NCBI RefSeq assembly: GCF_001583495.1
Contig: NZ_LQAQ01000090.1
Location: 1-64,000, forward strand
Reading direction: 5' to 3'
Source of the DNA: Flammeovirga sp. SJP92
GTDB taxonomy: Bacteria; Bacteroidota; Bacteroidia; Cytophagales; Flammeovirgaceae
DNA length: 64,000 bases
In this document: in pieces, positions 1 through 64,000 of the stretch
Layout of the letters: each line of letters begins with the position of its first letter
Position numbering within the stretch: position 1 is the first letter of the stretch
Program-made: the position numbers and the translations under genes
Notes under the pieces: model-generated
What the model saw: only the letters and a program-made list of their open reading frames with translations
The model's database searches: none
Told to the model about the DNA's origin: nothing

Positions 1-10
1 TACTGTCACC

Positions 11-265
11 TGTTACATCATCTTGACCTGTGGAAGTTTCCAATATCACATCCCCAAACTTATTTTCTATGGTGATAAGAGATGTCTTGTCAATTTTACT
101 AAAAGTTTCTTTAGTTACTTTACTTTCTGTGCCATGCTTGTACTGTCACCTTTACTGTTACATCATCTTGACCTGTGGAAGTTTCCAATATCACATCCCC
201 AAACTTATTTTCTATGGTGATAAGAGATGTCTTGTCAATTTTACTAAAAGTTTCTTTAGTTACTT
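11..265. repeat. 110-bp perfect direct repeat, period 145 bp
   Basis: Bases 11-120 and 156-265 are identical over 110 bases, with a 35-base insert (121-155) between them. The ten bases 1-10 also match 141-150, but five extra bases (151-155) separate that match from the second copy. The repeat lies inside the reading frame of a secreted protein on the minus strand. Since 145 is not a multiple of three, it shifts the frame. It looks like a recent tandem duplication with a small indel; a misassembly at this point cannot be excluded from sequence alone. Confidence 0.95.
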
Positions 266-359
266 TCTCTTGCAGATTAGGATGCTGTGCAAACCCAATT
301 GAAGTGAAAATAAAGAATAAGAAAATTGTGTTATATATTATATTGTTTTTTGTCTTCAT
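120..359 (-). pseudogene. Secreted protein, truncated by frameshifting duplication (DUF4097-like start)
   Basis: The likely start is the ATG at 359, which begins a clear signal peptide (MKTKNNIIYNTIFLFFIFTS, ending near GFAQ). The start overlaps the end of the anti-sigma gene by about 30 bases, so it is the third gene of the ECF operon. After the signal peptide comes a stretch (KTSLITIENKFGDVILETS) that resembles the first strands of DUF4097-type beta-strand repeat proteins, which often follow ECF/anti-sigma pairs in Bacteroidota. The frame then hits a stop at 120, exactly where the 110-bp segment begins to repeat. The second copy continues in another frame, so the protein is probably broken at about 80 residues. 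Family members are usually several hundred residues, so the rest would lie left of the window. Seen: signal peptide, repeat, stop. Inferred: family and loss of function. Confidence 0.6.
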
Positions 360-1116
360 GATTCCTCTCTGGTTTTGTAGAGTTGATAATAATTTCCATT
401 TGTTTGTTAAGTAGCTCGATTTGAAGCTCAAGGTTGATCACCATTTGTTTTCTTACAATTTCTGGTTCAGCACTTTCCGAAGCTTCTCTTTTCAATGCTT
501 TGTAATTCTTTTGTAAGTGTTTTAACTGTACATTAAAATCGTCGAGCAGTTTGATGTCTTCAAAGTTCAAAGCATTGATCTGCATTTTCTTATTAGAAAT
601 AAGAGACATGTAGTAATCTTCTGCTTGTTCCCATTCTTCATTTTGAGGTTGAGTCGGAATAGTATTCTTTCCGGTATTGAAATTACTATTGCCAAACCAT
701 CCGATGCCTACACCAATGATCAATATCGCAGCAACTGACAGCCATTGTCTGCTAAATAATAGTTTTACTTCTTTTGTGTTTGTTGGTGTTTCTTTCTTTT
801 GGTCCTCTTCATCCAATGCATTTTCGATTTTATCCCAAAGGCCTTTGGGAGCATCAAATTTATCAAAAGATGAATTTTCAATCACATCATCAATGCTGTG
901 CTCATGAATAGGCTCGTCTTGCAGTTCTTTTTCAATCCTCGACCAAACTTGGTCAGAGGGTTGGTGATGTTCTTTTATATCGGATCTTAAACGCACTACT
1001 TCTCTTTCAAGGTTGTCGTTTAAAATTTCTTCAAATCTTTGATTACATCCATTAGAGGGGGTTAAAACATCTAACTTTCCTCTATTTTCTAGGATGAATT
1101 TTTCAATTTTATCCAT
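331..1116 (-). CDS. Putative anti-sigma factor, single-pass membrane protein
   Basis: A protein of 261 residues lying 11 bases downstream of an ECF sigma factor on the same strand, the usual place for an anti-sigma factor. The N-terminal part (about 1-130) is charged and predicted to be cytoplasmic. It contains two similar segments with DxxWxxIExxL-like cores (QVWSRIEKEL and GLWDKIENAL), which resemble a short repeat. One hydrophobic segment (SVAAILIIGVGIGWFG, near residue 150) would cross the inner membrane. The C-terminal part is helical and rich in Q, K and E, likely periplasmic and coiled-coil. No zinc-binding HxxxCxxC motif is evident, so it is not a ZAS-type anti-sigma. Its function is inferred from position and topology. 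Confidence 0.7.
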   Translation of the reverse strand: MDKIEKFILENRGKLDVLTPSNGCNQRFEEILNDNLEREVVRLRSDIKEHHQPSDQVWSRIEKELQDEPIHEHSIDDVIENSSFDKFDAPKGLWDKIENALDEEDQKKETPTNTKEVKLLFSRQWLSVAAILIIGVGIGWFGNSNFNTGKNTIPTQPQNEEWEQAEDYYMSLISNKKMQINALNFEDIKLLDDFNVQLKHLQKNYKALKREASESAEPEIVRKQMVINLELQIELLNKQMEIIINSTKPERNHEDKKQYNI

Positions 1117-1127
1117 GGTAAGAGAAT

Positions 1128-1655
1128 TTAGAGTGATACTTTTAAAATATCTTTCAGTTTCTTTTTAGCTCTGCTGTATTGTGATTTGGACGCAGATTCA
1201 CTGATATTCAAAATTTGAGATATTTCCTTATGGTCATATCCTTCTAACAAATACAAAGAAAAAACAATACGATAACCGTCAGGTAAGAGTTGAATAGCTT
1301 CTCGAATTCTATCAATATTCATGATCAGATCAATGTCTTGGTCTCCGTCATTATCCTCTCTGTCTGGGATGCGGCCTTCTTCCATTTCAACAAGTTCAAG
1401 ACGTCTCTTTTTTACATGGTTTATGGAGTGGTTGACGACAATCCTTTTTAGCCAAGAGCCAAATGATGAAGTACCTTTGAATTGATCTAGATTTCTAAAA
1501 GCACTAAGGAAGGCCTCTTGTAGTATGTCTTCCGCTTCTTCAAGGTTATTGATGATGCGGACACATATGTTATACATTGCTTTTGAATATTGCTGATAGA
1601 GTTCAAATTGAGCTTTTCTATCACCCTCTTTGCATCTTTCTATTATCGCTGTCAT
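1128..1655 (-). CDS. RNA polymerase ECF-type sigma-70 factor
   Basis: A 175-residue protein with the two conserved ECF regions. Sigma region 2 lies near residues 15-80: YNICVRIINNLEEAEDILQE, then AFLSAFRNLDQFKG and SSFGSWLKRIVVNH. Region 4 lies near 118-170: LLPDGYRIVFSLYLLEGYDH followed by the helix-turn-helix EISQILNISESASKSQYSRA. The family directs RNA polymerase to a small regulon and is normally held by the anti-sigma factor encoded next. The start ATG at 1655 gives the full region 2. An ECF-like promoter lies directly upstream, suggesting autoregulation. Confidence in the family is very high; the signal and regulon are unknown. Confidence 0.96.
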   Translation of the reverse strand: MTAIIERCKEGDRKAQFELYQQYSKAMYNICVRIINNLEEAEDILQEAFLSAFRNLDQFKGTSSFGSWLKRIVVNHSINHVKKRRLELVEMEEGRIPDREDNDGDQDIDLIMNIDRIREAIQLLPDGYRIVFSLYLLEGYDHKEISQILNISESASKSQYSRAKKKLKDILKVSL

Positions 1656-1671
1656 AAGTTTTTCTTTGTTT

Positions 1672-1705
1672 ACCTTAAAGACAGCGTAAGATACCTAGGG
1701 TTGCA
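1672..1705 (-). promoter_or_regulatory. Candidate ECF sigma autoregulatory promoter
   Basis: Reading the minus strand, TGCAACC (1705-1699) is followed after about 16 bases by GTCTTT (1682-1677), roughly 22 bases before the sigma start codon. A TGCAACC-type -35 and a GTCTT-like -10 at this spacing are typical of ECF-dependent promoters, and placement immediately before the sigma gene fits autoregulation. This is an inference from pattern and position only. Confidence 0.45.
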
Positions 1706-1728
1706 TGAAGAATTAAAAAAATAGTTTA

Positions 1729-2148
1729 CTAATTACAATTTTTGCACGTTCCTAGTATTAAGTAGTTGGTTTCTTTTGCAGTGTATCCGTTTGGAAGTTG
1801 CATAGGAGTAATTTGCAAGTCATCCATACATTCAGTGTTGCCACATACTTGGCATTTGAAGTGTACGTGATCATGACTATGATGTGTACTTGAGCAATGA
1901 TCGGTATTGCACATCGCATATTTTACAATAGAGTTTTCATCAATCACTCTATGGAGAATACCTTTTTCTATAAATGTTTTTAGAGTACGGTAAATTGTTG
2001 CACGGTCACACAGTCCTGTCAATTTTTCCTCAATAATATTTTCGCTCAATGCAATTTTACTATCCATGAAAATATTGATAATACTAATTCTTCCGTTCGT
2101 TCTACGAAGTTTATAATCGTTTAAAATATCTATCGCTTCTGTACTCAT
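1729..2148 (-). CDS. Fur-family transcriptional regulator
   Basis: A 139-residue protein with the Fur layout. An N-terminal winged helix (about 1-75) contains the recognition segment CDRATIYRTLKTFIEKGILH. A C-terminal dimerisation domain is rich in metal ligands: HHSHDHVHFKCQVCGNTECM near 88-108 and a final CKNC near 135-138. The two CxxC pairs form the structural zinc site seen in many Fur, Zur and PerR proteins. The histidine-rich stretch is close to the Zur/Fur sensing region, but the metal sensed cannot be assigned from sequence. It is a single gene, not overlapping the ECF operon, and lies 73 bases upstream of the sigma start with opposite control signals not visible. Confidence 0.93.
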   Translation of the reverse strand: MSTEAIDILNDYKLRRTNGRISIINIFMDSKIALSENIIEEKLTGLCDRATIYRTLKTFIEKGILHRVIDENSIVKYAMCNTDHCSSTHHSHDHVHFKCQVCGNTECMDDLQITPMQLPNGYTAKETNYLILGTCKNCN

Positions 2149-2228
2149 AGTACAAAATTAATTTATAGATGAATAAATACATATTCTCACTCTGAAAATT
2201 TTGTTATTAATGAGCTTTAATAACAAAA

Positions 2229-2275
2229 AAAGCCTTACAACCAATAAGATAAAGGTGTAAGGCTTTCTTTTTTAT
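2229..2275 (-). terminator. Rho-independent terminator of the 2307-2936 gene
   Basis: An 11-bp perfect stem (2229-2239 pairing with 2256-2266, arms AAAGCCTTACA and TGTAAGGCTTT) is flanked by A-runs on the left and T-runs on the right, so it could act in both directions. It follows the stop of the minus-strand gene at 2307. Confidence 0.85.
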
Positions 2276-2306
2276 TATCTGAAAAGTACAATTAGAGTAC
2301 CTTAAT

Positions 2307-2936
2307 TTAGTCGATTAACGAACCAGACCTAACAACGAAAGATTCGCAGAATGCATTAAAGATAGGTACATTGTCGATTTCTAGCGCTGCACCAATTTCT
2401 TTAATTTTCTCCAATTCTACTTCCGTGATAGCTCTTTCATTAAGTAAATCATCATCTTCTTCCATAAATAAGAAAGAGATAAACTTCACAAAGATGAAAG
2501 GAGCGTTCAAGATATCTCTCTTAAGGTCACCAGTCAATGATTCAGGGTTCTTCAACGTTTCCAATACAACATTATTCTCTTTTAGAGAAGAGTGCATCGT
2601 TAGTTTGATCAACTTGTAAAAACGATTCTCCCACTCAGAGAAGTTGTACGAAAGGTATTTTAATGCAGGAGCAAGAGGGTCATTTTTTTGGAAGAAACTT
2701 CTTCTTGAAAGCTTACGGGCTTTTCTTCTTAAAGTAATTTCTTCGTAATGACTTACACTGCCGTTGGCTAAAGCAATACCAATAGATGGAGTGATTAAAA
2801 TGATGGAAATGAAATCATCATCACTTAGATCCATAAATGCAGGGTCCACTTTTAAGAAATCCTTCTTAAGGGTTTGCATTTCATTAAAAAAGTCTGCGTC
2901 TCTTACGAGCGTAATTAACTCACTACCTGTAATCAT
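2307..2936 (-). CDS. Conserved hypothetical protein, cytoplasmic, alpha-helical
   Basis: A 209-residue protein I do not recognise. It has no signal peptide. It is largely alpha-helical by composition, has a basic patch (TLRRKARKLSRRSFF near residues 69-84), and an acidic run near 158-165 (FMEEDDDLLNE). Two hydrophobic stretches (SIILITPSIGIALA and FIFVKFISFLF) are short and not convincing as membrane spans. The start ATG at 2936 gives a complete frame, and the gene ends at a strong hairpin terminator. It lies between the Fur regulator and the MlaD gene, with 185 bases separating it from the latter, so it is probably transcribed on its own. Confidence 0.7.
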   Translation of the reverse strand: MITGSELITLVRDADFFNEMQTLKKDFLKVDPAFMDLSDDDFISIILITPSIGIALANGSVSHYEEITLRRKARKLSRRSFFQKNDPLAPALKYLSYNFSEWENRFYKLIKLTMHSSLKENNVVLETLKNPESLTGDLKRDILNAPFIFVKFISFLFMEEDDDLLNERAITEVELEKIKEIGAALEIDNVPIFNAFCESFVVRSGSLID

Positions 2937-3121
2937 TTATCTATAGTTTAATTTTATTGTAAGTACTCAAGTATTAAAAGTAAAAGATGTTCTGTTTCTA
3001 ATTATTTAAGTACTACGCTAAAAAATGCATGAATGTTCTTGTAAAAGTTTAGTGAAGCATGTAATCACAAAAACAATAATAAGAATTAATATGAACTACT
3101 CAAGTTTTTGGTCTTGATAAT

Positions 3122-4066
3122 TTATTTTTTCTTCTCCTTTGGTGCTTTGTCTTTTTTACCAAAAACAGAGAAGTGAACATATCTCTTAGGGTGTGCTTGG
3201 AAATCGATAAATAATGAATCCAAGTCAGCCATTGTTCTCACCATTTGATCATGAAGTTCTCTTTCTGTAAGAAGAGCACCCACTGTTCCATTTGGATCGT
3301 TTACGTTTTGCAAAGTAGTGTTTGCAGAAGCCAGTAATTGTTGAGCTTCTTTTACGGTTTGAGCCAATGGTGCGTCGTTTAATGAATCAGCTAGGTGATC
3401 CATTTTAGCTAAAATAGGTTCCAGTTTCTTAGATGCAGCAGCAAATTCACCAGACATCACTTGTAAGTTGGCAAGCGTCTTGTCTAAACCGCCATTATCT
3501 ACCTTCGTCATAATTGACTTAGCAGACATCAATGTAGAATCAGCAGTTACACCTGCTACTCTAAATTGTGACATCATGAGTTTGGCAGAATCAAGAGTAC
3601 CTTCCAAACTGGCAAAAAGTGGATCCATTTTTTCAACAATAGCGGCCACCATACCATTTTCTACACCACCAGCAATTGTGCTTTCTGGAGTAGCAAGTTC
3701 TCCAGTGCCGTCACTTCTTAGGATAATTTGTTTGTCGCCTAACATCCCTTTGTCGGCAATGACAGCAACAGTGTTTTTGTAAATTTTAATATCATCGTTA
3801 ATATCCAATGACACTTTTACCATATTATTTTGGTTTTGTAATAGCTCCATGCTAGAGACTCTTCCAACTATGTAGCCGTTTATGGTGACATTATTAGAGA
3901 CTTGTAGGTCTGCGGCACTTGGGTATTCGACATAAAAAGTATTTTGATCTGAAAAAATGTCTATCCCTTTTAGGAAGTTATAGCCGAAGTAAAGCACGAA
4001 GGCCGAGATAGTTGCAAAAATACCTACTTTCACTTCGTGTGAAAATTCAACTTTGATTGTGGACAC
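3122..4066 (-). CDS. MlaD-family (MCE domain) lipid transport protein
   Basis: A 314-residue protein with one N-terminal membrane anchor (about 12-32, VGIFATISAFVLYFGYNFLK) followed by a single MCE domain (about 35-115: FYVEYPSAADLQVSNNVTIN, GYIVGRVSSMEL). The C-terminal half is a long helical, coiled-coil-like region. MCE proteins form hexameric rings that carry phospholipids between the inner and outer membranes; the anchor keeps them in the inner membrane. The gene is divergent from lptD, and a close link between an MCE gene and lptD is common in Bacteroidota. No MlaE or MlaF partner gene is in the window. In relatives an amidase gene is often found between these two; it is absent here. 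Confidence 0.9.
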   Translation of the reverse strand: MSTIKVEFSHEVKVGIFATISAFVLYFGYNFLKGIDIFSDQNTFYVEYPSAADLQVSNNVTINGYIVGRVSSMELLQNQNNMVKVSLDINDDIKIYKNTVAVIADKGMLGDKQIILRSDGTGELATPESTIAGGVENGMVAAIVEKMDPLFASLEGTLDSAKLMMSQFRVAGVTADSTLMSAKSIMTKVDNGGLDKTLANLQVMSGEFAAASKKLEPILAKMDHLADSLNDAPLAQTVKEAQQLLASANTTLQNVNDPNGTVGALLTERELHDQMVRTMADLDSLFIDFQAHPKRYVHFSVFGKKDKAPKEKKK

Positions 4067-4244
4067 AATTATAATATTTGATTTGAAATCTTATTTGTTC
4101 TAATGTAGCTTGCAGCTTAATTATGACATCTCAAATTTATCAAAGAATATCATTTATTCTATATTTCTTTCCATTTTTGATAATGAAGACTCGAAATAAT
4201 ACCTTAAATTTGTCAAATATGACTTTCGAAATGTCATCTGATAC

Positions 4245-7200
4245 ATGATCCGTACTTTGTTCAAAAAAATAGATATACTTAATTTTTTGCAAAACCTATT
4301 GTTTGGTCTAGTTGGTGCTTTATTTTTTATGATGTTTAGCTCATCGGAAGCAAAAGCTAGCAAATATGCCTTGGAATTGGAAGATGAGGCATATTTTAGA
4401 ATTTATAATGATACTGCCAAAAGTAGGCAGGCAGCGAGAGAGTTGGCAAATACATTGAATTTGCTTAATGCTGGTGCTAAGAATGAGCTTATATCCAATT
4501 ATGCAATTGCGATGAAAGCTTTTGCGGATTCAGTCCTTTTTAGAGGTGACAGAGATCTTCAACAAGTACGTGAAGACTTAGCAGAACCAGAGATTGTTGA
4601 AAGAATCAATCAACTGAATTCCGCCTTAAAATCCACCGATCCTGAAGATTGGGAAGAAGCGAAAACTTCTGGTGTTTTTGAGGATTTGGACGAAGTAATT
4701 TATAATTTCAGTGATCATGAGCTTCCTCCCGAGGACATGATTGAAATATTGGATCTTTGGAAAAAGGAAGGAGATGATGCTATTGCGGGCACTGAAGATG
4801 CCTTTGATTTTCCTGTAGAATACACCTCCGATTCCTCCAATTTTGTAATGCGAACCCAAACCATGTACATGGTAGGGAATGCTGAGGTGGAGTTTGGTGA
4901 ACAGAAACTGAATGCAGGTGATATTCAAATGAACTTTGTGACCCACATTGTAAAAGCCCAAGGTATCCCAGATTCCACAGGTAAAATTGTAGAAAAACCA
5001 ATTTTCAAAGACGGAGAAAGTACTTTCAATGCCAACGAAATGATCTATAATTATGAAACGCAAAAAGGTCTGATCAAGGGTATTGTGACAGAAGAAAGTG
5101 ATGGTATTATTACTTCGCAGATTGTCAAAAAAACAGCCGGTCCAGAGATGTATATGGGAGACAACGTTTATACTACTTGTCGATTAGAACATCCACACTT
5201 TGGTTTCCGAACGAAAAAATTAAAAGTAGTACCAGAGAAAAATGTAGTTTCAGGTCCATTCTTAGTAGAGCTAAATGAATCCCCACTTCCATTGGGATTT
5301 TTCTTTGGCCTTTTCCCTGCAACCACTGATAATACTTCAGGTTTTGTAATGCCTACTTATGGTGAATCTACAGATAGAGGTTTTTACTTAAGAGATGGTG
5401 GTGTGTTCTTGGCACTGACAGACTATTTTAACTTAACTGTTTTAGGTACGGCCTATACTTTAGGTGGTTGGGGTTTGAATGTATCTTCTCAATACCGTAA
5501 AAGATATGCATTCAGTGGTAATACAAGGTTCTCATTTGTCAATAACTTGTTCCAAGAAAATGATGGTTCCATCACAGTTAGACAAGATTACCAAATCCAG
5601 TGGTCACACTCCCAAGAAAGTAAAAAGAACTCTAGATTCTCGGCCAACATTAATATCGCTAACTCAGATTATAACAGAAATAACTCTCAGAATGCGAACG
5701 ACTTCTTACAGTCATCAATGAACTCATCGGTAAGTTACAGTAATAACTTTACGATTGGTAATGTAAACTTGTCAACAACAGCACAAACGCGTTACCAGCA
5801 AAACGTACAGACAGGTGAAGCTTCTTTAACTCCTGAAGCCAGTTTTAACGTGGCACGTACAAGACCTTTTAAATCTTTATTCAAAAAGTCTAATGCCATT
5901 TCAGAGATTGGTTTTACTTATAATATGAGAGCATCAGGATCTGTGACGAACAAACCAGGGCAGGGTAGTTTACCTTTTGATGTGATTGGAGCGGAAGAAG
6001 ATCCTTCGGATGGATTAGATGATTCTGGAAGATACCCTGATTTATTGACCAACTTTGGTGATTATACAGATCAATTCCGATGGGGTATTACACATGATCT
6101 TCCTGTGTCAACACAGATGAAAGTGTTGAAATACTTTACACTTTCTCCAAGTTTTAGCTATAAAGAATACTGGCACCCTTTCAAATATGATTATACATTT
6201 ATCGAAGAGGAAAATGCGGTATTAGTTGATACAACAAACGAATTAACGAGATACCAAGAATATAGTACAGCTGTTGGTTTTAACACCAACATGTTCATGT
6301 TCTACAATATGAAAGGAGGATCAGTAATTCGTCATACCATTCAGCCTAACGTTTCCATGAGTTTTAGACCTGATTTTGGTGATCCCACTTTTGATTACTA
6401 TCAAACGGTGCAGACATCAAACACAGATGAAACAGGCCGTGAAATGTTTAGATCAGAAGGTGGTTTAGTCGGTAAGCCTTCTTCAGGCAGAAGTAGTAAT
6501 TTAAGTTTCTCCATCAACAACATATTGGAACTCAAATCCGGTAAAAAGGATGAGGAAACTGGGAAGGCCAAAAAGACAATGCTTTTGAATAACTTGCAGA
6601 TATCTTCTGGATATGATTTTGAAAGAGATTCATTGAATTGGTCTGATATCAATGCAGGTTTTAGAACGACTTTATTTAAAAAGGTAGATGTGTCAGTACA
6701 GTCACGTTGGAACCCTTACAAATATGAGGTCATTTCAACTGCTTATGATGAAGAAAAAAAGAAAGAGGTAGTAACAAGCCAATATAAATCTAGAAACCTT
6801 CTTTGGGATACAGATGGTAAAATTGCGGACCTGAGTAGTGTGACGGTTTCATTAGGAACAAGATTAGCCCCTAAAGGAGCAAAGAAAAAACAAGAAGAGA
6901 AGCTGGATGAATTACAGCCAAGAAACGAGATGGAACGTCAAATGCTTGAGCAGATGAGAAGAAATCCAGACTTGTATCTTGATTTTGATATTCCATGGTC
7001 ATTATCCTTAAACTATAACCTCAACTACAGTAAAACCGGAGAAGCTGAACCTGTCGTAACTCAGACATTCACTTTCTCGGGGGATGTGTCTTTGACACCA
7101 AAATGGAAATTTGCTTTTAGATCAGGTTTTGACTTTAAAGAAGCGGCGTTCTCTTATACTTCTTTCGACATTACAAGAGATTTACACTGTTGGCAATTGA

Positions 7201-7331
7201 CTGCCAATTGGATTCCTTTTGGACCAAGACAGTCTTATAATATTACAATTGCTGTGAAAGCGGCCATGTTGCAGGACTTGAAGTGGGAGAGACGTAACTC
7301 ATGGATTGACCGTAACGATAGATTTCAATAA
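4245..7331 (+). CDS. lptD: LptD-like outer-membrane LPS assembly protein
   Basis: A 1028-residue protein with an N-terminal hydrophobic signal segment (about 15-35), an N-terminal region of some 150 residues, and an OstA-like periplasmic domain. That domain starts near residue 190 (SSNFVMRTQTMYMVGNAEVE, then NAGDIQMNFV and FNANEMIYNYETQKG). A long beta-barrel runs to the C-terminus. The segment PLPLGFFFGLFP is characteristic of Bacteroidota LptD. LptD forms the outer-membrane pore through which LPS reaches the cell surface. It is slightly longer than most Bacteroidota relatives because of the N-terminal extension. The ATG at 4245 gives the signal segment; an earlier start is not available in frame. 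It lies 178 bases from the divergent MCE gene and 59 bases before the thioesterase. Confidence 0.9.
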   Translation: MIRTLFKKIDILNFLQNLLFGLVGALFFMMFSSSEAKASKYALELEDEAYFRIYNDTAKSRQAARELANTLNLLNAGAKNELISNYAIAMKAFADSVLFRGDRDLQQVREDLAEPEIVERINQLNSALKSTDPEDWEEAKTSGVFEDLDEVIYNFSDHELPPEDMIEILDLWKKEGDDAIAGTEDAFDFPVEYTSDSSNFVMRTQTMYMVGNAEVEFGEQKLNAGDIQMNFVTHIVKAQGIPDSTGKIVEKPIFKDGESTFNANEMIYNYETQKGLIKGIVTEESDGIITSQIVKKTAGPEMYMGDNVYTTCRLEHPHFGFRTKKLKVVPEKNVVSGPFLVELNESPLPLGFFFGLFPATTDNTSGFVMPTYGESTDRGFYLRDGGVFLALTDYFNLTVLGTAYTLGGWGLNVSSQYRKRYAFSGNTRFSFVNNLFQENDGSITVRQDYQIQWSHSQESKKNSRFSANINIANSDYNRNNSQNANDFLQSSMNSSVSYSNNFTIGNVNLSTTAQTRYQQNVQTGEASLTPEASFNVARTRPFKSLFKKSNAISEIGFTYNMRASGSVTNKPGQGSLPFDVIGAEEDPSDGLDDSGRYPDLLTNFGDYTDQFRWGITHDLPVSTQMKVLKYFTLSPSFSYKEYWHPFKYDYTFIEEENAVLVDTTNELTRYQEYSTAVGFNTNMFMFYNMKGGSVIRHTIQPNVSMSFRPDFGDPTFDYYQTVQTSNTDETGREMFRSEGGLVGKPSSGRSSNLSFSINNILELKSGKKDEETGKAKKTMLLNNLQISSGYDFERDSLNWSDINAGFRTTLFKKVDVSVQSRWNPYKYEVISTAYDEEKKKEVVTSQYKSRNLLWDTDGKIADLSSVTVSLGTRLAPKGAKKKQEEKLDELQPRNEMERQMLEQMRRNPDLYLDFDIPWSLSLNYNLNYSKTGEAEPVVTQTFTFSGDVSLTPKWKFAFRSGFDFKEAAFSYTSFDITRDLHCWQLTANWIPFGPRQSYNITIAVKAAMLQDLKWERRNSWIDRNDRFQ

Positions 7332-7390
7332 GATAGGGTAAGCTAGAAACAAATAAATAGTTTCTAGCCTACTCAAAATCACTTAATAAT

Positions 7391-7909
7391 ATGCCTTTTT
7401 ATCACGACCTTCAGAAAAGTTATCCTAAGGAAACAGAGTCAAGAGTAATTATCCGTTTTCAAGACTGTGACCCTTTCAGACACCTTAATAACTCTAAATA
7501 TTTTGATTATTTCTTCAATGCTAGAGAAGATAGAGTACCACAATTATATGGCTATAACACCGCCGACATTTATAAAGAATTTGGTACGGGTTGGGTGATC
7601 TTTAATCATCAAATCTCTTATTTGAGACCTGCTGCAGTTGGAGAATGGGTTAGAGTAAAATCAAGCATTATTCATGTAGATCACAATTCCATTGTAGTGG
7701 AATATTATATGATGAACGATGCAAAGACACAGCTTAAAACGGTTCTTTGGTCTAAAATGAGATATATTGATGCCAATACCGGTAAGAGTACAGATCACCA
7801 AGAAGAAGTTTTTGAGTATTTAGATACCATCAGAAATAAAGATGTTGATATTACTCAAACTACTTTTGAAGAAAGAATCACTCAATTAAAAGAAAAGATA
7901 ACCGGCTAG
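7391..7909 (+). CDS. Acyl-CoA thioesterase, 4HBT hotdog family
   Basis: A 172-residue single hotdog-fold protein. The N-terminal motif RFQDCDPFRHLNNSKYFDYF (about 22-41) matches the 4-hydroxybenzoyl-CoA thioesterase pattern (xDxxxxxHxNNxxY), with the aspartate and histidine in the expected places. It is followed by the central helix and by FNHQISYLRPAAVGEWVRVK. These enzymes hydrolyse acyl-CoA thioesters in the cytoplasm; the natural acyl group is unknown. It lies 59 bases after lptD on the same strand and may be cotranscribed. Its stop is four bases from the stop of the convergent response-regulator gene. Confidence 0.88.
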   Translation: MPFYHDLQKSYPKETESRVIIRFQDCDPFRHLNNSKYFDYFFNAREDRVPQLYGYNTADIYKEFGTGWVIFNHQISYLRPAAVGEWVRVKSSIIHVDHNSIVVEYYMMNDAKTQLKTVLWSKMRYIDANTGKSTDHQEEVFEYLDTIRNKDVDITQTTFEERITQLKEKITG

Positions 7910-7925
7910 TCATTAGACTGCCGGT
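7901..7925. terminator. Hairpin overlapping two convergent stop codons
   Basis: ACCGGC (7901-7906) pairs with GCCGGT (7920-7925), extended by AGT/ACT after a one-base bulge. The loop covers the gap between the convergent thioesterase and response-regulator stops. No strong T-run follows on either side, so its role as a bidirectional terminator is only possible. Confidence 0.35.
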
Positions 7926-8632
7926 CTTGTGGTTGAAATCGCGTAAGATATTTCTTTGGTAATTTTATCCAAATCGGATGCACTTGTTTTAAGATGCGAT
8001 AGGATTTCTTTATTATAATTCGTGTCTTGTTCATTAAAAAGCTCCAACAATCCCATTATTCTGCAAAGCGGTCCTCTAACCTTATGCGAATTAATATGGC
8101 AATATTTCTCAATAGCCTCATTCTGACTTCGTAGCATTGCTTTTACAGTCTCCAATTCATTGCTCACCTCATATTCAGTACTATTGGTTGAGACTACATC
8201 TAAACTATGGTTGATGTTTTGCATAAACATCATTATTTCTCTTTTTAATACATCAATTCTATTGACTCTAGCATTAATACTGCTGATCAATTCATCATGT
8301 GTAAAAGGTTTAGTCAAGTAATCATCCGCCATTAAATCCATTCCTCTTCTGATATCCTGTTTATCACTTTTTGCAGAAAGGAAGATAAATGGAATGCCTA
8401 CAGCCAAAGGGTTTTTTCTGAGCTCTTTTAGAAAAATGTATCCGTTCATTTTAGGCATCATAACATCACAAAGTATAATATCTGGCATTTTATACTCAAT
8501 AATGTCAAGTGCTTCAAGTCCACTCTGTGCTGCTAATACATTAAAATCATTAATCTCAAGTAAGTCGATAATACTGTCTAATAGATTTTTCTCATCATCA
8601 ATTACTAATACTGTAGTATCATTGTTATTCAT
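7913..8632 (-). CDS. Response regulator with a histidine-kinase-like C-terminal helix domain
   Basis: I chose the ATG at 8632 (MNNNDTTVLVIDDEKN), which starts directly before the receiver domain and gives 239 residues. The receiver (about 6-125) has the acidic pair D12/D13, phospho-acceptor D56 (DIILCDVMMPKMNG), a conserved FLSAKSD and K-P switch region (LTKPFT). The C-terminal half has no DNA-binding domain. Instead it carries a helical segment with an H-box-like motif (CHINSHKVRGPLCRIMGLLE) resembling the dimerisation/phospho-transfer part of HisKA or Hpt-like kinases, but no ATP-binding (N, G1, G2) boxes follow. It may act as a phospho-relay or adaptor. It is the last gene after the OMP and TPR-CHAT genes, 72 bases downstream. 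Confidence 0.88.
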   Translation of the reverse strand: MNNNDTTVLVIDDEKNLLDSIIDLLEINDFNVLAAQSGLEALDIIEYKMPDIILCDVMMPKMNGYIFLKELRKNPLAVGIPFIFLSAKSDKQDIRRGMDLMADDYLTKPFTHDELISSINARVNRIDVLKREIMMFMQNINHSLDVVSTNSTEYEVSNELETVKAMLRSQNEAIEKYCHINSHKVRGPLCRIMGLLELFNEQDTNYNKEILSHLKTSASDLDKITKEISYAISTTRPAV

Positions 8633-8704
8633 AAACGTTGTACTGTTTTCGGGTAAAAACACTCATAGTCAATTCCAACAACACTACAGTATGTTCAGAA
8701 GTTC

Positions 8705-11392
8705 CTAATGATGACCAATTAATGTAAAAGGAGCCCAATAATATGGACTGAAGTAAAGACCATCTTGGATAAGTTTAATTTTTGCTTTTTGTAGAGAGGT
8801 TGAAATAGACTCTCCATCAGTAATGCCACTATAAAAATGCTTCATTAAAAGTGCTGTGGAGTTATCATTAATATTCCATAGCGAAACGATTGAGTTTTTA
8901 GCTCCGGCATATTTCAAGGCTCTTGACAAACCAATTAAGCCTTCTCCTTTACTCAGCTTACCCATCCCTGTCTGACATGCAGATAACGTAACTAGATTTA
9001 CGTCTAAGTCAAGGTTGTAAATATCTGCCGCATAAAGTAGCCCTTCTTGCCCTTTTTCATCCAATAAGTAGATAAAAGACTGATTTGGATGCTCAGAATC
9101 AACGAAACCATGAGTGGCAAAATGCAGATAATTGTAGGTGTTGACACTGTCACTTTTCAAGATACTTTTTCGAGCATTTGTATAGGTGAAATTCTCAGCA
9201 TTCCATCCTTTTGTCTTAAACAAAGCACCAATTTCATTGACTTCAGAAAGTGTTCCGTATAAGCTATTCAACACTTCATGTCCTGAACTGTCTGTGAAAG
9301 TAACAGGGGCCCAGCTGGCAAAACTTGGAGTAGATGCTTCTTCTTGTGTATTAGTAAAAGCCAATGTAGCGGAGAAGTTATAATTGACGGCGTACTTGTT
9401 GACCAGGAATGGATACTTGTTAAATGGAAGGCTTTTATCGGTGACCTCATCCGTAAGAAGAAGGTCCATAGGGATGTTATTAATTTGTCCATCCAACAGG
9501 AATGTAATCTTTGATATTTTCTCTGGGAAAGTAAATGGAAATAGAATAGGAGATAAGTAATTGGTAGACATGATGATGATTTCATCAAAGTTGAATTTCA
9601 AACCTGTCTCTAAACTTATGATCTCATCTTTAACATTATCATCAAAAACTTCAGTAAATATTCTAATACTTCCTTTTGTGATAACGAAAATGTATAAAAG
9701 TTCTTCTTTTTCTGCAATAAAATAACTGATCAAAGCTTCATTACTGCCAATACTCTCTTGAATTTCACTGTATGTAATATTTTCCTGCTTGTATTTTAAT
9801 TCATAATACTTAGGATATTCTTTTTCTAAAGCATTGACATGTACTTTCAATTCATTTTGAGTTTTGAATAGTTCTTCTTCTAATCGTTGAATTTCTGAAG
9901 GGTTGCAATTCAAAATCTGTTGCTCTAGAGAATTCACTTTTTCGAGCAACAAGTTTTCTTTTTCTAAAAGAGAAGAAGGAATGCCTGAAAATGACTTGGC
10001 ATTGGTTTCTTGGATCGATTCCAAAAGGGTTGCCGCCTTGCTCCATTCTACAAAATTGAAAGCTTCCTTTACCCATTTGTCTGTATTGATAGAGGCTTTT
10101 GACAATGCCAAACATAAAGTAATACCACTTGAATAAATATCATTAGTAATGGCACTGAGGCGAATTTTGTCTGCTTTGCTTCTTTGTGTGGTTCTTACAT
10201 TCTGAATGGTATGATGTGCAATCTTTAATCCCTCTACACCCACAATTAAGTCGCTCCTTTTAAGTGTTTTCGTATAATGCAGTTTCTCAAGCGCTTCAGC
10301 TTTTTTCTGTAACACAACAATATTGATAAAAGGACTGATAAAATCATCTCCTAGAGGTTGACTTCTTATGCTGGGATCATTAAAATTTGTGTTGTTGGCT
10401 ATCAAAGCCTCCTGATATAATCTTAATGCTTCTTTAGTATTGCCTGCATCAAAGTTTATTTGTCCTTTCTTAAGGAATATATTGGCAATTTCTGGGTGTT
10501 TTGCCCCAAAAATGGATTGATATTGAGAAAGGGCCAAATCATAAAACTCAACTGCCAAATCAGGTTGACTGCTTTTGAGATAAGCTTCTGCCATGTTGAC
10601 ATAAGCAAAAGCTACATTGGGGTGATTACTTCCATAGGTTTTTTCCCAAATGTTCGCCGCTTTTTCAAAAGAAGCGATTGCCTTGTCTAAGAAAAAGTTT
10701 TTCTGAAAGATGATTCCAATATTGATGTAAATCGAAGCCATGCTAGGATGATCTTCATTGGGGTATACTTCATTATACACTTTAAGAGCTTCTTCATAGT
10801 GATATTGTGCTTTGAAGGACTCTGTAGAACTGTATACCAACCCTAAATTTAGATTGATATTCGCTGCTCCAATTTTATCATTGGCATTTTCATTCAATAG
10901 CAATGCTTGTTTTAAATAATCTGTAGCATCATCAAGTGCTCCTAATTGCCAATAAGCAATGCCTGTCAAAGAGAAGTTTTCAATTTTCAAAGTGTTTAAT
11001 AAAGCGGTATTTTTAAACCGAGTTGAAAGCATTTCACCTTCTTCCAATACCTTAATGGCCTCATTAGGGTATCCTTGATTTTGGTATAGAAAGCCTTTTG
11101 CATTAAGAATTTCGATATAGGTCATTGATTTTTTCTCAATGTTATCATCAAGAATCTGAAATGCCTTTGTGTAAAGTCCCAGCTGACCATAATTCTTTCC
11201 TAGCCAGGCTTTTTTTCTATTCAATATTTTTTTTGATGATGAAGAAGGGATTTTCTGAAGTAAAATAATAGACTTATCGAAGTTGCCGTATTCGTAATAA
11301 GTAATGGCACTATCCAGCCAAATATTTTGACCCAATAAAGTGACAGGAAGTAGAAGTAAGTATATAGTATAAAAAAGTAGTTTTTTGTTCAT
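8705..11392 (-). CDS. TPR-CHAT domain protein (caspase-fold protease-like)
   Basis: An 895-residue secreted protein with a signal peptide (MNKKLLFYTIYLLLLPVTLL, cleavage near GQN). About 9-10 tetratricopeptide-like repeats fill residues 30-340, a helical linker runs to about 560, and a C-terminal CHAT domain follows. The CHAT catalytic dyad is present: H761 in HFATHG and C806 in SACQTG, with the usual KGEGLIGLSRALKYAGA and SIVSLWNI after it. CHAT is a clan CD (caspase-like) peptidase fold, best known from separase relatives and gRAMP/Craspase. Family members of this type with a signal peptide are widespread in Bacteroidota and their substrates are unknown. The start lies four bases from the stop of the upstream beta-barrel gene, so the two are cotranscribed. 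Confidence 0.93.
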   Translation of the reverse strand: MNKKLLFYTIYLLLLPVTLLGQNIWLDSAITYYEYGNFDKSIILLQKIPSSSSKKILNRKKAWLGKNYGQLGLYTKAFQILDDNIEKKSMTYIEILNAKGFLYQNQGYPNEAIKVLEEGEMLSTRFKNTALLNTLKIENFSLTGIAYWQLGALDDATDYLKQALLLNENANDKIGAANINLNLGLVYSSTESFKAQYHYEEALKVYNEVYPNEDHPSMASIYINIGIIFQKNFFLDKAIASFEKAANIWEKTYGSNHPNVAFAYVNMAEAYLKSSQPDLAVEFYDLALSQYQSIFGAKHPEIANIFLKKGQINFDAGNTKEALRLYQEALIANNTNFNDPSIRSQPLGDDFISPFINIVVLQKKAEALEKLHYTKTLKRSDLIVGVEGLKIAHHTIQNVRTTQRSKADKIRLSAITNDIYSSGITLCLALSKASINTDKWVKEAFNFVEWSKAATLLESIQETNAKSFSGIPSSLLEKENLLLEKVNSLEQQILNCNPSEIQRLEEELFKTQNELKVHVNALEKEYPKYYELKYKQENITYSEIQESIGSNEALISYFIAEKEELLYIFVITKGSIRIFTEVFDDNVKDEIISLETGLKFNFDEIIIMSTNYLSPILFPFTFPEKISKITFLLDGQINNIPMDLLLTDEVTDKSLPFNKYPFLVNKYAVNYNFSATLAFTNTQEEASTPSFASWAPVTFTDSSGHEVLNSLYGTLSEVNEIGALFKTKGWNAENFTYTNARKSILKSDSVNTYNYLHFATHGFVDSEHPNQSFIYLLDEKGQEGLLYAADIYNLDLDVNLVTLSACQTGMGKLSKGEGLIGLSRALKYAGAKNSIVSLWNINDNSTALLMKHFYSGITDGESISTSLQKAKIKLIQDGLYFSPYYWAPFTLIGHH

Positions 11393-11396
11393 TGTC

Positions 11397-12344
11397 TTAG
11401 AATTGATGTTTTAATAGTAGGTTAAATACGTAATCTCTAGCTAAACCATCAGGGTTGAAAGGACGTTGTTCTGCAGCATAAGCGGCAACGGCTCCCATAC
11501 TAAAATGAGGAGTGAAATTATAACTGCCCTCTATAAGCACATTTAATGCAAGCCCAAGAGAACGTTCAAACTCATAATTCCCATTATTAAGGCTCTCCAC
11601 ATAAGCATTTTCTAATTTATAAATTCCTAGTACAGAAGGTGCGACTGTCCATTTTGAAGTTCTTAAAGTATACTTCAAACGGGCAGATACGTCTGATTTA
11701 CGGTCTAGGTGACGAGTGGCCGGGTACCAGTTCTGCATCCATTTGTAATTAGGTTGTTCCGCCCAATAATCCGGGTCGTACTCATGCTTAGTGGCAGTAT
11801 TAAGCGGGTGTTGGTATCCTACAGAAAGGTGCCATGCTTTGGAAGAAACGGCAATACCAATGAGTGCATCATAAGTACCTAGTGAAGTATTGAAGTACAT
11901 TGGCAGAGGCAAACCGTTGAGAGTAGCATCAGCATCTGATGTCGGAATCTTGGCACCAATCACCGTTGATACTTGCCATTTGTCTGTTTGAAGAAGGGCG
12001 TAACTATACGCCAAAGTAATATCACCAATACCGCTTGTGGTGGTGAGTGGGCTCTCCTTCATAGCGTAGTTTGTTTTGATCTGAAAACTATTTCTCCTGT
12101 TAAGGTGATAGTTGATCGCTACGCCAATACCTTGGTCGGTATGATTGTCTTTATAGATTTGAGTATAAAGTAGGTAATCAATCGTAAATTTATTTTCAAA
12201 ATACGAAAGGTTTTCACCGTCATTTTCGGGGTTCAGTGCTCCAGTAGTACAGATGCCTGCATCACTGCAACCTTGTGCAAAAATTAGGTTATGGTGAAAT
12301 AATAGAAGAGCGGAAATAATCGCAAAAAAATTCTTTGTCATCAA
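11397..12344 (-). CDS. Outer-membrane beta-barrel protein upstream of TPR-CHAT
   Basis: A 315-residue protein with a signal peptide (MMTKNFFAIISALLLFHHNL, cleavage near FAQG; the second ATG at 12341 is equally possible). The remainder alternates polar and hydrophobic residues in strands of barrel length and ends in phenylalanine (LLLKHQF), the usual C-terminal signal for outer-membrane insertion. Two cysteines near the mature N-terminus (GCSDAGIC) could form a disulfide. It resembles transporter-type barrels but no specific family is certain. It opens the operon with the TPR-CHAT and response-regulator genes and is divergent from the GH3 gene, with 90 bases between them. What it passes or binds is not visible. 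Confidence 0.8.
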   Translation of the reverse strand: MMTKNFFAIISALLLFHHNLIFAQGCSDAGICTTGALNPENDGENLSYFENKFTIDYLLYTQIYKDNHTDQGIGVAINYHLNRRNSFQIKTNYAMKESPLTTTSGIGDITLAYSYALLQTDKWQVSTVIGAKIPTSDADATLNGLPLPMYFNTSLGTYDALIGIAVSSKAWHLSVGYQHPLNTATKHEYDPDYWAEQPNYKWMQNWYPATRHLDRKSDVSARLKYTLRTSKWTVAPSVLGIYKLENAYVESLNNGNYEFERSLGLALNVLIEGSYNFTPHFSMGAVAAYAAEQRPFNPDGLARDYVFNLLLKHQF

Positions 12345-12434
12345 TGAAAAGAAAGTAAATAAACAATGTTTTTTGATAAGAGAGTTATTAATTTAGTGTT
12401 TTGAGCTAACAGAAAAACACTTATTCCGTAATAT

Positions 12435-14222
12435 ATGCCTAATTTCTTGAAATCAATATTTTTTTTAAAGGTCTTTATTGTCATCAGTACAATAACGTTG
12501 GCCCAAGAAAAGCGTTATCCTGCTTTTTTTAATGCTTCAATGGATGATTTACATTGGGTAGACTCAGTTTGGAGTTCTTTGAGCGAGGATGAAAAAATTG
12601 CACAATTATTTATTGTGCCTCACTACACTTCCAACAGTTATAGTGAGGTGGAAGATCTTGTAGAAAAATACAACGTGGGCGGTGTTATCTTCTTTAAAGG
12701 AAGGGCAGAAACGCAAATCAATGCCATCAACAAATTGAATAAAGTAGCCAAAACACCTTTGGTGTATACCTTGGATGCTGAATGGGGATTAGGCATGCGT
12801 TTACCAAAAGATGGAATTTCTTATCCTTATGCCATGACTTTGGGTGCAATTGAAAATGACTCGTTGATATATGAAATGGGTGTCCAGATGGCGGAACAAT
12901 TAAAAAGAGTGGGAGTGAGTGTTAGTTACGGCCCTGTGGTGGATTTGAATAATAATCCACTGAACCCAGTCATCAATTACAGGTCTTTTGGAGAGAACAA
13001 AGAAAAAGTAGCTTCAAAAGCCATTCAATATATGCATGGTCTGCAATCTCAGAATGTTTTAGCCGTAGGAAAGCACTTCCCCGGACATGGAGATACTAGT
13101 GTAGATTCCCACAAAGATTTGCCAGTAATTCCTCATGATGTTGCTCGTTTGGATTCCATGGAATTGTATCCTTATAAAAAACTGATTGAAGCAGGAGTAG
13201 GAGGCGTAATGACTGCACATTTGAGCGTGCCAGTATGGGATGAACAGCCTTCTTCATTATCTCCCAAAATCATTACTGAAATACTGAGAGATTCTTTAGC
13301 ATTTAACGGGTTGGTTTTTACAGATGGTATTTTGATGAATGCCATTACAAAACGATTCAAGAACTATGGTAAGGCAGATGCAAAAGCCTTGGTGGCAGGG
13401 AATGATGTAGTGGAGTTTACCAATCATATTGGAGATGCAATTGATGCCGTAAAAGATGAGATTGAAGCAGGAAATATCACTTGGGAATCCATTGACGATA
13501 AAGGATGGAGAGTTCTTTTGATGAAAAAGTGGGCAGGTTTACATCAGCCTCAATCCATTTCGACTAAAAATCTTCATGCTGATCTTCATCCCAAAAAAGC
13601 TGGAAAGCTCATTCAAAATATTGCCGATGAAGCTGTGACGTTATTACAATATGAAGGAGGGCTTCCTTTGGAAAAGGGCAACGGTAAAGTGGCTATTGTT
13701 AATGTTGGCTCAAAGAATTATACCGAAGTTGAAAAAGCATTAAAAGAGCAAGGGTTGGAAGTGGAGTCATTCTTCCTTTCTAAAAGAGCTTCTACAACTG
13801 AAGTGAATGCATTAATCAAAAAGCTGAAAAAGTTTGATACGGTCATTAGTCAACTTTCTGGATTTTATATGACACAGGGAGCAAAGGACATTGCCGTAGA
13901 ATTAGAAAAAGGGAAGGCTTCCCCAGCTATGAGATACCCTTATAAAATTACTTATACTCAAATCAAATATATAGAGCAAGCACGTTCACTGCCACAACAC
14001 TTTACAGTGGTCTTGGGTAACGCGTACGTACTTCGTTCATTTCAAGGTATAGAAAAACAAAACAGTGTGATTCTTACTTATCAAAATTCAAAAGCACTTC
14101 GAAAAGCAGTGGGCAAGTTGATTGTGGGTAAAATTCAGCCGAAAGGAACTTTGCCGGTCACTATTGATAAGAGATATAAGGAAGGAATATCTTTTAAATC
14201 TTTTGAAAACCCAAATATTTAG
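12435..14222 (+). CDS. Glycoside hydrolase family 3 enzyme, NagZ-like
   Basis: A 595-residue protein with a signal peptide (MPNFLKSIFFLKVFIVISTI, cleavage near LAQ) and a GH3 N-terminal TIM barrel. It shows the NagZ hallmark KHFPGHGDTSVDSH (K213 to H226), in which the Asp-His dyad acts as the general acid/base, and the nucleophile D297 in FTDGILMNAI. The C-terminal half (about 380-590) is a longer second domain of the kind found in Bacteroidota GH3 N-acetylglucosaminidases. The enzyme would release N-acetylglucosamine from peptidoglycan or chitin fragments in the periplasm or outside. It is 46 bases before a NamZ-like muramidase, so the two very likely act in sequence on muropeptide glycans. 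Confidence 0.9.
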   Translation: MPNFLKSIFFLKVFIVISTITLAQEKRYPAFFNASMDDLHWVDSVWSSLSEDEKIAQLFIVPHYTSNSYSEVEDLVEKYNVGGVIFFKGRAETQINAINKLNKVAKTPLVYTLDAEWGLGMRLPKDGISYPYAMTLGAIENDSLIYEMGVQMAEQLKRVGVSVSYGPVVDLNNNPLNPVINYRSFGENKEKVASKAIQYMHGLQSQNVLAVGKHFPGHGDTSVDSHKDLPVIPHDVARLDSMELYPYKKLIEAGVGGVMTAHLSVPVWDEQPSSLSPKIITEILRDSLAFNGLVFTDGILMNAITKRFKNYGKADAKALVAGNDVVEFTNHIGDAIDAVKDEIEAGNITWESIDDKGWRVLLMKKWAGLHQPQSISTKNLHADLHPKKAGKLIQNIADEAVTLLQYEGGLPLEKGNGKVAIVNVGSKNYTEVEKALKEQGLEVESFFLSKRASTTEVNALIKKLKKFDTVISQLSGFYMTQGAKDIAVELEKGKASPAMRYPYKITYTQIKYIEQARSLPQHFTVVLGNAYVLRSFQGIEKQNSVILTYQNSKALRKAVGKLIVGKIQPKGTLPVTIDKRYKEGISFKSFENPNI

Positions 14223-14268
14223 TTCATTACAATTTGTATTAGTACTTAATACTGAAAAAATCACAGCA

Positions 14269-15468
14269 ATGTATAAAGATATTTTAATCCCGTTTCTATT
14301 CATCTTGAATTTTGCTTGTACAGCAGAAACGAAGACTACTGCAATCAAAGAAGAGAAAGAAACGGTTCCTGAAATCGTAGTTGGTGCTGAACAGACTGAA
14401 GCTTATTTACCATTTTTAAAAGATAAAAAAGTGGGAGTTTTGGTCAATCAAACTTCTATTATAAAAGGACAGCATTTGGTGGATTCTTTGGTGGCTTTAG
14501 GAGTCAATATTCAAATGATTTTTGCACCTGAACATGGCTTTAGAGGAAATGAAGATGCGGGCGCCCATGTGGATGACGATATAGATCCTTCTACAGGAAT
14601 AAAAATATTCTCCATTTATGGGAAAAATAAACGCCCATCTCCTGAACTATTGCAACAGGTGGACCTTGTGATTTTTGATATTCAAGATGTGGGTTGTCGT
14701 TTTTATACTTACATCAGTTCAATGCACTATATGATGGAAGCATGTGCTGAGGCAGGGAAAGAAATGCTGGTCTTGGACCGTCCAAATCCTAACGGGATGT
14801 ATGTTGATGGCCCTGTTTTAGATCTGAAGTTCAAGTCATTTGTTGGGATGCACCAAATTCCAATTCTACATGGACTGACAGTAGGAGAGCTAGCACAAAT
14901 GATTAATGGTGAACAATGGCTGAGAAATAAAACGAAGTGTGAATTGAAAGTGATTCCAGTCAAACATTATGATCACTCTATGCCTTTTAGTTTGCCAGTA
15001 AAACCATCTCCTAATTTGCCGAATGATCAGTCCATTTTACTCTATCCCTCTCTTTGCTTTTTTGAGGCTACTCCGGTTAGTATTGGCAGAGGAACTTCTT
15101 TTCCTTTTCAGGTGATTGGTTATCCGAATCAAAAATTAGGAGGATTTGAATTTACACCGAAAGCTACTCCTGGCGCCGCTTCAAATCCAGTTTTAAAAGA
15201 TCAATTATGTTATGGAGAGGATTTAAGAACCATGGGAAAAGGTGGATTACAGCTTTCTTATATCATTAATTGGAATGAGAAATTTAAAGCTGAAGAAGGA
15301 AAAACGGTCATCTCCAAGAACAAATGGATGGACCTTCTATGTGGAACAGATCAAGTTAGATTGGCCCTGAATGAAGGGAAAACCGAAGCTGAAATAAAAG
15401 CTGTCTGGAAAGAGAAATTAGACGATTATAAATTAATGCGAAAGAAATATTTACTTTACAAGGATTAG
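14269..15468 (+). CDS. DUF1343 protein, NamZ-like exo-N-acetylmuramidase lipoprotein
   Basis: I chose the ATG at 14269, which starts a lipoprotein signal (MYKDILIPFLFILNFACTAE, lipobox NFAC with Cys17). This gives 399 residues. The DUF1343 family runs through almost the whole protein, with the typical segments VGVLVNQTSI, IFAPEHGFRG, FDIQDVGCRFYTY, VLDRPNPNG and ISIGRGT-like (VSIGRGTSFPFQVIG). In Bacillus this family has been shown to be the exo-beta-N-acetylmuramidase NamZ (GH171), which removes terminal MurNAc from peptidoglycan chains. Here the lipid anchor would place it at the outer or inner membrane facing the periplasm. It follows the GH3 gene by 46 bases: alternating GlcNAc and MurNAc removal by a two-enzyme pair is the simplest reading. 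Confidence 0.88.
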   Translation: MYKDILIPFLFILNFACTAETKTTAIKEEKETVPEIVVGAEQTEAYLPFLKDKKVGVLVNQTSIIKGQHLVDSLVALGVNIQMIFAPEHGFRGNEDAGAHVDDDIDPSTGIKIFSIYGKNKRPSPELLQQVDLVIFDIQDVGCRFYTYISSMHYMMEACAEAGKEMLVLDRPNPNGMYVDGPVLDLKFKSFVGMHQIPILHGLTVGELAQMINGEQWLRNKTKCELKVIPVKHYDHSMPFSLPVKPSPNLPNDQSILLYPSLCFFEATPVSIGRGTSFPFQVIGYPNQKLGGFEFTPKATPGAASNPVLKDQLCYGEDLRTMGKGGLQLSYIINWNEKFKAEEGKTVISKNKWMDLLCGTDQVRLALNEGKTEAEIKAVWKEKLDDYKLMRKKYLLYKD

Positions 15469-15604
15469 TACATTAATTATGATCAACTTTAAATCAACAT
15501 TTTTAACGGCTCAATACATGAAATTCTTAACGCTTTTCCCTTCAACACCAACGGGAGCTGAACCCAACTAATTGAGTAAAAAGATTGATCTGTAAGTTCA
15601 GGTA

Positions 15605-15841
15605 TTAGCTTTGTTTACTCCTCTTTTCAAGATACAGTTGTTCAACTTTCTCTCTAGCCCAAGGAGTTCTTCTCAAAAACTTCAAGCTTGATTTAACGGA
15701 TGGGTTGTTGTAAAAGCAATTGATTTGAATTCTATTGTAAAGTTGTTCCCAACCATAATAGTCCACTAAATATTCTACTATGTCATAAAGTTTTACACCA
15801 TGCAAAGGGTTATTAGGCTGATCTTGTTTTGTATTTTCCAT
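15605..15841 (-). CDS. VF530-family small DNA-binding-like protein (DUF2132)
   Basis: A 78-residue protein that matches the VF530 family closely. It has [20 protein letters not shown] near the start, the central GWEQLY, then [20 protein letters not shown] and [10 protein letters not shown] at the end. The family folds into a compact helical domain and is suggested to bind DNA from structure; its role is not established. The gene is monocistronic here, between the NamZ-like gene and a divergently oriented VOC gene. Confidence 0.9.
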
Positions 15842-15945
15842 TTTGCAAATGTAAAAAATTAATATGGAGTAGTTATTATTTCATTACTCATTGTTGATAA
15901 GAGCATGTTTGAAATATCTCTTTTTATAAAAATAAACTAATTGAT

Positions 15946-16320
15946 ATGAACTTAAATCAAATTACTGTTCCCACTTTAGACGTGAGAAAGGCCATCACAT
16001 TTTATCAGAAACTGGGCTTAAAGCTAATTGTACATACCTCAGATGACTATGCTAGATTTGAGTGCGAAAATGGAGCCTCTTTCTCATTACATCTCGTAGA
16101 TCAACTTCCACAGGGTAACGGTATTTATGTCTATTTTGAATGTGAAAACCTAGACGAAAGAGTAAAGGAATTACTTGCTCAAGGTATTGAGTTTGAGATG
16201 ATGCCCACAGATCAGACATGGCTTTGGAGAGAAGCCCGCTTGAAGGACTTGGATGGAAATCAGATCATCTTGTTTTTTGCCGGTGAGAACCGTTTGAATC
16301 CGCCTTGGAAATTAAAATAA
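15946..16320 (+). CDS. VOC-family (glyoxalase/bleomycin-resistance fold) protein
   Basis: A 124-residue protein with two beta-alpha-beta-beta-beta units, the vicinal oxygen chelate fold. It starts with NQITVPTLDVRKAITFYQKL and GLKLIV, and ends with the typical ARLKDLDGNQIILFFAGEN. A Glu in the position of the second metal ligand (FECEN segments) is present, but the usual first His is not clear, so metal binding is uncertain. It is a single-domain member that would dimerise; the substrate is unknown. It stands alone on the plus strand, followed by two hairpins. Confidence 0.82.
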   Translation: MNLNQITVPTLDVRKAITFYQKLGLKLIVHTSDDYARFECENGASFSLHLVDQLPQGNGIYVYFECENLDERVKELLAQGIEFEMMPTDQTWLWREARLKDLDGNQIILFFAGENRLNPPWKLK

Positions 16321-16381
16321 TTCATAGCTTTCTAAATGAATTGTATATTTCAAACTGACTGTTTTTAATACATTCTATAAT

Positions 16382-16450
16382 AAGTACTGTGACAAAAGAA
16401 ATGGGAACTTTTTTACGTTCAAAATGCCACTTTCTTTTGTCACAGTACTT
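16382..16450. repeat. 69-bp element with 20-bp perfect terminal inverted repeats
   Basis: Bases 16382-16401 (starting AAGTACTGTGACAAAAG) are the exact reverse complement of 16431-16450, with a 29-base centre. Such a long perfect stem is beyond a simple terminator. It could be a miniature inverted-repeat element, or a strong terminator for the VOC gene. No obvious target-site duplication flanks it. Confidence 0.8.
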
Positions 16451-16464
16451 CGGAAGAAATCATT

Positions 16465-16493
16465 GCGTGGATGTTATATCGCAACATCCACGC
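16465..16493. terminator. Hairpin between convergent genes
   Basis: An 11-bp perfect stem (16465-16475 with 16483-16493, arms GCGTGGATGTT and AACATCCACGC) around a 7-base loop lies 17 bases beyond the stop of the minus-strand gene at 16510. No T-run follows directly on either side. It may be a terminator or a structured end for the convergent pair. Confidence 0.5.
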
Positions 16494-16509
16494 GAATCAT
16501 CAAAGGTTC

Positions 16510-17376
16510 CTAAAAAATAACCACACCAGCCCCTAAAGCAAATCCATTAAACCCAACATCCACAATCTTGGTGTTTTGGTACCCTGCTTTCAAGTAAAAG
16601 TTTCGAAGGTATACCTTTAGGTCAAGATGAATCTCTTGGAATTTAATATCCTCATCAAAGGTGCCGAAGTGCCATGTGAAATATAAACTAACAGGTTTTG
16701 CAATAAACAACTCTGTTCCAACATTGTAATTATGCCCCGTATATGCATCATCAAGTGATAGTGTGGAAAGACCGATTCCTAACCAAATATTCACGGCTTC
16801 TTCATTAACAAGATGGTAAGTGGCATTGAGGTGATACATATTCATTTTTTCTTTGGTATCATCTATTTCTTCCCTCAATAAGTTTCCTCTAAGGTTGAAA
16901 CTGAATTTAGGACCCAAATTGAGTTGTGCCATACCATTAAAGCCTTTAATAGTTTCTGATTCAGTATAATAATTACCTTCGAGGATGAAAGTGGTGTGAG
17001 CAGAATATTCAAAACTTCGAACTGTATTTCCGGCATAGCCATCAGCAAAAGGGTATTTCAGTAGCTTCAAAGGAGGCTTTATTTGATCATGAAGCTGGGG
17101 ATTTCTATAAGAAGAAGAGTCATAACCTGTATTTATAGTTGTTTCTGAAGGTACTACTCTTCCAGTATTCGCGAGGCTTGAGTTTTGTCTTGTCGCCGCC
17201 CTTCTTAAAATTTCAAACACAGCTTCGCCAGCCTTATTATTGAGTTCGTTGTCACTTACTTTTTCATAAGGTCTTTCTTTTTTTTGTTTTACACTTTTCT
17301 TTGCTTTTTGAATTTTACTTTGGGCATAAAGAGGAGTGCTGATAATGAAGAAGAAGAGAATGATACTGAGTTTCAT
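16510..17376 (-). CDS. Putative outer-membrane beta-barrel protein
   Basis: A 288-residue protein with a signal peptide (MKLSIILFFFIISTPLYAQ). The mature N-terminus is lysine-rich (SKIQKAKKSVKQKKERPYEK) and followed by a polar region to about 95. After that come alternating strands such as HTTFILEGNYYTE, FSFNLRGNLLRE and VSLYFTWHFG, ending in FALGAGVVIF with a C-terminal phenylalanine, the usual mark of outer-membrane barrels. No specific family is recognised. The gene stands alone and is convergent with the VOC gene. Confidence 0.72.
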   Translation of the reverse strand: MKLSIILFFFIISTPLYAQSKIQKAKKSVKQKKERPYEKVSDNELNNKAGEAVFEILRRAATRQNSSLANTGRVVPSETTINTGYDSSSYRNPQLHDQIKPPLKLLKYPFADGYAGNTVRSFEYSAHTTFILEGNYYTESETIKGFNGMAQLNLGPKFSFNLRGNLLREEIDDTKEKMNMYHLNATYHLVNEEAVNIWLGIGLSTLSLDDAYTGHNYNVGTELFIAKPVSLYFTWHFGTFDEDIKFQEIHLDLKVYLRNFYLKAGYQNTKIVDVGFNGFALGAGVVIF

Positions 17377-17596
17377 AGAGTATAAATTTTTAGTTTTCTC
17401 TATGACATATGAAATTTAAAATCAGACTCTTAAGAAATTGTAAAAAAAGAATTGAAATGTGAAAATAGGTTTTTCGGTGAAAGGGTTAGTGGTTATCGTG
17501 TTGTAAACTGAGTTGTTTTTCAGGTTGTTAAGATCAAGCTTTTAAGATTGGTCACCTAATAGGTTTTGATGTGTGAATGGGTATGAAACGTCGAAA

Positions 17597-17618
17597 GCCC
17601 ACGGCAAAAGCCGTGAGC
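17597..17618. repeat. REP-like palindrome
   Basis: CACGGC (17600-17605) and GCCGTG (17610-17615) form a 6-bp stem with an AAAA loop, within a longer imperfect palindrome. It sits in the 268-bp gap between two minus-strand genes and resembles a single REP unit. The palindrome type is comparable with, though not identical to, the REPIN-like element at 41242. A transcription terminator role is also possible. Confidence 0.4.
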
Positions 17619-17644
17619 ATCGAACTAAAATATATCAAACTATT

Positions 17645-19015
17645 TTAAAAGTGTGATACGATTTCTTTATAATTTGTATCACTAATTTGGAATGGTTTTA
17701 CTAGTGATTCAACATATTGTACATAATCCTCTAAAGCATACAGCCCCTCTTTATTACTTTTAATCGGTAGTGTTGCAGGGATTTCATTAAACCTAATCTG
17801 AATAAATTGTTTCTCTTTTTTCTCTAATAACATCCAAGTAATATTGGTGGCCATCATGGCATAATCACTCGCTGACCAATCAATGTGCAATACATTGTTT
17901 GATTTTTTATTGGCATTATTAAGATTTAAGTAAACCAACAAAGGAAGTGTAGTTTCAGCATGTGCAAAATTAAAATAACCTTGATAATCCAGTTTGTTTT
18001 CTGATGCCAGCTTCAATTGATTGGTTAGGTCCATCAACAAACCAATGGAATTAGAATAGGAGGTGTTACGCTTTGGAAACCCTGGGCCTTTTTCATAAAA
18101 CGTCTCAATGTCGCCTACCTTTGCTAAAAGCTTTGTTTGCTCATGTGTGAAAATCATAAAATCAGGGCGTTGATTTTCAGGAATAGCAAATGATATTTTA
18201 AAGCATTCGTAAAGTGCCAAAACAATATCCATCTGAGAACTTATAGCTTTTTCATCATTGCCATTTAAGTAAAAGACGTCATCGTTTTCAAATTGTTCTA
18301 GAAATTCCTTTTTGAAATATCGAGGCAGAACACTTGTTGCTATTTTACGGTACTGATCCGAATTAACAATATCATTGATTTGATTCAGCCAAGCAGCGGA
18401 ATCTTTATAAGCTTTGTATTTTGGAGTGATTTTATGGAAGCGAAGCAGGGGGTCATTTCCTTTTTCAAAATCATATTTTTCCCAATTATCCTGTACACCT
18501 TCTGCTTTTAAACCTCTAATGAAAGAAGCTCTAGAGTTTTGAGCACGCGATTTATAAGTGGCATTTCCTACCAATTTATTGGAAGATTTGAAGAATGCAC
18601 TGTCCAATTGATACAACCTTTTTGCCATATCAAAATGCTCTTGACGGCCTAGTTGTGTAAGTCTTCCATAACGACCAAACTGCAACATAGTCAGCTCCTT
18701 AACTTCTTCTAAAAGTTTTTGACCTGCTTCCGTTAATTGTTGTTTATGATTGGCGTCATTCATCAAATTGAACAAAGCAATATCCTCATTGGGACTGCTC
18801 ATAAACCTAGAGCCATGTCTTGCTACATGAGCAATAAAAGATAAATTATAGTCTTCCGGTAATTCAACATTCTCAATTGGTGTAATGTAGTTTTGTTTAG
18901 ATCCTAGGTGCCATTTTACTTCTACCACCCTGGAGGAGTTTTCAACTTTCTGACAAGCTATTGGGGAGAATAAAACTAGAATGACAAGAAAAGTTGATTT
19001 TAGATATTTAATCAT
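17645..19015 (-). CDS. Histidine acid phosphatase lipoprotein, MINPP (phytase)-like
   Basis: I chose the ATG at 19015, which gives a lipoprotein signal (MIKYLKSTFLVILVLFSPIA then Cys21) and a product of 456 residues. The histidine phosphatase catalytic motif is RHGSR at residues 66-70, preceded by FIAHVA. The distal motif is H352-A-E-T (FAHAETTLPLL). HAET instead of the HD of classic acid phosphatases is typical of the multiple inositol-polyphosphate phosphatase branch, which can release phosphate from inositol phosphates such as phytate. In Bacteroidota such enzymes are anchored at the outer membrane. The gene stands alone. Substrate choice is inferred from the subfamily motif. Confidence 0.87.
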   Translation of the reverse strand: MIKYLKSTFLVILVLFSPIACQKVENSSRVVEVKWHLGSKQNYITPIENVELPEDYNLSFIAHVARHGSRFMSSPNEDIALFNLMNDANHKQQLTEAGQKLLEEVKELTMLQFGRYGRLTQLGRQEHFDMAKRLYQLDSAFFKSSNKLVGNATYKSRAQNSRASFIRGLKAEGVQDNWEKYDFEKGNDPLLRFHKITPKYKAYKDSAAWLNQINDIVNSDQYRKIATSVLPRYFKKEFLEQFENDDVFYLNGNDEKAISSQMDIVLALYECFKISFAIPENQRPDFMIFTHEQTKLLAKVGDIETFYEKGPGFPKRNTSYSNSIGLLMDLTNQLKLASENKLDYQGYFNFAHAETTLPLLVYLNLNNANKKSNNVLHIDWSASDYAMMATNITWMLLEKKEKQFIQIRFNEIPATLPIKSNKEGLYALEDYVQYVESLVKPFQISDTNYKEIVSHF

Positions 19016-19343
19016 TACTGTAAGGTAGATTTTAATTAGTGACACAAAAATGTAACATTGATATTACTAATGCATCATTCTAATGTTAGTTTATAGTTAA
19101 TAAGTCTTTAGGAATCAGTTTAATCCTTGATATGTTAAATAATTATTGTGAAAACTATCGTTTTTTGTTTCTAACTCTCTATTTATCAATTGAAATTGGG
19201 TGATTTGCTGTTGGTTGTAAGTGTTAAAATTACAGTATTACCTATTGATTTCTTTATCCAAGAGCAGAAAAGACCTCCTTTTATTCGCCCTATGTTTTTG
19301 TGTTTGAATAAAGACCACAATGAAGTAATAAAAACGAGCTCAT

Positions 19344-19458
19344 ATGTACAAGTTGTAAGTGCTAGCGTGTACATGTTGCAAGTGCTAGCATGTATATTTT
19401 GTAAGTGCTAGCGTGTACATGTTGTAAGTACTAGCATGTACAAGTTGCGAGTGCTAAC
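19344..19458. repeat. Five 23-bp tandem repeats (minisatellite or operator array)
   Basis: Five contiguous units of exactly 23 bp end at 19366, 19389, 19412, 19435 and 19458, and a degenerate sixth follows. The consensus contains two palindromic hexamers, TGTACA (or TGTATA) near the start and GCTAGC (or a one-base variant) at the end of each unit. Both hexamers therefore recur on the same face about every 2.2 helical turns. There are no unique spacers, so this is not a CRISPR array. It could be a protein-binding array or a slippage-prone minisatellite. Confidence 0.92.
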
Positions 19459-19546
19459 TTGTATAATGAGTTCAGATACTTACGACTTTTGCAATTTAAT
19501 AGTATTAGCTAAAGGATGAAAAGTACATTTTGAATCGTATAAACAA

Positions 19547-19579
19547 AAAAGCCCATCTCAGAAAAAGAGATGGGTTTTA
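19547..19579 (-). terminator. Terminator of the 19617-20168 gene
   Basis: CCCATCTC (19552-19559) pairs with GAGATGGG (19567-19574). The arms are flanked by A-rich and T-rich runs, so on the minus strand a T-run follows the stem. It lies 38 bases past the stop of the beta-barrel gene. Confidence 0.85.
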
Positions 19580-19616
19580 AAAAAGCAATTAATTTATGCA
19601 AACTATATTCAGCCGA

Positions 19617-20168
19617 TCAGTTCTTTCCACCACCAAAGTGGATAGCAGTTCCTAAGCTCAACGTCGAAATGTTATTGCTTCCTTGCAGATTCAGAGATTC
19701 CCATTCCATACGGATTTCAAATGTATCTCCGAGCAAAACACCCGCACCTAGTCCCCACATAAAAGAAGTATCTTTTTCCAGACTGCTGATTTCTGGATAT
19801 CTATTGTCATATTGGCCAAAAAAGGCACCTGCTTTAGCAAAACCAAATACTGGCCCAATATGAATTGTTCCTTTAGCAGCAACATCCCAACCAGTAATCG
19901 AAGTTTCATAAGGGACATCATTGGCAACAGTAGAAGCTGTGCCCACACTTCTATAACCACCCTCAATACCAAGGAATTTATTCCCTAAACCACCGTAGAC
20001 TTTCCAGCTTCCAGTGTTGTCGTCTACCTTAAAACTGTTGCCATTTATATCATTTAAATTTTGGTTGATAAAAGAGTTACCTCCTGAGGCTCCCACATAA
20101 AACTGTGCTTGAGCATTCACAGAGAAAAATAATAATGTACCTAGTAAAAAGAATAAATGCTTTTTCAT
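19617..20168 (-). CDS. Small outer-membrane beta-barrel protein, opacity/OmpA-barrel type
   Basis: A 183-residue protein with a signal peptide (MKKHLFFLLGTLLFFSVNAQ). It has eight likely beta strands, with glycine-rich turns, such as QFYVGASGGNSF, WKVYGGLGNKFLGIEGGYRS, PVFGFAKAGAFFGQ and GLGAGVLLG, and ends with the strand TLSLGTAIHFG. This pattern is typical of eight-stranded barrels of the OmpX/opacity type. Function is unknown; such proteins often contribute to surface adhesion or envelope stability. It is a single gene with its own terminator. Confidence 0.82.
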   Translation of the reverse strand: MKKHLFFLLGTLLFFSVNAQAQFYVGASGGNSFINQNLNDINGNSFKVDDNTGSWKVYGGLGNKFLGIEGGYRSVGTASTVANDVPYETSITGWDVAAKGTIHIGPVFGFAKAGAFFGQYDNRYPEISSLEKDTSFMWGLGAGVLLGDTFEIRMEWESLNLQGSNNISTLSLGTAIHFGGGKN

Positions 20169-20322
20169 GAATTAATATGATTTAAATTAAAAATTATAAC
20201 CTCTTTAACGGTGATGTCGAGAGGAGTTTTATATAAAATTCAACTGTAAAACATAAAAATCTGACTATTGTGATAGTCAATTAGTAGTTGATACATTAAG
20301 CAATAAATTACCTTTCATGTTG

Positions 20323-20922
20323 TCATTGGGTGAATAAAGCAATCTCTTCAATTTGACGTGACAGTACTTCTTGTTTTTCAGTGATCAATACAAAAATGGT
20401 TTGTCCATTCGTATTCAATCCAATAATTCGTTCCTGTTTTTCCTTTATATCATCAATAATACGTTGGATTTGGTCTAAAGCATTTTCATCGATATTGATC
20501 TCCTTCACTCTGTCTTTAATAAATATATTTTTGATAATGGTTTTGTACATCACTTCTACTTCCTTCATCCTATCATGAGTGGCAGTTGGCATTTCTTTAT
20601 CCAATCTTAATGCAGTAGTTTCCAACTGATCATTATGATACAGCTGAATCAATGACTGTCTATGGATATTAAAGTAATTAAAAAGCTGACACCTTCTAAC
20701 TTTTGTCAGTTCCTCCAAACGTTTCAACTCTTCACGGACTTGCCCCAATTGCTTATACAGTTCTTCCGTTTCCGAGATCATTAACTGTCCCTTTTCCACC
20801 TTTGCAATTGAATACCCATTGAGCTTTAATAAATGCTTTAACTGAGGCGTATTTAGCACACCGTTAAAAGTATAGCGTGCACGTTCAAGAATTTTTCTCT
20901 CATTTAACTTTGAAATTGACAT
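20323..20922 (-). CDS. Hypothetical coiled-coil cytoplasmic protein
   Basis: A 199-residue protein with no signal peptide or membrane span. The region from about 45 to 95 (ETEELYKQLGQVREELKRLE and onwards) has heptad-like leucine and glutamate spacing typical of a coiled coil. A second helical stretch occurs near 140-165. The N-terminus is basic (KLNERKILERARYTF). I do not recognise a family. The gene stands alone, and a perfect 8-bp inverted repeat starts eight bases upstream of its start codon, a possible operator. It lies just left of the defence island. Confidence 0.6.
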   Translation of the reverse strand: MSISKLNERKILERARYTFNGVLNTPQLKHLLKLNGYSIAKVEKGQLMISETEELYKQLGQVREELKRLEELTKVRRCQLFNYFNIHRQSLIQLYHNDQLETTALRLDKEMPTATHDRMKEVEVMYKTIIKNIFIKDRVKEINIDENALDQIQRIIDDIKEKQERIIGLNTNGQTIFVLITEKQEVLSRQIEEIALFTQ

Positions 20923-20929
20923 GATATGC

Positions 20930-20952
20930 TGTTTAAGTAGTTCGCTTAAACA
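20930..20952. promoter_or_regulatory. Inverted repeat upstream of the 20323-20922 gene
   Basis: TGTTTAAG (20930-20937) and CTTAAACA (20945-20952) form a perfect 8-bp inverted repeat with a 7-base spacer, ending within the likely promoter or 5' leader of the minus-strand gene starting at 20922. It could be an operator or an mRNA hairpin. Confidence 0.45.
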
Positions 20953-21086
20953 CTACAATTCATCATTGACATAGGATTCAGCATCAAAATACATTGATTT
21001 TCAGATAGGGGATATGAATACGTTGAAGCAAAATGTATGAATCTTTGTGCAGTGAGAATAAGCTTAGTTTTTGAAAAAATTAATTC

Positions 21087-21103
21087 CATTGATACAATCA
21101 ATG
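21087..21103. promoter_or_regulatory. 7-bp palindrome upstream of vsr
   Basis: CATTGAT (21087-21093) and ATCAATG (21097-21103) form a perfect inverted repeat with a 3-base spacer, about 110 bases before the vsr start. It may be an operator in the vsr promoter region. Confidence 0.35.
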
Positions 21104-21211
21104 TACAGTAAGATTAGCTGTTTTTTGGGAAAATGTCAAACTAAATTGTGATTTTGTTGAGAAAAAGCAATTCATGCAGTAATATTAATGTACTCCTAAC
21201 ATCAATAAAAT

Positions 21212-21640
21212 ATGGACACCCTCAACGAATCCCAACGCTCCTACAACATGTCTCAAATCAAGTCAAAGGACACCAAACCCGAGATGATTTTGAGAAAGTT
21301 TTTACATGCAGAAGGGATTCGTTTTCGGTTACATGGAAAAAGTAAAGGAGAGAAGTTGCCTGGAACACCAGATATCATTCTTCCAAAATATAAAACCGTG
21401 ATCAATGTAAATGGATGCTTTTGGCACGGACATCAAGATTGCAAGTACTTTCGATTACCGAAGAGTAGGGTAGATTATTGGGAATGGAAAATTAGTAGAA
21501 ATCGAGCAAACGATATATTGAATAAACACAAACTCATAGAAATGGGCTGGAATGTGATTACGATTTGGGAGTGTGAGATTAAGGAGAAAAGGGAGGAAAC
21601 GTTTGATAATATTTTGTCTGTTCTTTATAGTATTAGGTAA
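21212..21640 (+). CDS. vsr: Very-short-patch-repair (Vsr) type DNA mismatch endonuclease
   Basis: A 142-residue protein with all Vsr features. The N-terminal helix SQRSYNMSQIKSKDTKPEM is followed by LRKFLHAEGIRFRLH. The metal-binding core is PGTPDIIL, with KTVINVNGCFWHGHQDC next to it, and RNRANDILNKHKLIEMGWNV completes the C-terminal part. The Vsr fold is a PD-(D/E)XK-like nickase that cleaves beside T:G mismatches left by deaminated 5-methylcytosine and normally partners a Dcm cytosine methyltransferase. No cytosine methyltransferase is present anywhere in the window. The gene is separate from, but adjacent to, the phosphorothioation genes; it may be an orphan repair gene or a nuclease recruited to the island. 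Confidence 0.95.
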   Translation: MDTLNESQRSYNMSQIKSKDTKPEMILRKFLHAEGIRFRLHGKSKGEKLPGTPDIILPKYKTVINVNGCFWHGHQDCKYFRLPKSRVDYWEWKISRNRANDILNKHKLIEMGWNVITIWECEIKEKREETFDNILSVLYSIR

Positions 21641-21656
21641 CAAACGTTCTTTCCCT

Positions 21657-21678
21657 AAAATTATTGATTAATAATTTT
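21657..21678 (+). terminator. AT-rich hairpin after vsr
   Basis: AAAATTATT (21657-21665) pairs with AATAATTTT (21670-21678) around a GATT loop, 17 bases past the vsr stop. The stem is wholly A/T, so it is a weak terminator candidate. Confidence 0.35.
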
Positions 21679-21746
21679 GGTTATGTCGATAATAGTCTGT
21701 TGATTTAAATTTAAAGCTTAACGAGTTTTACCTAAAATAAGTTGAT

Positions 21747-21774
21747 TAAAACGATATTCTCCGTTTTAGAGAAT
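21747..21774. promoter_or_regulatory. Interlocked inverted repeats upstream of a small gene
   Basis: TAAAACG (21747-21753) pairs with CGTTTTA (21762-21768), while ATTCTC (21756-21761) pairs with GAGAAT (21769-21774). The two hairpins overlap and cannot form at the same time. They lie 47 bases before the start of the gene at 21821 and could be operator half-sites or an attenuator-like switch. Confidence 0.35.
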
Positions 21775-21820
21775 AAGTATTTAAGAACTCAAAAATTAAT
21801 AACCTTATCTAAGAATTGCT

Positions 21821-22174
21821 ATGGGATTTTTTAGCTGGATCACTCAAGACACAAAAAGAAGTGTAGCCAATGTACACTCTTCAAAAGAAACATTTCCAGT
21901 TTATTTGTTGGATGATAAAGGAAATATTTGGAAAGAAAATCATTATAACGGTTATGGTGATTTTCGAGGAAAGGACTATTTTGAATTGTTGGCTGAAATG
22001 AACGGCTTTACTGAGCAAGATGCAGTAGAGAAAAATTGTGAACTCAGAGATCTTGGTATTTTTATTAAAGGGGAAAATATCAAATATCCAAATATCGTAG
22101 AAAACATTCTTCTCTGGAAATGGAAAAATGAAGAACCCAAGAGTTGTTATGATCAAGGGTTCTTTTATGATTAG
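21821..22174 (+). CDS. Small conserved hypothetical protein in the defence island
   Basis: A 117-residue cytoplasmic protein starting MGFFSWITQDTKRSVANVHS. The MGFFSWxTQDT opening and a central YGDFRGKDYFELLAEMNG segment resemble a family of uncharacterised small bacterial proteins I have seen annotated only as hypothetical. No catalytic motif, signal peptide or membrane span is visible. The C-terminal part (WKWKNEEPKSCYDQGFFYD) is aromatic-rich. It is convergent with sspA, and its stop is four bases from the sspA stop. Position between vsr and the ssp genes suggests, but does not prove, a link to the island. Confidence 0.65.
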   Translation: MGFFSWITQDTKRSVANVHSSKETFPVYLLDDKGNIWKENHYNGYGDFRGKDYFELLAEMNGFTEQDAVEKNCELRDLGIFIKGENIKYPNIVENILLWKWKNEEPKSCYDQGFFYD

Positions 22175-22177
22175 TAT

Positions 22178-23305
22178 TTAACCCTTTAAGTTTTTGATGA
22201 AGCTACTAATTTCAGTAGTGGCTTTTAATAGTTCTTCTTTTGTATTAAAAATAGAATAAGAAAATCTTAGGCTTGAAAATGCATCGTCATTATTTAAGTT
22301 CATAGCTTTTAATACATGAGAAGGTTCAATAATTTCTGCCGTACAAGCTGAACCAGAACTAAAAGCGATAGAATTTTCGAATTTTCTTAATAGAAGGTTG
22401 CCATCAATTCCTTTAAAGTTAACGTTTGAAATATTTGGAAGCCTTTGTGTATTTGCACAGTTTATCGAAGCACATTCTAGTTGTAATAAATTACTTTCAA
22501 ATTCTTTTTGAAAAGTGGTTAAGACCTTAATATTCTGTTCTAGGTTTTGATGTGATAACTCACACGCTTTTCCTAACCCTATGATGTTGGAGATATTGTA
22601 GGTGCCTGATCTGAATGAGTTTTGTTGCTGACCACCATGGATTTGAGGACTGATTTTTATATCTTTTTTAAAAAGAAGACCACCAACACCTTGGGGACCA
22701 TGAATTTTATGTCCAGAGAAGGTTAGTATATCTATATTACTATCATTTAAAGTAATGTGATATTTACCTACTGCTTGTGTTGCGTCAGTCATAAATAATG
22801 TATTTCTTTCATGACATATTTTAGCAATTTCATTAATTGGTTGAAGCACTCCTGTTTCATTGTTTGCAAACATGATGCTTACTAGAATAGTTTCATCTGT
22901 TATAGCATTTTCAAGGTCTTTTAAACTAATTAGTCCATTTGAATCAACATCTAAATAGGTGATCTCGGCTCCAATATCTTCTAGAAACTCACAAGTATCC
23001 AAAACTGCTTTATGTTCAGTTTTACAAGTAATAATATGTGAGCCCTTTTCGTAATTACTTTGAAAAACACCTTTTATGGCTAAGTTTATTGATTCTGTTG
23101 CACCTGATGTGAAAATGGTATGGTATTGATCAGAACAGAATAAGGATTCAACTTGTTTGATGGAATGATTTAATTTATTCTTTAGATTTTTACCATATAT
23201 ATGTGTACTTGATGCATTACCAATATGATGTTTGTATGTATCATTTATAACTTCTAAAACTTCCTTATGTATTGGAGCGGATGCAGCACTGTCTAAATAA
23301 ATCAT
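22178..23305 (-). CDS. sspA: SspA cysteine desulfurase for DNA phosphorothioation
   Basis: I chose the ATG at 23305 (MIYLDSAASAP), the usual start of IscS/DndA-type desulfurases, which gives 375 residues. The fold type I PLP enzyme is complete: the PLP-binding lysine is K200 in TFSGHKIHGPQGVGG, the catalytic cysteine is C321 in SSGSACTA, and the TEHKAV segment supplies the histidine that stacks on PLP. It would take sulfur from L-cysteine as a persulfide and pass it to SspD. It is transcribed away from sspBCD from a shared 119-bp gap. A general IscS role is possible by sequence alone, but its position beside sspBCD supports SspA (DndA-like). Confidence 0.9.
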   Translation of the reverse strand: MIYLDSAASAPIHKEVLEVINDTYKHHIGNASSTHIYGKNLKNKLNHSIKQVESLFCSDQYHTIFTSGATESINLAIKGVFQSNYEKGSHIITCKTEHKAVLDTCEFLEDIGAEITYLDVDSNGLISLKDLENAITDETILVSIMFANNETGVLQPINEIAKICHERNTLFMTDATQAVGKYHITLNDSNIDILTFSGHKIHGPQGVGGLLFKKDIKISPQIHGGQQQNSFRSGTYNISNIIGLGKACELSHQNLEQNIKVLTTFQKEFESNLLQLECASINCANTQRLPNISNVNFKGIDGNLLLRKFENSIAFSSGSACTAEIIEPSHVLKAMNLNNDDAFSSLRFSYSIFNTKEELLKATTEISSFIKNLKG

Positions 23306-23424
23306 AATGTTATTTGAACGCATGTATATTACGTCCTTCTTTTTTATTTTTGCAACAAAATACAATATGCATTTCTGCGAATATAATCGTATTTTTGGTG
23401 TTTGTCATTAAGAAAAATCACAAG
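23306..23424. promoter_or_regulatory. Divergent promoter region of sspA and sspBCD
   Basis: This 119-bp A/T-rich gap separates the sspA and sspB start codons and must carry both promoters. On the plus strand TATTTTTG (23390-23397) matches the Bacteroidota -7 consensus (TAnnTTTG) 28 bases before the sspB start, but no TTTG-type -33 element is well placed. No clear operator palindrome was found. Confidence 0.5.
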
Positions 23425-24285
23425 ATGAAATATAAATTTAGTGGTCATGAAACTTTTGCCTGTAGAGCACTATGGCTAAAGAAGGGAATTGACTATGTAT
23501 TACAAGAAAAAGCTTTTAACTCAGAGGAGTCGATTATTGATTTGGGTGTGGGTAAAAATATGGTTACATCCATTAGTTTCTGGTTAAAAGCTTTTGGCTT
23601 AATGACTGAAGACAATAAACTAACAGAGATAGGTAGAAGTATTTTTTCTGAGGATGGTTTTGATCCATATATAGAAGATATTGGAACTTTATGGCTGTTA
23701 CAATATTTAATTGTAAAACAAGAGTTTGCTTCTATTTATCCAATATTATTTATTGATTATAGAAAGGAAAAGAAAGAGTTTACCATAGATTCTTTAAAAG
23801 AGTATCTAGAGCTAAGGCTTGAAAAAGATCAATTTACTTTGAATCCTAAATCTTTGGAGAAAGATATTCGAGTTTGTTTTAAAAATTATCTTGTAGAAAA
23901 AAGTAGTAAAACGAATATCGAAGAAGAGTATTCTAACGTTTTATTAGATCTTGAATTAATATATAAAATCCCAAGAACCGAAAATGGTATTTCTTTTTAC
24001 CAGTTAAATATTACAGATGGTAAAAGAGTCCCTAAATTAATTTTTCTTTATTGCTTATTAGACTTTATTGGAGAGGAGAGAGCAATCAATATGGAAAGTA
24101 TTGAAAAACTTTTAGGTGGAGCTTTTGCAATAACAAAAACTGGAATTTTTCAGATAATAAATGAGTTGACTGAACTTCATCCTGACAAACTTGTTTATAC
24201 TGAAGATGGAGGTTTGAAGCAATTACAGTTAAAAGAAGATTTAGACAAAGATGCTATCCTTAGGGAGTATTACAATGGAAAATAA
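23425..24285 (+). CDS. sspB: SspB, DUF4007-family DNA nickase of the phosphorothioation system
   Basis: I chose the ATG at 23425 (MKYKFSGHETFACR), because the FSGHETFxCRxxWLKKG opening is the family start; the product is 286 residues. Next comes LGVGKNMVTSISFWLKAFGL, also typical of DUF4007. In the studied Vibrio system SspB nicks DNA so that sulfur can be placed in one strand. It has helical winged-helix-like segments, and no signal peptide or membrane span. It is the first gene of sspBCD. Its end overlaps the sspC start by 11 bases. Function is from the family and context; catalytic residues were not assigned. Confidence 0.9.
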   Translation: MKYKFSGHETFACRALWLKKGIDYVLQEKAFNSEESIIDLGVGKNMVTSISFWLKAFGLMTEDNKLTEIGRSIFSEDGFDPYIEDIGTLWLLQYLIVKQEFASIYPILFIDYRKEKKEFTIDSLKEYLELRLEKDQFTLNPKSLEKDIRVCFKNYLVEKSSKTNIEEEYSNVLLDLELIYKIPRTENGISFYQLNITDGKRVPKLIFLYCLLDFIGEERAINMESIEKLLGGAFAITKTGIFQIINELTELHPDKLVYTEDGGLKQLQLKEDLDKDAILREYYNGK

Positions 24286-27200
24286 CACAATTCAAAACAA
24301 CTTTAATGTATCTACAAATATCTTAAGAGATACAGATGTTGATATCAAATATATTGTTACTCCTAATGCAAAAAGTATTTTTGATAGGATTATACAGAAC
24401 TATACATCAGGTGTAAAATCATTTAATATAATTGGGTCTTATGGTACAGGTAAATCTACATTTGCTTGGGCTTTTGAAAAGAACCTCTCCAATCAAATTA
24501 ATTTCTTTGGTGATCAATTAAGTTCTTTGCCGGTTGATAGTTTTGAATTTATCAAATTTGTAGGGGAGTCGACTTCTTTTAAAAAATCTTTTATTCAGTT
24601 TTTGGAATTAGCAGACGATGCAACGGATAAAGATATTTTTGATGCTTTGCGTAAAGTTTATGCTAAGACCAAGAAGAATAACCAAGGACTAATTATTTTA
24701 GTTGATGAGTTTGGCAAATATCTTGAATATGCTGCTAGCCATAATGCAAGTGAGGAATTATATTTTATTCAACAAGTAGCTGAGTTTTGTAATACTCGTA
24801 CTAGAAATACAATGTTTATTACAACATTGCATCAGAATTTTTCTAGCTATGCATCGGGTCTTACTTTAGAACAGAAGCAAGAGTGGGATAAAGTTAAAGG
24901 AAGAATAAAAGAGCTTGTTTTCAATGAGCCAATTGAACAACTTTTATTTTTATCAGCCCATAGGTTAAAAGAACGTTTTACAGGTGATGAAGGAAAAATA
25001 AATCAGATTACTGATTTATTGAGTGAACATAAAGTCACCGATAAGAATGATAAAATAAACAGAGAGCTTGTAAAAGATATATTTCCTCTAGATTATTTTT
25101 CAGCTGAGATTTTAGTAAAATCACTTCAACGTTATGGTCAAAATGAAAGGTCTTTATTTACATTTTTAGATGTAGATGATTCTAATAGTATCTATCGTTT
25201 CCCATCTTTTGATGTGCCGTTTTATAATTTAAGTAATGTCTATGATTATTTGGCAGACCATTATGAAACAGCTCTATGGACAAAATCTAACCCAAATTTA
25301 ACAAAATGGAATATTCTAAAATATGCCTTAGAAAAGGTAGAAAGTAGAGTAAACCAAGAATATGTCAAGGATGCATTGAGTTTTGTAAAGGTAATTGGAC
25401 TGATTAACATTTTCATGCATCAAGGGGGAAATGCAAATTATGATTTCTTAAAAGAGTATGCAGAACTTTCTTTAGGAATCACAAACGCTGATCAGATCCT
25501 TCAAGAATTAGAAAAGAAACATATTATTAGATATGTGAACTATGCAACAAGATATGTTTTTGTTGATGGTACAGACATTGATATTGAGCAAGAATTATTG
25601 AATGCTTCTCAAGAAGTCGATCAGATTGAAGATGTAGTTTCTAGGATCAAAGAGTACTTCACATTTACTTTTTCTTTTGCAAAAAAGGCTCAATACGAAA
25701 CAGGTACACCACGAATATTTGAGTATGTAATTTCTAAAAAAGTTGAATCAAGTTTAGTTGCTGAGGGAGAAATTGATGGTTTTATCAATTTAGTTTTCAA
25801 TAAAGATCTAAATGAAAAGCAACTTATAAATGAAAGCAAAATAAATCAATCTAATACTGTATTTGTTTGGTTCAAAGATACAATTGAGATACTGAACACA
25901 TTATATGAGTTAGATAAACTAAAATATCTGAAAAGAAAGCATTCGGATGATACCGTTGCAGTAAGAGAATTAGATGACCGTTCTGTTGTAGAGCTACAAA
26001 AGTTAAACTTCCAAGTAAAGGAGGGCTTATATGATACTTCTAAAACAGATTGGTACTACAATGGAGCTAAAAAAGATATTAATTCATTAAGACAAGCTAA
26101 TATCTTACTTTCAGAGGTAATTAGTGAGATTTATCCAAATACACCAGTCTTAAGAAATGATTTATTCAATAAACATAAAATTAGTGGTGCAATTGCTACT
26201 GCAAGAATAAAATTTATTGATGCTTTTATAGAAAATCAAGGCAAAGAATTATTAGGTTTTCCTAAAGATAAATTCCCTCCAGAGAAATCAATTTTTATGT
26301 CTTTACTTCATAATACTGGAATGTATAATAATGTAAAACATATCGTTGAAGCTCCTAAAAAAGACTCACCTTTAGCGGGTGTTTGGAGTTACTCAAATGA
26401 GTTCTTAGAAGATGCAAAATTAGAGCGATTACCACTTACTGATTTCATCGAGAGGTTGAAAAAGAAACCTTATAAGTTGAAGCAAGGTTTTATTGATTTT
26501 TGGTTGCCTGTTTTCTTGGTATTGAATAAAGATAAGTATGCTTTCTTCAATGAAGGAGGATATGTTCCGGTAGTTGATAGAAGGCTTCTTGACTTAGTTT
26601 ATAAAGATCCCAAGAAATATTTTATTAAGGCTTTTGATTTTTCAGGAGACAGACTCGAAGTGTTTAATCTTTATAGAGGTATTATTAATTCAGGTGAGAT
26701 TGATAATAATCCTACAGGAGAGTTGATGATCAACACTTTTGTTCCTTTAATACAGCTTTATAGAAAACTTCCAGATATTACTAGGAATACAAAGAATTTA
26801 TCTCCAAAAACAATCAATTTTAGAAATGCTATTTCTAATGCGAAAGATCCTGAATCAGCATTGTTTATTACTATTCCGGAGGCTTTTGGATTTGATGCGA
26901 ATACGTTAATTCAAGAAGGAAAAGGAGAAGAGTTTGTAGAAGCAGTAACTGCATCTATTAATGAATTAATTAGCTTTGAGAAGGTACAGTTAAAAGTCTT
27001 TGAGGAAAAACTTTTATCAACACTAGGTTATAAAAATATTCAGTACCCACAATATAGAGAGTTGTTTGAAAACAGATATTCTAGTATTGATGTACAAAAA
27101 ATCAAGAAGGATAACAGGCTTCACAATTTTTATAAATACGGAACTCAATCTTTAGATTTTGCTCAAGATTATTTGTCTAGGTTGATGGGCTTATTATTGG

Positions 27201-27526
27201 GTAAAAATATTAAATCAGCAACTGATGTTGATTTAAGTAATTTACCTTCTTTATTAACTAAAATAATCAGAAAACTAGATCAGTTAGTCGTAGTTCATGA
27301 ATCATTAGATACTGCTTCAAATAATGAGGAAATTTATAATGTGATGATTACGAGGGAGGATGGCTCAAGTGAGAATGAAAATATTATCATCTCTACTTCA
27401 CAAAGCCAAGAATTAGAGGAAAACCGTAATGAGATTAAATCTATTATTGATAAATCTAATTTATCCCCTAAATTACGTAAAGCTCTATTAGCTCAACTTT
27501 TAAATGAAACTTTGAATAATGAGTAA
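24275..27526 (+). CDS. sspC: SspC, P-loop ATPase of the phosphorothioation system
   Basis: The ATG at 24275 has a strong AGGGAG ribosome site eight bases upstream and overlaps sspB by 11 bases, so the two are translationally coupled. The 1083-residue protein carries a Walker A motif GSYGTGKST (about 54-62) and a Walker B motif LIILVDEFGKYLEY (about 139-152) near its N-terminus. A very long helical region follows without other recognisable domains. SspC-type ATPases are thought to power or order the modification complex at the DNA, much as DndD does in the double-strand Dnd system. Its end overlaps sspD by eight bases. The size and order fit the characterised sspBCD arrangement. Confidence 0.9.
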   Translation: MENNTIQNNFNVSTNILRDTDVDIKYIVTPNAKSIFDRIIQNYTSGVKSFNIIGSYGTGKSTFAWAFEKNLSNQINFFGDQLSSLPVDSFEFIKFVGESTSFKKSFIQFLELADDATDKDIFDALRKVYAKTKKNNQGLIILVDEFGKYLEYAASHNASEELYFIQQVAEFCNTRTRNTMFITTLHQNFSSYASGLTLEQKQEWDKVKGRIKELVFNEPIEQLLFLSAHRLKERFTGDEGKINQITDLLSEHKVTDKNDKINRELVKDIFPLDYFSAEILVKSLQRYGQNERSLFTFLDVDDSNSIYRFPSFDVPFYNLSNVYDYLADHYETALWTKSNPNLTKWNILKYALEKVESRVNQEYVKDALSFVKVIGLINIFMHQGGNANYDFLKEYAELSLGITNADQILQELEKKHIIRYVNYATRYVFVDGTDIDIEQELLNASQEVDQIEDVVSRIKEYFTFTFSFAKKAQYETGTPRIFEYVISKKVESSLVAEGEIDGFINLVFNKDLNEKQLINESKINQSNTVFVWFKDTIEILNTLYELDKLKYLKRKHSDDTVAVRELDDRSVVELQKLNFQVKEGLYDTSKTDWYYNGAKKDINSLRQANILLSEVISEIYPNTPVLRNDLFNKHKISGAIATARIKFIDAFIENQGKELLGFPKDKFPPEKSIFMSLLHNTGMYNNVKHIVEAPKKDSPLAGVWSYSNEFLEDAKLERLPLTDFIERLKKKPYKLKQGFIDFWLPVFLVLNKDKYAFFNEGGYVPVVDRRLLDLVYKDPKKYFIKAFDFSGDRLEVFNLYRGIINSGEIDNNPTGELMINTFVPLIQLYRKLPDITRNTKNLSPKTINFRNAISNAKDPESALFITIPEAFGFDANTLIQEGKGEEFVEAVTASINELISFEKVQLKVFEEKLLSTLGYKNIQYPQYRELFENRYSSIDVQKIKKDNRLHNFYKYGTQSLDFAQDYLSRLMGLLLGKNIKSATDVDLSNLPSLLTKIIRKLDQLVVVHESLDTASNNEEIYNVMITREDGSSENENIIISTSQSQELEENRNEIKSIIDKSNLSPKLRKALLAQLLNETLNNE

Positions 27527-28694
27527 TGTAAGACACTTATTAGGAATATCGGGTGGAAAGGATAGTGCAGCATTAGCAATATACCTTAATAAGCTTTATC
27601 CTAACTTAGAAATGCAATATTATACTTGTGATACAGGCAGGGAATTACAAGAAACATATAAATTGATAGACCAACTTCAAATCGAGTTGAATAAAGATAT
27701 TCTTCAATTAGATTCGATTGATTTATCAAACCAGAACTTAGAAAGTGCTTTTGATTATTTCTTAGCTCAATACGGAGGGTTATTGCCTGCTCAAAATATG
27801 AGATGGTGTACAAAAAAAATGAAGCTAGATCCATTTGAAAACTGGATTGGTGACGTACCTACTATCTCTTATGTTGGTATCAGAGGTGATGAAGATCGTG
27901 AGGGTTATATTTCTACAAAACCAAATATTCAATCTATTTTTCCTTTTAGAAAAAATATTTGGAGTGAGGATGTAATAAAAAGAGTTCTTGATGCTAAAAA
28001 TGAAGCACAAATTTTAGAGTACTATCCTAAGTATCTTGAAGGTGTTAAGTTAGAGAAAGCGGTAAAGACTTTTAAAAAGAAATTGAATTTCGCTTTTTCA
28101 AAGAAACAAAAGGTTGAAGCTCTTTTAAATATTGATATCAAAGCATTTAATAAAGTAGTTTTTGATTATTTAAAGACAACAGAGCTTCCTGTTGGACAAT
28201 TGGATGAATTTCCTTTGGTTGAGAATGATGAAATTCTTGTAAGAAATGATATTTTCCAATTGATAGAGGAAAGTGCTGTTGATTTGCCTGGTTATTATAA
28301 ACCTCTAGACTATGAGGTTGATGGAGAAAAAGGTAAATACTTCAGAAGTAGATCAGGATGTTTCTTCTGTTTCTATCAACAAAAAATTGAGTGGGTATGG
28401 TTATTAGAAAATCATCCCAAACTATTTGAAAAGGCAAAATCTTACGAGAAAGAAGGTTACTCTTGGATTGAAGGAGAAACACTTGATGATCTAGCAAAAC
28501 CTGAAAGGGTAGAGGCGATAAAAAGAGAACACCTTAAACGTAAAAAAAGAGCTTATGAAAAGCTCTATAAAAGTACAGATTGGCAAGACGCTGTACTTGG
28601 GGAAGATAACAAGCGTAGCACAACATCTAACGCTAGTTGGTTAGATGAGCTTTCTGATGCAGAAGGCGATGGTTGTGCTAGTTGTTTTATATAA
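27519..28694 (+). CDS. sspD: SspD, PAPS-reductase-like sulfurtransferase (DndC-type)
   Basis: A 391-residue protein of the ATP pyrophosphatase/PAPS reductase superfamily. The PP-loop SGGKDS (residues 11-16) is followed by the YYTCDTGRELQETY segment with C37. Further cysteines sit in RWCTKK (C97), SGCFFCFYQ (C281, C284) and the extreme C-terminal CASC (C386, C389), likely to carry sulfur or bind an iron-sulfur cluster as in DndC. It would activate the backbone phosphate with ATP and accept sulfur from SspA. The start ATG overlaps the sspC stop by eight bases. The gene ends at a bidirectional terminator shared with the facing sspE gene. Assignment is strong by motif and order. Confidence 0.92.
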   Translation: MSNVRHLLGISGGKDSAALAIYLNKLYPNLEMQYYTCDTGRELQETYKLIDQLQIELNKDILQLDSIDLSNQNLESAFDYFLAQYGGLLPAQNMRWCTKKMKLDPFENWIGDVPTISYVGIRGDEDREGYISTKPNIQSIFPFRKNIWSEDVIKRVLDAKNEAQILEYYPKYLEGVKLEKAVKTFKKKLNFAFSKKQKVEALLNIDIKAFNKVVFDYLKTTELPVGQLDEFPLVENDEILVRNDIFQLIEESAVDLPGYYKPLDYEVDGEKGKYFRSRSGCFFCFYQQKIEWVWLLENHPKLFEKAKSYEKEGYSWIEGETLDDLAKPERVEAIKREHLKRKKRAYEKLYKSTDWQDAVLGEDNKRSTTSNASWLDELSDAEGDGCASCFI

Positions 28695-28724
28695 AATTTA
28701 GCCTCAGATAATGAGGCTAAATTT
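28694..28724. terminator. Bidirectional terminator between sspD and sspE
   Basis: A 13-bp perfect stem (28694-28706 with 28712-28724, core TTTAGCCTCA and TGAGGCTAAA) with a 5-base loop GATAA lies between the stops of the facing sspD and sspE genes. A/T runs on both sides let it work on both strands, separating the modification and restriction operons. Confidence 0.88.
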
Positions 28725-28726
28725 TT

Positions 28727-31282
28727 CTATTTTATTTTATCACTTAGGCATTTAGTTGTGTTAAGTGTAGAAGTACTATAATCTTCTGAATTGTTAAAAA
28801 CGCTCAACGAATTAATAAATATATCTTTAGATTTTAGAATCTTTATTTTCTCTTTACTAAGTTCTCCAACTTCTATAAAGTTATTTCCATTTTTATTTTT
28901 TTTACCAATCAAATATTCTAAGTCTAAATTATCAAAAGTAAATGATTGAGTTATATCCATATTGTCTTTACCTTCAATTGGAATTTTAAGTAATCTATCT
29001 TTGCCTTTACCGGTTAAAGAGATTTTTTCATAATCAACCTTAAATTTATTTTTCTTAAAAAAGATATCTAAGTTGTGTTTTACAATTTTACGATTTAAAA
29101 ATAATTGACTATCCCATAAATATGAGATTTTTTTGAAAAATTCTTGGTTACCTGCTTTTCCATTATGCAGTTTCTTTAAAATTGTTAGGTTACCAGGAAA
29201 ACCCTTTAATGATTTATTTTTACTTTGAGGGTATATATGCTCTACTTGTGGTTCTAATTCCCCTTCATCACAAATAATATTAAAATCTGGTTTTAGTTTA
29301 TTGAAGTCATTATCGTTATTAAATCTAAGGAAACCTTCGTGTAATATACTAATTATACGTCCAAGTTCACCTCTAGAATAAAAGTCGATATCACTATCGA
29401 TGAAAGCTCTTTCGATTTTAGAATCTTGGTCATCTTTTAGTTCAAAACATTCTTTAATTTTACTTTCTAACTCGTAAAAATTATCCTTTGCACTAAGAAG
29501 TTCTTCGAATTTTGGAACTAAACCTTTTGTGTTTTCAGTTACAGTATACCTAACTAAATAAAATAATAAACTATTGATTAAAGATAGTCTGCCTTCAAAA
29601 TTAACATTATCATTACTTAAATTAATAATACGAACTAATACAGGATATAAAGTTTTATTTTTTCTAGCATATCTACTTAATACATGAAGTGATGCTGAAT
29701 AATTTGAGCTTATAATACCATCGTTTATTGAATTGATATTTTCAAGAAACTCGTTAAACTCTTCAATGAATTTGATAGGGTCGTCATCAAGGTTCTTTAT
29801 TACCTTTTGATAGGACCTATATAAGTCTGCTTTAGAATATTTCTTAAGATGAAATGATAAGAAAAATTTAATAGCATCATCAGTTTTAAAGTTTAATAAC
29901 TGATTTTTCTTTATCAAATCAATCTGAAACTGATTAATCTGATCATCTATATCCTTACCTTTTAATAATAAGTCACTATTAATGATGTCAATTACATTTA
30001 AACCTTGTCCAGTACTATTAATACTTTTGAAAGCAGATAAGGCGGAATCTATAGCTGTATTCCTATCACTTGAAGTAATTTTAACACTTGAAAATTGACA
30101 GTTTTCTAATCCTTTTTTAATAGCATCAATAAAATAATCATCATATGAGTAATCATTAATATTTTCTTCTATGAAATTTTCATCATTTTCAAGATTATCA
30201 GGATGTTTGATGAAATATTCTTTATAAGTGTTATGTTTATGTGCTATATTATTAAGAATAATATTTAAATTATTTTTAATAGTATAGAAAGGATCTTTCT
30301 TATTTGTTTTGAAGAATTTAAGAGTTTTTTCTTCGTCAAACACGATGAAAAACTGAAGAATACGATATAAGAATTTTGAATCATTAAACTTAGCGATATT
30401 TCGGTCTGATGGTGTTTTGTTTGAATTGAAGTACTCTTTTTTACAATTTATCAGTGATTCATTGAATGCCTGTTCAATTTCTGAATTACATAAATTATCA
30501 AAGAACTCATCTTCTAAAATATTTTTTTTGTAAATTTTATTTGCCTTACACAAGAAAATACAATTTACAAGTGAGAATATTTTTTTCTCCTCGATAGAAG
30601 AATTAGATTTTTTTATTAATTCAATATTATCTAAAAAAGTAGAATTTACATCACTTGATTTGTCAAAATTAGATGAAATATCATTAAAGGTTTTTTCATC
30701 TAGTTTTGAATGTTTAGATAGATTATTATACTCTTCGTCCTTCGATAATATTTTTAAAATGTTAAAAATATATTCTGGAGTTATTTCTTTATATGATAAA
30801 ACATCTTTTCGGAGAAGTCTATTTACCTTGAAACTATTGCTATCATTTTTGATGGAACTTAAATAAACATTTTCTGTTTTATCTAGATTTAGATTCTTGT
30901 ATTTATCAAGGTTTAATAGTCTTATTTTTTCTTTTTTGATGCTAAAATGACTAGAGTTAAATAACTGTTCTAATATATAAAATAAAAGAAAAGTAGAGAT
31001 ACTTCTTTGCTGACCATCTATTATTTCGACTCGTTTATTATTAGTCTCAATAACAACCATTGAGTTAAAAAAATGGCTATTACTGTAATTGTTCCCTTCA
31101 ACTACATTGAAAATATCATTAATGAAGTCTTGTAAAACCTCATCATTCCATTCGTATTTTCTTTGAAACTTTGGGATTTCTACATTTGTCTCATTATAAA
31201 TTTTTCTTAAATCATATAAGTTTTTTACCTCATTTTGTATTTGAGGTGTATTTGCTTCACTAATTGAGTTTATTAATTTCAT
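28727..31282 (-). CDS. sspE: SspE, DUF262 + HNH (DUF1524) restriction effector
   Basis: The ATG at 31282 starts five bases after the sspH stop, so it belongs to the sspFGHE operon; the product is 851 residues. The N-terminal DUF262 domain has IPKFQRKYEW (36-45) and DGQQRS (89-94), the DGQxR nucleotide-binding motif of this ParB/Srx-like fold. The C-terminal DUF1524 HNH nuclease domain has VEHIYPQSK with H682 and the following PGNLTILKK and GNQ. In the known system SspE nicks DNA in a phosphorothioate-dependent way, using its NTPase for sensing. A long lysine- and asparagine-rich middle part (about 130-400) has no domain I recognise. The gene is extremely A/T-rich, even against its neighbours. 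Confidence 0.9.
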   Translation of the reverse strand: MKLINSISEANTPQIQNEVKNLYDLRKIYNETNVEIPKFQRKYEWNDEVLQDFINDIFNVVEGNNYSNSHFFNSMVVIETNNKRVEIIDGQQRSISTFLLFYILEQLFNSSHFSIKKEKIRLLNLDKYKNLNLDKTENVYLSSIKNDSNSFKVNRLLRKDVLSYKEITPEYIFNILKILSKDEEYNNLSKHSKLDEKTFNDISSNFDKSSDVNSTFLDNIELIKKSNSSIEEKKIFSLVNCIFLCKANKIYKKNILEDEFFDNLCNSEIEQAFNESLINCKKEYFNSNKTPSDRNIAKFNDSKFLYRILQFFIVFDEEKTLKFFKTNKKDPFYTIKNNLNIILNNIAHKHNTYKEYFIKHPDNLENDENFIEENINDYSYDDYFIDAIKKGLENCQFSSVKITSSDRNTAIDSALSAFKSINSTGQGLNVIDIINSDLLLKGKDIDDQINQFQIDLIKKNQLLNFKTDDAIKFFLSFHLKKYSKADLYRSYQKVIKNLDDDPIKFIEEFNEFLENINSINDGIISSNYSASLHVLSRYARKNKTLYPVLVRIINLSNDNVNFEGRLSLINSLLFYLVRYTVTENTKGLVPKFEELLSAKDNFYELESKIKECFELKDDQDSKIERAFIDSDIDFYSRGELGRIISILHEGFLRFNNDNDFNKLKPDFNIICDEGELEPQVEHIYPQSKNKSLKGFPGNLTILKKLHNGKAGNQEFFKKISYLWDSQLFLNRKIVKHNLDIFFKKNKFKVDYEKISLTGKGKDRLLKIPIEGKDNMDITQSFTFDNLDLEYLIGKKNKNGNNFIEVGELSKEKIKILKSKDIFINSLSVFNNSEDYSTSTLNTTKCLSDKIK

Positions 31283-31286
31283 GTTA

Positions 31287-34200
31287 TTAATTGTTATTCC
31301 ACTCCCAAAATGCCTTATCTCTAATTTTAATTGGTGCACTTCCAGCATTATTTACAATACTGTAATGCTTTTCTAATCCTTTAATAACACCAATTAATTC
31401 ATCTCTATCATTACGACTTGGCAGGTCGAAAAGTGATGATACTTCTTTGTCTTTTATTTCGTTTACTCTATGTATAATCCAAGTAAGGATATAGTTTGAA
31501 TATTCATTGTCACCTGTTGAGAAGTGATTTAAGAATTGAGTAGATAAGATTGTTCCTACTCCATATTCTCTACCTTCTTTTAATATTTTTCTAAGTGATT
31601 CGAAGTTTTTACTTAGGAAGTTGTCCGCTTCGTCCACCAAGATCATCTTATTTAGTTGCCTGAAATTGCCATCAATTTTACTATGTCCTGCATTTTGCAT
31701 TTGAGAGTAAAATTGGTCCAAAGTTATTGCAACTACTAAATTTTGAATTTGAGGACTATATCCACTTAAATTAATTACTGTTACTCCATCAATTAAATCA
31801 AAAAGTGGCGTAGCGCTTCTTCCATTTGGCTCAAATATCTCATAATCATAAAGCTCTTTAAGTGCTGCATTCAAACTGTCTTGTGCGAAGTCTTCATGCT
31901 CTTCAAAGATTCTATAAACATCATGTAGAGTTGGTGATGGTTTTTCCCAAGTGTCTCTTCGATGTTTGATAATGCCTTTATTTTCATAAGCTTGCATAAG
32001 AAGCTCTTTCAGGAAACTTCTTTGTTTATTGCCTAAGTTATATGCAGTAGAAATAGTATTTTCAAGAGCACTTGCAGTATGCAATGGTAACATTGGTTTT
32101 GTTGAGCTACCAACAGCTAAAGCTAATGGATTGTATGGCAAATGATATAATTCATAAACTTTGGCATCAGTAGGTTTTACAAAATCATCTTTGATGTAAT
32201 CACCTTTATAATCAAAAATCAAAATGCCAATTTTCTTACCATCAACATTTGTTGAAGCATTTTGAGTTAACTGATAAATTAATGATTTTGTGAATTGTGT
32301 TTTACCTGTTCCCATTGTACCGATGATACCAGTATTGGTATGCATTACCTTATCAGTAGAAGTAGGATACCAATGAAGTTCTTCCTTAGAATTTCCTTTT
32401 GATCCAAAAAGAATTTGCATAGGTTGATTCTTTTCAAATGTTTCAGGATCCTCATTAACAGTAGAAGTAGTTTCATTTGTTACTGTTTCTATTGAAGAAG
32501 GAATATTTTGAATGTTTTCAACTTTTGGTTCTTCTGGAGAATAGGCTTTACGTAATAAGTTACAATGAACAGGACAGTCTCCTTCATCATCGTGATACCT
32601 TTCGATAAGGTTTTCCATAGATGTCTTTAAGTCGTTTAATCCATCCGTTTCTAGTAATTCAATCACTAAAGCTTCATCAACTAATTTTATCGATCTAGCT
32701 TGGAACGATTCATTTGCTTTAAAAGATAAAACTGAGTATCTGCCAGTAAATTCTTTAATATTATTACTGACTTTAAAATCATCATTATATAGTTTACCTT
32801 TTAATTCATGGAGTTTTTTCCATCGCTCTTTATAATCTTCCCATACATTATAAAGGCGAAGTTTATCAGATGCTGTAATGATTTGCTTCGCAAAGAAGTT
32901 TCTGAAAACTTTATTTTTAAAACAATCACCACTTAAAACTTCCTCAAAGAAGTCAGCAGTTTTAGCACCCTGTTTTTGAGCTTTATTTTCTTGGTTGGTT
33001 TTTCCAATTTTGACTTCAACTGGATGGAAATATAATTCAATGCCTTCTTCAGTTTCTTCGACACCGACCATCAGTAAGTCATCGCTATAAACTCCTGTTT
33101 TACCATGGCTTTTAACTGACATCAAACTATTTTGAGGCAGAGCCACGCTTCCTGAAACTCTCAATATTTCTTCCAATGACATTGGCACCCATGTAATGTT
33201 TGGGTGATCAAGTATTGCCATCATTTCTTTTACTGCACTGAGAACACTGATTTTTTCCTTATCCATTTGGAACCTCTGGTTGTGTGCAGCAATTTTTAAT
33301 AACCAATCACCATTTATGGCATTAAACATATTGATAATTGGAATCGTGTCCTCTTCAGTAACCTCAAGATTGTTATTCTTTAAGTAGTTCAAGATTACAT
33401 CTCTATACTGTTCCCATTTTTTGGTAACAGTAATAGCATCATAACCACTATTAGAAGTATAAAGGTCGCTATAGTGTATGATCACCACATCTTTATCATC
33501 TTTAAAGAAAGAAAGGTCTACTTTAGGATCAATAAAAGTAGTCCACTGCGAGCTTTTATAAATCTTTTCTAATTCACCTTTTACTTCTTTATTGATCGTA
33601 AGTGCAATTGTTTTATTGAACTCTAATTTATTAGGGCTATTTAAAACATTAGCTACTTGATTATAGCTTGTACTTAATTGAGCTATACTACTATTTTTAG
33701 GTTCTTTTTTAGTGCCATAGCTAGACCAATATGCTCCTCCGTCATAAGCGGTAGCAGTTTCTGATAAAACTCCCCCTAAGCTCAAACCACTATCCATTTT
33801 ATCCATTTCGTTGTGAGCATAGCTTACATCGCTGTTGTTCCCTTCGTCATGTATAAATTGATAAAATGAGATGTGGGCATATTCATATTCATCACTTTTC
33901 TTTTTAGTAAAGAAGTTGACCTTATTATGATAGAGCTTTAAAAGCTCATAAGGATCTATTATCTTCTGAGATGAAGAGAGGTCTATACCAAAAACGCTTT
34001 TTATTTGCTCTGGATCATCATATTTTGAAAGTTGCTCGAACTTAGTAATATATTCATCCGATCCATAAATAGTGAAATCAATAGGGGAGATATCTTCTAT
34101 CGATTTCTTTCTCTTTGAAAGCAAGAAATTAAAATACCTAAATATACCTTGTAAAACCTCTGAACAGTCTCCTTGATTGATCAAATTAATTTTAATAGGA

Positions 34201-36518
34201 GCATTTGCATCTAAGAACAGGAAAGAAAAGTGATCTGTAAACTCAACAATTTTCTCTTGTAAGAGTTTTGGGACAAAACGATTTGATGCTTTTTGACCTT
34301 CTGTATCTTCTTTTACATAGTGATTCCATAAAATAGAATCTTCATTTTCAATGACATGATAATAAGTATTTTTCTTTCCTCTTAAGTATGGAAGTAAATT
34401 GTCACTGTTAAGCTTTGAAATAATTTCTTTAGGAAGTTCACTATCAATATTTTCAATTAGTAATAATTGGTAGGCAACGTTGATAGGGTGTAAGGAAGTA
34501 AATTTTATAAACTTCTCTCGGTCTTCACTAATGATAGTTCCAACCTTCAAAAGGTTCTCTTCTTCTTGTCTTAGTTCATCTCCTTCATTAATCTTATCAA
34601 GAGCTTCTTGGATAACTTTTAAATACTCTTGATAAAGACTTTTTAAATCATCTTCAATGATAGTAAGTGAAGGAAGTAAATACTTGTCTTTTTTGGACTT
34701 TCCATTAAAATATTTGATGATATTTTGGTAAGCACTTTTTACTTCTTCAGCAACATTCAAATCAGTTGCAGTCAAGGTTTTTCCATCTAATGCTTCATGA
34801 TAAGATAGGTATCCTGAATTGTGACCATCTTTATCAATGAATATTTTAAACTCTTGCGTAAGTTGCTTTTTAAGTTTTTCCGAAGGGTAGTATTTATGTA
34901 AATTATGCTCTAAACTTTGAACTAATTTATCTTTTGATTTATCAAATCGTTCTGTATAAAAGAAGGGTACTTTAGTTTGTAGCTTTGTGTTAATTACATT
35001 CGAAGCGGTGATTACCTTAGGCTTCAAGTCAGCTAAAACTAATAAGTAACTTAATTGAGCATTACCAAGTTCTATATCAAATTGCAGTTTACCTGTATCA
35101 GAATGTGTTTCGTCACCATGAGTTAGATATAATGTCTCGTTGTCTTCAAGAATATATTTTTGATTGGAGACAATTACATCTTTTCTTTCTCTTTGATGGT
35201 TAGGGTTGAATACAATATCGCTATCAGTCGATATTTCTAGAGAAGTCTTGCTTATCTTTAGGGTACTAATTTGATCTTCAATAACCTCTTGCTCAAATGG
35301 AAGAATAGCAAATTTGAAAACATGTTTTATTGTTTTTCCATTTTCAACCTCAATATATTCTACCTTATTTCCAACAAGTGCTTGACTAGCATCTTCAAGG
35401 TCAATATCAATGATTAAGCTCTTTTCTGTAGGGTTAACTTTCGCTTTTAAAACATCTGCTCTGTCTTGTTTTACGAATTTTTGATTTGGTTTTTTATCAA
35501 AATGTAATTCGTATTTGATGTTTTTATGATGATCTGGGTTAAAAATGAAGATATTTCTAGTTCGCTGTTTTACTTTAGTTGTTCCATCCTCAATATCTCT
35601 ACATTTTAGGAGATCAAGAGTGGAATTTCTTTCATTTGGTTTAAACTGAATTCCTTCAATATTCTTTCTACTTTCTTCAGATTTGATTACCTCTTCAAAA
35701 GTAACTTCTTGCCAGTTATCTTTATTTTTTAATTTCTTTTGCCCTGATTCATCAAACTTTTTTTCAACTACGGTTTCGATATTTCCGTATTGATGCCCAT
35801 TACGAATTTCAGTGAAAACTTTTTGATTCTCTTTAATTCTTTTGTCAATCTCTTTCTCATTTACTTTTCCTTTAATGATTGATTTATCTTTAAAGAGACC
35901 TAGTTTAGGATAATCTGTATCTGAGATTTGTCCTTTTTCTAAAATTTCAAGGTATATGCCATAATCAAAAATGGATCTGCTAATATCAGCATTTTCTTTA
36001 TCTTGATTTTTAAGTAACTCAGATAAGATCTTCTTTTCATACTTTGTTATTGAAGATATTAAGCTTTTGTTTTCAGAAACTGAGTCTTCAATTCTTTCTT
36101 TTACACTTTCAAGGCTTAAAGGATAACCTTTTGAAGCAATATTAGCAGCACCTCCAATAATACTATCTAGTTGAGTATTATGGATGAAAAGAATTGAAAG
36201 ACCATTAAAACTGTCTTCTTGAGACTTAATATAGTTTCTAAGTGCAGTAAGGTAATCTTCATTTACTCTGTTTATATTAGCTGCAATTAATAGAGAAGCA
36301 GACTCAAATTTTAATATAAAACTTTCAAAATCTCCATAATTGAAATCACTATAAATAGAGTGAGTATTCGCTTTTTCTTTTAGTGCTTGATATAAACCAG
36401 AAACATCTTCAGTCATTTCAAACTGAGCTTGGTAAGATTGTCCGGTTGTAAGAGTGAATTGCTTAAAATATTCAACAATTCCTTCTGCTAAATAATTATA
36501 TATATTTGACGTAGTCAT
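31287..36518 (-). CDS. sspH: SspH, DptH-like HerA/FtsK-type ATPase, very large
   Basis: A 1743-residue protein. The C-terminal quarter holds a HerA/FtsK-like ATPase with Walker A GTMGTGKT (1400-1407, K1406) and Walker B ILVDEADNF (D1629, E1630). It also has a SQMQNAG-like linker and a C-terminal sensor region (ILTWIIHRVNEIKDKE). The first 1300 residues have no domain I can name with certainty and are mostly mixed alpha/beta; a CPVHC motif occurs near 1313. The size and order match DptH (DndH), the DNA-translocating subunit of the Dpt restriction complex. In the related SspFGH module it helps damage unmodified DNA. It is third in the operon after sspF and sspG, with eight bases to sspG. Confidence 0.88.
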   Translation of the reverse strand: MTTSNIYNYLAEGIVEYFKQFTLTTGQSYQAQFEMTEDVSGLYQALKEKANTHSIYSDFNYGDFESFILKFESASLLIAANINRVNEDYLTALRNYIKSQEDSFNGLSILFIHNTQLDSIIGGAANIASKGYPLSLESVKERIEDSVSENKSLISSITKYEKKILSELLKNQDKENADISRSIFDYGIYLEILEKGQISDTDYPKLGLFKDKSIIKGKVNEKEIDKRIKENQKVFTEIRNGHQYGNIETVVEKKFDESGQKKLKNKDNWQEVTFEEVIKSEESRKNIEGIQFKPNERNSTLDLLKCRDIEDGTTKVKQRTRNIFIFNPDHHKNIKYELHFDKKPNQKFVKQDRADVLKAKVNPTEKSLIIDIDLEDASQALVGNKVEYIEVENGKTIKHVFKFAILPFEQEVIEDQISTLKISKTSLEISTDSDIVFNPNHQRERKDVIVSNQKYILEDNETLYLTHGDETHSDTGKLQFDIELGNAQLSYLLVLADLKPKVITASNVINTKLQTKVPFFYTERFDKSKDKLVQSLEHNLHKYYPSEKLKKQLTQEFKIFIDKDGHNSGYLSYHEALDGKTLTATDLNVAEEVKSAYQNIIKYFNGKSKKDKYLLPSLTIIEDDLKSLYQEYLKVIQEALDKINEGDELRQEEENLLKVGTIISEDREKFIKFTSLHPINVAYQLLLIENIDSELPKEIISKLNSDNLLPYLRGKKNTYYHVIENEDSILWNHYVKEDTEGQKASNRFVPKLLQEKIVEFTDHFSFLFLDANAPIKINLINQGDCSEVLQGIFRYFNFLLSKRKKSIEDISPIDFTIYGSDEYITKFEQLSKYDDPEQIKSVFGIDLSSSQKIIDPYELLKLYHNKVNFFTKKKSDEYEYAHISFYQFIHDEGNNSDVSYAHNEMDKMDSGLSLGGVLSETATAYDGGAYWSSYGTKKEPKNSSIAQLSTSYNQVANVLNSPNKLEFNKTIALTINKEVKGELEKIYKSSQWTTFIDPKVDLSFFKDDKDVVIIHYSDLYTSNSGYDAITVTKKWEQYRDVILNYLKNNNLEVTEEDTIPIINMFNAINGDWLLKIAAHNQRFQMDKEKISVLSAVKEMMAILDHPNITWVPMSLEEILRVSGSVALPQNSLMSVKSHGKTGVYSDDLLMVGVEETEEGIELYFHPVEVKIGKTNQENKAQKQGAKTADFFEEVLSGDCFKNKVFRNFFAKQIITASDKLRLYNVWEDYKERWKKLHELKGKLYNDDFKVSNNIKEFTGRYSVLSFKANESFQARSIKLVDEALVIELLETDGLNDLKTSMENLIERYHDDEGDCPVHCNLLRKAYSPEEPKVENIQNIPSSIETVTNETTSTVNEDPETFEKNQPMQILFGSKGNSKEELHWYPTSTDKVMHTNTGIIGTMGTGKTQFTKSLIYQLTQNASTNVDGKKIGILIFDYKGDYIKDDFVKPTDAKVYELYHLPYNPLALAVGSSTKPMLPLHTASALENTISTAYNLGNKQRSFLKELLMQAYENKGIIKHRRDTWEKPSPTLHDVYRIFEEHEDFAQDSLNAALKELYDYEIFEPNGRSATPLFDLIDGVTVINLSGYSPQIQNLVVAITLDQFYSQMQNAGHSKIDGNFRQLNKMILVDEADNFLSKNFESLRKILKEGREYGVGTILSTQFLNHFSTGDNEYSNYILTWIIHRVNEIKDKEVSSLFDLPSRNDRDELIGVIKGLEKHYSIVNNAGSAPIKIRDKAFWEWNNN

Positions 36519-36526
36519 TAGAAATT

Positions 36527-38032
36527 CTATTTATTAAGTTTTTGAATATATTGAGCATCACCACTATCACTTTTCTTCTCTAGAAGGTTAATTTCCTCAT
36601 ATAGTTTGATGATTTCAGTTTTTGATTCTTGATCAAAACGTAAGCCTCTTAATTCAAATTCTTCCCATAGTTCTTTAAGAAGTATTTTTTCGTTTGATCC
36701 TACTGCAAGGTTTGTTATCAGTAATAATAAACTTTTATCAACGCTTAAAGAGAATCCTAGCTGTCCTCTTCTCTTAGAATAATTTACTTTACAAAATTCA
36801 GTAAACCATCCTTTATATGATTTAAAAGCGGAGTTTCTAGGGCTGTTCTGAAATTGGAATAAAATATACCTGTAAAGTTTAATGATGTTATTGTATATAT
36901 TATCTTCAGTAAGATCATCTATATTTACCTCTGACCATTTTTTTGAGAGTTTTCCTTCGTCAACATAGTTGTTTTTATATTTATCAAGGATTTCTAATAT
37001 TGAAGTATTCAAGATGTTTTTCTCAACTTCTCCTAATGTTTCAACTTCTCTTTTTATATCTTGGTATACTTTATTTTCATCATTTGACCATTCAATCGTA
37101 TTTAGGAACTCCAATGTATTTGCATGAGCAAAAATAGTTTCAATGTTCTTGTCAAGAAGTTTCCAACCATTTGTTATGCCCAATCTGCTTTTTGATATTT
37201 TTTCCCATTTGAGTGTGAAAAATATTTGGGGAATTGTATCATGTTCTTGATCAAAGAAGAACTGATTTAATTCTATTGCAAGTTGAGATACAAATTGGAA
37301 GAAGTAGAATTTTAGGAGTATATGAATATTATCAATAAAGTAAATCTCATCTTCAGAAAGTAAGGTTATATCTTTAATAAAAAGAGAGCGAATCTTCTGA
37401 GTTAATTCACCTTCATAATACCCTCCTAATTTTTTATTTTTTGTAGAGGATTTTCCCTCTTCAACGTTCTCTTGAATTGTCTCTAAAACTAGGCGGTAAA
37501 GTAAGTTTTCATTATCAGGGGTATCAGTTTTGGCAATGATCTTTTTTAGTTCCTCATTATCACCTAGAAGAACACCCACTACATAATTTGAAATATCCTT
37601 TAGTTTAGCGTTTTCTTTTACAAAGTTTAAATATCGTAATACTTTATAGTCAAACTTAAAAATATCACCATTGTCCTCAAATAATAATCGCTCAATATTA
37701 TCTATCAAGATATCAATATGATCTTGAAAGTCATCTCGTTCCTTGATTGCAGTTAAAATACTATCTTTTTCAAGTTTTACTTTAGAAGCTTGAGGTAAAT
37801 TTTCTGCAGTTCTAATTAAGTTGCCTACTACACCATTAAAGGTATCTAGATCTATTTTACTGTCATTTAAACCCGCCGCATCAGTTGCAAAGGGAAAAGC
37901 TTTGATGAGCCTTCCTTTACAATGTTGAAACTTACCTGTAAGATCGTAAATACCATTTTCGTCTTTCTCAATCTGTCCTTTACTAAAGGACTTTTTAAAT
38001 TCTTCGTAATTAATAGAATATTTTGAACTCAT
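36527..38032 (-). CDS. sspG: SspG, DptG-like subunit of the phosphorothioate restriction complex
   Basis: A 501-residue cytoplasmic protein rich in leucine, lysine and glutamate, helical, with no nucleotide-binding or nuclease motif I can see. Its identity as SspG/DptG rests on position: it sits between the P-loop protein SspF and the very large HerA-like SspH, with two and eight bases to its neighbours, the invariant order of the dptFGH and sspFGH modules. DptG is about this size and is needed for restriction, but its biochemical role is unclear. The start ATG at 38032 follows the sspF stop directly. Confidence 0.82.
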   Translation of the reverse strand: MSSKYSINYEEFKKSFSKGQIEKDENGIYDLTGKFQHCKGRLIKAFPFATDAAGLNDSKIDLDTFNGVVGNLIRTAENLPQASKVKLEKDSILTAIKERDDFQDHIDILIDNIERLLFEDNGDIFKFDYKVLRYLNFVKENAKLKDISNYVVGVLLGDNEELKKIIAKTDTPDNENLLYRLVLETIQENVEEGKSSTKNKKLGGYYEGELTQKIRSLFIKDITLLSEDEIYFIDNIHILLKFYFFQFVSQLAIELNQFFFDQEHDTIPQIFFTLKWEKISKSRLGITNGWKLLDKNIETIFAHANTLEFLNTIEWSNDENKVYQDIKREVETLGEVEKNILNTSILEILDKYKNNYVDEGKLSKKWSEVNIDDLTEDNIYNNIIKLYRYILFQFQNSPRNSAFKSYKGWFTEFCKVNYSKRRGQLGFSLSVDKSLLLLITNLAVGSNEKILLKELWEEFELRGLRFDQESKTEIIKLYEEINLLEKKSDSGDAQYIQKLNK

Positions 38033-38034
38033 CC

Positions 38035-39807
38035 TTAGTCTTCTTTAGTAAATTCGTAACCCAATCCTACAGTATAACTTAGCTTGTAGCGATCTTTTGA
38101 TTTACCAGAGGTTTGTTGGAAAGTAAGATCCATCATTCTTCCGGCATCTCTTGATATTTGTTGGATAAATACATCAAAACTCAGATGTCTTTGCTTATCT
38201 TCCCTATTAGGTCTATAACCATTTCCAATCTTATAGAGTAACTCAAAAAGATTGTAATCAATTGTGGTTTCAAAGACTTCATCTCTGTTTGCATTAAATC
38301 CAAGTTTTAGAGATAGTGCAAATCGATGCAATTCTCCATCGGCTTCTAAATAACCATTTTTTACTAACTGAGGTATGATTTTAAGCTCTTGACTTACTTT
38401 ATATTCATTTTGCTTCTTACCGATCTCGATATTAATCTGAGTCTTATTAGTCGAAGTCCCATTCCAGTTGTAGATGCCATTTATGATATTCTTGATGATA
38501 TTTTTAAACCTAGAACTTTTAGGATTCACATAACTATAGTAAAGCATAATAATATAATCAGTAACTACTTGATTAGATTCCCAGTCTCTAAAATAATTAA
38601 GTCGGGTAAAGAGTCGAATGATAGCTCTTGTTTCTTTATCGGCTAATTTTTCGGAATTTTTATTAATTAACTCAAGAACGAATTCAGGTAATTCCAGGTT
38701 TTTATTATTGTAAACAGACTCTATTTGTTCTTTGTTACTCAACTTAAAAATATGTTGATCTAATTCAGAGTTTCTATTTCTACAAGGGTCAAAATACTTA
38801 ATTGACTTAAAAATAAATGATTCCTCATCATTAAAAATCAAGAAAGGTGTTAGACTTGAAATATATGTTCTAATGTCATAACCCTTAATTGTATTAGCGA
38901 TTTGATTCTTATTTTTAGAGGCTAAATTATTAGGGACAATAAGAAGATAAATAAAGTTCAATAACTGTCGGACAGATACAATTAGTTTATCACTAATAAT
39001 TGCACTCAAAATTATTTTAGTAATTAAATCTTGAGTTTTTTCATCTGATATAAAAAGGTAATTATAATATATAGGGTCTCTATATTTATTTTCGTTGTTT
39101 TCATAATCGTCTTTAAAAGCTTGATAGAAAGGGTTATCATCACTTTTAGAAGTAATCTTATGCAGTAACTTTGAAATAACTTTAGATTTTATTTCATCAG
39201 GATTTTCTCTAATTGAGAATAACTGATAATCTGCTAGGTTTATATATTGAAAGGGAGAACTGTCAGGTATATTAACCTCTTCAAAAGAACTATTTAAGAG
39301 ATTAAATTCATCAACAAATTTTTGAAGTTTGCTGTATTTTTTGTTTTCCTGATAATCTTCAAGAAAATTAGTAAGCGTACCTAAGTTAATAGCTAAAATA
39401 GCTTTACTTTTTTCTCTTTCTGTATCATTTAGAGCTTCATCAGTAAACCCTTCCAGAAATTCATCAAGTTCTTGTTTCCAAGATTTATCTACACTCTGAC
39501 TCTCAGTTGCATCATTCTTTATTTTAAAAACCTTCATTTCTTCAGGATAAAGCTCATGAAGGCGAGCTAATAAATGTGATTTACCATCTCCAACATTTCC
39601 TGAAATTAGGATTAGTTGAGACAGAGGTGAATGATAACTTTTTAAGGTTAATTTCGTCAACACATCTTCCACGAACCTTGTTACGTGTAAGTACTTCTTT
39701 ATTGGGTCGTATTCTAAAGAATTTTTAGTACCATCAACAACGGCCTCTTTAGAAGAGATTGATAAAGTGTCTAAATGATTTTTAAAGCTTTTATCTAATT
39801 TTGGCAT
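38035..39807 (-). CDS. sspF: SspF, DptF-like P-loop ATPase of the restriction complex
   Basis: A 590-residue protein that starts the restriction operon. Walker A is ISGNVGDGKSH (about 68-78), in a context typical of DptF (LILISGNVGDGKSHLLARLH). A Walker B-like segment (SKAILAINLGTLTNFLED) follows. The rest is helical. DptF is an ATPase that works with DptG and DptH to attack DNA lacking the phosphorothioate mark. The ATG at 39807 has an AAAGGA ribosome site about eight bases upstream. It lies 2 bases before sspG. The gene marks the right edge of the island; about 210 bases of A/T-rich sequence then separate it from a porin-like gene. Confidence 0.88.
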   Translation of the reverse strand: MPKLDKSFKNHLDTLSISSKEAVVDGTKNSLEYDPIKKYLHVTRFVEDVLTKLTLKSYHSPLSQLILISGNVGDGKSHLLARLHELYPEEMKVFKIKNDATESQSVDKSWKQELDEFLEGFTDEALNDTEREKSKAILAINLGTLTNFLEDYQENKKYSKLQKFVDEFNLLNSSFEEVNIPDSSPFQYINLADYQLFSIRENPDEIKSKVISKLLHKITSKSDDNPFYQAFKDDYENNENKYRDPIYYNYLFISDEKTQDLITKIILSAIISDKLIVSVRQLLNFIYLLIVPNNLASKNKNQIANTIKGYDIRTYISSLTPFLIFNDEESFIFKSIKYFDPCRNRNSELDQHIFKLSNKEQIESVYNNKNLELPEFVLELINKNSEKLADKETRAIIRLFTRLNYFRDWESNQVVTDYIIMLYYSYVNPKSSRFKNIIKNIINGIYNWNGTSTNKTQINIEIGKKQNEYKVSQELKIIPQLVKNGYLEADGELHRFALSLKLGFNANRDEVFETTIDYNLFELLYKIGNGYRPNREDKQRHLSFDVFIQQISRDAGRMMDLTFQQTSGKSKDRYKLSYTVGLGYEFTKED

Positions 39808-40017
39808 GAAAATATCCTTTTTTGGCTAAGATGAAGTAAATATAGAGCTACAAATGGATAATATTTTCATACTTAAAATAATTTATCACGAAATTTGATG
39901 ATGAATTGCAATTGTTAACATTATACACTATGAGGTGATGTGAGTTATGTTAGTAGTAATTGCAAAGTTTGTTATTTAGAATTGGTGATAACAAGAAAAT
40001 CTACCTTTATACATCTT

Positions 40018-41178
40018 TTAATAATAAAACCCAAAGTTGATATTAAATCGCATATGCCAGTCTGCATCTTCGGTACCGTAAGCTAATGCGGTATTGAAAT
40101 TTGGATCTATCCAAGGTTGGTTCTTGCCAAGAGCACCATCAACGTAAATGTACATTAAACCTGCGGTAATTAAACAGCCTGTTACATTTTGGTAGGAATC
40201 ATAAAAGGAGGCTTCTGTTTTGTCTACAATGCCGAAATCATTGTAAAATTCAAGAGAGGAAATCGGTCCCCATTCTACAGGTTGAGTAAAGCTGAGGCCG
40301 AGTGTATAGGTAGAAGCTTCTGATGCTACAAGGTAGGGGGCACCGTAAGCGGTTAATGCCACTACATCTGTTCTTTCTCCATCGGGAGCATTAGGTGATT
40401 TTTTGTAGTGGGAAGCTTGTGCTTTCAGGTTCCATTTTTTGTAATTCACCTCATAGTGAAATGCGACGGCATAATGATTACCTGTGCTTTTGGTATCTAA
40501 ATTATAAAGTCCCCCAAATAAACCTGAAAGTCCTATGGAGTGCGTGAAGTCCTCACGTCCTAACTTCCGAAGGATTTTAGCATTGAGCTGATTGACTTCT
40601 TTATTTCTATATTGCAGAGTACCGTCTCCATTTTCATCCATTGATCCTACGTCATAGGCATAACGACTGTTGGAAATGTCTGAGTTTCCTCCAAAATCAA
40701 GCTCTTCAGCATTTTTGAAGAAAGCGAAATTGTAGGTCCATCGTTCATCGTCATGCGTGAATTTTAAACCCATATCATGATCATCTTCTAGCCCTACATA
40801 ATAGTTGATGCTGAAAAACCAGTTGTGAGAGTTGTAGGTTGTGATGCCAAATGGAACTTGAGTCAGACCTAATTGCATTTGATCTTTCTCAGAAAAGTCA
40901 TAATCAAACCAGCCTTGTTTAACAAAAATTCCCCCAAAACCTTGAGAATAGAAACGGACTTCTGCATCCAAGCCGATACCTTTATATGAAGCTGTAGGTT
41001 TGATGGCAAACATATCATAGCCAAACTCACCTCCTGTATTTTGGTGAGTCTCTTTCCAAGTTGAATTATTATAGTTGAAACGAAGAACACCTCCAACATT
41101 TACTTCAGGTTTATCTTGTGCACTGATGGAGATAGAAATTGAAAAGAGTAATATAATAAATGAGTAGAGAGATTTCAT
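40018..41178 (-). CDS. Porin-like outer-membrane barrel protein
   Basis: A 386-residue protein with a signal peptide (MKSLYSFIILLFSISISISA, cleavage near SAQ). It has a 14-18-stranded barrel pattern, with repeated short strands such as GIGLDAEVRFYSQG, VKQGWFDYDFSEKDQMQLGL and WTYNFAFFKN, ending in FNINFGFYY, an aromatic outer-membrane C-terminus. Acidic glycine-rich loops (DVGSMDENGDG) could bind calcium. It resembles general or phosphate-type porins of Bacteroidota; the solute is unknown. It is transcribed after the BCCT transporter gene, but a terminator and a REPIN-like element lie between them, so they are probably separate units. Confidence 0.8.
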   Translation of the reverse strand: MKSLYSFIILLFSISISISAQDKPEVNVGGVLRFNYNNSTWKETHQNTGGEFGYDMFAIKPTASYKGIGLDAEVRFYSQGFGGIFVKQGWFDYDFSEKDQMQLGLTQVPFGITTYNSHNWFFSINYYVGLEDDHDMGLKFTHDDERWTYNFAFFKNAEELDFGGNSDISNSRYAYDVGSMDENGDGTLQYRNKEVNQLNAKILRKLGREDFTHSIGLSGLFGGLYNLDTKSTGNHYAVAFHYEVNYKKWNLKAQASHYKKSPNAPDGERTDVVALTAYGAPYLVASEASTYTLGLSFTQPVEWGPISSLEFYNDFGIVDKTEASFYDSYQNVTGCLITAGLMYIYVDGALGKNQPWIDPNFNTALAYGTEDADWHMRFNINFGFYY

Positions 41179-41241
41179 CTGAACAGTTTTTGTGATGTGT
41201 GAGGAGAGATTGATAAGTACTAGGACAAAAGTAATAGGATG

Positions 41242-41386
41242 TTTCGTGCACCATAGTTAAAACTATGGGCAAGTGATATTCCAACCTTTTCAAGACTGAA
41301 GTCTTGAAGGTTAGTAACGTAAGCAACACTTTATTGTTGTTGGAGTCAATATCACCAGCCTATGACTTCAGTCATGGTGCACGAAA
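41242..41386. repeat. REPIN-like 145-bp palindromic element
   Basis: The element is bounded by perfect 13-bp inverted repeats, TTTCGTGCACCAT (41242-41254) and its complement at 41374-41386. Inside are further hairpins: an 8-bp palindrome CCATAGTT/AACTATGG (41251-41268), a strong stem AACC..TTCAAGAC / GTCTTGAAGGTT (41283-41312), and smaller ones near 41328 and 41361. Such REP-type palindromes in head-to-tail or inverted pairs are usually moved by RAYT (IS200-like) transposases. No transposase is in the window, so the element is non-autonomous. It could also fold as a structured RNA. Confidence 0.75.
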
Positions 41387-41431
41387 TTATTGATCCATTT
41401 TTTGCCTTAGAACTTAAAACAAAAAGAGTTG

Positions 41432-41468
41432 AAAATGTCAGCTTACTTTTGGAATAAGCTGACATTTT
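41432..41468 (-). terminator. Terminator of the BCCT transporter gene
   Basis: A 14-bp perfect stem (41432-41445 with 41455-41468, arms AAAATGTCAGCTTA and its complement) with a 9-base loop lies ten bases past the stop of the minus-strand transporter gene, followed on that strand by a T-rich stretch. Confidence 0.88.
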
Positions 41469-41477
41469 GGGGTAGCA

Positions 41478-43031
41478 TTATTTTTTCTTTTGATAATGCT
41501 CGTTATAATAATCAGAAAGTGCTTTGTAAAAACTAAAACACATAATGATAATGATGATAGAGAACGGTAGTCCTGTCAAAACAGAGGCAGTTTGTAATGC
41601 CGTCAATCCACCGCCCATTAATAAAACACCTGCAATAAGTCCTTCCATAGATGCCCAGAAGATTTTTTGTCCCACAGGTGCATCGTGTCTTCCTCCAGAG
41701 GTTAAAGTGTCCACCACAAATGACCCTGAATCAGAAGAAGTAACAAAGAAACTGGTTACCAAAATAACGGTCAGAATAGAAGCGAAAGTGGTGAAAGGAT
41801 ATTGTTCCAATAGGAAATAAATGGCAGTGGCCACGTTTTGATTGACAGCCTCAGTGATGGAATGATTCCCGATCAATTCTTGATATAAAGCACTTCCTCC
41901 AAATACACTCAACCAAAGAAAAGTCAACAAAGAAGGTACAATCAGCACGCCTAAAACAAATTCTTTGATGGTTCTTCCTTTTGAGATCCTTGCAATGAAA
42001 ATACCGACAAATGGCGACCATGAAATCCACCATGCCCAGTAGAAGACGGTCCATGAGTTTTGCCAGTTTTTGTCTGTGCCTACTCCTTTGTATGAATTGG
42101 TCCAGAAGCTGAGTTCAAAGAATTCATAGACATAATAGCCTAAGTTCTGTACGAATGATTTTAAAATAAATAAAGTAGGTCCCACCAAAAGAACCATTAG
42201 CATTAGTCCAAGCGCTAAACGCATATTCCATTCGCTCAACATCCTAATTCCCTTGTCCAGTCCTAGAACTAAAGATAAAGTGGCAAAGAGTGTGATGATG
42301 GCAATAAGGATCAATTCCACTGTGTTAGTGGTGGGGATATCAAATAAGTAATTTAAACCTGCATTGACTTGCGATACGCCAAATCCCAACGAGGTGGCCA
42401 GTCCAAATAGAGTGGCAATGACAGCAATGATATCAATAATGTCTCCTATGGGGCCGTATATCTTTTTGCCTAATAATGGGAAAAAGATAGAACGTACAGT
42501 TAATGGAAGTTTTAAGTTGAATGTAAAAAAGGCTAAGGCCAGTCCAACCACAGCATATAATGCCCAAGCATGTACACCCCAATGCAGGAAAGTGATTCCC
42601 ATGGCTTTTTCAGCGGCTACTGCAGCATCCCCGCCCTCTTTCAAAAAGGGGTTGCCATTGAAATGAAATACAGGTTCTGCAACAGACCAAAAGAGTAAGC
42701 CAATACCCATGCCGGCACTGAAAAGCATGGCAAACCAAGCTGTTTGAGAAAACTCTGGTTCAGCTTCTTTTCCTCCAATTTTCACTTTTCCGTATTTGCT
42801 GAAACCTAAATAAATAGCATAAAATAATAAGCTATTGACTAATAAGATAAATAGCCATCCTACATTATTGGCTACTGTTGTTTGTGTGTTTTTGAACCAT
42901 TCTTCCATAGGTTCACCGATCACCAAAGTGCTGATCACAAGGGTAGAGATGATAAGTATGGACGTGATGGAAACGGTGGCATTTGCTTTAATGCCCCAAA
43001 TGGTTTTTTGATCACTTCTTAGGTGACTCAT
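41478..43031 (-). CDS. BCCT-family betaine/choline/carnitine transporter
   Basis: A 517-residue membrane protein with about 12 transmembrane segments. The family signature is complete: GMGIGLLFWSVAEPVFHF in the third helix region, and WTVFYWAWWISWSPFVGIFI with the aromatic betaine-binding tryptophans, followed by ARISKGRTIKEF. It brings in quaternary ammonium compounds such as glycine betaine, driven by a sodium or proton gradient, as an osmoprotectant or nutrient. Unlike osmosensing BetP it has no long charged N- or C-terminal tail; the C-terminus is short (YYNEHYQKKK). The start ATG at 43031 gives a 23-residue cytoplasmic N-terminus. A marine lifestyle would fit. Confidence 0.93.
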   Translation of the reverse strand: MSHLRSDQKTIWGIKANATVSITSILIISTLVISTLVIGEPMEEWFKNTQTTVANNVGWLFILLVNSLLFYAIYLGFSKYGKVKIGGKEAEPEFSQTAWFAMLFSAGMGIGLLFWSVAEPVFHFNGNPFLKEGGDAAVAAEKAMGITFLHWGVHAWALYAVVGLALAFFTFNLKLPLTVRSIFFPLLGKKIYGPIGDIIDIIAVIATLFGLATSLGFGVSQVNAGLNYLFDIPTTNTVELILIAIITLFATLSLVLGLDKGIRMLSEWNMRLALGLMLMVLLVGPTLFILKSFVQNLGYYVYEFFELSFWTNSYKGVGTDKNWQNSWTVFYWAWWISWSPFVGIFIARISKGRTIKEFVLGVLIVPSLLTFLWLSVFGGSALYQELIGNHSITEAVNQNVATAIYFLLEQYPFTTFASILTVILVTSFFVTSSDSGSFVVDTLTSGGRHDAPVGQKIFWASMEGLIAGVLLMGGGLTALQTASVLTGLPFSIIIIIMCFSFYKALSDYYNEHYQKKK

Positions 43032-43656
43032 AAAGGTTCTTCTTTTTTTAATGCTAAAAGCTGAGATGCTTTTATGATAGAATGAGACTACTCAACCTCA
43101 GGGAGAGAAAGTAGCGGCCTTTTTATCGGTGATAATGTAATACAAGCAAAATCATATATTATTCGTCCAAAAATAGAACGAACAATACCCCATAATATCT
43201 AATCAATTGTTTTAAAAATAGGAATAATAGTATCAAAAATGAAGATTATGAGACTTTATTAAGAAATAACTGGAATGAGTGTAGTTAATTATTGAGATAA
43301 TCTATTTCTGCCTTCTTTCTTGATTTTAATAATTTCTAGTTTAGGGGACGTTGTGGAAGGTAAAGCTAGAATTCAATATGGTCGGTAAAGGCGTTGTGAT
43401 ACATCACCCCTTCAGTATAGTAGACTATTGCAAATGATTTCTCTTTTGATTTGTAATCAGCATGACGAAGTATAACGTGATCTTTATGGTTAGTTTTATT
43501 GAAAAAATAAATTAGAATTAACTATGATTTATTTTTGACTTAGTACTTAGAAAGAAGATCTGTGAATAAAGATTAATTTGAAATTTCCTGTTTTATGAAT
43601 ACAGTACACAATACTTTTTTTTATTAAATTGAATCGAATTTTTTAATGTAGCTGAC
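43032..43656. other. 625-bp intergenic region upstream of the glycan cluster
   Basis: I see no coding frame of note. It is mostly A/T-rich and must hold the promoters of both the transporter (minus) and the glycosyltransferase cluster (plus). A short palindrome GTGATACATCAC lies near 43396-43407, a possible operator. No hairpin terminator or RNA gene was recognised. Confidence 0.55.
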
Positions 43657-44826
43657 TTGAAACAACATCGTGCCTTATATTGTGCCTTTGACTTATTCCC
43701 GACAAGCAAAGGAGCTTCAACTCATATTACTCATTTTGCGAATGCATTGTTTGATGCCTTTGGTGGCGGTATGCTTTTCACTTTAGGAAATCATGGCTAT
43801 TTAGAGGAAGAATGGGAGGGGAATGTGCAGATCAAACGTTTTCAAAGGCAAATTCCAAATTTCTTAGATCGAACTAAGCTTTATGGACAAGCACTTTATC
43901 AAGAAATCCAAAAAATGCCAGAACTGGAGATCGTGCATTTCAGAGATATTTGGTCTGCTCAACCGATATTGAAGGCAAAAAGGCATTATAAAACGGTCTT
44001 TGAAGTCAATAGTTTTCCATCGGTGGAATTGCCTTATCGCTATCCCTCATTATCAAAAGAGACTTTAGAAAAGGTCAAATTGATAGAAAAATATTGCTTG
44101 GAGCAAAGTGATGTGATCGTAGTTCCTTCGGAGTTAATTCAACAGCGGATTGTTCAGAATTATGGTATTGATACAAATAAAATTTCATTAATACCTAATG
44201 GTGCTACAATTTGTGAGGCTAGATTTCCAAAACCGTTGGAGGAGGATTATATTATTTATTTTGGTGCAGTCCAAAGGTGGCAGGGTGTTGATGTTTTAAT
44301 CAAAAGTATGCCTTACCTTTTAAAAATGAAACTTGATCTAAAGTTGGTGATCTGTAGTTCTACCCGTCCTAGAGATTCAAAATTACTCCGAAAGTTAGTG
44401 AATCGTTTGGGACTGCAAGAGAATATAATTTGGTATTACCAATTAAATAAGGTAAGTCTATCACAAATGTTACAGCATGCTTTGATTTCTGTAGCACCTT
44501 TAAAAGAAGATGCAAGAAACATTGATCAAGGGTGTTCTCCATTGAAAATTTTAGAATCCATGGCACATCAGGTACCCATTATCGCTTCTGATTTACAGGT
44601 GACTAGGGAAATAATACAGGCGGGAAAAGAGGGGCTCTTAGTGCAACCTGAACGTCCAACTGAACTATCAAGGGCCATTTACTTATTACTTTCTGACCCA
44701 TCAAAACAGGAAGAGTTAGTGCAAAATGCGTATCGAAAAATACAATCTCAATATACTTGGGGTATTCAAATAAAAAAACTACAAAACGTCTATTATCAAC
44801 TAATTGAAGAAGAAATTATATGCTAA
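43657..44826 (+). CDS. Family 4-type glycosyltransferase (GT-B fold)
   Basis: A 389-residue protein with a GT-B fold. An N-terminal acceptor domain starts ALYCAFDLFPTSKGAST. The C-terminal donor domain has IIYFGAVQRWQGVDVLIKSM and the conserved GCSPLKILESMAHQVPIIAS, in which the glutamate pair holds the sugar nucleotide. It would transfer a sugar in cell-surface glycan or polysaccharide assembly. The start appears to be a TTG at 43657; no in-frame ATG near the beginning gives the full N-terminal strand. It overlaps the next gene by seven bases, so it opens a coupled operon. Confidence 0.88.
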   Translation: MKQHRALYCAFDLFPTSKGASTHITHFANALFDAFGGGMLFTLGNHGYLEEEWEGNVQIKRFQRQIPNFLDRTKLYGQALYQEIQKMPELEIVHFRDIWSAQPILKAKRHYKTVFEVNSFPSVELPYRYPSLSKETLEKVKLIEKYCLEQSDVIVVPSELIQQRIVQNYGIDTNKISLIPNGATICEARFPKPLEEDYIIYFGAVQRWQGVDVLIKSMPYLLKMKLDLKLVICSSTRPRDSKLLRKLVNRLGLQENIIWYYQLNKVSLSQMLQHALISVAPLKEDARNIDQGCSPLKILESMAHQVPIIASDLQVTREIIQAGKEGLLVQPERPTELSRAIYLLLSDPSKQEELVQNAYRKIQSQYTWGIQIKKLQNVYYQLIEEEIIC

Positions 44827-45740
44827 AATTAAAGCAGTATCCGTTAAGGACGGATTATTATGAGGTGAAAAAGGAATTTGGAAATCATAATGCAATAAAG
44901 CGTGAATGCAATGAGAAAGATCTTCAACTGATCGATGATTGTAAAATTGAAGGTCGTTTTTCCCTGGAGGAATTATACTATATGATTAATAGATCTTCCC
45001 TTTACAATTTGATGGTGCAAGGTAAAAGAGAAAATATAACTGCTTATGGAAGCATTACTAGTATTGTTTTAGTAATACTCCTCTTTGTCTTTGGGATGAA
45101 TGGTGAAGAAGGAATTGCGTTTATTTTGGGTGTGACAGTAGTTTTCATCTTTGTCGGTATTATCATTGCCCGAGGGATCTATAATCATTCTGATTTTGAT
45201 ATGAATAATCAAGAGATCTTAAAAGGGATGATTTATGCCTTACTTCAGGATTTTGGCCCTAAGCATAAAGTGAACATCAATCTAGATTGTACTCCTGTAA
45301 GAGAGAGAAGGAGAATTGTTGATACTTATAAAAAAGGGACTAGAAATGTTAAAGTTTACAAGAAGATACTTTTCACATTGAAATTTACAATTGGAGACCA
45401 CACTAAGGTTTTCCTTCAAGATGATCATTTTTTAAGAGAACAAAATTGGACGAAACGAAGTGCATCCGGCAAGTCGAAAGCAAAGAGTAAATCCAATACA
45501 GTAGACCGTATTATTTATAAAATTCTTTTTGATGGTCAATATTATGATGCAACTGCTACTGCACAAAAGAATAATTTCTTTACGCTGAAAGAAGGTATGT
45601 GGGAACATAAGAACAAATTAAAAATTCAGACAGCAGGAAAGGCTCCTGGTGCAAAAGTAACTCCATCCGATACCAAAGGAGAGTTGGATAAATTCCTTGG
45701 GTTTTTACAACAACCATTTTTACAGATTAAAAAGAAATAA
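44820..45740 (+). CDS. Hypothetical membrane protein of the glycan cluster
   Basis: A 306-residue protein with two adjacent hydrophobic segments, ITSIVLVILLFVFGMN (about 80-95) and GIAFILGVTVVFIFVGIIIA (about 99-118), likely forming a hairpin in the inner membrane. The long C-terminal part is basic and cytoplasmic (ERRRIVDTYKKGTRNVKVYK; KSKAKSKSNTVDRIIYK). I do not recognise the family. Its start overlaps the end of the first glycosyltransferase by seven bases and its stop is two bases from the next gene, so it is a member of the operon. It could be an anchor or scaffold. Confidence 0.75.
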   Translation: MLKLKQYPLRTDYYEVKKEFGNHNAIKRECNEKDLQLIDDCKIEGRFSLEELYYMINRSSLYNLMVQGKRENITAYGSITSIVLVILLFVFGMNGEEGIAFILGVTVVFIFVGIIIARGIYNHSDFDMNNQEILKGMIYALLQDFGPKHKVNINLDCTPVRERRRIVDTYKKGTRNVKVYKKILFTLKFTIGDHTKVFLQDDHFLREQNWTKRSASGKSKAKSKSNTVDRIIYKILFDGQYYDATATAQKNNFFTLKEGMWEHKNKLKIQTAGKAPGAKVTPSDTKGELDKFLGFLQQPFLQIKKK

Positions 45741-45742
45741 TC

Positions 45743-46099
45743 ATGAATAACTGCGAACAAAAACTAGGAATTTTCACCTTGAAAAAATGTGAGAAGAGAG
45801 CAAAACATCAATGTGAAGAGTGTGGTAAACGCTTTTGTAGTGATCACTTTACAGAACATAACCTTTGCAAATCCTGTTATAGTAATAGTTTAGGAGAGCA
45901 TGATATGTATAGAAGTAATCACTGGTATTGGTATGTGCATAACAGAAGGTATACCGAATATGAGGAAAGCGATTTAGAAATGGTCACTTATACTGAGTTA
46001 ATGTCTGATGAAGTAGAGATGGTCAGTGAGGAATTTGAACAAGAGGATTTTGAGGCTGAAGATTTCAATGAGGCTGATGTTTCATTTTATGATAGCTAG
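45743..46099 (+). CDS. Small zinc-finger protein with acidic tail
   Basis: A 118-residue protein with a cysteine/histidine-rich N-terminal half: C4, C16, C23, CEECG (C26 region), FCSDHFTEH and LCKSCY. The spacing resembles a B-box- or AN1-like zinc-binding module of about 45 residues, with two metal sites possible. The C-terminal third is strongly acidic (EDFEAEDFNEADVSFYDS). No enzyme motif is seen. Such small zinc-finger proteins in bacteria often serve as protein-binding adaptors. It fits tightly in the glycan operon, two bases after the membrane protein and three before the next glycosyltransferase. Confidence 0.75.
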   Translation: MNNCEQKLGIFTLKKCEKRAKHQCEECGKRFCSDHFTEHNLCKSCYSNSLGEHDMYRSNHWYWYVHNRRYTEYEESDLEMVTYTELMSDEVEMVSEEFEQEDFEAEDFNEADVSFYDS

Positions 46100-46102
46100 A
46101 CC

Positions 46103-47209
46103 ATGAAAAAATTACTTTGGCTTACAGAAAACTATCCTCCTCAACAAGGAGGAATGTCTGAGTCATGTGACCGTATTGTAGAAGGTTTGAAAGGTAAGGG
46201 TTTTGAAGTTCACATCATTCATTTTTATAGAAAAGGGAAGCCATTTAAGACCTTGACCAAACAGCAAGGATCTTACACCTATATTCCAGTTACACATTCC
46301 AAAGCACATACACTTCACCTTTCGGCTACCTATTTAGAAAATAATTTTGAAGGAAAAGTTGATGCTATAATGGGGTGGGGTGGTAACCTTGTAAAAGAAG
46401 GAATTTATGTCATTCATAAACTTTTGAGTGTTCCTTATTATTTTTGTTTTAGAGGGAATGATTTTGATGTCTCTTTATTCAATGCAAGAGATGCTTTTAA
46501 TTTAGAAAGGCTTATTCTAAATGCTTCAGCTGTTTTTACGAATAGCCGTGATAAAATCAAAAGAATGGATAAGGTCTTTGATTATAAAAAGGCCTACTTT
46601 ACCCCTAACAGTATTGACCTGAATTTATGGAGGAAAACTCCTCAAGAAATAGATCAAGCCAATGCGTTTAGAAAAATGCATCAAGGAAAAATCATCATTG
46701 GCTTATTTGGTTTTATCAAAGAGAAAAAAGGCTTTACTTTCTTTTTAAATGCTTTGAAGCGATCATTTGTAGCTGATCAATTTCTTTTTCTTTTTACAGG
46801 AGAGGTCACGGCCTCTGATCAGGCATTGATTGATGAAGTGGGTGTAGCGTATCTTGAATTAGAGAATGTAAGTCGCTATGAGTTGATTCCTTATTATTTG
46901 TATTGTGACTGGCTGACAATTCCTTCTTTTTATGAAGGAATGCCAAATGTATTATTAGAAGCTGGAGGTTTAGAAATACCAGTTTTGGCAAGTGCTGTGG
47001 ATGGTATGAAAGATGTGATCGAAGACGGTGAAAATGGCCTACTTTTCGAAAACCTCAATGAAGAAGAATGTGCATTAAAATTGAAGCAGATTGCAAAGAT
47101 GGAGGATAAGCAAAGAATGGAATTAGGGCAACATCTTTATACTGATATCAAAGAAAATTATACTTTGGATAATGAACTGGAATCATTTGTTGGAATTTTA
47201 TCGGTATGA
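46103..47209 (+). CDS. Glycosyltransferase family 4 protein
   Basis: A 368-residue GT-B protein. The N-terminal domain starts KKLLWLTENYPPQQGGMSES, typical of GT4 enzymes. The donor domain has GLFGFIKEKKGFTFFLNALK and PSFYEGMPNVLLEAGGLEIP, the classical E(x7)E-like motif followed by VLASAVDGMKDVIEDGENG. It would transfer a nucleotide-activated sugar during polysaccharide or glycolipid assembly at the cytoplasmic side of the membrane. It overlaps the following gene by four bases (ATGA-type), so the two are coupled. Confidence 0.92.
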   Translation: MKKLLWLTENYPPQQGGMSESCDRIVEGLKGKGFEVHIIHFYRKGKPFKTLTKQQGSYTYIPVTHSKAHTLHLSATYLENNFEGKVDAIMGWGGNLVKEGIYVIHKLLSVPYYFCFRGNDFDVSLFNARDAFNLERLILNASAVFTNSRDKIKRMDKVFDYKKAYFTPNSIDLNLWRKTPQEIDQANAFRKMHQGKIIIGLFGFIKEKKGFTFFLNALKRSFVADQFLFLFTGEVTASDQALIDEVGVAYLELENVSRYELIPYYLYCDWLTIPSFYEGMPNVLLEAGGLEIPVLASAVDGMKDVIEDGENGLLFENLNEEECALKLKQIAKMEDKQRMELGQHLYTDIKENYTLDNELESFVGILSV

Positions 47210-48042
47210 AGTTATTTTATGTTTTAGGAGGAGGATTAGGGCACTTAACGCGTGTGAAAAGGTTATTGAGAACGCTTCGTATCGAAAAGGATTTTATGAT
47301 CTTCTCAACTTCTTGGGCTACAAAAGTGTTTCCAGCCGATCAGTGTATCATTATCAATCCTAAAACGTATCAAAATAAAAAGGACCTGTTTCATTTTTTA
47401 TTGACCCAAATAAAGCAATATTCAGTAACAGATCTGTTTATAGACACTTTTCCTTTGGGGCTTTTCAAAGAGTTGGAGCTGGAGGTAATTCCTTCCCAAT
47501 GTCAATTGCATTATATAGCCCGCTATCTGAAATGGGGTGTTTATATGAATCAACCCGTAGTAAAGGAAAGGAGATTTGATCATACTTATATTATTGATTT
47601 TATGCATCAAGATCAATTTCATTTTATCAAAAAACACTCTAAGAAGATAAGCCACTTTAAGCTAGAGTCGCGTGAAAAGGTAAAATCAAATAAGAAAGAA
47701 GAAGAGTTTTTTCTTATCAATCATTCGGGACCGAAAGAAGAAATTCAAAGCCTAATAAATTTACTTCAAGATCACCCACTCTATACAACTTGTCAGCTTC
47801 CCATTTTAATCAATACCCCAACTCATTTTACACTTCCCTTTTCCGAAAGAGTGAAAGTAATCCATCAATATCCTGCTCATTTATTATTTGCTCAAGCGAA
47901 ATTGATCGTGACAGGTTGTGGTTATAATAGCATGTTGGAAACGTTACCTTATCAAGAAAAACATATTTTTATGCCATTTCAACGAAAATTTGATGATCAA
48001 TTTGAAAGGGCCAATAGAAGAAAATCACTGAATGCATTGTAA
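47206..48042 (+). CDS. MurG-like glycosyltransferase
   Basis: A 278-residue protein of the MurG/UDP-glycosyltransferase type. The glycine-rich opening MKLFYVLGGGLGHLTRVKRL is the acceptor-side loop with the GHxxR-like motif. The donor side has LIVTGCGYNSMLETLPY, with the conserved GxGxNSxxE signature, then FMPFQRKFDDQFERAN. It is shorter than MurG (about 350), so it is a compact relative rather than MurG itself. It closes the operon of three glycosyltransferases, a membrane protein and a zinc-finger protein. The product is unknown. A 165-base gap follows. Confidence 0.85.
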   Translation: MKLFYVLGGGLGHLTRVKRLLRTLRIEKDFMIFSTSWATKVFPADQCIIINPKTYQNKKDLFHFLLTQIKQYSVTDLFIDTFPLGLFKELELEVIPSQCQLHYIARYLKWGVYMNQPVVKERRFDHTYIIDFMHQDQFHFIKKHSKKISHFKLESREKVKSNKKEEEFFLINHSGPKEEIQSLINLLQDHPLYTTCQLPILINTPTHFTLPFSERVKVIHQYPAHLLFAQAKLIVTGCGYNSMLETLPYQEKHIFMPFQRKFDDQFERANRRKSLNAL

Positions 48043-48207
48043 ATTATATTAGCACTATAGCGTAAAGTACACAACCATTTTTATTATTGTTATTTTCTTT
48101 GTTACTTTCGGTTCTTAATACATTATATATGTTCAAATAAGAAGTGCTAAGGAACTTTTTCTTCAAATTTTTTATAATAACTTGTGCACTTTCAACTACT
48201 CTAAGTT

Positions 48208-49416
48208 ATGAAGTACTTCCTACTATTAGCTTTCTCTTTGTTACTGATGAACAATGCTACTTTTGCTCAAAAAGTAAAAAATGAGAAGGTAAAATTCAGC
48301 TATTTACAATATCCGTCGAAACCATTTCCTAAAGCGGAAAGAAAATTTAAATTTGAAGCAGAGTCTACTAATCAGGCAGCTGTGGATAAAATGAAAAATG
48401 AGCATAAGGCAAAAATTGCTCAAATTGATAAAAAGTATGCTGATGAATTAGCCGCTTTAAAGAAAAGACAAGCCGCTTATGATTCGTCTTCAACAGGCAA
48501 TAAAATCATTGCCAATTTACTTTTAGGTGATGAAAGGCCTGCTGACAGTTTGGTAAAAAAAGACCCTTATCCAATAGCTCCAGTTTATCCGAAAGTAATT
48601 GATGCTTCTGCAAAAGTGCATTCTAATATTATCATCCAGGGCCTTACAGAAACAAATGATGCCAATGCGACAATTAAGTTTACTTTTGGAGGAATGGAGT
48701 ATACTGCTCCTCACGTTGTTGGAGATTCATTGCACTTGGGGTATGAATATACCATCAAAAACCCAGTAAAAGTAACAGCTACAACTAAAGATGGAAACGT
48801 ATTGTACGATGGTGTCATCAATAATTCAGAAAGTTACTCTACTTACGTTTTCGGTGATGCTAATGACACAACGAAATTAGAAACACTGTGGGCCAAAGGA
48901 AGAGTAAGAGAAATCCAAGGTATGGAGAGTTTCTTATTGAAAGGACATCTTACTAAAGCCAATGAAATCTTGAACGAAAAATTTGGTTATGTTATAAAAG
49001 AAAAGAGCTTCAAAGTGTTTATGGGAGCAAGTAAGAAAGGCATTTACCCTGAGCACGCTGAAGCGTATAACAACGCAATTTTGGGTTATCATCTATTAGA
49101 AAATGAATCTGATTTTACTCAAGCAAAAGAATATTTAGATTTAGCAATTGCTTCTTGGGAAAAATCACTTGAAGAGAAAAATACAGGTGATAAGAAGGCA
49201 AAGATCAATTCAAAAGTAGCAGGAAGTTTACACTTCAATATTTTAGCCGCTTCTTTATTTGCTAGGGATTTCAAAAAAGTAGCTTTCCACTCTGCACAAT
49301 TGAAAATTTTAGGAGAAGGGAAATATGAAAGACAACTTGCTGCAATTGATGAATTTATCAATGACTATAAAGCAAGATATACTGCTTATGCAAAAGAAGC
49401 AGGAGTAACAGAGTAA
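48208..49416 (+). CDS. Secreted hypothetical protein with coiled coil
   Basis: A 402-residue protein with a signal peptide (MKYFLLLAFSLLLMNNATFA, cleavage near FAQ). A coiled-coil segment runs near 50-90 (KMKNEHKAKIAQIDKKYADE). A proline-rich stretch (VKKDPYPIAPVYPKVIDASA) follows, then a beta-rich domain and a helical C-terminal half with a possible TPR-like part (YNNAILGYHLLENESDFTQA). I recognise no family. It stands alone between the glycan operon and the dipeptidase genes, with its own terminator. Confidence 0.75.
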   Translation: MKYFLLLAFSLLLMNNATFAQKVKNEKVKFSYLQYPSKPFPKAERKFKFEAESTNQAAVDKMKNEHKAKIAQIDKKYADELAALKKRQAAYDSSSTGNKIIANLLLGDERPADSLVKKDPYPIAPVYPKVIDASAKVHSNIIIQGLTETNDANATIKFTFGGMEYTAPHVVGDSLHLGYEYTIKNPVKVTATTKDGNVLYDGVINNSESYSTYVFGDANDTTKLETLWAKGRVREIQGMESFLLKGHLTKANEILNEKFGYVIKEKSFKVFMGASKKGIYPEHAEAYNNAILGYHLLENESDFTQAKEYLDLAIASWEKSLEEKNTGDKKAKINSKVAGSLHFNILAASLFARDFKKVAFHSAQLKILGEGKYERQLAAIDEFINDYKARYTAYAKEAGVTE

Positions 49417-49462
49417 TTTACTTTTCGCCAATAAATCTGGGTTCATGGACTCAGTAACTAAG

Positions 49463-49503
49463 AAACCTCATTTTACGATTAGTCGTCTTAATGAGGTTTT
49501 CTT
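49463..49503 (+). terminator. Terminator of the 48208-49416 gene
   Basis: AAACCTCATT (49463-49472) pairs with AATGAGGTTT (49490-49499), then a TTTTCTTTT run follows. It could also serve the minus-strand dipeptidase gene that ends at 49529. Confidence 0.85.
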
Positions 49504-49528
49504 TTATATTCTTATCACTGAAGACTTT

Positions 49529-51001
49529 TTACAGCATTTTATTACTGACCTTACTTTTAAGATTTCTCTTTAAAAATTGAAGTGCATTTAAACGAAATAT
49601 TTTATCAATAGCTGATGTTGCTTCAATCTTATTTTGCTCTTGTAAAGGACAGCTTGGATCCATTAAATACCTTTGCGCGTGAAGAACAAGATTACGATAT
49701 AAACTTTCTGTTTCTTTGGCCGTCCAAAATCCGCTCAAAGGATTTATAATGCCATCGTAATCACTTCCTATTGCCATATTGTTCCAGACCTCAGGGAGGT
49801 TAGCTCGATCCAAAATTTCAACAAAGTGCTGTATCTGATTCCAAAGCAACCTTGATCTGTTTTTGAGCATTCCTCTTCTTGTTAGGCTTTTAGGTACTTT
49901 TTTGGTTTCTTTAATCAGTCTTCTTTCATCTAGCTGAAAACAGAATAAACCATTGCTTTTCGCAATTTTTACTATTTCATCATCATAAAAGTTGATCTCT
50001 TTTGTTAGAAAATTCCTTCCAATGGGATTGTTATTGATAGGGCTTCTATGGCTTTTTAGACCATTGAGTGCACCATGACTGACAATGATGGGGATATTTT
50101 CTTTGGAGTGCCGATCTTCAAGGTATTGATAGTAAGCTTTTCTCGACTTATAGTTCATATGCTTAACATCAACCAGTATTCTATTTCCATTTTTCTGGTC
50201 AAGCAGTTTATCAATCACCTCATATCCAAGAGCCGTAATGCCTTTATCCAAACCATAATCTTGATTTGTAATCCAATCTACAAACCCACTTAAAGAGTTG
50301 GCATGACCACAGAGTTCATTCCAGAAATGATGGGCTACTGTTGCATATAACACAGTGTGATCCCAGGATTTTAACTTGTCAACATTGGATTTCACTTCTT
50401 CAGGATTACACTTGCTGTTCATGGCATTGAGACCTGTATTGAGAGCATGAAGCCCTTCTATGGAAAGAACAATATAAATGGTCTTAATACCATTTTGCGA
50501 ATGAAGTGCTTTTTCTAGTTCATAATAATCATTGACAATCTTATACCTTACTTTTTTATTTCGGATGTTGACCACCTTGTCATCCATTTCTTTATAAAAC
50601 TCATACTCCAATTCAAGATCCTTAAAGTAGTTATTATGATCTTGTATAAAGCCAATTCTCCTCTTTCCAACACCCATGGCTAAACTTCCAATGGTATCAG
50701 TGATCAACCCTTTCTTAAAACGGTTGTTTAAAAAACCTTTCTCAATGGGATACATGGAGGCACTGATCACATGAACATTTCCTTCTGCCAATGTCATAAG
50801 ATCAGTCTGAGTAAACTTTGTAAGCGTAGAGATAAGGTTCAATATCTTCTTGAAGATGTTAGGCTTGATTTGATGAAAAATACTATTGTTTTTCTTATAG
50901 TTTTGGTTATTTCTTCCAGTAATTCTATTGTCATTAAAGCTATTTCCCAAGGGTTTGAGAGCCGGATGACAATGGAAGTCAATGAAAAATTTTGGGTTCA
51001 T
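49529..51001 (-). CDS. Membrane-dipeptidase-like protein (peptidase M19 family)
   Basis: A 490-residue protein of the renal-dipeptidase-like amidohydrolase fold. The metal site is changed at its first part: IDFHCHPALKP near residue 8 gives H-x-H rather than the usual H-x-D. Other expected residues are present: E in VLSIEGLHALN, H in IVSHGALNGLKSH, and D in AIGSDYDGIINPLSGFW. It is longer than typical M19 enzymes (330-400) owing to insertions. No signal peptide is evident. It is strongly similar to the next gene over its whole length, a tandem paralog. It would hydrolyse dipeptides if the metals bind; the substrate is unknown. Confidence 0.85.
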   Translation of the reverse strand: MNPKFFIDFHCHPALKPLGNSFNDNRITGRNNQNYKKNNSIFHQIKPNIFKKILNLISTLTKFTQTDLMTLAEGNVHVISASMYPIEKGFLNNRFKKGLITDTIGSLAMGVGKRRIGFIQDHNNYFKDLELEYEFYKEMDDKVVNIRNKKVRYKIVNDYYELEKALHSQNGIKTIYIVLSIEGLHALNTGLNAMNSKCNPEEVKSNVDKLKSWDHTVLYATVAHHFWNELCGHANSLSGFVDWITNQDYGLDKGITALGYEVIDKLLDQKNGNRILVDVKHMNYKSRKAYYQYLEDRHSKENIPIIVSHGALNGLKSHRSPINNNPIGRNFLTKEINFYDDEIVKIAKSNGLFCFQLDERRLIKETKKVPKSLTRRGMLKNRSRLLWNQIQHFVEILDRANLPEVWNNMAIGSDYDGIINPLSGFWTAKETESLYRNLVLHAQRYLMDPSCPLQEQNKIEATSAIDKIFRLNALQFLKRNLKSKVSNKML

Positions 51002-51230
51002 AAATGGTAATCTGTCTTGAATAGGTTACTTAAATAGATAGAGTTTTTGGAGCTGGTATCACACAGACATAATTAATTTGATTGAATTATGATTGTGTTT
51101 TCCTTAAATACAGAATTAGGTTTTTAGATTTCTATATTTAATTGATATTCAGGTGTTTTAATATACGAAATTTATCATGAAAAAGAGAGTAGTTGAATGA
51201 ATATCTCACCAAAAAAATGAAGGATAAAAA

Positions 51231-51274
51231 AATAGTGCTAACGTATCTTTTTTGATAACTACGCTAACACTATT
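51231..51274 (-). terminator. Terminator of the 51298-52785 gene
   Basis: AATAGTGCTAACGTA (51231-51245) pairs with TACGCTAACACTATT (51260-51274) using some G-U pairs. A T-run lies on the minus-strand side. It ends the second dipeptidase-like gene, so the two paralogs are not cotranscribed by read-through only. Confidence 0.7.
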
Positions 51275-51297
51275 TCTCGCAATTAATAGTGGATGAT

Positions 51298-52785
51298 TTA
51301 GACTAATAGAGTTTCATCAAATCGTTTTTTGTCTGCAGTTGAAAAATTCAGTTTCATAAAACGCAAAGCATTAGATCTGAAAATTTTATCTATTGCCTTA
51401 GAAGGAGCAATTCTATTTACTTCTTTTAGATTACAAAGATCAGAATTGAGATAATCGGAAGCATGCTGTGTTAAATATTCAGCTAAACTTTCATATTCTT
51501 CTCCTGTCCAAAAACCATTCAAAGGATTCACTACTCCATCAAAATCACTACCAATTCCCATATTATCCCACACATTTGAATATCCATTTGTGTCTAGTAT
51601 TTCTACAAAATGTTGAATTTGCTTCCAAAGTAATTGAGACTGATTGAATTTCATTTTATGTTTAGTCAGTCCCTTTTTGATGTTTTTGGGGCTGTCTATC
51701 AAACGTCTTTCATCGAGTTGGAAACAGAAAATACCTCCACTTTCTACAATCTTTAGAATCTCATCGTCATAAAAATTAATTTCTTCAGCGAGGAACTGAC
51801 TTCCAGTGTAGTTATCATTGATAGGTTCTTCATGACTTCTTAATCCATTTAAAGCACCATGACTTACAATTAAAGGTATGTTTTCCTCAGCATAGTTGGT
51901 TGACAAGTGACGATAATATGCTTTTCTAGATATGTTATTCATGTGCTTGATGTCAATCAGCGTTCTTCTATTGCTAGAATTGTCCAATAATTTATCAATG
52001 ACTTTGTAACCAATAGGAGTGATGGAAGCTGTTAAACCGTATTCCTGATTTGTACCCCAGCCCACAATTCCGCTTAGTGAGGGAGCATGACCGCACAGTT
52101 CGTTCCAAAAATGATGTGCTAACGTGACAAAGAAGATAGGGTGATCCCAGTTTTTGATTTTATCTAAATTACTCAAAACTTCAGCTTCATCACATTTGCT
52201 ATCTTCTCCATAGAGTCCGGTATTTAAAGCATGCATTCCTTCAATAGATAAAACGATATAAATCGTAATAAGATCTTTTTGCTCTTGCTCAATATTTTGA
52301 AGTTCATGATATCCATGGACAATTTTGTACTTTACCTTCTTGCCATGAATATCTACAGTCTGATTATCTAGTTGCTTATAGAAATTATACTCCATCTCTA
52401 TATCCGCAAAATAGTCATGGTGTTCCTGCACATTATCGATCCTTTTTTTACCAATTCCCATGGCTAAATTTGATAATGCATCTGAGACAATGCCGGTACC
52501 TAGCTTATTGATCACAAAGCCTTTCTCCATAGCATATAATGAAGCACTGATGACATGTACATCACCTTCTGCAAGAGTTTGTAAATCCGTTTGTGTGAAT
52601 TTAGTCATGGTGGTGACGATATTGAACAGCTTGCTAAGTGGGTTCGGCTTTTTCTTGTGGTATAGGCTGTTGTTGTGTCTGTGATTTGTGCTATTTTTAC
52701 CAGTTGAATTGGAGTTGTTAAAACTTTTACCGAGCGGTTTTAACGCAGGGTGACAATGTAAGTCAATGTAGTATTTTGTATTCAT
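51298..52785 (-). CDS. Membrane-dipeptidase-like protein (peptidase M19 family), paralog
   Basis: A 495-residue paralog of the protein encoded at 49529-51001, with the same landmarks: YIDLHCHPALKPLGKSFNN, IEGMHALNTGL, IVSHGALNGLRSH and GIGSDFDGVVNPLNGFW. The conserved H-x-H replacing the canonical H-x-D suggests a distinct subgroup. The two genes are separated by about 300 bases with a terminator, so they may be expressed separately. Differences are spread along the length; the catalytic motifs are kept in both, so both are likely active. Duplication predates much divergence, since the proteins are clearly not identical. Confidence 0.85.
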   Translation of the reverse strand: MNTKYYIDLHCHPALKPLGKSFNNSNSTGKNSTNHRHNNSLYHKKKPNPLSKLFNIVTTMTKFTQTDLQTLAEGDVHVISASLYAMEKGFVINKLGTGIVSDALSNLAMGIGKKRIDNVQEHHDYFADIEMEYNFYKQLDNQTVDIHGKKVKYKIVHGYHELQNIEQEQKDLITIYIVLSIEGMHALNTGLYGEDSKCDEAEVLSNLDKIKNWDHPIFFVTLAHHFWNELCGHAPSLSGIVGWGTNQEYGLTASITPIGYKVIDKLLDNSSNRRTLIDIKHMNNISRKAYYRHLSTNYAEENIPLIVSHGALNGLRSHEEPINDNYTGSQFLAEEINFYDDEILKIVESGGIFCFQLDERRLIDSPKNIKKGLTKHKMKFNQSQLLWKQIQHFVEILDTNGYSNVWDNMGIGSDFDGVVNPLNGFWTGEEYESLAEYLTQHASDYLNSDLCNLKEVNRIAPSKAIDKIFRSNALRFMKLNFSTADKKRFDETLLV

Positions 52786-53171
52786 GTTAGTGGTTATGTT
52801 ATTTTCGGTGGAGTTTTTATCTGAAAAAATGATCTATTAAAAATCATAAAAAATACGCTTATTTTAAAGTGTATTATGATTCATTATTTATATAATACAA
52901 AAATAGTGATCGTAAAAATTGTTGCTTGTTGATAGTATATACTGATGTCGTTGTTTATTAATATTAAAAATAACGGTGTGGTAAATTGATCTTAGATACT
53001 GTGAGATGATACAAAGTCTTTAATTAAGGGAAAGTTAAGAATGAATATTGTTTTTCTTAGGTTTGGAATAAGTACTGGAAAATGATTCATTTTAATTCAG
53101 CATATTATGTTCAGTAAAAAAGGGATTAGACCTCATCCAAAGTTTAAAGACAATACAGTGTGCAACTTAAT
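52786..53171. other. 386-bp A/T-rich gap
   Basis: No coding frame or RNA gene was recognised. An imperfect hairpin (about 52846-52882, AATCATA..ATACGCT against AGTGTATTATGATT) lies upstream of the second dipeptidase gene and may be a leader structure. The rest is low-complexity A/T-rich sequence. Confidence 0.5.
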
Positions 53172-54071
53172 TTATGACTTGATAGGAAAGTGTTTACTCA
53201 AGTATTTGTTTGAACGTTCAGTAAGTGGGTAATCGATTCCATTTTTATTATGAAAAGTAACAGATGGCTCAGAAGTGCCAAACAGTTCTAAACTACACCA
53301 ATTATGTTGTTGTTTCCATCCGAAAATATTGATAGATAAACCAGAGGAAATCAACTGAACTGGAGTTTTTAAAGCGTTGTTGTTTATTTCCATTGGAGGA
53401 ATAAATGCATTTTTATGAATATCTCCAGCAATAAAAAATACGTTTTCTTTTTGTTGTAATAAGGATGTTAACCTTTTGAAATCTTTGGGATATTTCTCCC
53501 AGTTTTCACCGCCTTCAGTGAGTGTGAGACCTCCACAAATAATGGTGTAATTAAGAGAGTGATTAAGTTTTTTTTCAAGGAAGTTGAATTGATTTTCACT
53601 GATCAGGTGATGTTTGCTTGATTCTGAACGATTGTCTAGAAAAATAACTCTTGCTAGGGGGGTGTCGAAAGAGTAATAGACATGCGGGCGGTTAGTGGAA
53701 CAGTCTAGGTATTTGTGAAAAAGCTTTCGAGCGACTTCTGTTTTTTGAGTGCCTACACTTTCACCTTTGGCGTTGTTCCAGGCAAAATCATGATCATCCC
53801 AAGTGGCATATAAACCATTTTTTTCTCTCATGTCTTTAATGAGTTGCTGAAAGGCTTCACACCCAAATTGCTTCCTATATTTCCGATCCATTATTTTTTC
53901 AAACTTTTTGACACTATACAATCTTTGCCAAATTGTTGTAATACCATAATCCATATAAATGGTATCTCCGAGTAGAAATAAGTAGTCTGGATCATAATTG
54001 CTGATTTGATTCCATGTGGATTGGACTTTATCTTGATTAAAATTGAAGCAGGAGGTAAATGCGATTTTCAT
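53172..54071 (-). CDS. PhoD-like metallophosphatase (alkaline phosphatase D family)
   Basis: A 299-residue protein with the PhoD-like metallophosphatase core. It starts directly with KIAFTSCFNFNQ, has the metal-site segments DYLFLLGDTIYMDYG and YATWDDHDFAWNNAKGE, and near the C-terminus FFIAGDIHKNAF. No signal peptide is present, so it lacks the Tat leader of exported PhoD and probably acts in the cytoplasm on a phosphodiester or phosphomonoester. It is a single gene. Confidence 0.87.
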   Translation of the reverse strand: MKIAFTSCFNFNQDKVQSTWNQISNYDPDYLFLLGDTIYMDYGITTIWQRLYSVKKFEKIMDRKYRKQFGCEAFQQLIKDMREKNGLYATWDDHDFAWNNAKGESVGTQKTEVARKLFHKYLDCSTNRPHVYYSFDTPLARVIFLDNRSESSKHHLISENQFNFLEKKLNHSLNYTIICGGLTLTEGGENWEKYPKDFKRLTSLLQQKENVFFIAGDIHKNAFIPPMEINNNALKTPVQLISSGLSINIFGWKQQHNWCSLELFGTSEPSVTFHNKNGIDYPLTERSNKYLSKHFPIKS

Positions 54072-54255
54072 GATATCTTAATTAGTTTGAGGTTAGAGCT
54101 CTGACAGTTTATGACGATTCTAATGTCAATCGAAGTTTACTGTTTGGGGCTATAGTCTTGAAATTGTAGTGTAGTAAAGTAACAATCTTAAGTTAAAACT
54201 AATTATTGATATATCACAGACTTGTCGTTAGGTATTACATAAAGTCAGAATAAAA

Positions 54256-54291
54256 AAGCCTTAAGCTATTTTAATCAATAACTTGAGGCTT
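54256..54291 (-). terminator. Terminator of the caspase-like operon
   Basis: AAGCCTTAAGCTATT (54256-54270) pairs with AATAACTTGAGGCTT (54277-54291) with two G-U pairs. A-rich sequence on the left gives a T-run on the minus strand. It lies 35 bases after the TPR-caspase stop. Confidence 0.82.
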
Positions 54292-54325
54292 CTGAAATTA
54301 CAATTTAACCATTTGATTGGAGTGA

Positions 54326-56650
54326 TTAAGGATTCTTGAGGTTAAAGACAAATTCACCTCCTTCATGACCTACATTCTTTAATGGTTTCCCTTGAGGTTC
54401 CTGCATTGTGTTGCTCATCACAGATTGTCTTACATAAAGTGCCAAACTTGAAATGGTTAATTTCTCATTGGGATTGTTGACTAAATATTTTGTAAGGTAC
54501 AAGTTGAATGGACTGTGTTCGCCTGCATTTCCATCAGAAACTTCAGTGAGACCACCAGAAGATAATCCCCATCTTGATTTAAATGATTCCACTCTGTCAG
54601 CGTACATCATACCTCTTGAAGTACTCGCAAACATAGAACCTGAAAAACAAGCGTCGGAAATTAATAATGTATGTTTGGTTTTCAATGCCTTGATGTATTT
54701 CAAAATAGTGCCATTTGGTAGGTACTGTGACATATCATCCTGGGTCATAGCCGCATTTACAGGTACCCAATAACCTTCCTCAGTAAATTCATCATAATAG
54801 CCATGTCCAGAATAATAAATTAAAACTTTATCCTCTTCACCTACTTTGGTCGCTAACTCTCTCACTAACTTATTGATTTCAGATTTGTTGACTTGCTCAT
54901 TGTAAAGCTCATAAACATTTTCAGATTCATAATGGTAATGTTCCAATAGGACATTCTTAAAGTTTTGAGCATCATTGACAGCATTCGCTAGGGGAGTCCA
55001 GCTTGTATAATTGTTACAAGCAATTAAGACTAAGTAATTTGTTCCTTTTTGAACTGTTTTAGCGACTACAGCACCTGTGTCATCAGAACCGGATTGATCC
55101 AAGCTTAACATGAATTCCTGCATGTCAGAGCGGTTTTTGAGCGAATCTTGTACCATTACTCTAAACTTATTCTGTGGTGCTTTGATGGCTTTAAAACCTC
55201 TTGATACCGCATTTGGTTTAGCATAGCTAACTTCAATTTCAACATCTAAACCATCGCCAGGTTCAATGTTTTTCAACTTCACCGATCTGTCAAAGTTTAA
55301 ACCTGGTACTGACATTGAAGCCAGAAGTTTTACAGTGGGAGCAAATGAAGTGCCTTTTCCCCAATTTTCAACGCGAAGTTTGATTTTTCCAGAACCCCCT
55401 TTTGAAAGTGTGGTTACTCCTCCATCATAAACAAATTGAAGGTCAGACATAATCAATTCAGCAGGAAGAAGTTCTTCTGCATTTTTTTTCACTTCTGACA
55501 CAGCAACTGAAGGTGTTGCAGGAGCTGTTGGAGTTACAGGAACTGCAGTAGCGGAATTTTTTGCATTTCCATCTTTATCTGATGGCTCAGAAGTTTCTGT
55601 CTTATTTGAGTTTGGTTGAGTGGTAGTGGATGCAATTGAAGGAGTGGATACAATTCCACCAACTTGCGGGGTTCCCATGTTAATCTCTCTTGCTTGAGGA
55701 GTTCCCATGTTAATCTCTCTTGCTTGAGGAGTTGTATTCCCGTCATTGAAAGAAACAACACTATTATCATCTTGTTTTGCAGTAGCCATTGTCTCCATCA
55801 TATTCTGTATATGATCGATCAGTACTAAAGTAGTCTGCAAAAACTCAAATGCATCTGTCGCATGTTTGTCGCCTGAAGCGGCTTTGTCAATAAAAGGTTT
55901 TGCTTTTTTCAGCAAATCTATAGCCTGTTGATTTAACGACCCACTTTGAGTTTCAAATTCAGAAAGGCTTAGATCATTCAATCTATTGATCTCACCAACT
56001 GCTTTGTTATAATAAATCGTGCCAATATTGTAGTTGGCGTCCAAGTGATTTGGATCCTTTTCAAGTGCTTTATTGTACATTTCTAAAGCACCGTCAATAT
56101 TTTCATTCTGCTGATAAATTACCCCAAGAGTATAAGGGAATTCTGCATTTTCAACAATTGGAACCAATTCTTCTAATAGCTTTGTAGCATCTTCAATTCT
56201 ATTTTGCTCAAAATACATTGCTAATAAAGGACCTCCATAGATTTCAGCATTATTAGGATACATCCTGATTGCTTCTTTCAGTTTATTTTCTGTCATGTTT
56301 TCCTCATTACTGAGGGATGCTTGAAACATGATCTCAGTATATTCATGAAAAGAAGGGGAGGTATATTTGAAAACGGAATTGAACTCACCTTTTAATTTCT
56401 CAAAAGTAGCATTGTCATTTGCATATGCAGCTGCTAAAGCCCCTTCTAAATAGGCAATGGAATCAGTCGGCAAAGTTTCTTTTGCTTTTAAATAATCTTT
56501 CAAAGCATTTCCAAACTCGTCCAGTTCATACCAATCACGAGCATTTTTCATATGCTTTTCCCAAACTTCCTCAACAGTTTGTGCTTGAGTATTAAAAGCG
56601 CAAAAGATAAAGAGTAGAAGTAGCGAATAATATTTTACAGTGCTTTTCAT
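54326..56650 (-). CDS. TPR and caspase-domain (peptidase C14) secreted protein
   Basis: A 774-residue protein with a signal peptide (MKSTVKYYSLLLLFIFCAFN, cleavage near TQAQ). TPR-like repeats run from 30 to 260. A Ser/Thr/Pro-rich linker (about 280-390) contains two perfect GTPQAREINM decapeptides. A beta-sandwich-like domain spans about 390-510, and the caspase domain begins near 530 (NYLVLIACNNYTSWTPL). The catalytic dyad is H616 (YYSGHGYY) and C668 (SDACFSG). It is the last gene of an operon with DUF4384, OmpA/PD40 and a large secreted protein. In bacteria such proteins are called orthocaspases; the substrate here is unknown. It starts with a one-base TAATG overlap with the previous gene. 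Confidence 0.92.
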   Translation of the reverse strand: MKSTVKYYSLLLLFIFCAFNTQAQTVEEVWEKHMKNARDWYELDEFGNALKDYLKAKETLPTDSIAYLEGALAAAYANDNATFEKLKGEFNSVFKYTSPSFHEYTEIMFQASLSNEENMTENKLKEAIRMYPNNAEIYGGPLLAMYFEQNRIEDATKLLEELVPIVENAEFPYTLGVIYQQNENIDGALEMYNKALEKDPNHLDANYNIGTIYYNKAVGEINRLNDLSLSEFETQSGSLNQQAIDLLKKAKPFIDKAASGDKHATDAFEFLQTTLVLIDHIQNMMETMATAKQDDNSVVSFNDGNTTPQAREINMGTPQAREINMGTPQVGGIVSTPSIASTTTQPNSNKTETSEPSDKDGNAKNSATAVPVTPTAPATPSVAVSEVKKNAEELLPAELIMSDLQFVYDGGVTTLSKGGSGKIKLRVENWGKGTSFAPTVKLLASMSVPGLNFDRSVKLKNIEPGDGLDVEIEVSYAKPNAVSRGFKAIKAPQNKFRVMVQDSLKNRSDMQEFMLSLDQSGSDDTGAVVAKTVQKGTNYLVLIACNNYTSWTPLANAVNDAQNFKNVLLEHYHYESENVYELYNEQVNKSEINKLVRELATKVGEEDKVLIYYSGHGYYDEFTEEGYWVPVNAAMTQDDMSQYLPNGTILKYIKALKTKHTLLISDACFSGSMFASTSRGMMYADRVESFKSRWGLSSGGLTEVSDGNAGEHSPFNLYLTKYLVNNPNEKLTISSLALYVRQSVMSNTMQEPQGKPLKNVGHEGGEFVFNLKNP
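55671..55730. repeat. Two perfect 30-bp coding repeats in the caspase linker
   Basis: Bases 55671-55700 and 55701-55730 are identical and encode the decapeptide GTPQAREINM twice, plus a partial third (GTPQVGG). The period is in-frame, so copy number can vary by slippage without disrupting the protein. Confidence 0.95.
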
Positions 56651-58983
56651 TATTGAACGTTCTTTTCAACAACTTTTAGATTGTTAATTTTTAGAGTGAT
56701 AAGCATTATATCACTTTCACTATAGTCTTGATAATTTCGATAGGGCCCTTTGACACCAATCAAGTTTAAAGTATTATCATAATCGGTGAGAGCAAAGATG
56801 GTTTGATATGGCTGACTTGCAGATAAAACAGTACCATTGACTGGTGTTCCGTAATAATCTAGTTTTAAAATACCTGTATTAAACTCACCAAAATTACCTT
56901 GCTGTCCATTTAATACTTTCGATCCATCAATATTGGATAATTTATTGATATTGGCCACCACCAAATATTCATTAGGTAATGCTATGATCTCATTGACCAT
57001 ACCTTGCATCATCAAATTTGTATTCCATAAAATCTCCCCATCTACTTTAATATTCTGAATATTTAAAGTGTCATAGGCGTTGATGTTGTTTTTTGATCTT
57101 CCTTTATATGCAACCAAATAACTTTTCTGTTCCTGCATGTATTGGAACACACGAGGGTATTTATCACTGAACAAAGACATTTCTCTTAGAAGCTTTCCTG
57201 ATTTCTGTTCAAAGATCAATACCTTATTATTGAGTGTCATTTGATTTTCACCCTTTTTTACTCCTTGAACAGTGACCATCAAGTGAAGTGAACCACCTTT
57301 AAGATTGATATAAGGAATGTCAATAGTTGGTAAGCCTTGATATTCTCCTTTTTTATAAGGATATCTTGTAATCCAACTGATTTCATTAGCTGAGTCAAGA
57401 TCTGCAACAAATACCTCTAACGACTTATCGTCTTTAATTGTACCAACTAATAATTTATGATCATCTTTACTTGGACGCACATGAAGAGTATTAATTCTTC
57501 TGACTAAAAATTCATTAGTCTCATGAATAGGTTCTAAGCTAATTGAATCTTTTTGATAAGTCACAAAATCAGCTGAATCCGCTTGACTTGAAGAGAAGTA
57601 ATTCACTATGATTTCTTTTAGTAACTTCTCAGCATTTTGTTGTTGTGTACTGATGAATTTCTTTTCCGTAGCAATGAAAGCTGGTAGGTTATCATTGTAT
57701 TTAGCTTGGAAATATTTTGCGTGCTTTTTATAACCCACACTTTCCTTGTCTGTAGGAATATTATTGATTCTATCCATCGCCTTCTCACTTTCAGTCCAGA
57801 CATCAGCTTGAGAACGAATGTATTTCAAGTCGCCTTTCAGACCAGAATTGATCACTTTAGAATAAGCAATCTGATTCAGTAAGTTGATCTTTTGTTCCTT
57901 ATACTCATAGATGTTTACAGGATATGCGTTCGGGTCATATTTTTTGATTTTCCCAACAGTATACAAGTCCAAGTAAAACCTTTCTTCGCTTGGTGTGGCT
58001 GTATTTTCTTTTAAACGAACCAAAGCTTCTAATTTTTCATCATAGCTTGTCACCATTGAACGCATAGAGATTATTTCATCTTTATAGAATTGAAGTACCT
58101 CATCGTACCACTTTTCATAATTCCACAACCTGATGTCATTCGTCAAGAAACTGGTTCTTGTTAATCCGTGAATTCTATAATCATCAATTGGTAGAATGGT
58201 ATAAGTGGTGGTGTAGCCTTCCATTGGATGTACTTCCAATGCTTTTTTGTAAAGGTCAAAATAGAATAAACTCTTCTTGTAATGTTCCTTCATGGGAGCA
58301 ATTTTTTCAAAAAGAGAGTCGTACTCCGCCATAATATATAATTCCTTGATCGTAGGGTAGGTGCCGCAAACCTCACGGAAAATTTCATTAGCCGTTAAAT
58401 ATTCATTGATACTCGCTTTGAAATTGAGATAAATGCTATCTACCTCTACTTTCTGTTTTGCTAATACTTCTTTTCTTCGGTTTAACTCATTAAAGATATG
58501 AGTCATATTTACTTTTTCATCCGTTAGGGAATCATTGGCAGGGAATTGTAGGAATTCCATATAATAACGTTTCCCTTTTTTCTTTACTTCTTTTTCATCT
58601 AATCGTCCTTCAAATAACTCTATGTATCTTAAAGCAGAGTCACATGTAGAATGGATCGCCTGATACTCCCTTAGTACATCAAAATCATTAATTCTTTGGA
58701 AATAATAATCACTGACTTGAAAAACAGGGTTCAATTCCAAAGGCTGATATTTCATGACTTTTTTCAAATCTTGAAACGTCAAGTCATCGATTTTTGTATC
58801 AAAAGTGGGTTTGAATAGAGGGTAAAACTTTTTATAGTCCAAATCCTCATATTTTTCTCTTTCTGCTTTTGTTGCTTCGTCTTCTTCTACCTGTTGAGCA
58901 AACACAATGTTATTCAAACCAAGAAGGAGGAACATTAAGAGTAAAGTAATCTCTTTTGATCTATTTTTGCTAAAAGTCTTCAT
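56650..58983 (-). CDS. Large secreted hypothetical protein of the caspase operon
   Basis: A 777-residue protein with a signal peptide (KEITLLLMFLLLGLNNIVFA, cleavage near FAQ). It is largely helical and acidic-lysine mixed to about 450, with segments such as KKVMKYQPLELNPVFQV and VKKKGKRYYMEF. A beta-rich C-terminal region follows, with segments like LLVGTIKDDKSLEVFVADLD and ISWITRYPYKKGEYQGLP that could be a beta-propeller. I do not recognise a named family. It starts 19 bases after the OmpA gene and overlaps the caspase gene by one base, so it is almost certainly cotranscribed and may be a partner or substrate of these proteins. Confidence 0.78.
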   Translation of the reverse strand: MKTFSKNRSKEITLLLMFLLLGLNNIVFAQQVEEDEATKAEREKYEDLDYKKFYPLFKPTFDTKIDDLTFQDLKKVMKYQPLELNPVFQVSDYYFQRINDFDVLREYQAIHSTCDSALRYIELFEGRLDEKEVKKKGKRYYMEFLQFPANDSLTDEKVNMTHIFNELNRRKEVLAKQKVEVDSIYLNFKASINEYLTANEIFREVCGTYPTIKELYIMAEYDSLFEKIAPMKEHYKKSLFYFDLYKKALEVHPMEGYTTTYTILPIDDYRIHGLTRTSFLTNDIRLWNYEKWYDEVLQFYKDEIISMRSMVTSYDEKLEALVRLKENTATPSEERFYLDLYTVGKIKKYDPNAYPVNIYEYKEQKINLLNQIAYSKVINSGLKGDLKYIRSQADVWTESEKAMDRINNIPTDKESVGYKKHAKYFQAKYNDNLPAFIATEKKFISTQQQNAEKLLKEIIVNYFSSSQADSADFVTYQKDSISLEPIHETNEFLVRRINTLHVRPSKDDHKLLVGTIKDDKSLEVFVADLDSANEISWITRYPYKKGEYQGLPTIDIPYINLKGGSLHLMVTVQGVKKGENQMTLNNKVLIFEQKSGKLLREMSLFSDKYPRVFQYMQEQKSYLVAYKGRSKNNINAYDTLNIQNIKVDGEILWNTNLMMQGMVNEIIALPNEYLVVANINKLSNIDGSKVLNGQQGNFGEFNTGILKLDYYGTPVNGTVLSASQPYQTIFALTDYDNTLNLIGVKGPYRNYQDYSESDIMLITLKINNLKVVEKNVQ

Positions 58984-59002
58984 TACTTTCTTTGTTTTTA
59001 TC

Positions 59003-61126
59003 TTAGTTGTTGACAGAAAGAACCATTAATTCAACCCTTCTATTTTTGGCTTTATTTTCTTCAGTATCATTGGCTACTGCAGGTTGAGTTTCACCATAGC
59101 CTTTAGGAACCAATCTTGCCTTTGGAATACCAAATTGCATCACATACATGGAAACGCTTTTGGCTCTACTTTCTGAAAGTTTCATGTTGTATTTATCACT
59201 TCCCACATCATCAGTGTGTGCCGCAAGTTCAACAGTAATGTTCGGGTTATCTTTCATTAGTTTAACCAAACGCTTCAATTCTCTGTAACTACTTTCAATA
59301 ATTTCAGAAGAGTTGGATTCGAACAGAATGTCTTTTAGAGGTAATTTTGTATTCGGTTTCAATTCTGTAAGGGCAACGTCAAAGTTTTTCTTCGTACCCG
59401 CTTTCAATTTTGAAGAGAAGAAAGAGTAACCTCTTGGGCTTCTTACTTCCACTTGATAGTTGGCACCGTCTCTTACTTCCACTTTATACTTGCCATCTTC
59501 GCCTTTTTCAGCGGCAATAGCTATTCTTTCATCAGTATCGGTGTTATGTAAAATGATCATTGCTTCAATACCTTCTGCCGTCACAGCATCTTCGATATTG
59601 AATTGCATTTCAATTTTTACAGGATCTAACTCAATTGATTTTTCAAAAGTTTGATAAAGTAAAAATCCAGTTAAGTCAAATTGAAACGATTGATCCTTGA
59701 AGTTCTCTTTAGCAATAGAGATTTCATATTTATCATTCAGAGGTAATGACAGTTGGTACGTTTTATTTTCCTGCTTAAAGAAAATGGTTTCTAAATACTC
59801 CTGAGTAGTCAAACTTTTTACCTTTATTTCTGCAGGGATTTTATGCATAATGTCTGCATCAAAAACTTCTAAGTTTAGTGTGGCAGTACTGAATAAACCA
59901 AAATCTCTTTCTTCTTTAGCATAGTGATCTAATCCAATCAAATTCTCTGAAAAAATAGTTGTAGAATATCCCTTTTTATTAACGGTGATTTCGTAGTCAA
60001 TTCCTTCTGTTAGCACCAATGCGAATTGTCCATCTTCACCCACAGGTAACTCAAATAACTTTTCTGTAGTAGAACGGTCTCTTACTGTGAAAGAAGCTTG
60101 TACAGGTTCGTTATTGGCTGTGTCAAAGATTTTACCTTGAATGGTCTTGTTTTTATATTGTTTGAATTCCTCTGGGATGTAAACCGTAAAGATGTCTTCT
60201 TGCCCTTTTTCTTCAGGGAATTTCTTTAAGACTTTAGGGTCAACAGCTCCTCTGTTCAAGAAATAAAGGTCTTCGCCTGAAGCAGAGATGGATGCATAAA
60301 GATCTGCAGTTTTTGTATTTACAAAATGCATGTTGATGGGTTCAGACCATTCACCATTGAAACCTAATTTACTCATCCATAAATCATAATCGCCTTTACC
60401 ACCAGCTCTGATTGATGAGAAAATTAATGTTCTACCATCTGAAAGAATTCTTGGAGCTTTTTCACAGCCAATGTTGATAGGAGCGGGTAGCGCTTCTGGT
60501 TCTCCCCATGTTCCGTCGCTTTTCTTATGAGAGACCATGATCTCAAAGCAATTTGAACCGTTTTCATTTTGAATGGTATCCATTCTCATAAAATACATTT
60601 GCTGACCGTCTGCGGTTACAGATGGGAAGCTTTCATGAAATTCTGAATTGATTGGAGCTCCAATATTTTTAGGAGCACTCCATTTATCACCAATTCTTGT
60701 AGAATAGTAAATATCTTCAGCGCCCATACCATTATCGAAATGAGCAAAATAGTATAATGTATTACCATCATATGAGATGGAAGGACCTCCGATAAGGTCA
60801 TTTTCAGCTCCATAATTATTTACACTATCTACACCAATTGGATCAGACCAAGTTTTACCTTCATCTTCAGTGATCGTTTCATAAATTCCCCACTGTCTGT
60901 TCTCGCCTCTGTTGGCTTGGAAGATTAGTACATTACCTTCAGCGTTCAAAGAGGGAGCATACTCTCTGTACATCGGAGAACTTACGTTATCAGGTAATTT
61001 GATTTGTTTTTTTTGCTGAGTTTGAGCTATTGAAATTGTACTCATACCCCAAAAGAGCAACAGTGTTAACCAAATTACAATAGTATAGCTTTTTGTATAC
61101 TTATATAATGGTATAGAATCAATCAT
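59003..61126 (-). CDS. OmpA-family protein with PD40-like propeller and CarboxypepD-like domain
   Basis: I chose the ATG at 61126, which gives an N-terminal hydrophobic signal (YTIVIWLTLLLFWGMSTISI, cleavage near IAQ); the product is 707 residues. WD40/PD40-type beta-propeller repeats follow (segments like SPSLNAEGNVLIFQANRGEN, PSISYDGNTLYYFAHFDN, PRILSDGRTLIFSSIRAG). Then come carboxypeptidase-regulatory-like domains (IQGKIFDTANNEPVQASFTV) and a C-terminal OmpA peptidoglycan-binding domain. That domain has the ELAAHTDDVGSDKYNMKLSE and NRRVEL motifs. It would tie a surface or outer-membrane assembly to the cell wall. PD40-OmpA proteins are common in Bacteroidota and some belong to secretion or gliding machineries (SprE/PorE-like). 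Confidence 0.9.
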   Translation of the reverse strand: MIDSIPLYKYTKSYTIVIWLTLLLFWGMSTISIAQTQQKKQIKLPDNVSSPMYREYAPSLNAEGNVLIFQANRGENRQWGIYETITEDEGKTWSDPIGVDSVNNYGAENDLIGGPSISYDGNTLYYFAHFDNGMGAEDIYYSTRIGDKWSAPKNIGAPINSEFHESFPSVTADGQQMYFMRMDTIQNENGSNCFEIMVSHKKSDGTWGEPEALPAPINIGCEKAPRILSDGRTLIFSSIRAGGKGDYDLWMSKLGFNGEWSEPINMHFVNTKTADLYASISASGEDLYFLNRGAVDPKVLKKFPEEKGQEDIFTVYIPEEFKQYKNKTIQGKIFDTANNEPVQASFTVRDRSTTEKLFELPVGEDGQFALVLTEGIDYEITVNKKGYSTTIFSENLIGLDHYAKEERDFGLFSTATLNLEVFDADIMHKIPAEIKVKSLTTQEYLETIFFKQENKTYQLSLPLNDKYEISIAKENFKDQSFQFDLTGFLLYQTFEKSIELDPVKIEMQFNIEDAVTAEGIEAMIILHNTDTDERIAIAAEKGEDGKYKVEVRDGANYQVEVRSPRGYSFFSSKLKAGTKKNFDVALTELKPNTKLPLKDILFESNSSEIIESSYRELKRLVKLMKDNPNITVELAAHTDDVGSDKYNMKLSESRAKSVSMYVMQFGIPKARLVPKGYGETQPAVANDTEENKAKNRRVELMVLSVNN

Positions 61127-61252
61127 AAGTGATACTTGACGTTTTAAAGAAGTTGTTGTAATAGTGTGCATCTTAGCATGATTTCTAAATAACAATCACA
61201 CAAATTTATTAATATTGTTAAAATATCTTTCTTTTTGGAAGTGATATTTGCA

Positions 61253-62809
61253 TTAATTTGCGGGTAGAGTTGTAATTAGTACTCTTTTCTCAGCGAAAGC
61301 GACTTCAGTACCTCCTTCTATTTCACTATTTTCAGGTGTCACTTTTCTATTTTTCGCATTGATTGTTTCAATGTCATCATTAATGAAAATATATCCTTGC
61401 TGATCAGTTGTGTTTAGAGGTTCAAAGTTAGCCCCTGTTTTGGCAAACGCTTGAAGTGTTTCAATTCCAAATGGAGGATAGCATTGAAATTCCTGACTTA
61501 CTTTTACCATTTGGTTCACTTGATCTTGGTTAATAGTATAATTATCAAGTAATAACACTTTTGTACCATCCGCCATATGATAAATAAATCTCACTTTACA
61601 AGGACGATTAGCTTTGACAAACAATGACATGATATCACCCATTGCGAAAATCGGACTATTGTTTCCTTTATTGGTAATTACTTCAAGTGATAAACCACTG
61701 TTCTCCATCACATCATTTGAGAACTGTTGCTGTACCATCATAGCCTGTTGTAGGTTCTGAGGTTTATATGAAAGGTTGTTTAATGCAGTAATTTTGATTT
61801 TACTGTCTGTACTTCCAATAATACTTCCTGTTTCAATATCTCTTAAAATTGAAATGATTGAAAGCTGATCATCGTTCTCCCAGATTGTTCCAGTAATCAC
61901 ATATTTATTTGAAGGGCTTTCTGTATTTGTAACTTTGAACATGCCATCTGTACTTAAAGACAGTTCTAACAACTGATTGAGTTTCCTTGAAAACTTACTG
62001 CCCATTTTTGTGTCTTCAAAAGTAAAATTCTCTAACAATAATCCTTGATTAGAGATTTTTACTTGATCTGATAAAGTAGAAGAAATCTCAGCAGATAACT
62101 CTTTGATAGATGCAATTTCTCTGTTATTCAATTGAGCTAATAACTTAGAAATATCTGTTTCTAATGTTAAAAACTCATTGTAATTCAAACCTACTTTATC
62201 ACCCAATGTAATGGAAACAGAATAAAGTTCTTCAATTTCTCTGAAAGTAGGGAAAACGCGTCTTAATTCTTTCTTTGCCAATGCTGGATTCCCGCTTGTA
62301 ATATTATTTTCCGCTTGTTTTTTACTGCTTTTGATTTTTTCAAGGTAAGAAGAAATGCGATCTCTATTATTTTGAAGAAGATCTTTAATATTGACATAAG
62401 CAAATACATAAAGAATCTGTTCTTTTTCATCATAATAATCCTCCACTTTCACACCCGTAAGACTTACATTGGAGAATGAAGTGCTATTCTGTTTAAAATT
62501 CTCATATGAAGCACCACTTGCAGACCCAATATCCAGTTTACTCACACTCTCAATACGTACAGAAACGCTTTCTGCCAATTCATTTTTTGCAAGTTGTTTT
62601 AAATTGATAAGGTTTTCCTCTTTTAATTCAATAGTGATATTTTCAGCAACTTGAAATCCAACCAAGAATTTATCCTTTGGGAAATAGGCATCTCTATATT
62701 CCCTTCTTATCCATGTGGGATCTCCTTTTTTGACGGGCTTGAATGAAGAAAAAGTAATAGATAGAAATACACACAACGTAACATATAACAGTTTCTTGGA
62801 TGTTTGCAT
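61253..62809 (-). CDS. DUF4384-domain secreted protein, first gene of the caspase operon
   Basis: A 518-residue protein with a signal peptide (MQTSKKLLYVTLCVFLSITF, cleavage near SSFK). The first part (about 45-160) resembles the LPP20-type domain: KNELAESVSVRIESVSK and YVFAYVNIKDLLQNN. A DUF4384 domain lies near 395-470: AMGDIMSLFVKANRPCKVRF, then MADGTKVLLL and CYPPFGIETLQAFAKTGANF. DUF4384 is often joined or linked to caspase-domain proteins in bacteria, matching the caspase gene at the end of this operon. It lies 126 bases from the OmpA start. The final part (PENSEIEGGTEVAFAEKRVL) matches the tail seen in LPP20/DUF4384 proteins. Confidence 0.85.
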   Translation of the reverse strand: MQTSKKLLYVTLCVFLSITFSSFKPVKKGDPTWIRREYRDAYFPKDKFLVGFQVAENITIELKEENLINLKQLAKNELAESVSVRIESVSKLDIGSASGASYENFKQNSTSFSNVSLTGVKVEDYYDEKEQILYVFAYVNIKDLLQNNRDRISSYLEKIKSSKKQAENNITSGNPALAKKELRRVFPTFREIEELYSVSITLGDKVGLNYNEFLTLETDISKLLAQLNNREIASIKELSAEISSTLSDQVKISNQGLLLENFTFEDTKMGSKFSRKLNQLLELSLSTDGMFKVTNTESPSNKYVITGTIWENDDQLSIISILRDIETGSIIGSTDSKIKITALNNLSYKPQNLQQAMMVQQQFSNDVMENSGLSLEVITNKGNNSPIFAMGDIMSLFVKANRPCKVRFIYHMADGTKVLLLDNYTINQDQVNQMVKVSQEFQCYPPFGIETLQAFAKTGANFEPLNTTDQQGYIFINDDIETINAKNRKVTPENSEIEGGTEVAFAEKRVLITTLPAN

Positions 62810-63031
62810 AAGAGATGATTGTATATTGAAGTTATGAACAGTAAAAAAATCTTGAGGTAAATATATGAAAAGGCAATTTTATATAATAATTTATAATGTT
62901 ATTCTGCGAAATAATTGGATATTATTTATTGTTTTCTGTTTCTTTGTTAGGTACTTAAATTAATGAATGTTTTTTCATTTAATTTAAACTTTAATTTACC
63001 AATAAACACAAAATAGACAACAGAATAATTG

Positions 63032-63922
63032 ATGAACAAGATTTCAGTAATCGGTTCAGGTACTATGGGTAATGGAATTGCTCATGTATTTGCTCAACAT
63101 GGATATGATGTTTCTCTCATAGACATCAACGAACAGGCATTGGATAAAGCAATTGCCACTATTTCTAAAAACCTAGACCGTTTAATCAAGAAAGAAAAAA
63201 TCACGGAGGAGGTTAAAGCACAAACTTTAAATAACCTCACTACATTTACCTCTTTAGAAGATGGGGTGAAAGATGCTGACTTAGTGGTTGAGGCTGCTAC
63301 TGAAAATGTAGAAATCAAGCTTCAAATCTTTAGAGATCTCGATCGTTTGACAAAACCATCTGCGATTTTAGCATCGAACACCTCTTCAATTTCCATTACA
63401 AAAATTGGTGCCGTAACTCAACGACCTGAAAAGGTAATAGGAATGCACTTTATGAATCCTGTACCTATGATGAAACTGGTAGAGGTAATCAATGGCTACT
63501 TGACAGCAAAAGAAGTAACTGATCAAGTTGTGGAGGTTTCAAAGAAAATCAATAAAGTACCGGTGCCTGCTAATGATTATGCTGGCTTTGTGGCCAATAG
63601 AATCTTAATGCCAATGATCAATGAAGCCATTATTTCATTGCAAAATGGTGTGGCTGGAGTAGCAGAAATTGATACTATCATGAAGTTGGGAATGGCTCAT
63701 CCAATGGGACCACTGCAATTGGCAGATTTCATAGGCTTGGATGTTTGTTTGTCCATCATGAGAGTATTACAAGATGGGTTGGGAGATGATAAATATGCTC
63801 CATCACCTTTACTTGTGAATATGGTAGAAGCAGGGATTTTAGGTGTGAAATCTGGAGAAGGATTTTATGATTGGGTCAAAGGAAATAACAAAGAATTGGT
63901 CGTAAGCCAACGTTTTGAATAG
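63032..63922 (+). CDS. hbd: 3-hydroxybutyryl-CoA dehydrogenase
   Basis: The ATG at 63032 gives MNKISVIGSGTMGNGIAHVF with the NAD-binding Rossmann motif GxGTMGxGIA; 296 residues. The family landmarks are complete: the VEAATENVEIK segment, ILASNTSSISIT, IGMHFMNPVPMMKLVEVI (catalytic H-P) and the NRILMPMINEAI helix. It reduces acetoacetyl-CoA to 3-hydroxybutyryl-CoA with NAD(P)H, or the reverse in fatty-acid breakdown. It is a single gene with its own terminator. Confidence 0.95.
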   Translation: MNKISVIGSGTMGNGIAHVFAQHGYDVSLIDINEQALDKAIATISKNLDRLIKKEKITEEVKAQTLNNLTTFTSLEDGVKDADLVVEAATENVEIKLQIFRDLDRLTKPSAILASNTSSISITKIGAVTQRPEKVIGMHFMNPVPMMKLVEVINGYLTAKEVTDQVVEVSKKINKVPVPANDYAGFVANRILMPMINEAIISLQNGVAGVAEIDTIMKLGMAHPMGPLQLADFIGLDVCLSIMRVLQDGLGDDKYAPSPLLVNMVEAGILGVKSGEGFYDWVKGNNKELVVSQRFE

Positions 63923-63927
63923 ACATA

Positions 63928-63967
63928 AAAAAGGGGGATTGATCTTAATTGGTCAATCCCCTTTTTA
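63928..63967 (+). terminator. Strong terminator after hbd
   Basis: AAAAAGGGGGATTGA (63928-63942) pairs perfectly with TCAATCCCCCTTTTT (63953-63967), followed by a T-rich stretch. It is the usual G/C stem plus T-run. Confidence 0.93.
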
Positions 63968-64000
63968 TTTTTTCAACTATTGTTGTTGTGTTTTTGCATA

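Follow-up and report, generated by a model that had tools for sequence, protein, structure and literature searches.

To our knowledge, bacterial caspase-like proteases have mostly been considered in connection with cell death, stress or defence, and few of them have known substrates. The closest described gene arrangement comes from a survey by Asplund-Samuelsson et al. (2012; PMC3501461), which predicted 217 metacaspase operons and counted OmpA genes in 14 of them. Orthocaspases are described as cutting after positively charged residues (PMC6426788), and in cyanobacteria the DUF4384 domain is reported to occur with bacterial caspase homologs (PMC7475262). Among envelope proteins, the type IX secretion component PorE is described as combining a PD40-type propeller, a regulatory domain and an OmpA-like domain (PMC7192894), and CHU_0125 is an OmpA-domain outer-membrane integrity protein of Cytophaga hutchinsonii (PMC5891637). 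In Craspase, of the type III-E CRISPR systems, the TPR-CHAT protease is described as being held inactive by a bound partner (PMC9729208). Here we analyse an operon of Flammeovirga sp. SJP92 that places a caspase-like protease beside an OmpA-domain protein and a 777-residue protein, U777.

Results

The window, that is, the whole stretch of DNA analysed, is 64,000 nucleotides long, and its ORF listing contains four complete ORFs, all on the minus strand, in the order gene 1, OMPA, U777 and TPR-caspase. The features are:

61253-62809, minus strand: gene 1, 518 aa; LPP20-like N-terminus (weak, via a homolog) and DUF4384-like C-terminus
59003-61126, minus strand: OMPA; PD40 beta-propeller, carboxypeptidase-regulatory-like and OmpA-like domains; putative scaffold
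59003-61195, minus strand: the OMPA ORF as listed, 730 aa, with a TTG start
56650-58983, minus strand: U777, 777 aa; without a Pfam family; predicted helices and C-terminal beta-propeller
54326-56650, minus strand: TPR-caspase, 774 aa; TPR, conserved middle region (about 398-530) and C14 peptidase
54245-54300, minus strand: terminator-like hairpin with U-tract, 3' of the caspase gene, from folding energy against shuffles

A reading made earlier from the sequence alone had described four tightly spaced genes in this order on one strand, and they are real: the four form one minus-strand operon that closes in a strong hairpin (-17.6 kcal/mol, z -4.28, with 0 of 200 shuffles equally stable), which is absent from the output of a simple consensus terminator scan. 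The caspase gene, the last of the operon, ends at 54326, and the limit of 54256 proposed earlier includes part of the hairpin. A consensus promoter scan rose barely above shuffles (41 versus 35.8, sd 5.6). OMPA and U777 are separated by 19 nt, and U777 and the caspase gene overlap by one base. The distance between gene 1 and OMPA is 126 nt with an OMPA start at 61126 and 57 nt with the TTG start; the former start is likelier, because in the close relatives L026 and L027, which have an in-frame stop upstream, the frame opens only at the equivalent ATG. Each of the four proteins begins with a hydrophobic, export-like signal (read by eye), in keeping with the earlier suggestion that all four are secreted.

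The protease carries a C14 domain (PF00656; 69 bits, cut-off 21.4; 6.4e-19 at residues 541-752) whose dyad, H616/C668, is invariant in all seven aligned rows; the His and Cys motifs are intact in the window protein and in 9/9 C14 relatives. Also invariant is D666, two residues before the catalytic-dyad Cys, and an Asp at this position has a role in basic P1 specificity. The C14 form probably cuts after Arg or Lys. Against the NCBIfam model caspase_w_EACC1 the protein scores 58.9 bits, under the cut-off of 140, and the solved relatives of its caspase domain found by sequence are three chains of metacaspase-4 and -1 (E 0.003-0.005). The middle region, residues 398-530, matched no family above cut-off; by eye only, it has a CARDB/Ig-type look. 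The genome contains 14 C14 domains. Of 29 non-module caspase places, nine were fetched.

OMPA matches the Pfam families OmpA (4.2e-23) and PD40 (4.5e-14), and its CarboxypepD_reg match of 31.8 bits falls just short of the cut-off of 32.3. The full peptidoglycan-contact triad, D662/N670/R677 in the numbering of the 730-aa ORF, occupies invariant alignment columns; among 26 rows it is present in 25 by pattern and in the 26th by eye. This is in keeping with the tie to peptidoglycan that had been proposed for the domain. The best NCBIfam match of OMPA is the CHU_0125 family (NF053607), in which membership was rejected at 203.1 bits against a cut-off of 620.

U777 matched no family above cut-off in profile searches of Pfam and further family libraries. 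Its structure model (pLDDT 67.6, pTM 0.41) predicts a helical region at residues 36-463 and a C-terminal beta-propeller at about 491-777, and the latter residues of the model match propellers with Z up to 15.1 in a structure search. No fold was assigned to the helical half from the search with the whole-protein model, in which the propeller fills the match list.

Gene 1 had been labelled DUF4384, and this is probably right because two full-length homologs exceed the cut-off of 27 bits (L122, 33.5; L118, 30.1; a third, L123, reaches 26.9), though the window protein itself stays below it at 15.2 bits (PF14326). The homolog L122 also gives a weak LPP20 match (19.1 bits, cut-off 25.9). The structure model of gene 1 (pLDDT 48) was too poor for a fold search and was left unused. 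That DUF4384 travels with caspases, as had been noted, agrees with the cyanobacterial report and with a C14-DUF4384 fusion encoded at another locus of the same genome (L048:6201-8450). Homologs of gene 1 occur in 15 of 194 genomes, and in G163 the homolog (L122) sits in a different cluster with three C14 genes. Within the cluster, gene 1 is found at 8/8 Flammeovirga module loci and at 0/14 others.

The conserved unit is thus smaller than the four-gene system first proposed and consists of the OMPA-U777 pair together with a peptidase of clan CD. Among 390 genomes of the same order we fetched the 24 best of 64 OMPA places (at least 339 bits, a cut placed once it was clear that the next place falls to 266) and five of the other 40. 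Of the 24, 22 adjoin a clan CD peptidase, arranged as OMPA-U777-C14 at ten, CHAT-OMPA-U777 at nine and CHAT-OMPA at three. Two (L073 and L080) have no peptidase neighbour, and either peptidase lies near 0/5 of the weaker places fetched (L082, L083, L092, L094 and L095); neighbours were called with profiles built here, the CHAT profile from two Thermonema-type sequences, so that the absence of a match is weak evidence. Since ten OMPA places adjoin C14 and 12 adjoin TPR-CHAT, the C14 caspase is exchanged for TPR-CHAT, also a clan CD cysteine protease, around a conserved OMPA-U777 pair, and the module is not tied to C14 caspases in particular, contrary to the earlier reading. TPR and CHAT are both recognised by Pfam in the relatives L034, L035, L070 and L075, and the His and Cys motifs are intact in 12/12 CHAT relatives.

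Order and spacing persist while U777 is conserved at only about 20% identity. With the window counted, all but one of 19 loci have an OMPA-U777 gap between -4 and 24 nt, and the one-base overlap of U777 with C14 recurs in six. When 17 loci were compared in 136 pairs, the module genes recurred jointly, as had been predicted for related genomes, and 121 of the pairs shared no flanking ORF; chance adjacency was rejected on this retention of order and spacing while the flanks differ.

C14 stands beside the pair in Flammeovirga and two other lineages, and TPR-CHAT in others. The C14-linked OMPAs do not form one clade (AU p 0.0014), a second C14 origin resting on the row of L033, whose OMPA copy may be broken or misassembled because a stop near the N-terminus interrupts its frame. 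In the count of changes on the tree, the window caspase was labelled L058 and scored as 'other', which inflates that count; the clade of the window caspase was read from the drawn tree. The OMPA and U777 trees concur on the main groups, and the CHAT and OMPA trees have five of nine splits in common (random relabelling gives a mean of 0.4, and as many in 0/2000), an agreement that may merely be species history. In a tree that included four of the genome's seven other CHATs (window, L101 and L102 having been dropped by score or length), the module CHATs were not resolved as a clade separate from the genome's own. Because a full-length, module-like CHAT persists in the window's genome at a separate locus (L127), the 'swap' could be relocation plus addition; this comparison with module CHATs covered four other CHATs of the genome (L127-L130), the window CHAT and L131 being left out.

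The module is present in eight of nine Flammeovirga genomes, and the ninth, G155, lacks U777, OMPA, caspase and gene 1, each at its search threshold. Phylum-wide, U777 occurs in four of 395 genomes, all of the same order, and OMPA at 1e-120 in one of 385, the window's own; judging from these searches, its distribution appears limited to a single order.

Discussion

Our preferred reading, which we offer tentatively, is that the products of the operon form a proteolytic complex in the periplasm, anchored to peptidoglycan, in which a scaffold keeps a caspase-like protease in place within the envelope. OMPA would attach to the wall by means of its OmpA-like domain, its propeller and regulatory domains forming a platform, and U777, with its helices and a second propeller, would be its partner. 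The pair would hold and gate the clan CD cysteine endopeptidase by way of the TPR part of the enzyme, which upon an envelope signal would cut one or a few envelope proteins; gene 1 would be an accessory specific to Flammeovirga. The reading builds on the observed gene content, the retained order and spacing, the change of peptidase family at the locus, the intact dyad motifs and the conserved contact triad. Against it weigh the U777 relatives that have neither OMPA nor a peptidase adjacent, the two of the 24 OMPA places without a peptidase, the separate CHAT at L127, the interrupted OMPA frame of L033, the module CHATs that form no resolved clade and the apparent restriction to one order.

U777 had been put forward as a natural substrate, and in an extended form, which we consider unlikely, it (or OMPA) would be a dedicated substrate whose cutting frees either the propeller or the helical part to act as an envelope signal, by analogy with Csx30 of Craspase. 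The genes for CHAT substrates are described as commonly lying close to that of the protease (PMC9729208), the U777 and C14 genes overlap, and residues 454-499 of U777, between the helical part and the propeller, are modelled with very low confidence and are perhaps flexible. No conserved basic site stands out in this stretch, however, across nine aligned proteins (by eye), U777 is kept beside two peptidase families, and it is missing from the three CHAT-OMPA loci. Moreover, U777 is not tied to proteolysis, because in 10 of 21 genomes it occurs without OMPA or either peptidase adjacent. The substrate proposal is weakened by these observations.

Less probable still is that the module is an accessory of type IX secretion or surface-protein processing, with OMPA as a PorE-like wall anchor and the peptidase trimming or transferring surface proteins in a role parallel to that of the C25-type sortase PorU. 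PorU likewise belongs to peptidase clan CD, and the PD40, regulatory and OmpA-like domains of OMPA are also found in PorE (NF052230, 170 bits). The cut-off of that model, however, is 600; OMPA is outscored by other proteins of the same genome, the best of which reaches 358.8 bits without any passing the cut-off, and it was therefore rejected as the genome's PorE. No TPR family matched OMPA at E<=1, and no type IX gene was recognised within the module.

We regard as improbable a role in regulated cell death or anti-phage defence, in which the caspase would kill the cell upon a breach of the envelope. TPR-CHAT is described as working in CRISPR defence, with substrate cleavage linked to cell death (PMC9729208), and there is a weak match to the PADLOC 'caspase' model (7.9e-12). 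Against this, all parts carry export-like signals, PADLOC gave no further match at E<=1 besides OmpA-domain (ZorB) ones for OMPA, no relative of U777 was found in the viral contigs searched, and the presence of the module in nearly all Flammeovirga genomes is not patchy; the cell-death system first suggested found no support among these results. Least probable of all is that envelope genes without a common task are held together by operon inertia: U777 does occur alone, and at two of the 24 top-scoring OMPA places there is no peptidase next door, but order and spacing are preserved while U777 diverges and the flanks do not persist, and the place beside the pair is refilled when the peptidase family changes.

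Returning to the anchored proteolytic complex, it is plausible, though we hold this more loosely, that the two-propeller, peptidoglycan-anchored OMPA-U777 scaffold represents an undescribed class of envelope machine that accepts different clan CD proteases, C14 or separase-like CHAT, to cut proteins of the outer membrane or periplasm in a regulated way; in Flammeovirga the two enzymes may even share one scaffold. A conserved and apparently exported module of this kind, with C14 and CHAT replacing one another beside one wall-binding scaffold, would give caspase-like proteases a definite place, the envelope, along with definite partners and a simple route to substrates, and would make testable the function of the many such proteases in these bacteria.

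As had been supposed, no known machinery covers this operon in the libraries and literature searched. Among openly licensed PubMed Central texts, supplements excluded, no description of an OMPA-U777-peptidase module was found. Searches there for caspase with OmpA and PD40, for CHAT with OmpA, Bacteroidetes and caspase or with Cytophagales, and for TPR-CHAT with periplasm returned no papers; CHAT with outer membrane and Bacteroidota returned only a paper on the Bacteroides fragilis T6SS, without the word caspase, and Flammeovirga with caspase none on a bacterial caspase by title and start of abstract. The system thus appears undescribed as a module in these texts, but the association of OmpA with metacaspase operons was counted in 2012. 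Those operons likewise pair C14 peptidases with OmpA-domain genes; the operon section describes no module of the OMPA-U777 type, and the main text contains neither Flammeovirga nor CHAT (0 occurrences each), although its supplementary tables could list members (PMC3501461).

In addition to its domains, OMPA resembles PorE in the Asp/Asn/Arg spacing of the contact triad, which is identical in PorE (D576/N584/R591; PMC7192894), but differs in the absence of a TPR match and of a lipobox Cys (by eye) and in adjoining a peptidase. CHU_0125 resembles OMPA as an OmpA-domain envelope protein, but its abstract mentions no peptidase partner (PMC5891637). The module CHATs, finally, have the architecture and His/Cys dyad of the Craspase TPR-CHAT as described (PMC9729208); unlike it, most of them start with an export-like signal (by eye), and they adjoin OMPA and U777.

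Organization of the operon

The four open reading frames that the sequence-only reading had described on one strand were confirmed by an ORF listing of the window. Upstream, the operon is bounded by a divergent gene at 63029, 3-hydroxyacyl-CoA-dehydrogenase-like by eye, and downstream by a terminator-like hairpin that a consensus terminator scan did not list. Profile searches assigned PD40, OmpA and a near-threshold carboxypeptidase-regulatory domain to the second gene product (OMPA) and a C14 peptidase domain with TPRs to the last, found no family over the cut-off for the 777-residue third product (U777), and matched the first (gene 1) to DUF4384 at a sub-threshold score. OMPA and U777 are separated by 19 nt, and the U777 and caspase genes overlap by one base.

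Two tandem paralogous genes adjoin the operon (49529-52785, minus strand), and a comparable pair was seen by eye at the same place in locus L052:
49529-51001, minus strand, judged by eye to be a paralog of the following gene
51298-52785, minus strand, match to peptidase M19

Most of the strongest OMPA places adjoin one of two kinds of clan CD peptidase

We examined the places of U777 relatives, the 24 strongest OMPA places and five of the 40 weaker ones, classifying the ORFs of the fetched loci against queries or profiles derived from the families of the window. Of the 24 strongest, 22 adjoin a clan CD peptidase (10 C14, 12 CHAT) and two (L073 and L080) have neither kind; none of the five weaker places fetched as a contrast has either enzyme. 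Eight Flammeovirga loci, one of them the window, have the complete four-gene order, and OMPA-U777-C14 lacking gene 1 is found in L032, from another genus of the window's family, and in L033. TPR-CHAT-OMPA-U777 occurs at nine loci, two in family f22 (L034 and L035) and seven in family f19, both of the same order as the window; three further loci have TPR-CHAT-OMPA and no U777. The U777 family also exists outside the module: in 10 genomes, a further eleven U777 places lack OMPA and both peptidases in the adjoining positions. At L041, L043, L045 and L046, lone U777 relatives adjoin a short phosphohistidine-phosphatase-like gene (SixA-like, by eye), in several genomes of a single family.

In 18 of the 19 loci, the window among them, the OMPA-U777 gap lies between -4 and 24 nt; in L033 it is 186 nt. 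The motifs ATHG and SACETG are kept in all 12 CHAT proteins, and SGHG and DxC[FY]SG in all nine C14 proteins. When flanks of 17 module loci were compared, 121 of 136 pairs had no flanking ORF in common. Of the other 15 pairs, four consist of sister genomes, two have a single gene in common (about 60% identity), and in nine the only matches are at 23-30% identity.

History of the exchange

In the OMPA tree, C14-linked sequences fall in two places, the window's family and L033, the latter grouping with the two CHAT-linked sequences of family f22 (100/99). The U777 tree has the same grouping, more weakly (95/94) and with a long-branch warning. A single clade of C14-linked OMPA sequences was rejected (AU p 0.00135). 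The C14 domains of both lineages belong to one sub-family (99/96), which also includes a 298-aa C14 protein, L093. Two histories would fit: the same caspase type was recruited to the OMPA-U777 pair on two occasions, or an ancestor had both enzymes, C14 and CHAT, and lineages later lost one of them beside the pair. Consistent with the latter, the window's own genome retains an orphan 1421-aa TPR-CHAT gene (L127:5925-10190, contig G000:C60), whose product has intact motifs and an export-like start. Of the module CHATs, that of L035 matches this protein best, and the alignment covers the full protein (30% across 1459 columns, 1e-168). In the three other CHATs of the window's genome that were compared, alignment to module CHATs begins only near residue 450 of the module protein. 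The CHAT-domain tree did not resolve the module CHATs as a clade. At the level of the locus the peptidase is exchanged, and loss of the other enzyme is a possibility. The L127 gene is followed by an unassigned gene of 1375 aa and a leucine-rich-repeat gene.

U777, gene 1 and their distribution

A U777 model built with six sequences (pLDDT 67.6, pTM 0.41) predicts that residues 36-463 are helical and that a propeller occupies about 491-777. The propeller has many propeller matches (Z about 13-15), among which no single relative is prominent, and the fold carries no functional pointer. Faint TPR matches occur in three of 17 U777 members.

At 33.5 and 30.1 bits, two full-length gene 1 homologs exceed the cut-off for DUF4384, and the earlier DUF4384 label is therefore probably fair. 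Gene 1 homologs occur in 15 of 194 same-order genomes. Among the seven non-Flammeovirga loci fetched, one (L122, genome G163) places the homolog amid one WD40-type and two PEGA-C14 genes, and this single locus hints at a wider association with caspases; at L118 the homolog adjoins a CsgG-like gene. Gene 1 seems to be a companion that entered the operon in Flammeovirga only.

U777 proteins 90% and 62% identical occur in named relatives (Flammeovirga sp. OC4, sp. EKP202, F. aprica and F. pacifica). U777 relatives are present in 21 of 194 same-order genomes and in four of 395 phylum-wide genomes, all of the same order and including the window's own. For OMPA, a search of 385 genomes from across the phylum at E 1e-120 returned one genome, that of the window, and a search of 390 genomes of the order at E 1e-60 detected it in 59. 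All four genes of the operon are absent, at the thresholds used, from G155, a Flammeovirga genome with a completeness of 100.

Other caspase and CHAT loci

Over the cut-off, the window's genome (8.49 Mb) has 14 C14 domains and seven of the CHAT type. In two other Flammeovirga genomes a second C14 protein with WD40 repeats (953 and 955 aa; L028:12043-14904 and L029:2055-4922) directly follows the module caspase, and a relative of its C14 domain lies at a separate locus, L062, of the window's genome. A different OmpA/caspase pairing is seen in genome G009 (L086:6725-10509), where a TPR-PD40-OmpA gene directly adjoins a WD40-C14 gene. The window itself also contains:
8705-11392, minus strand, 895-aa TPR-CHAT with an export-like start and intact motifs, adjoining a 315-aa gene with no Pfam match at 1e-5
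28727-39807, minus strand, possible defence cluster, in which a GmrSD-type restriction gene (28727-31348) adjoins a 1743-aa protein; this protein and two more have no Pfam match at 1e-5

Discussion

We take the module to be a periplasmic scaffolded protease, in which exported proteins would form a wall-bound complex that gates the peptidase. The stable part would be the wall-binding scaffold (OMPA) and its propeller partner (U777), and the exchangeable part a clan CD protease that carries a TPR arm. The strongest alternative would make U777 or OMPA the substrate of the peptidase, in line with CHAT substrates, which according to an extract of PMC9729208 are commonly encoded adjacent to the protease gene.

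The scaffolded-protease reading draws on a comparison with PorE, the type IX secretion wall-binding protein, whose D576, N584 and R591 contact peptidoglycan (excerpt of PMC7192894). The OmpA domain of OMPA has Asp, Asn and Arg at the same spacing, in 25 of 26 sequences by pattern and in the 26th by eye. In the openly licensed literature we found no description of the U777 partner, the fixed module or the C14/CHAT exchange. Caspase-OmpA adjacency as such was already known, because a survey of metacaspase operons from 2012 (PMC3501461) had noted genes with OmpA domains in 14 of 217. The module has a fair chance of meriting a class of its own.
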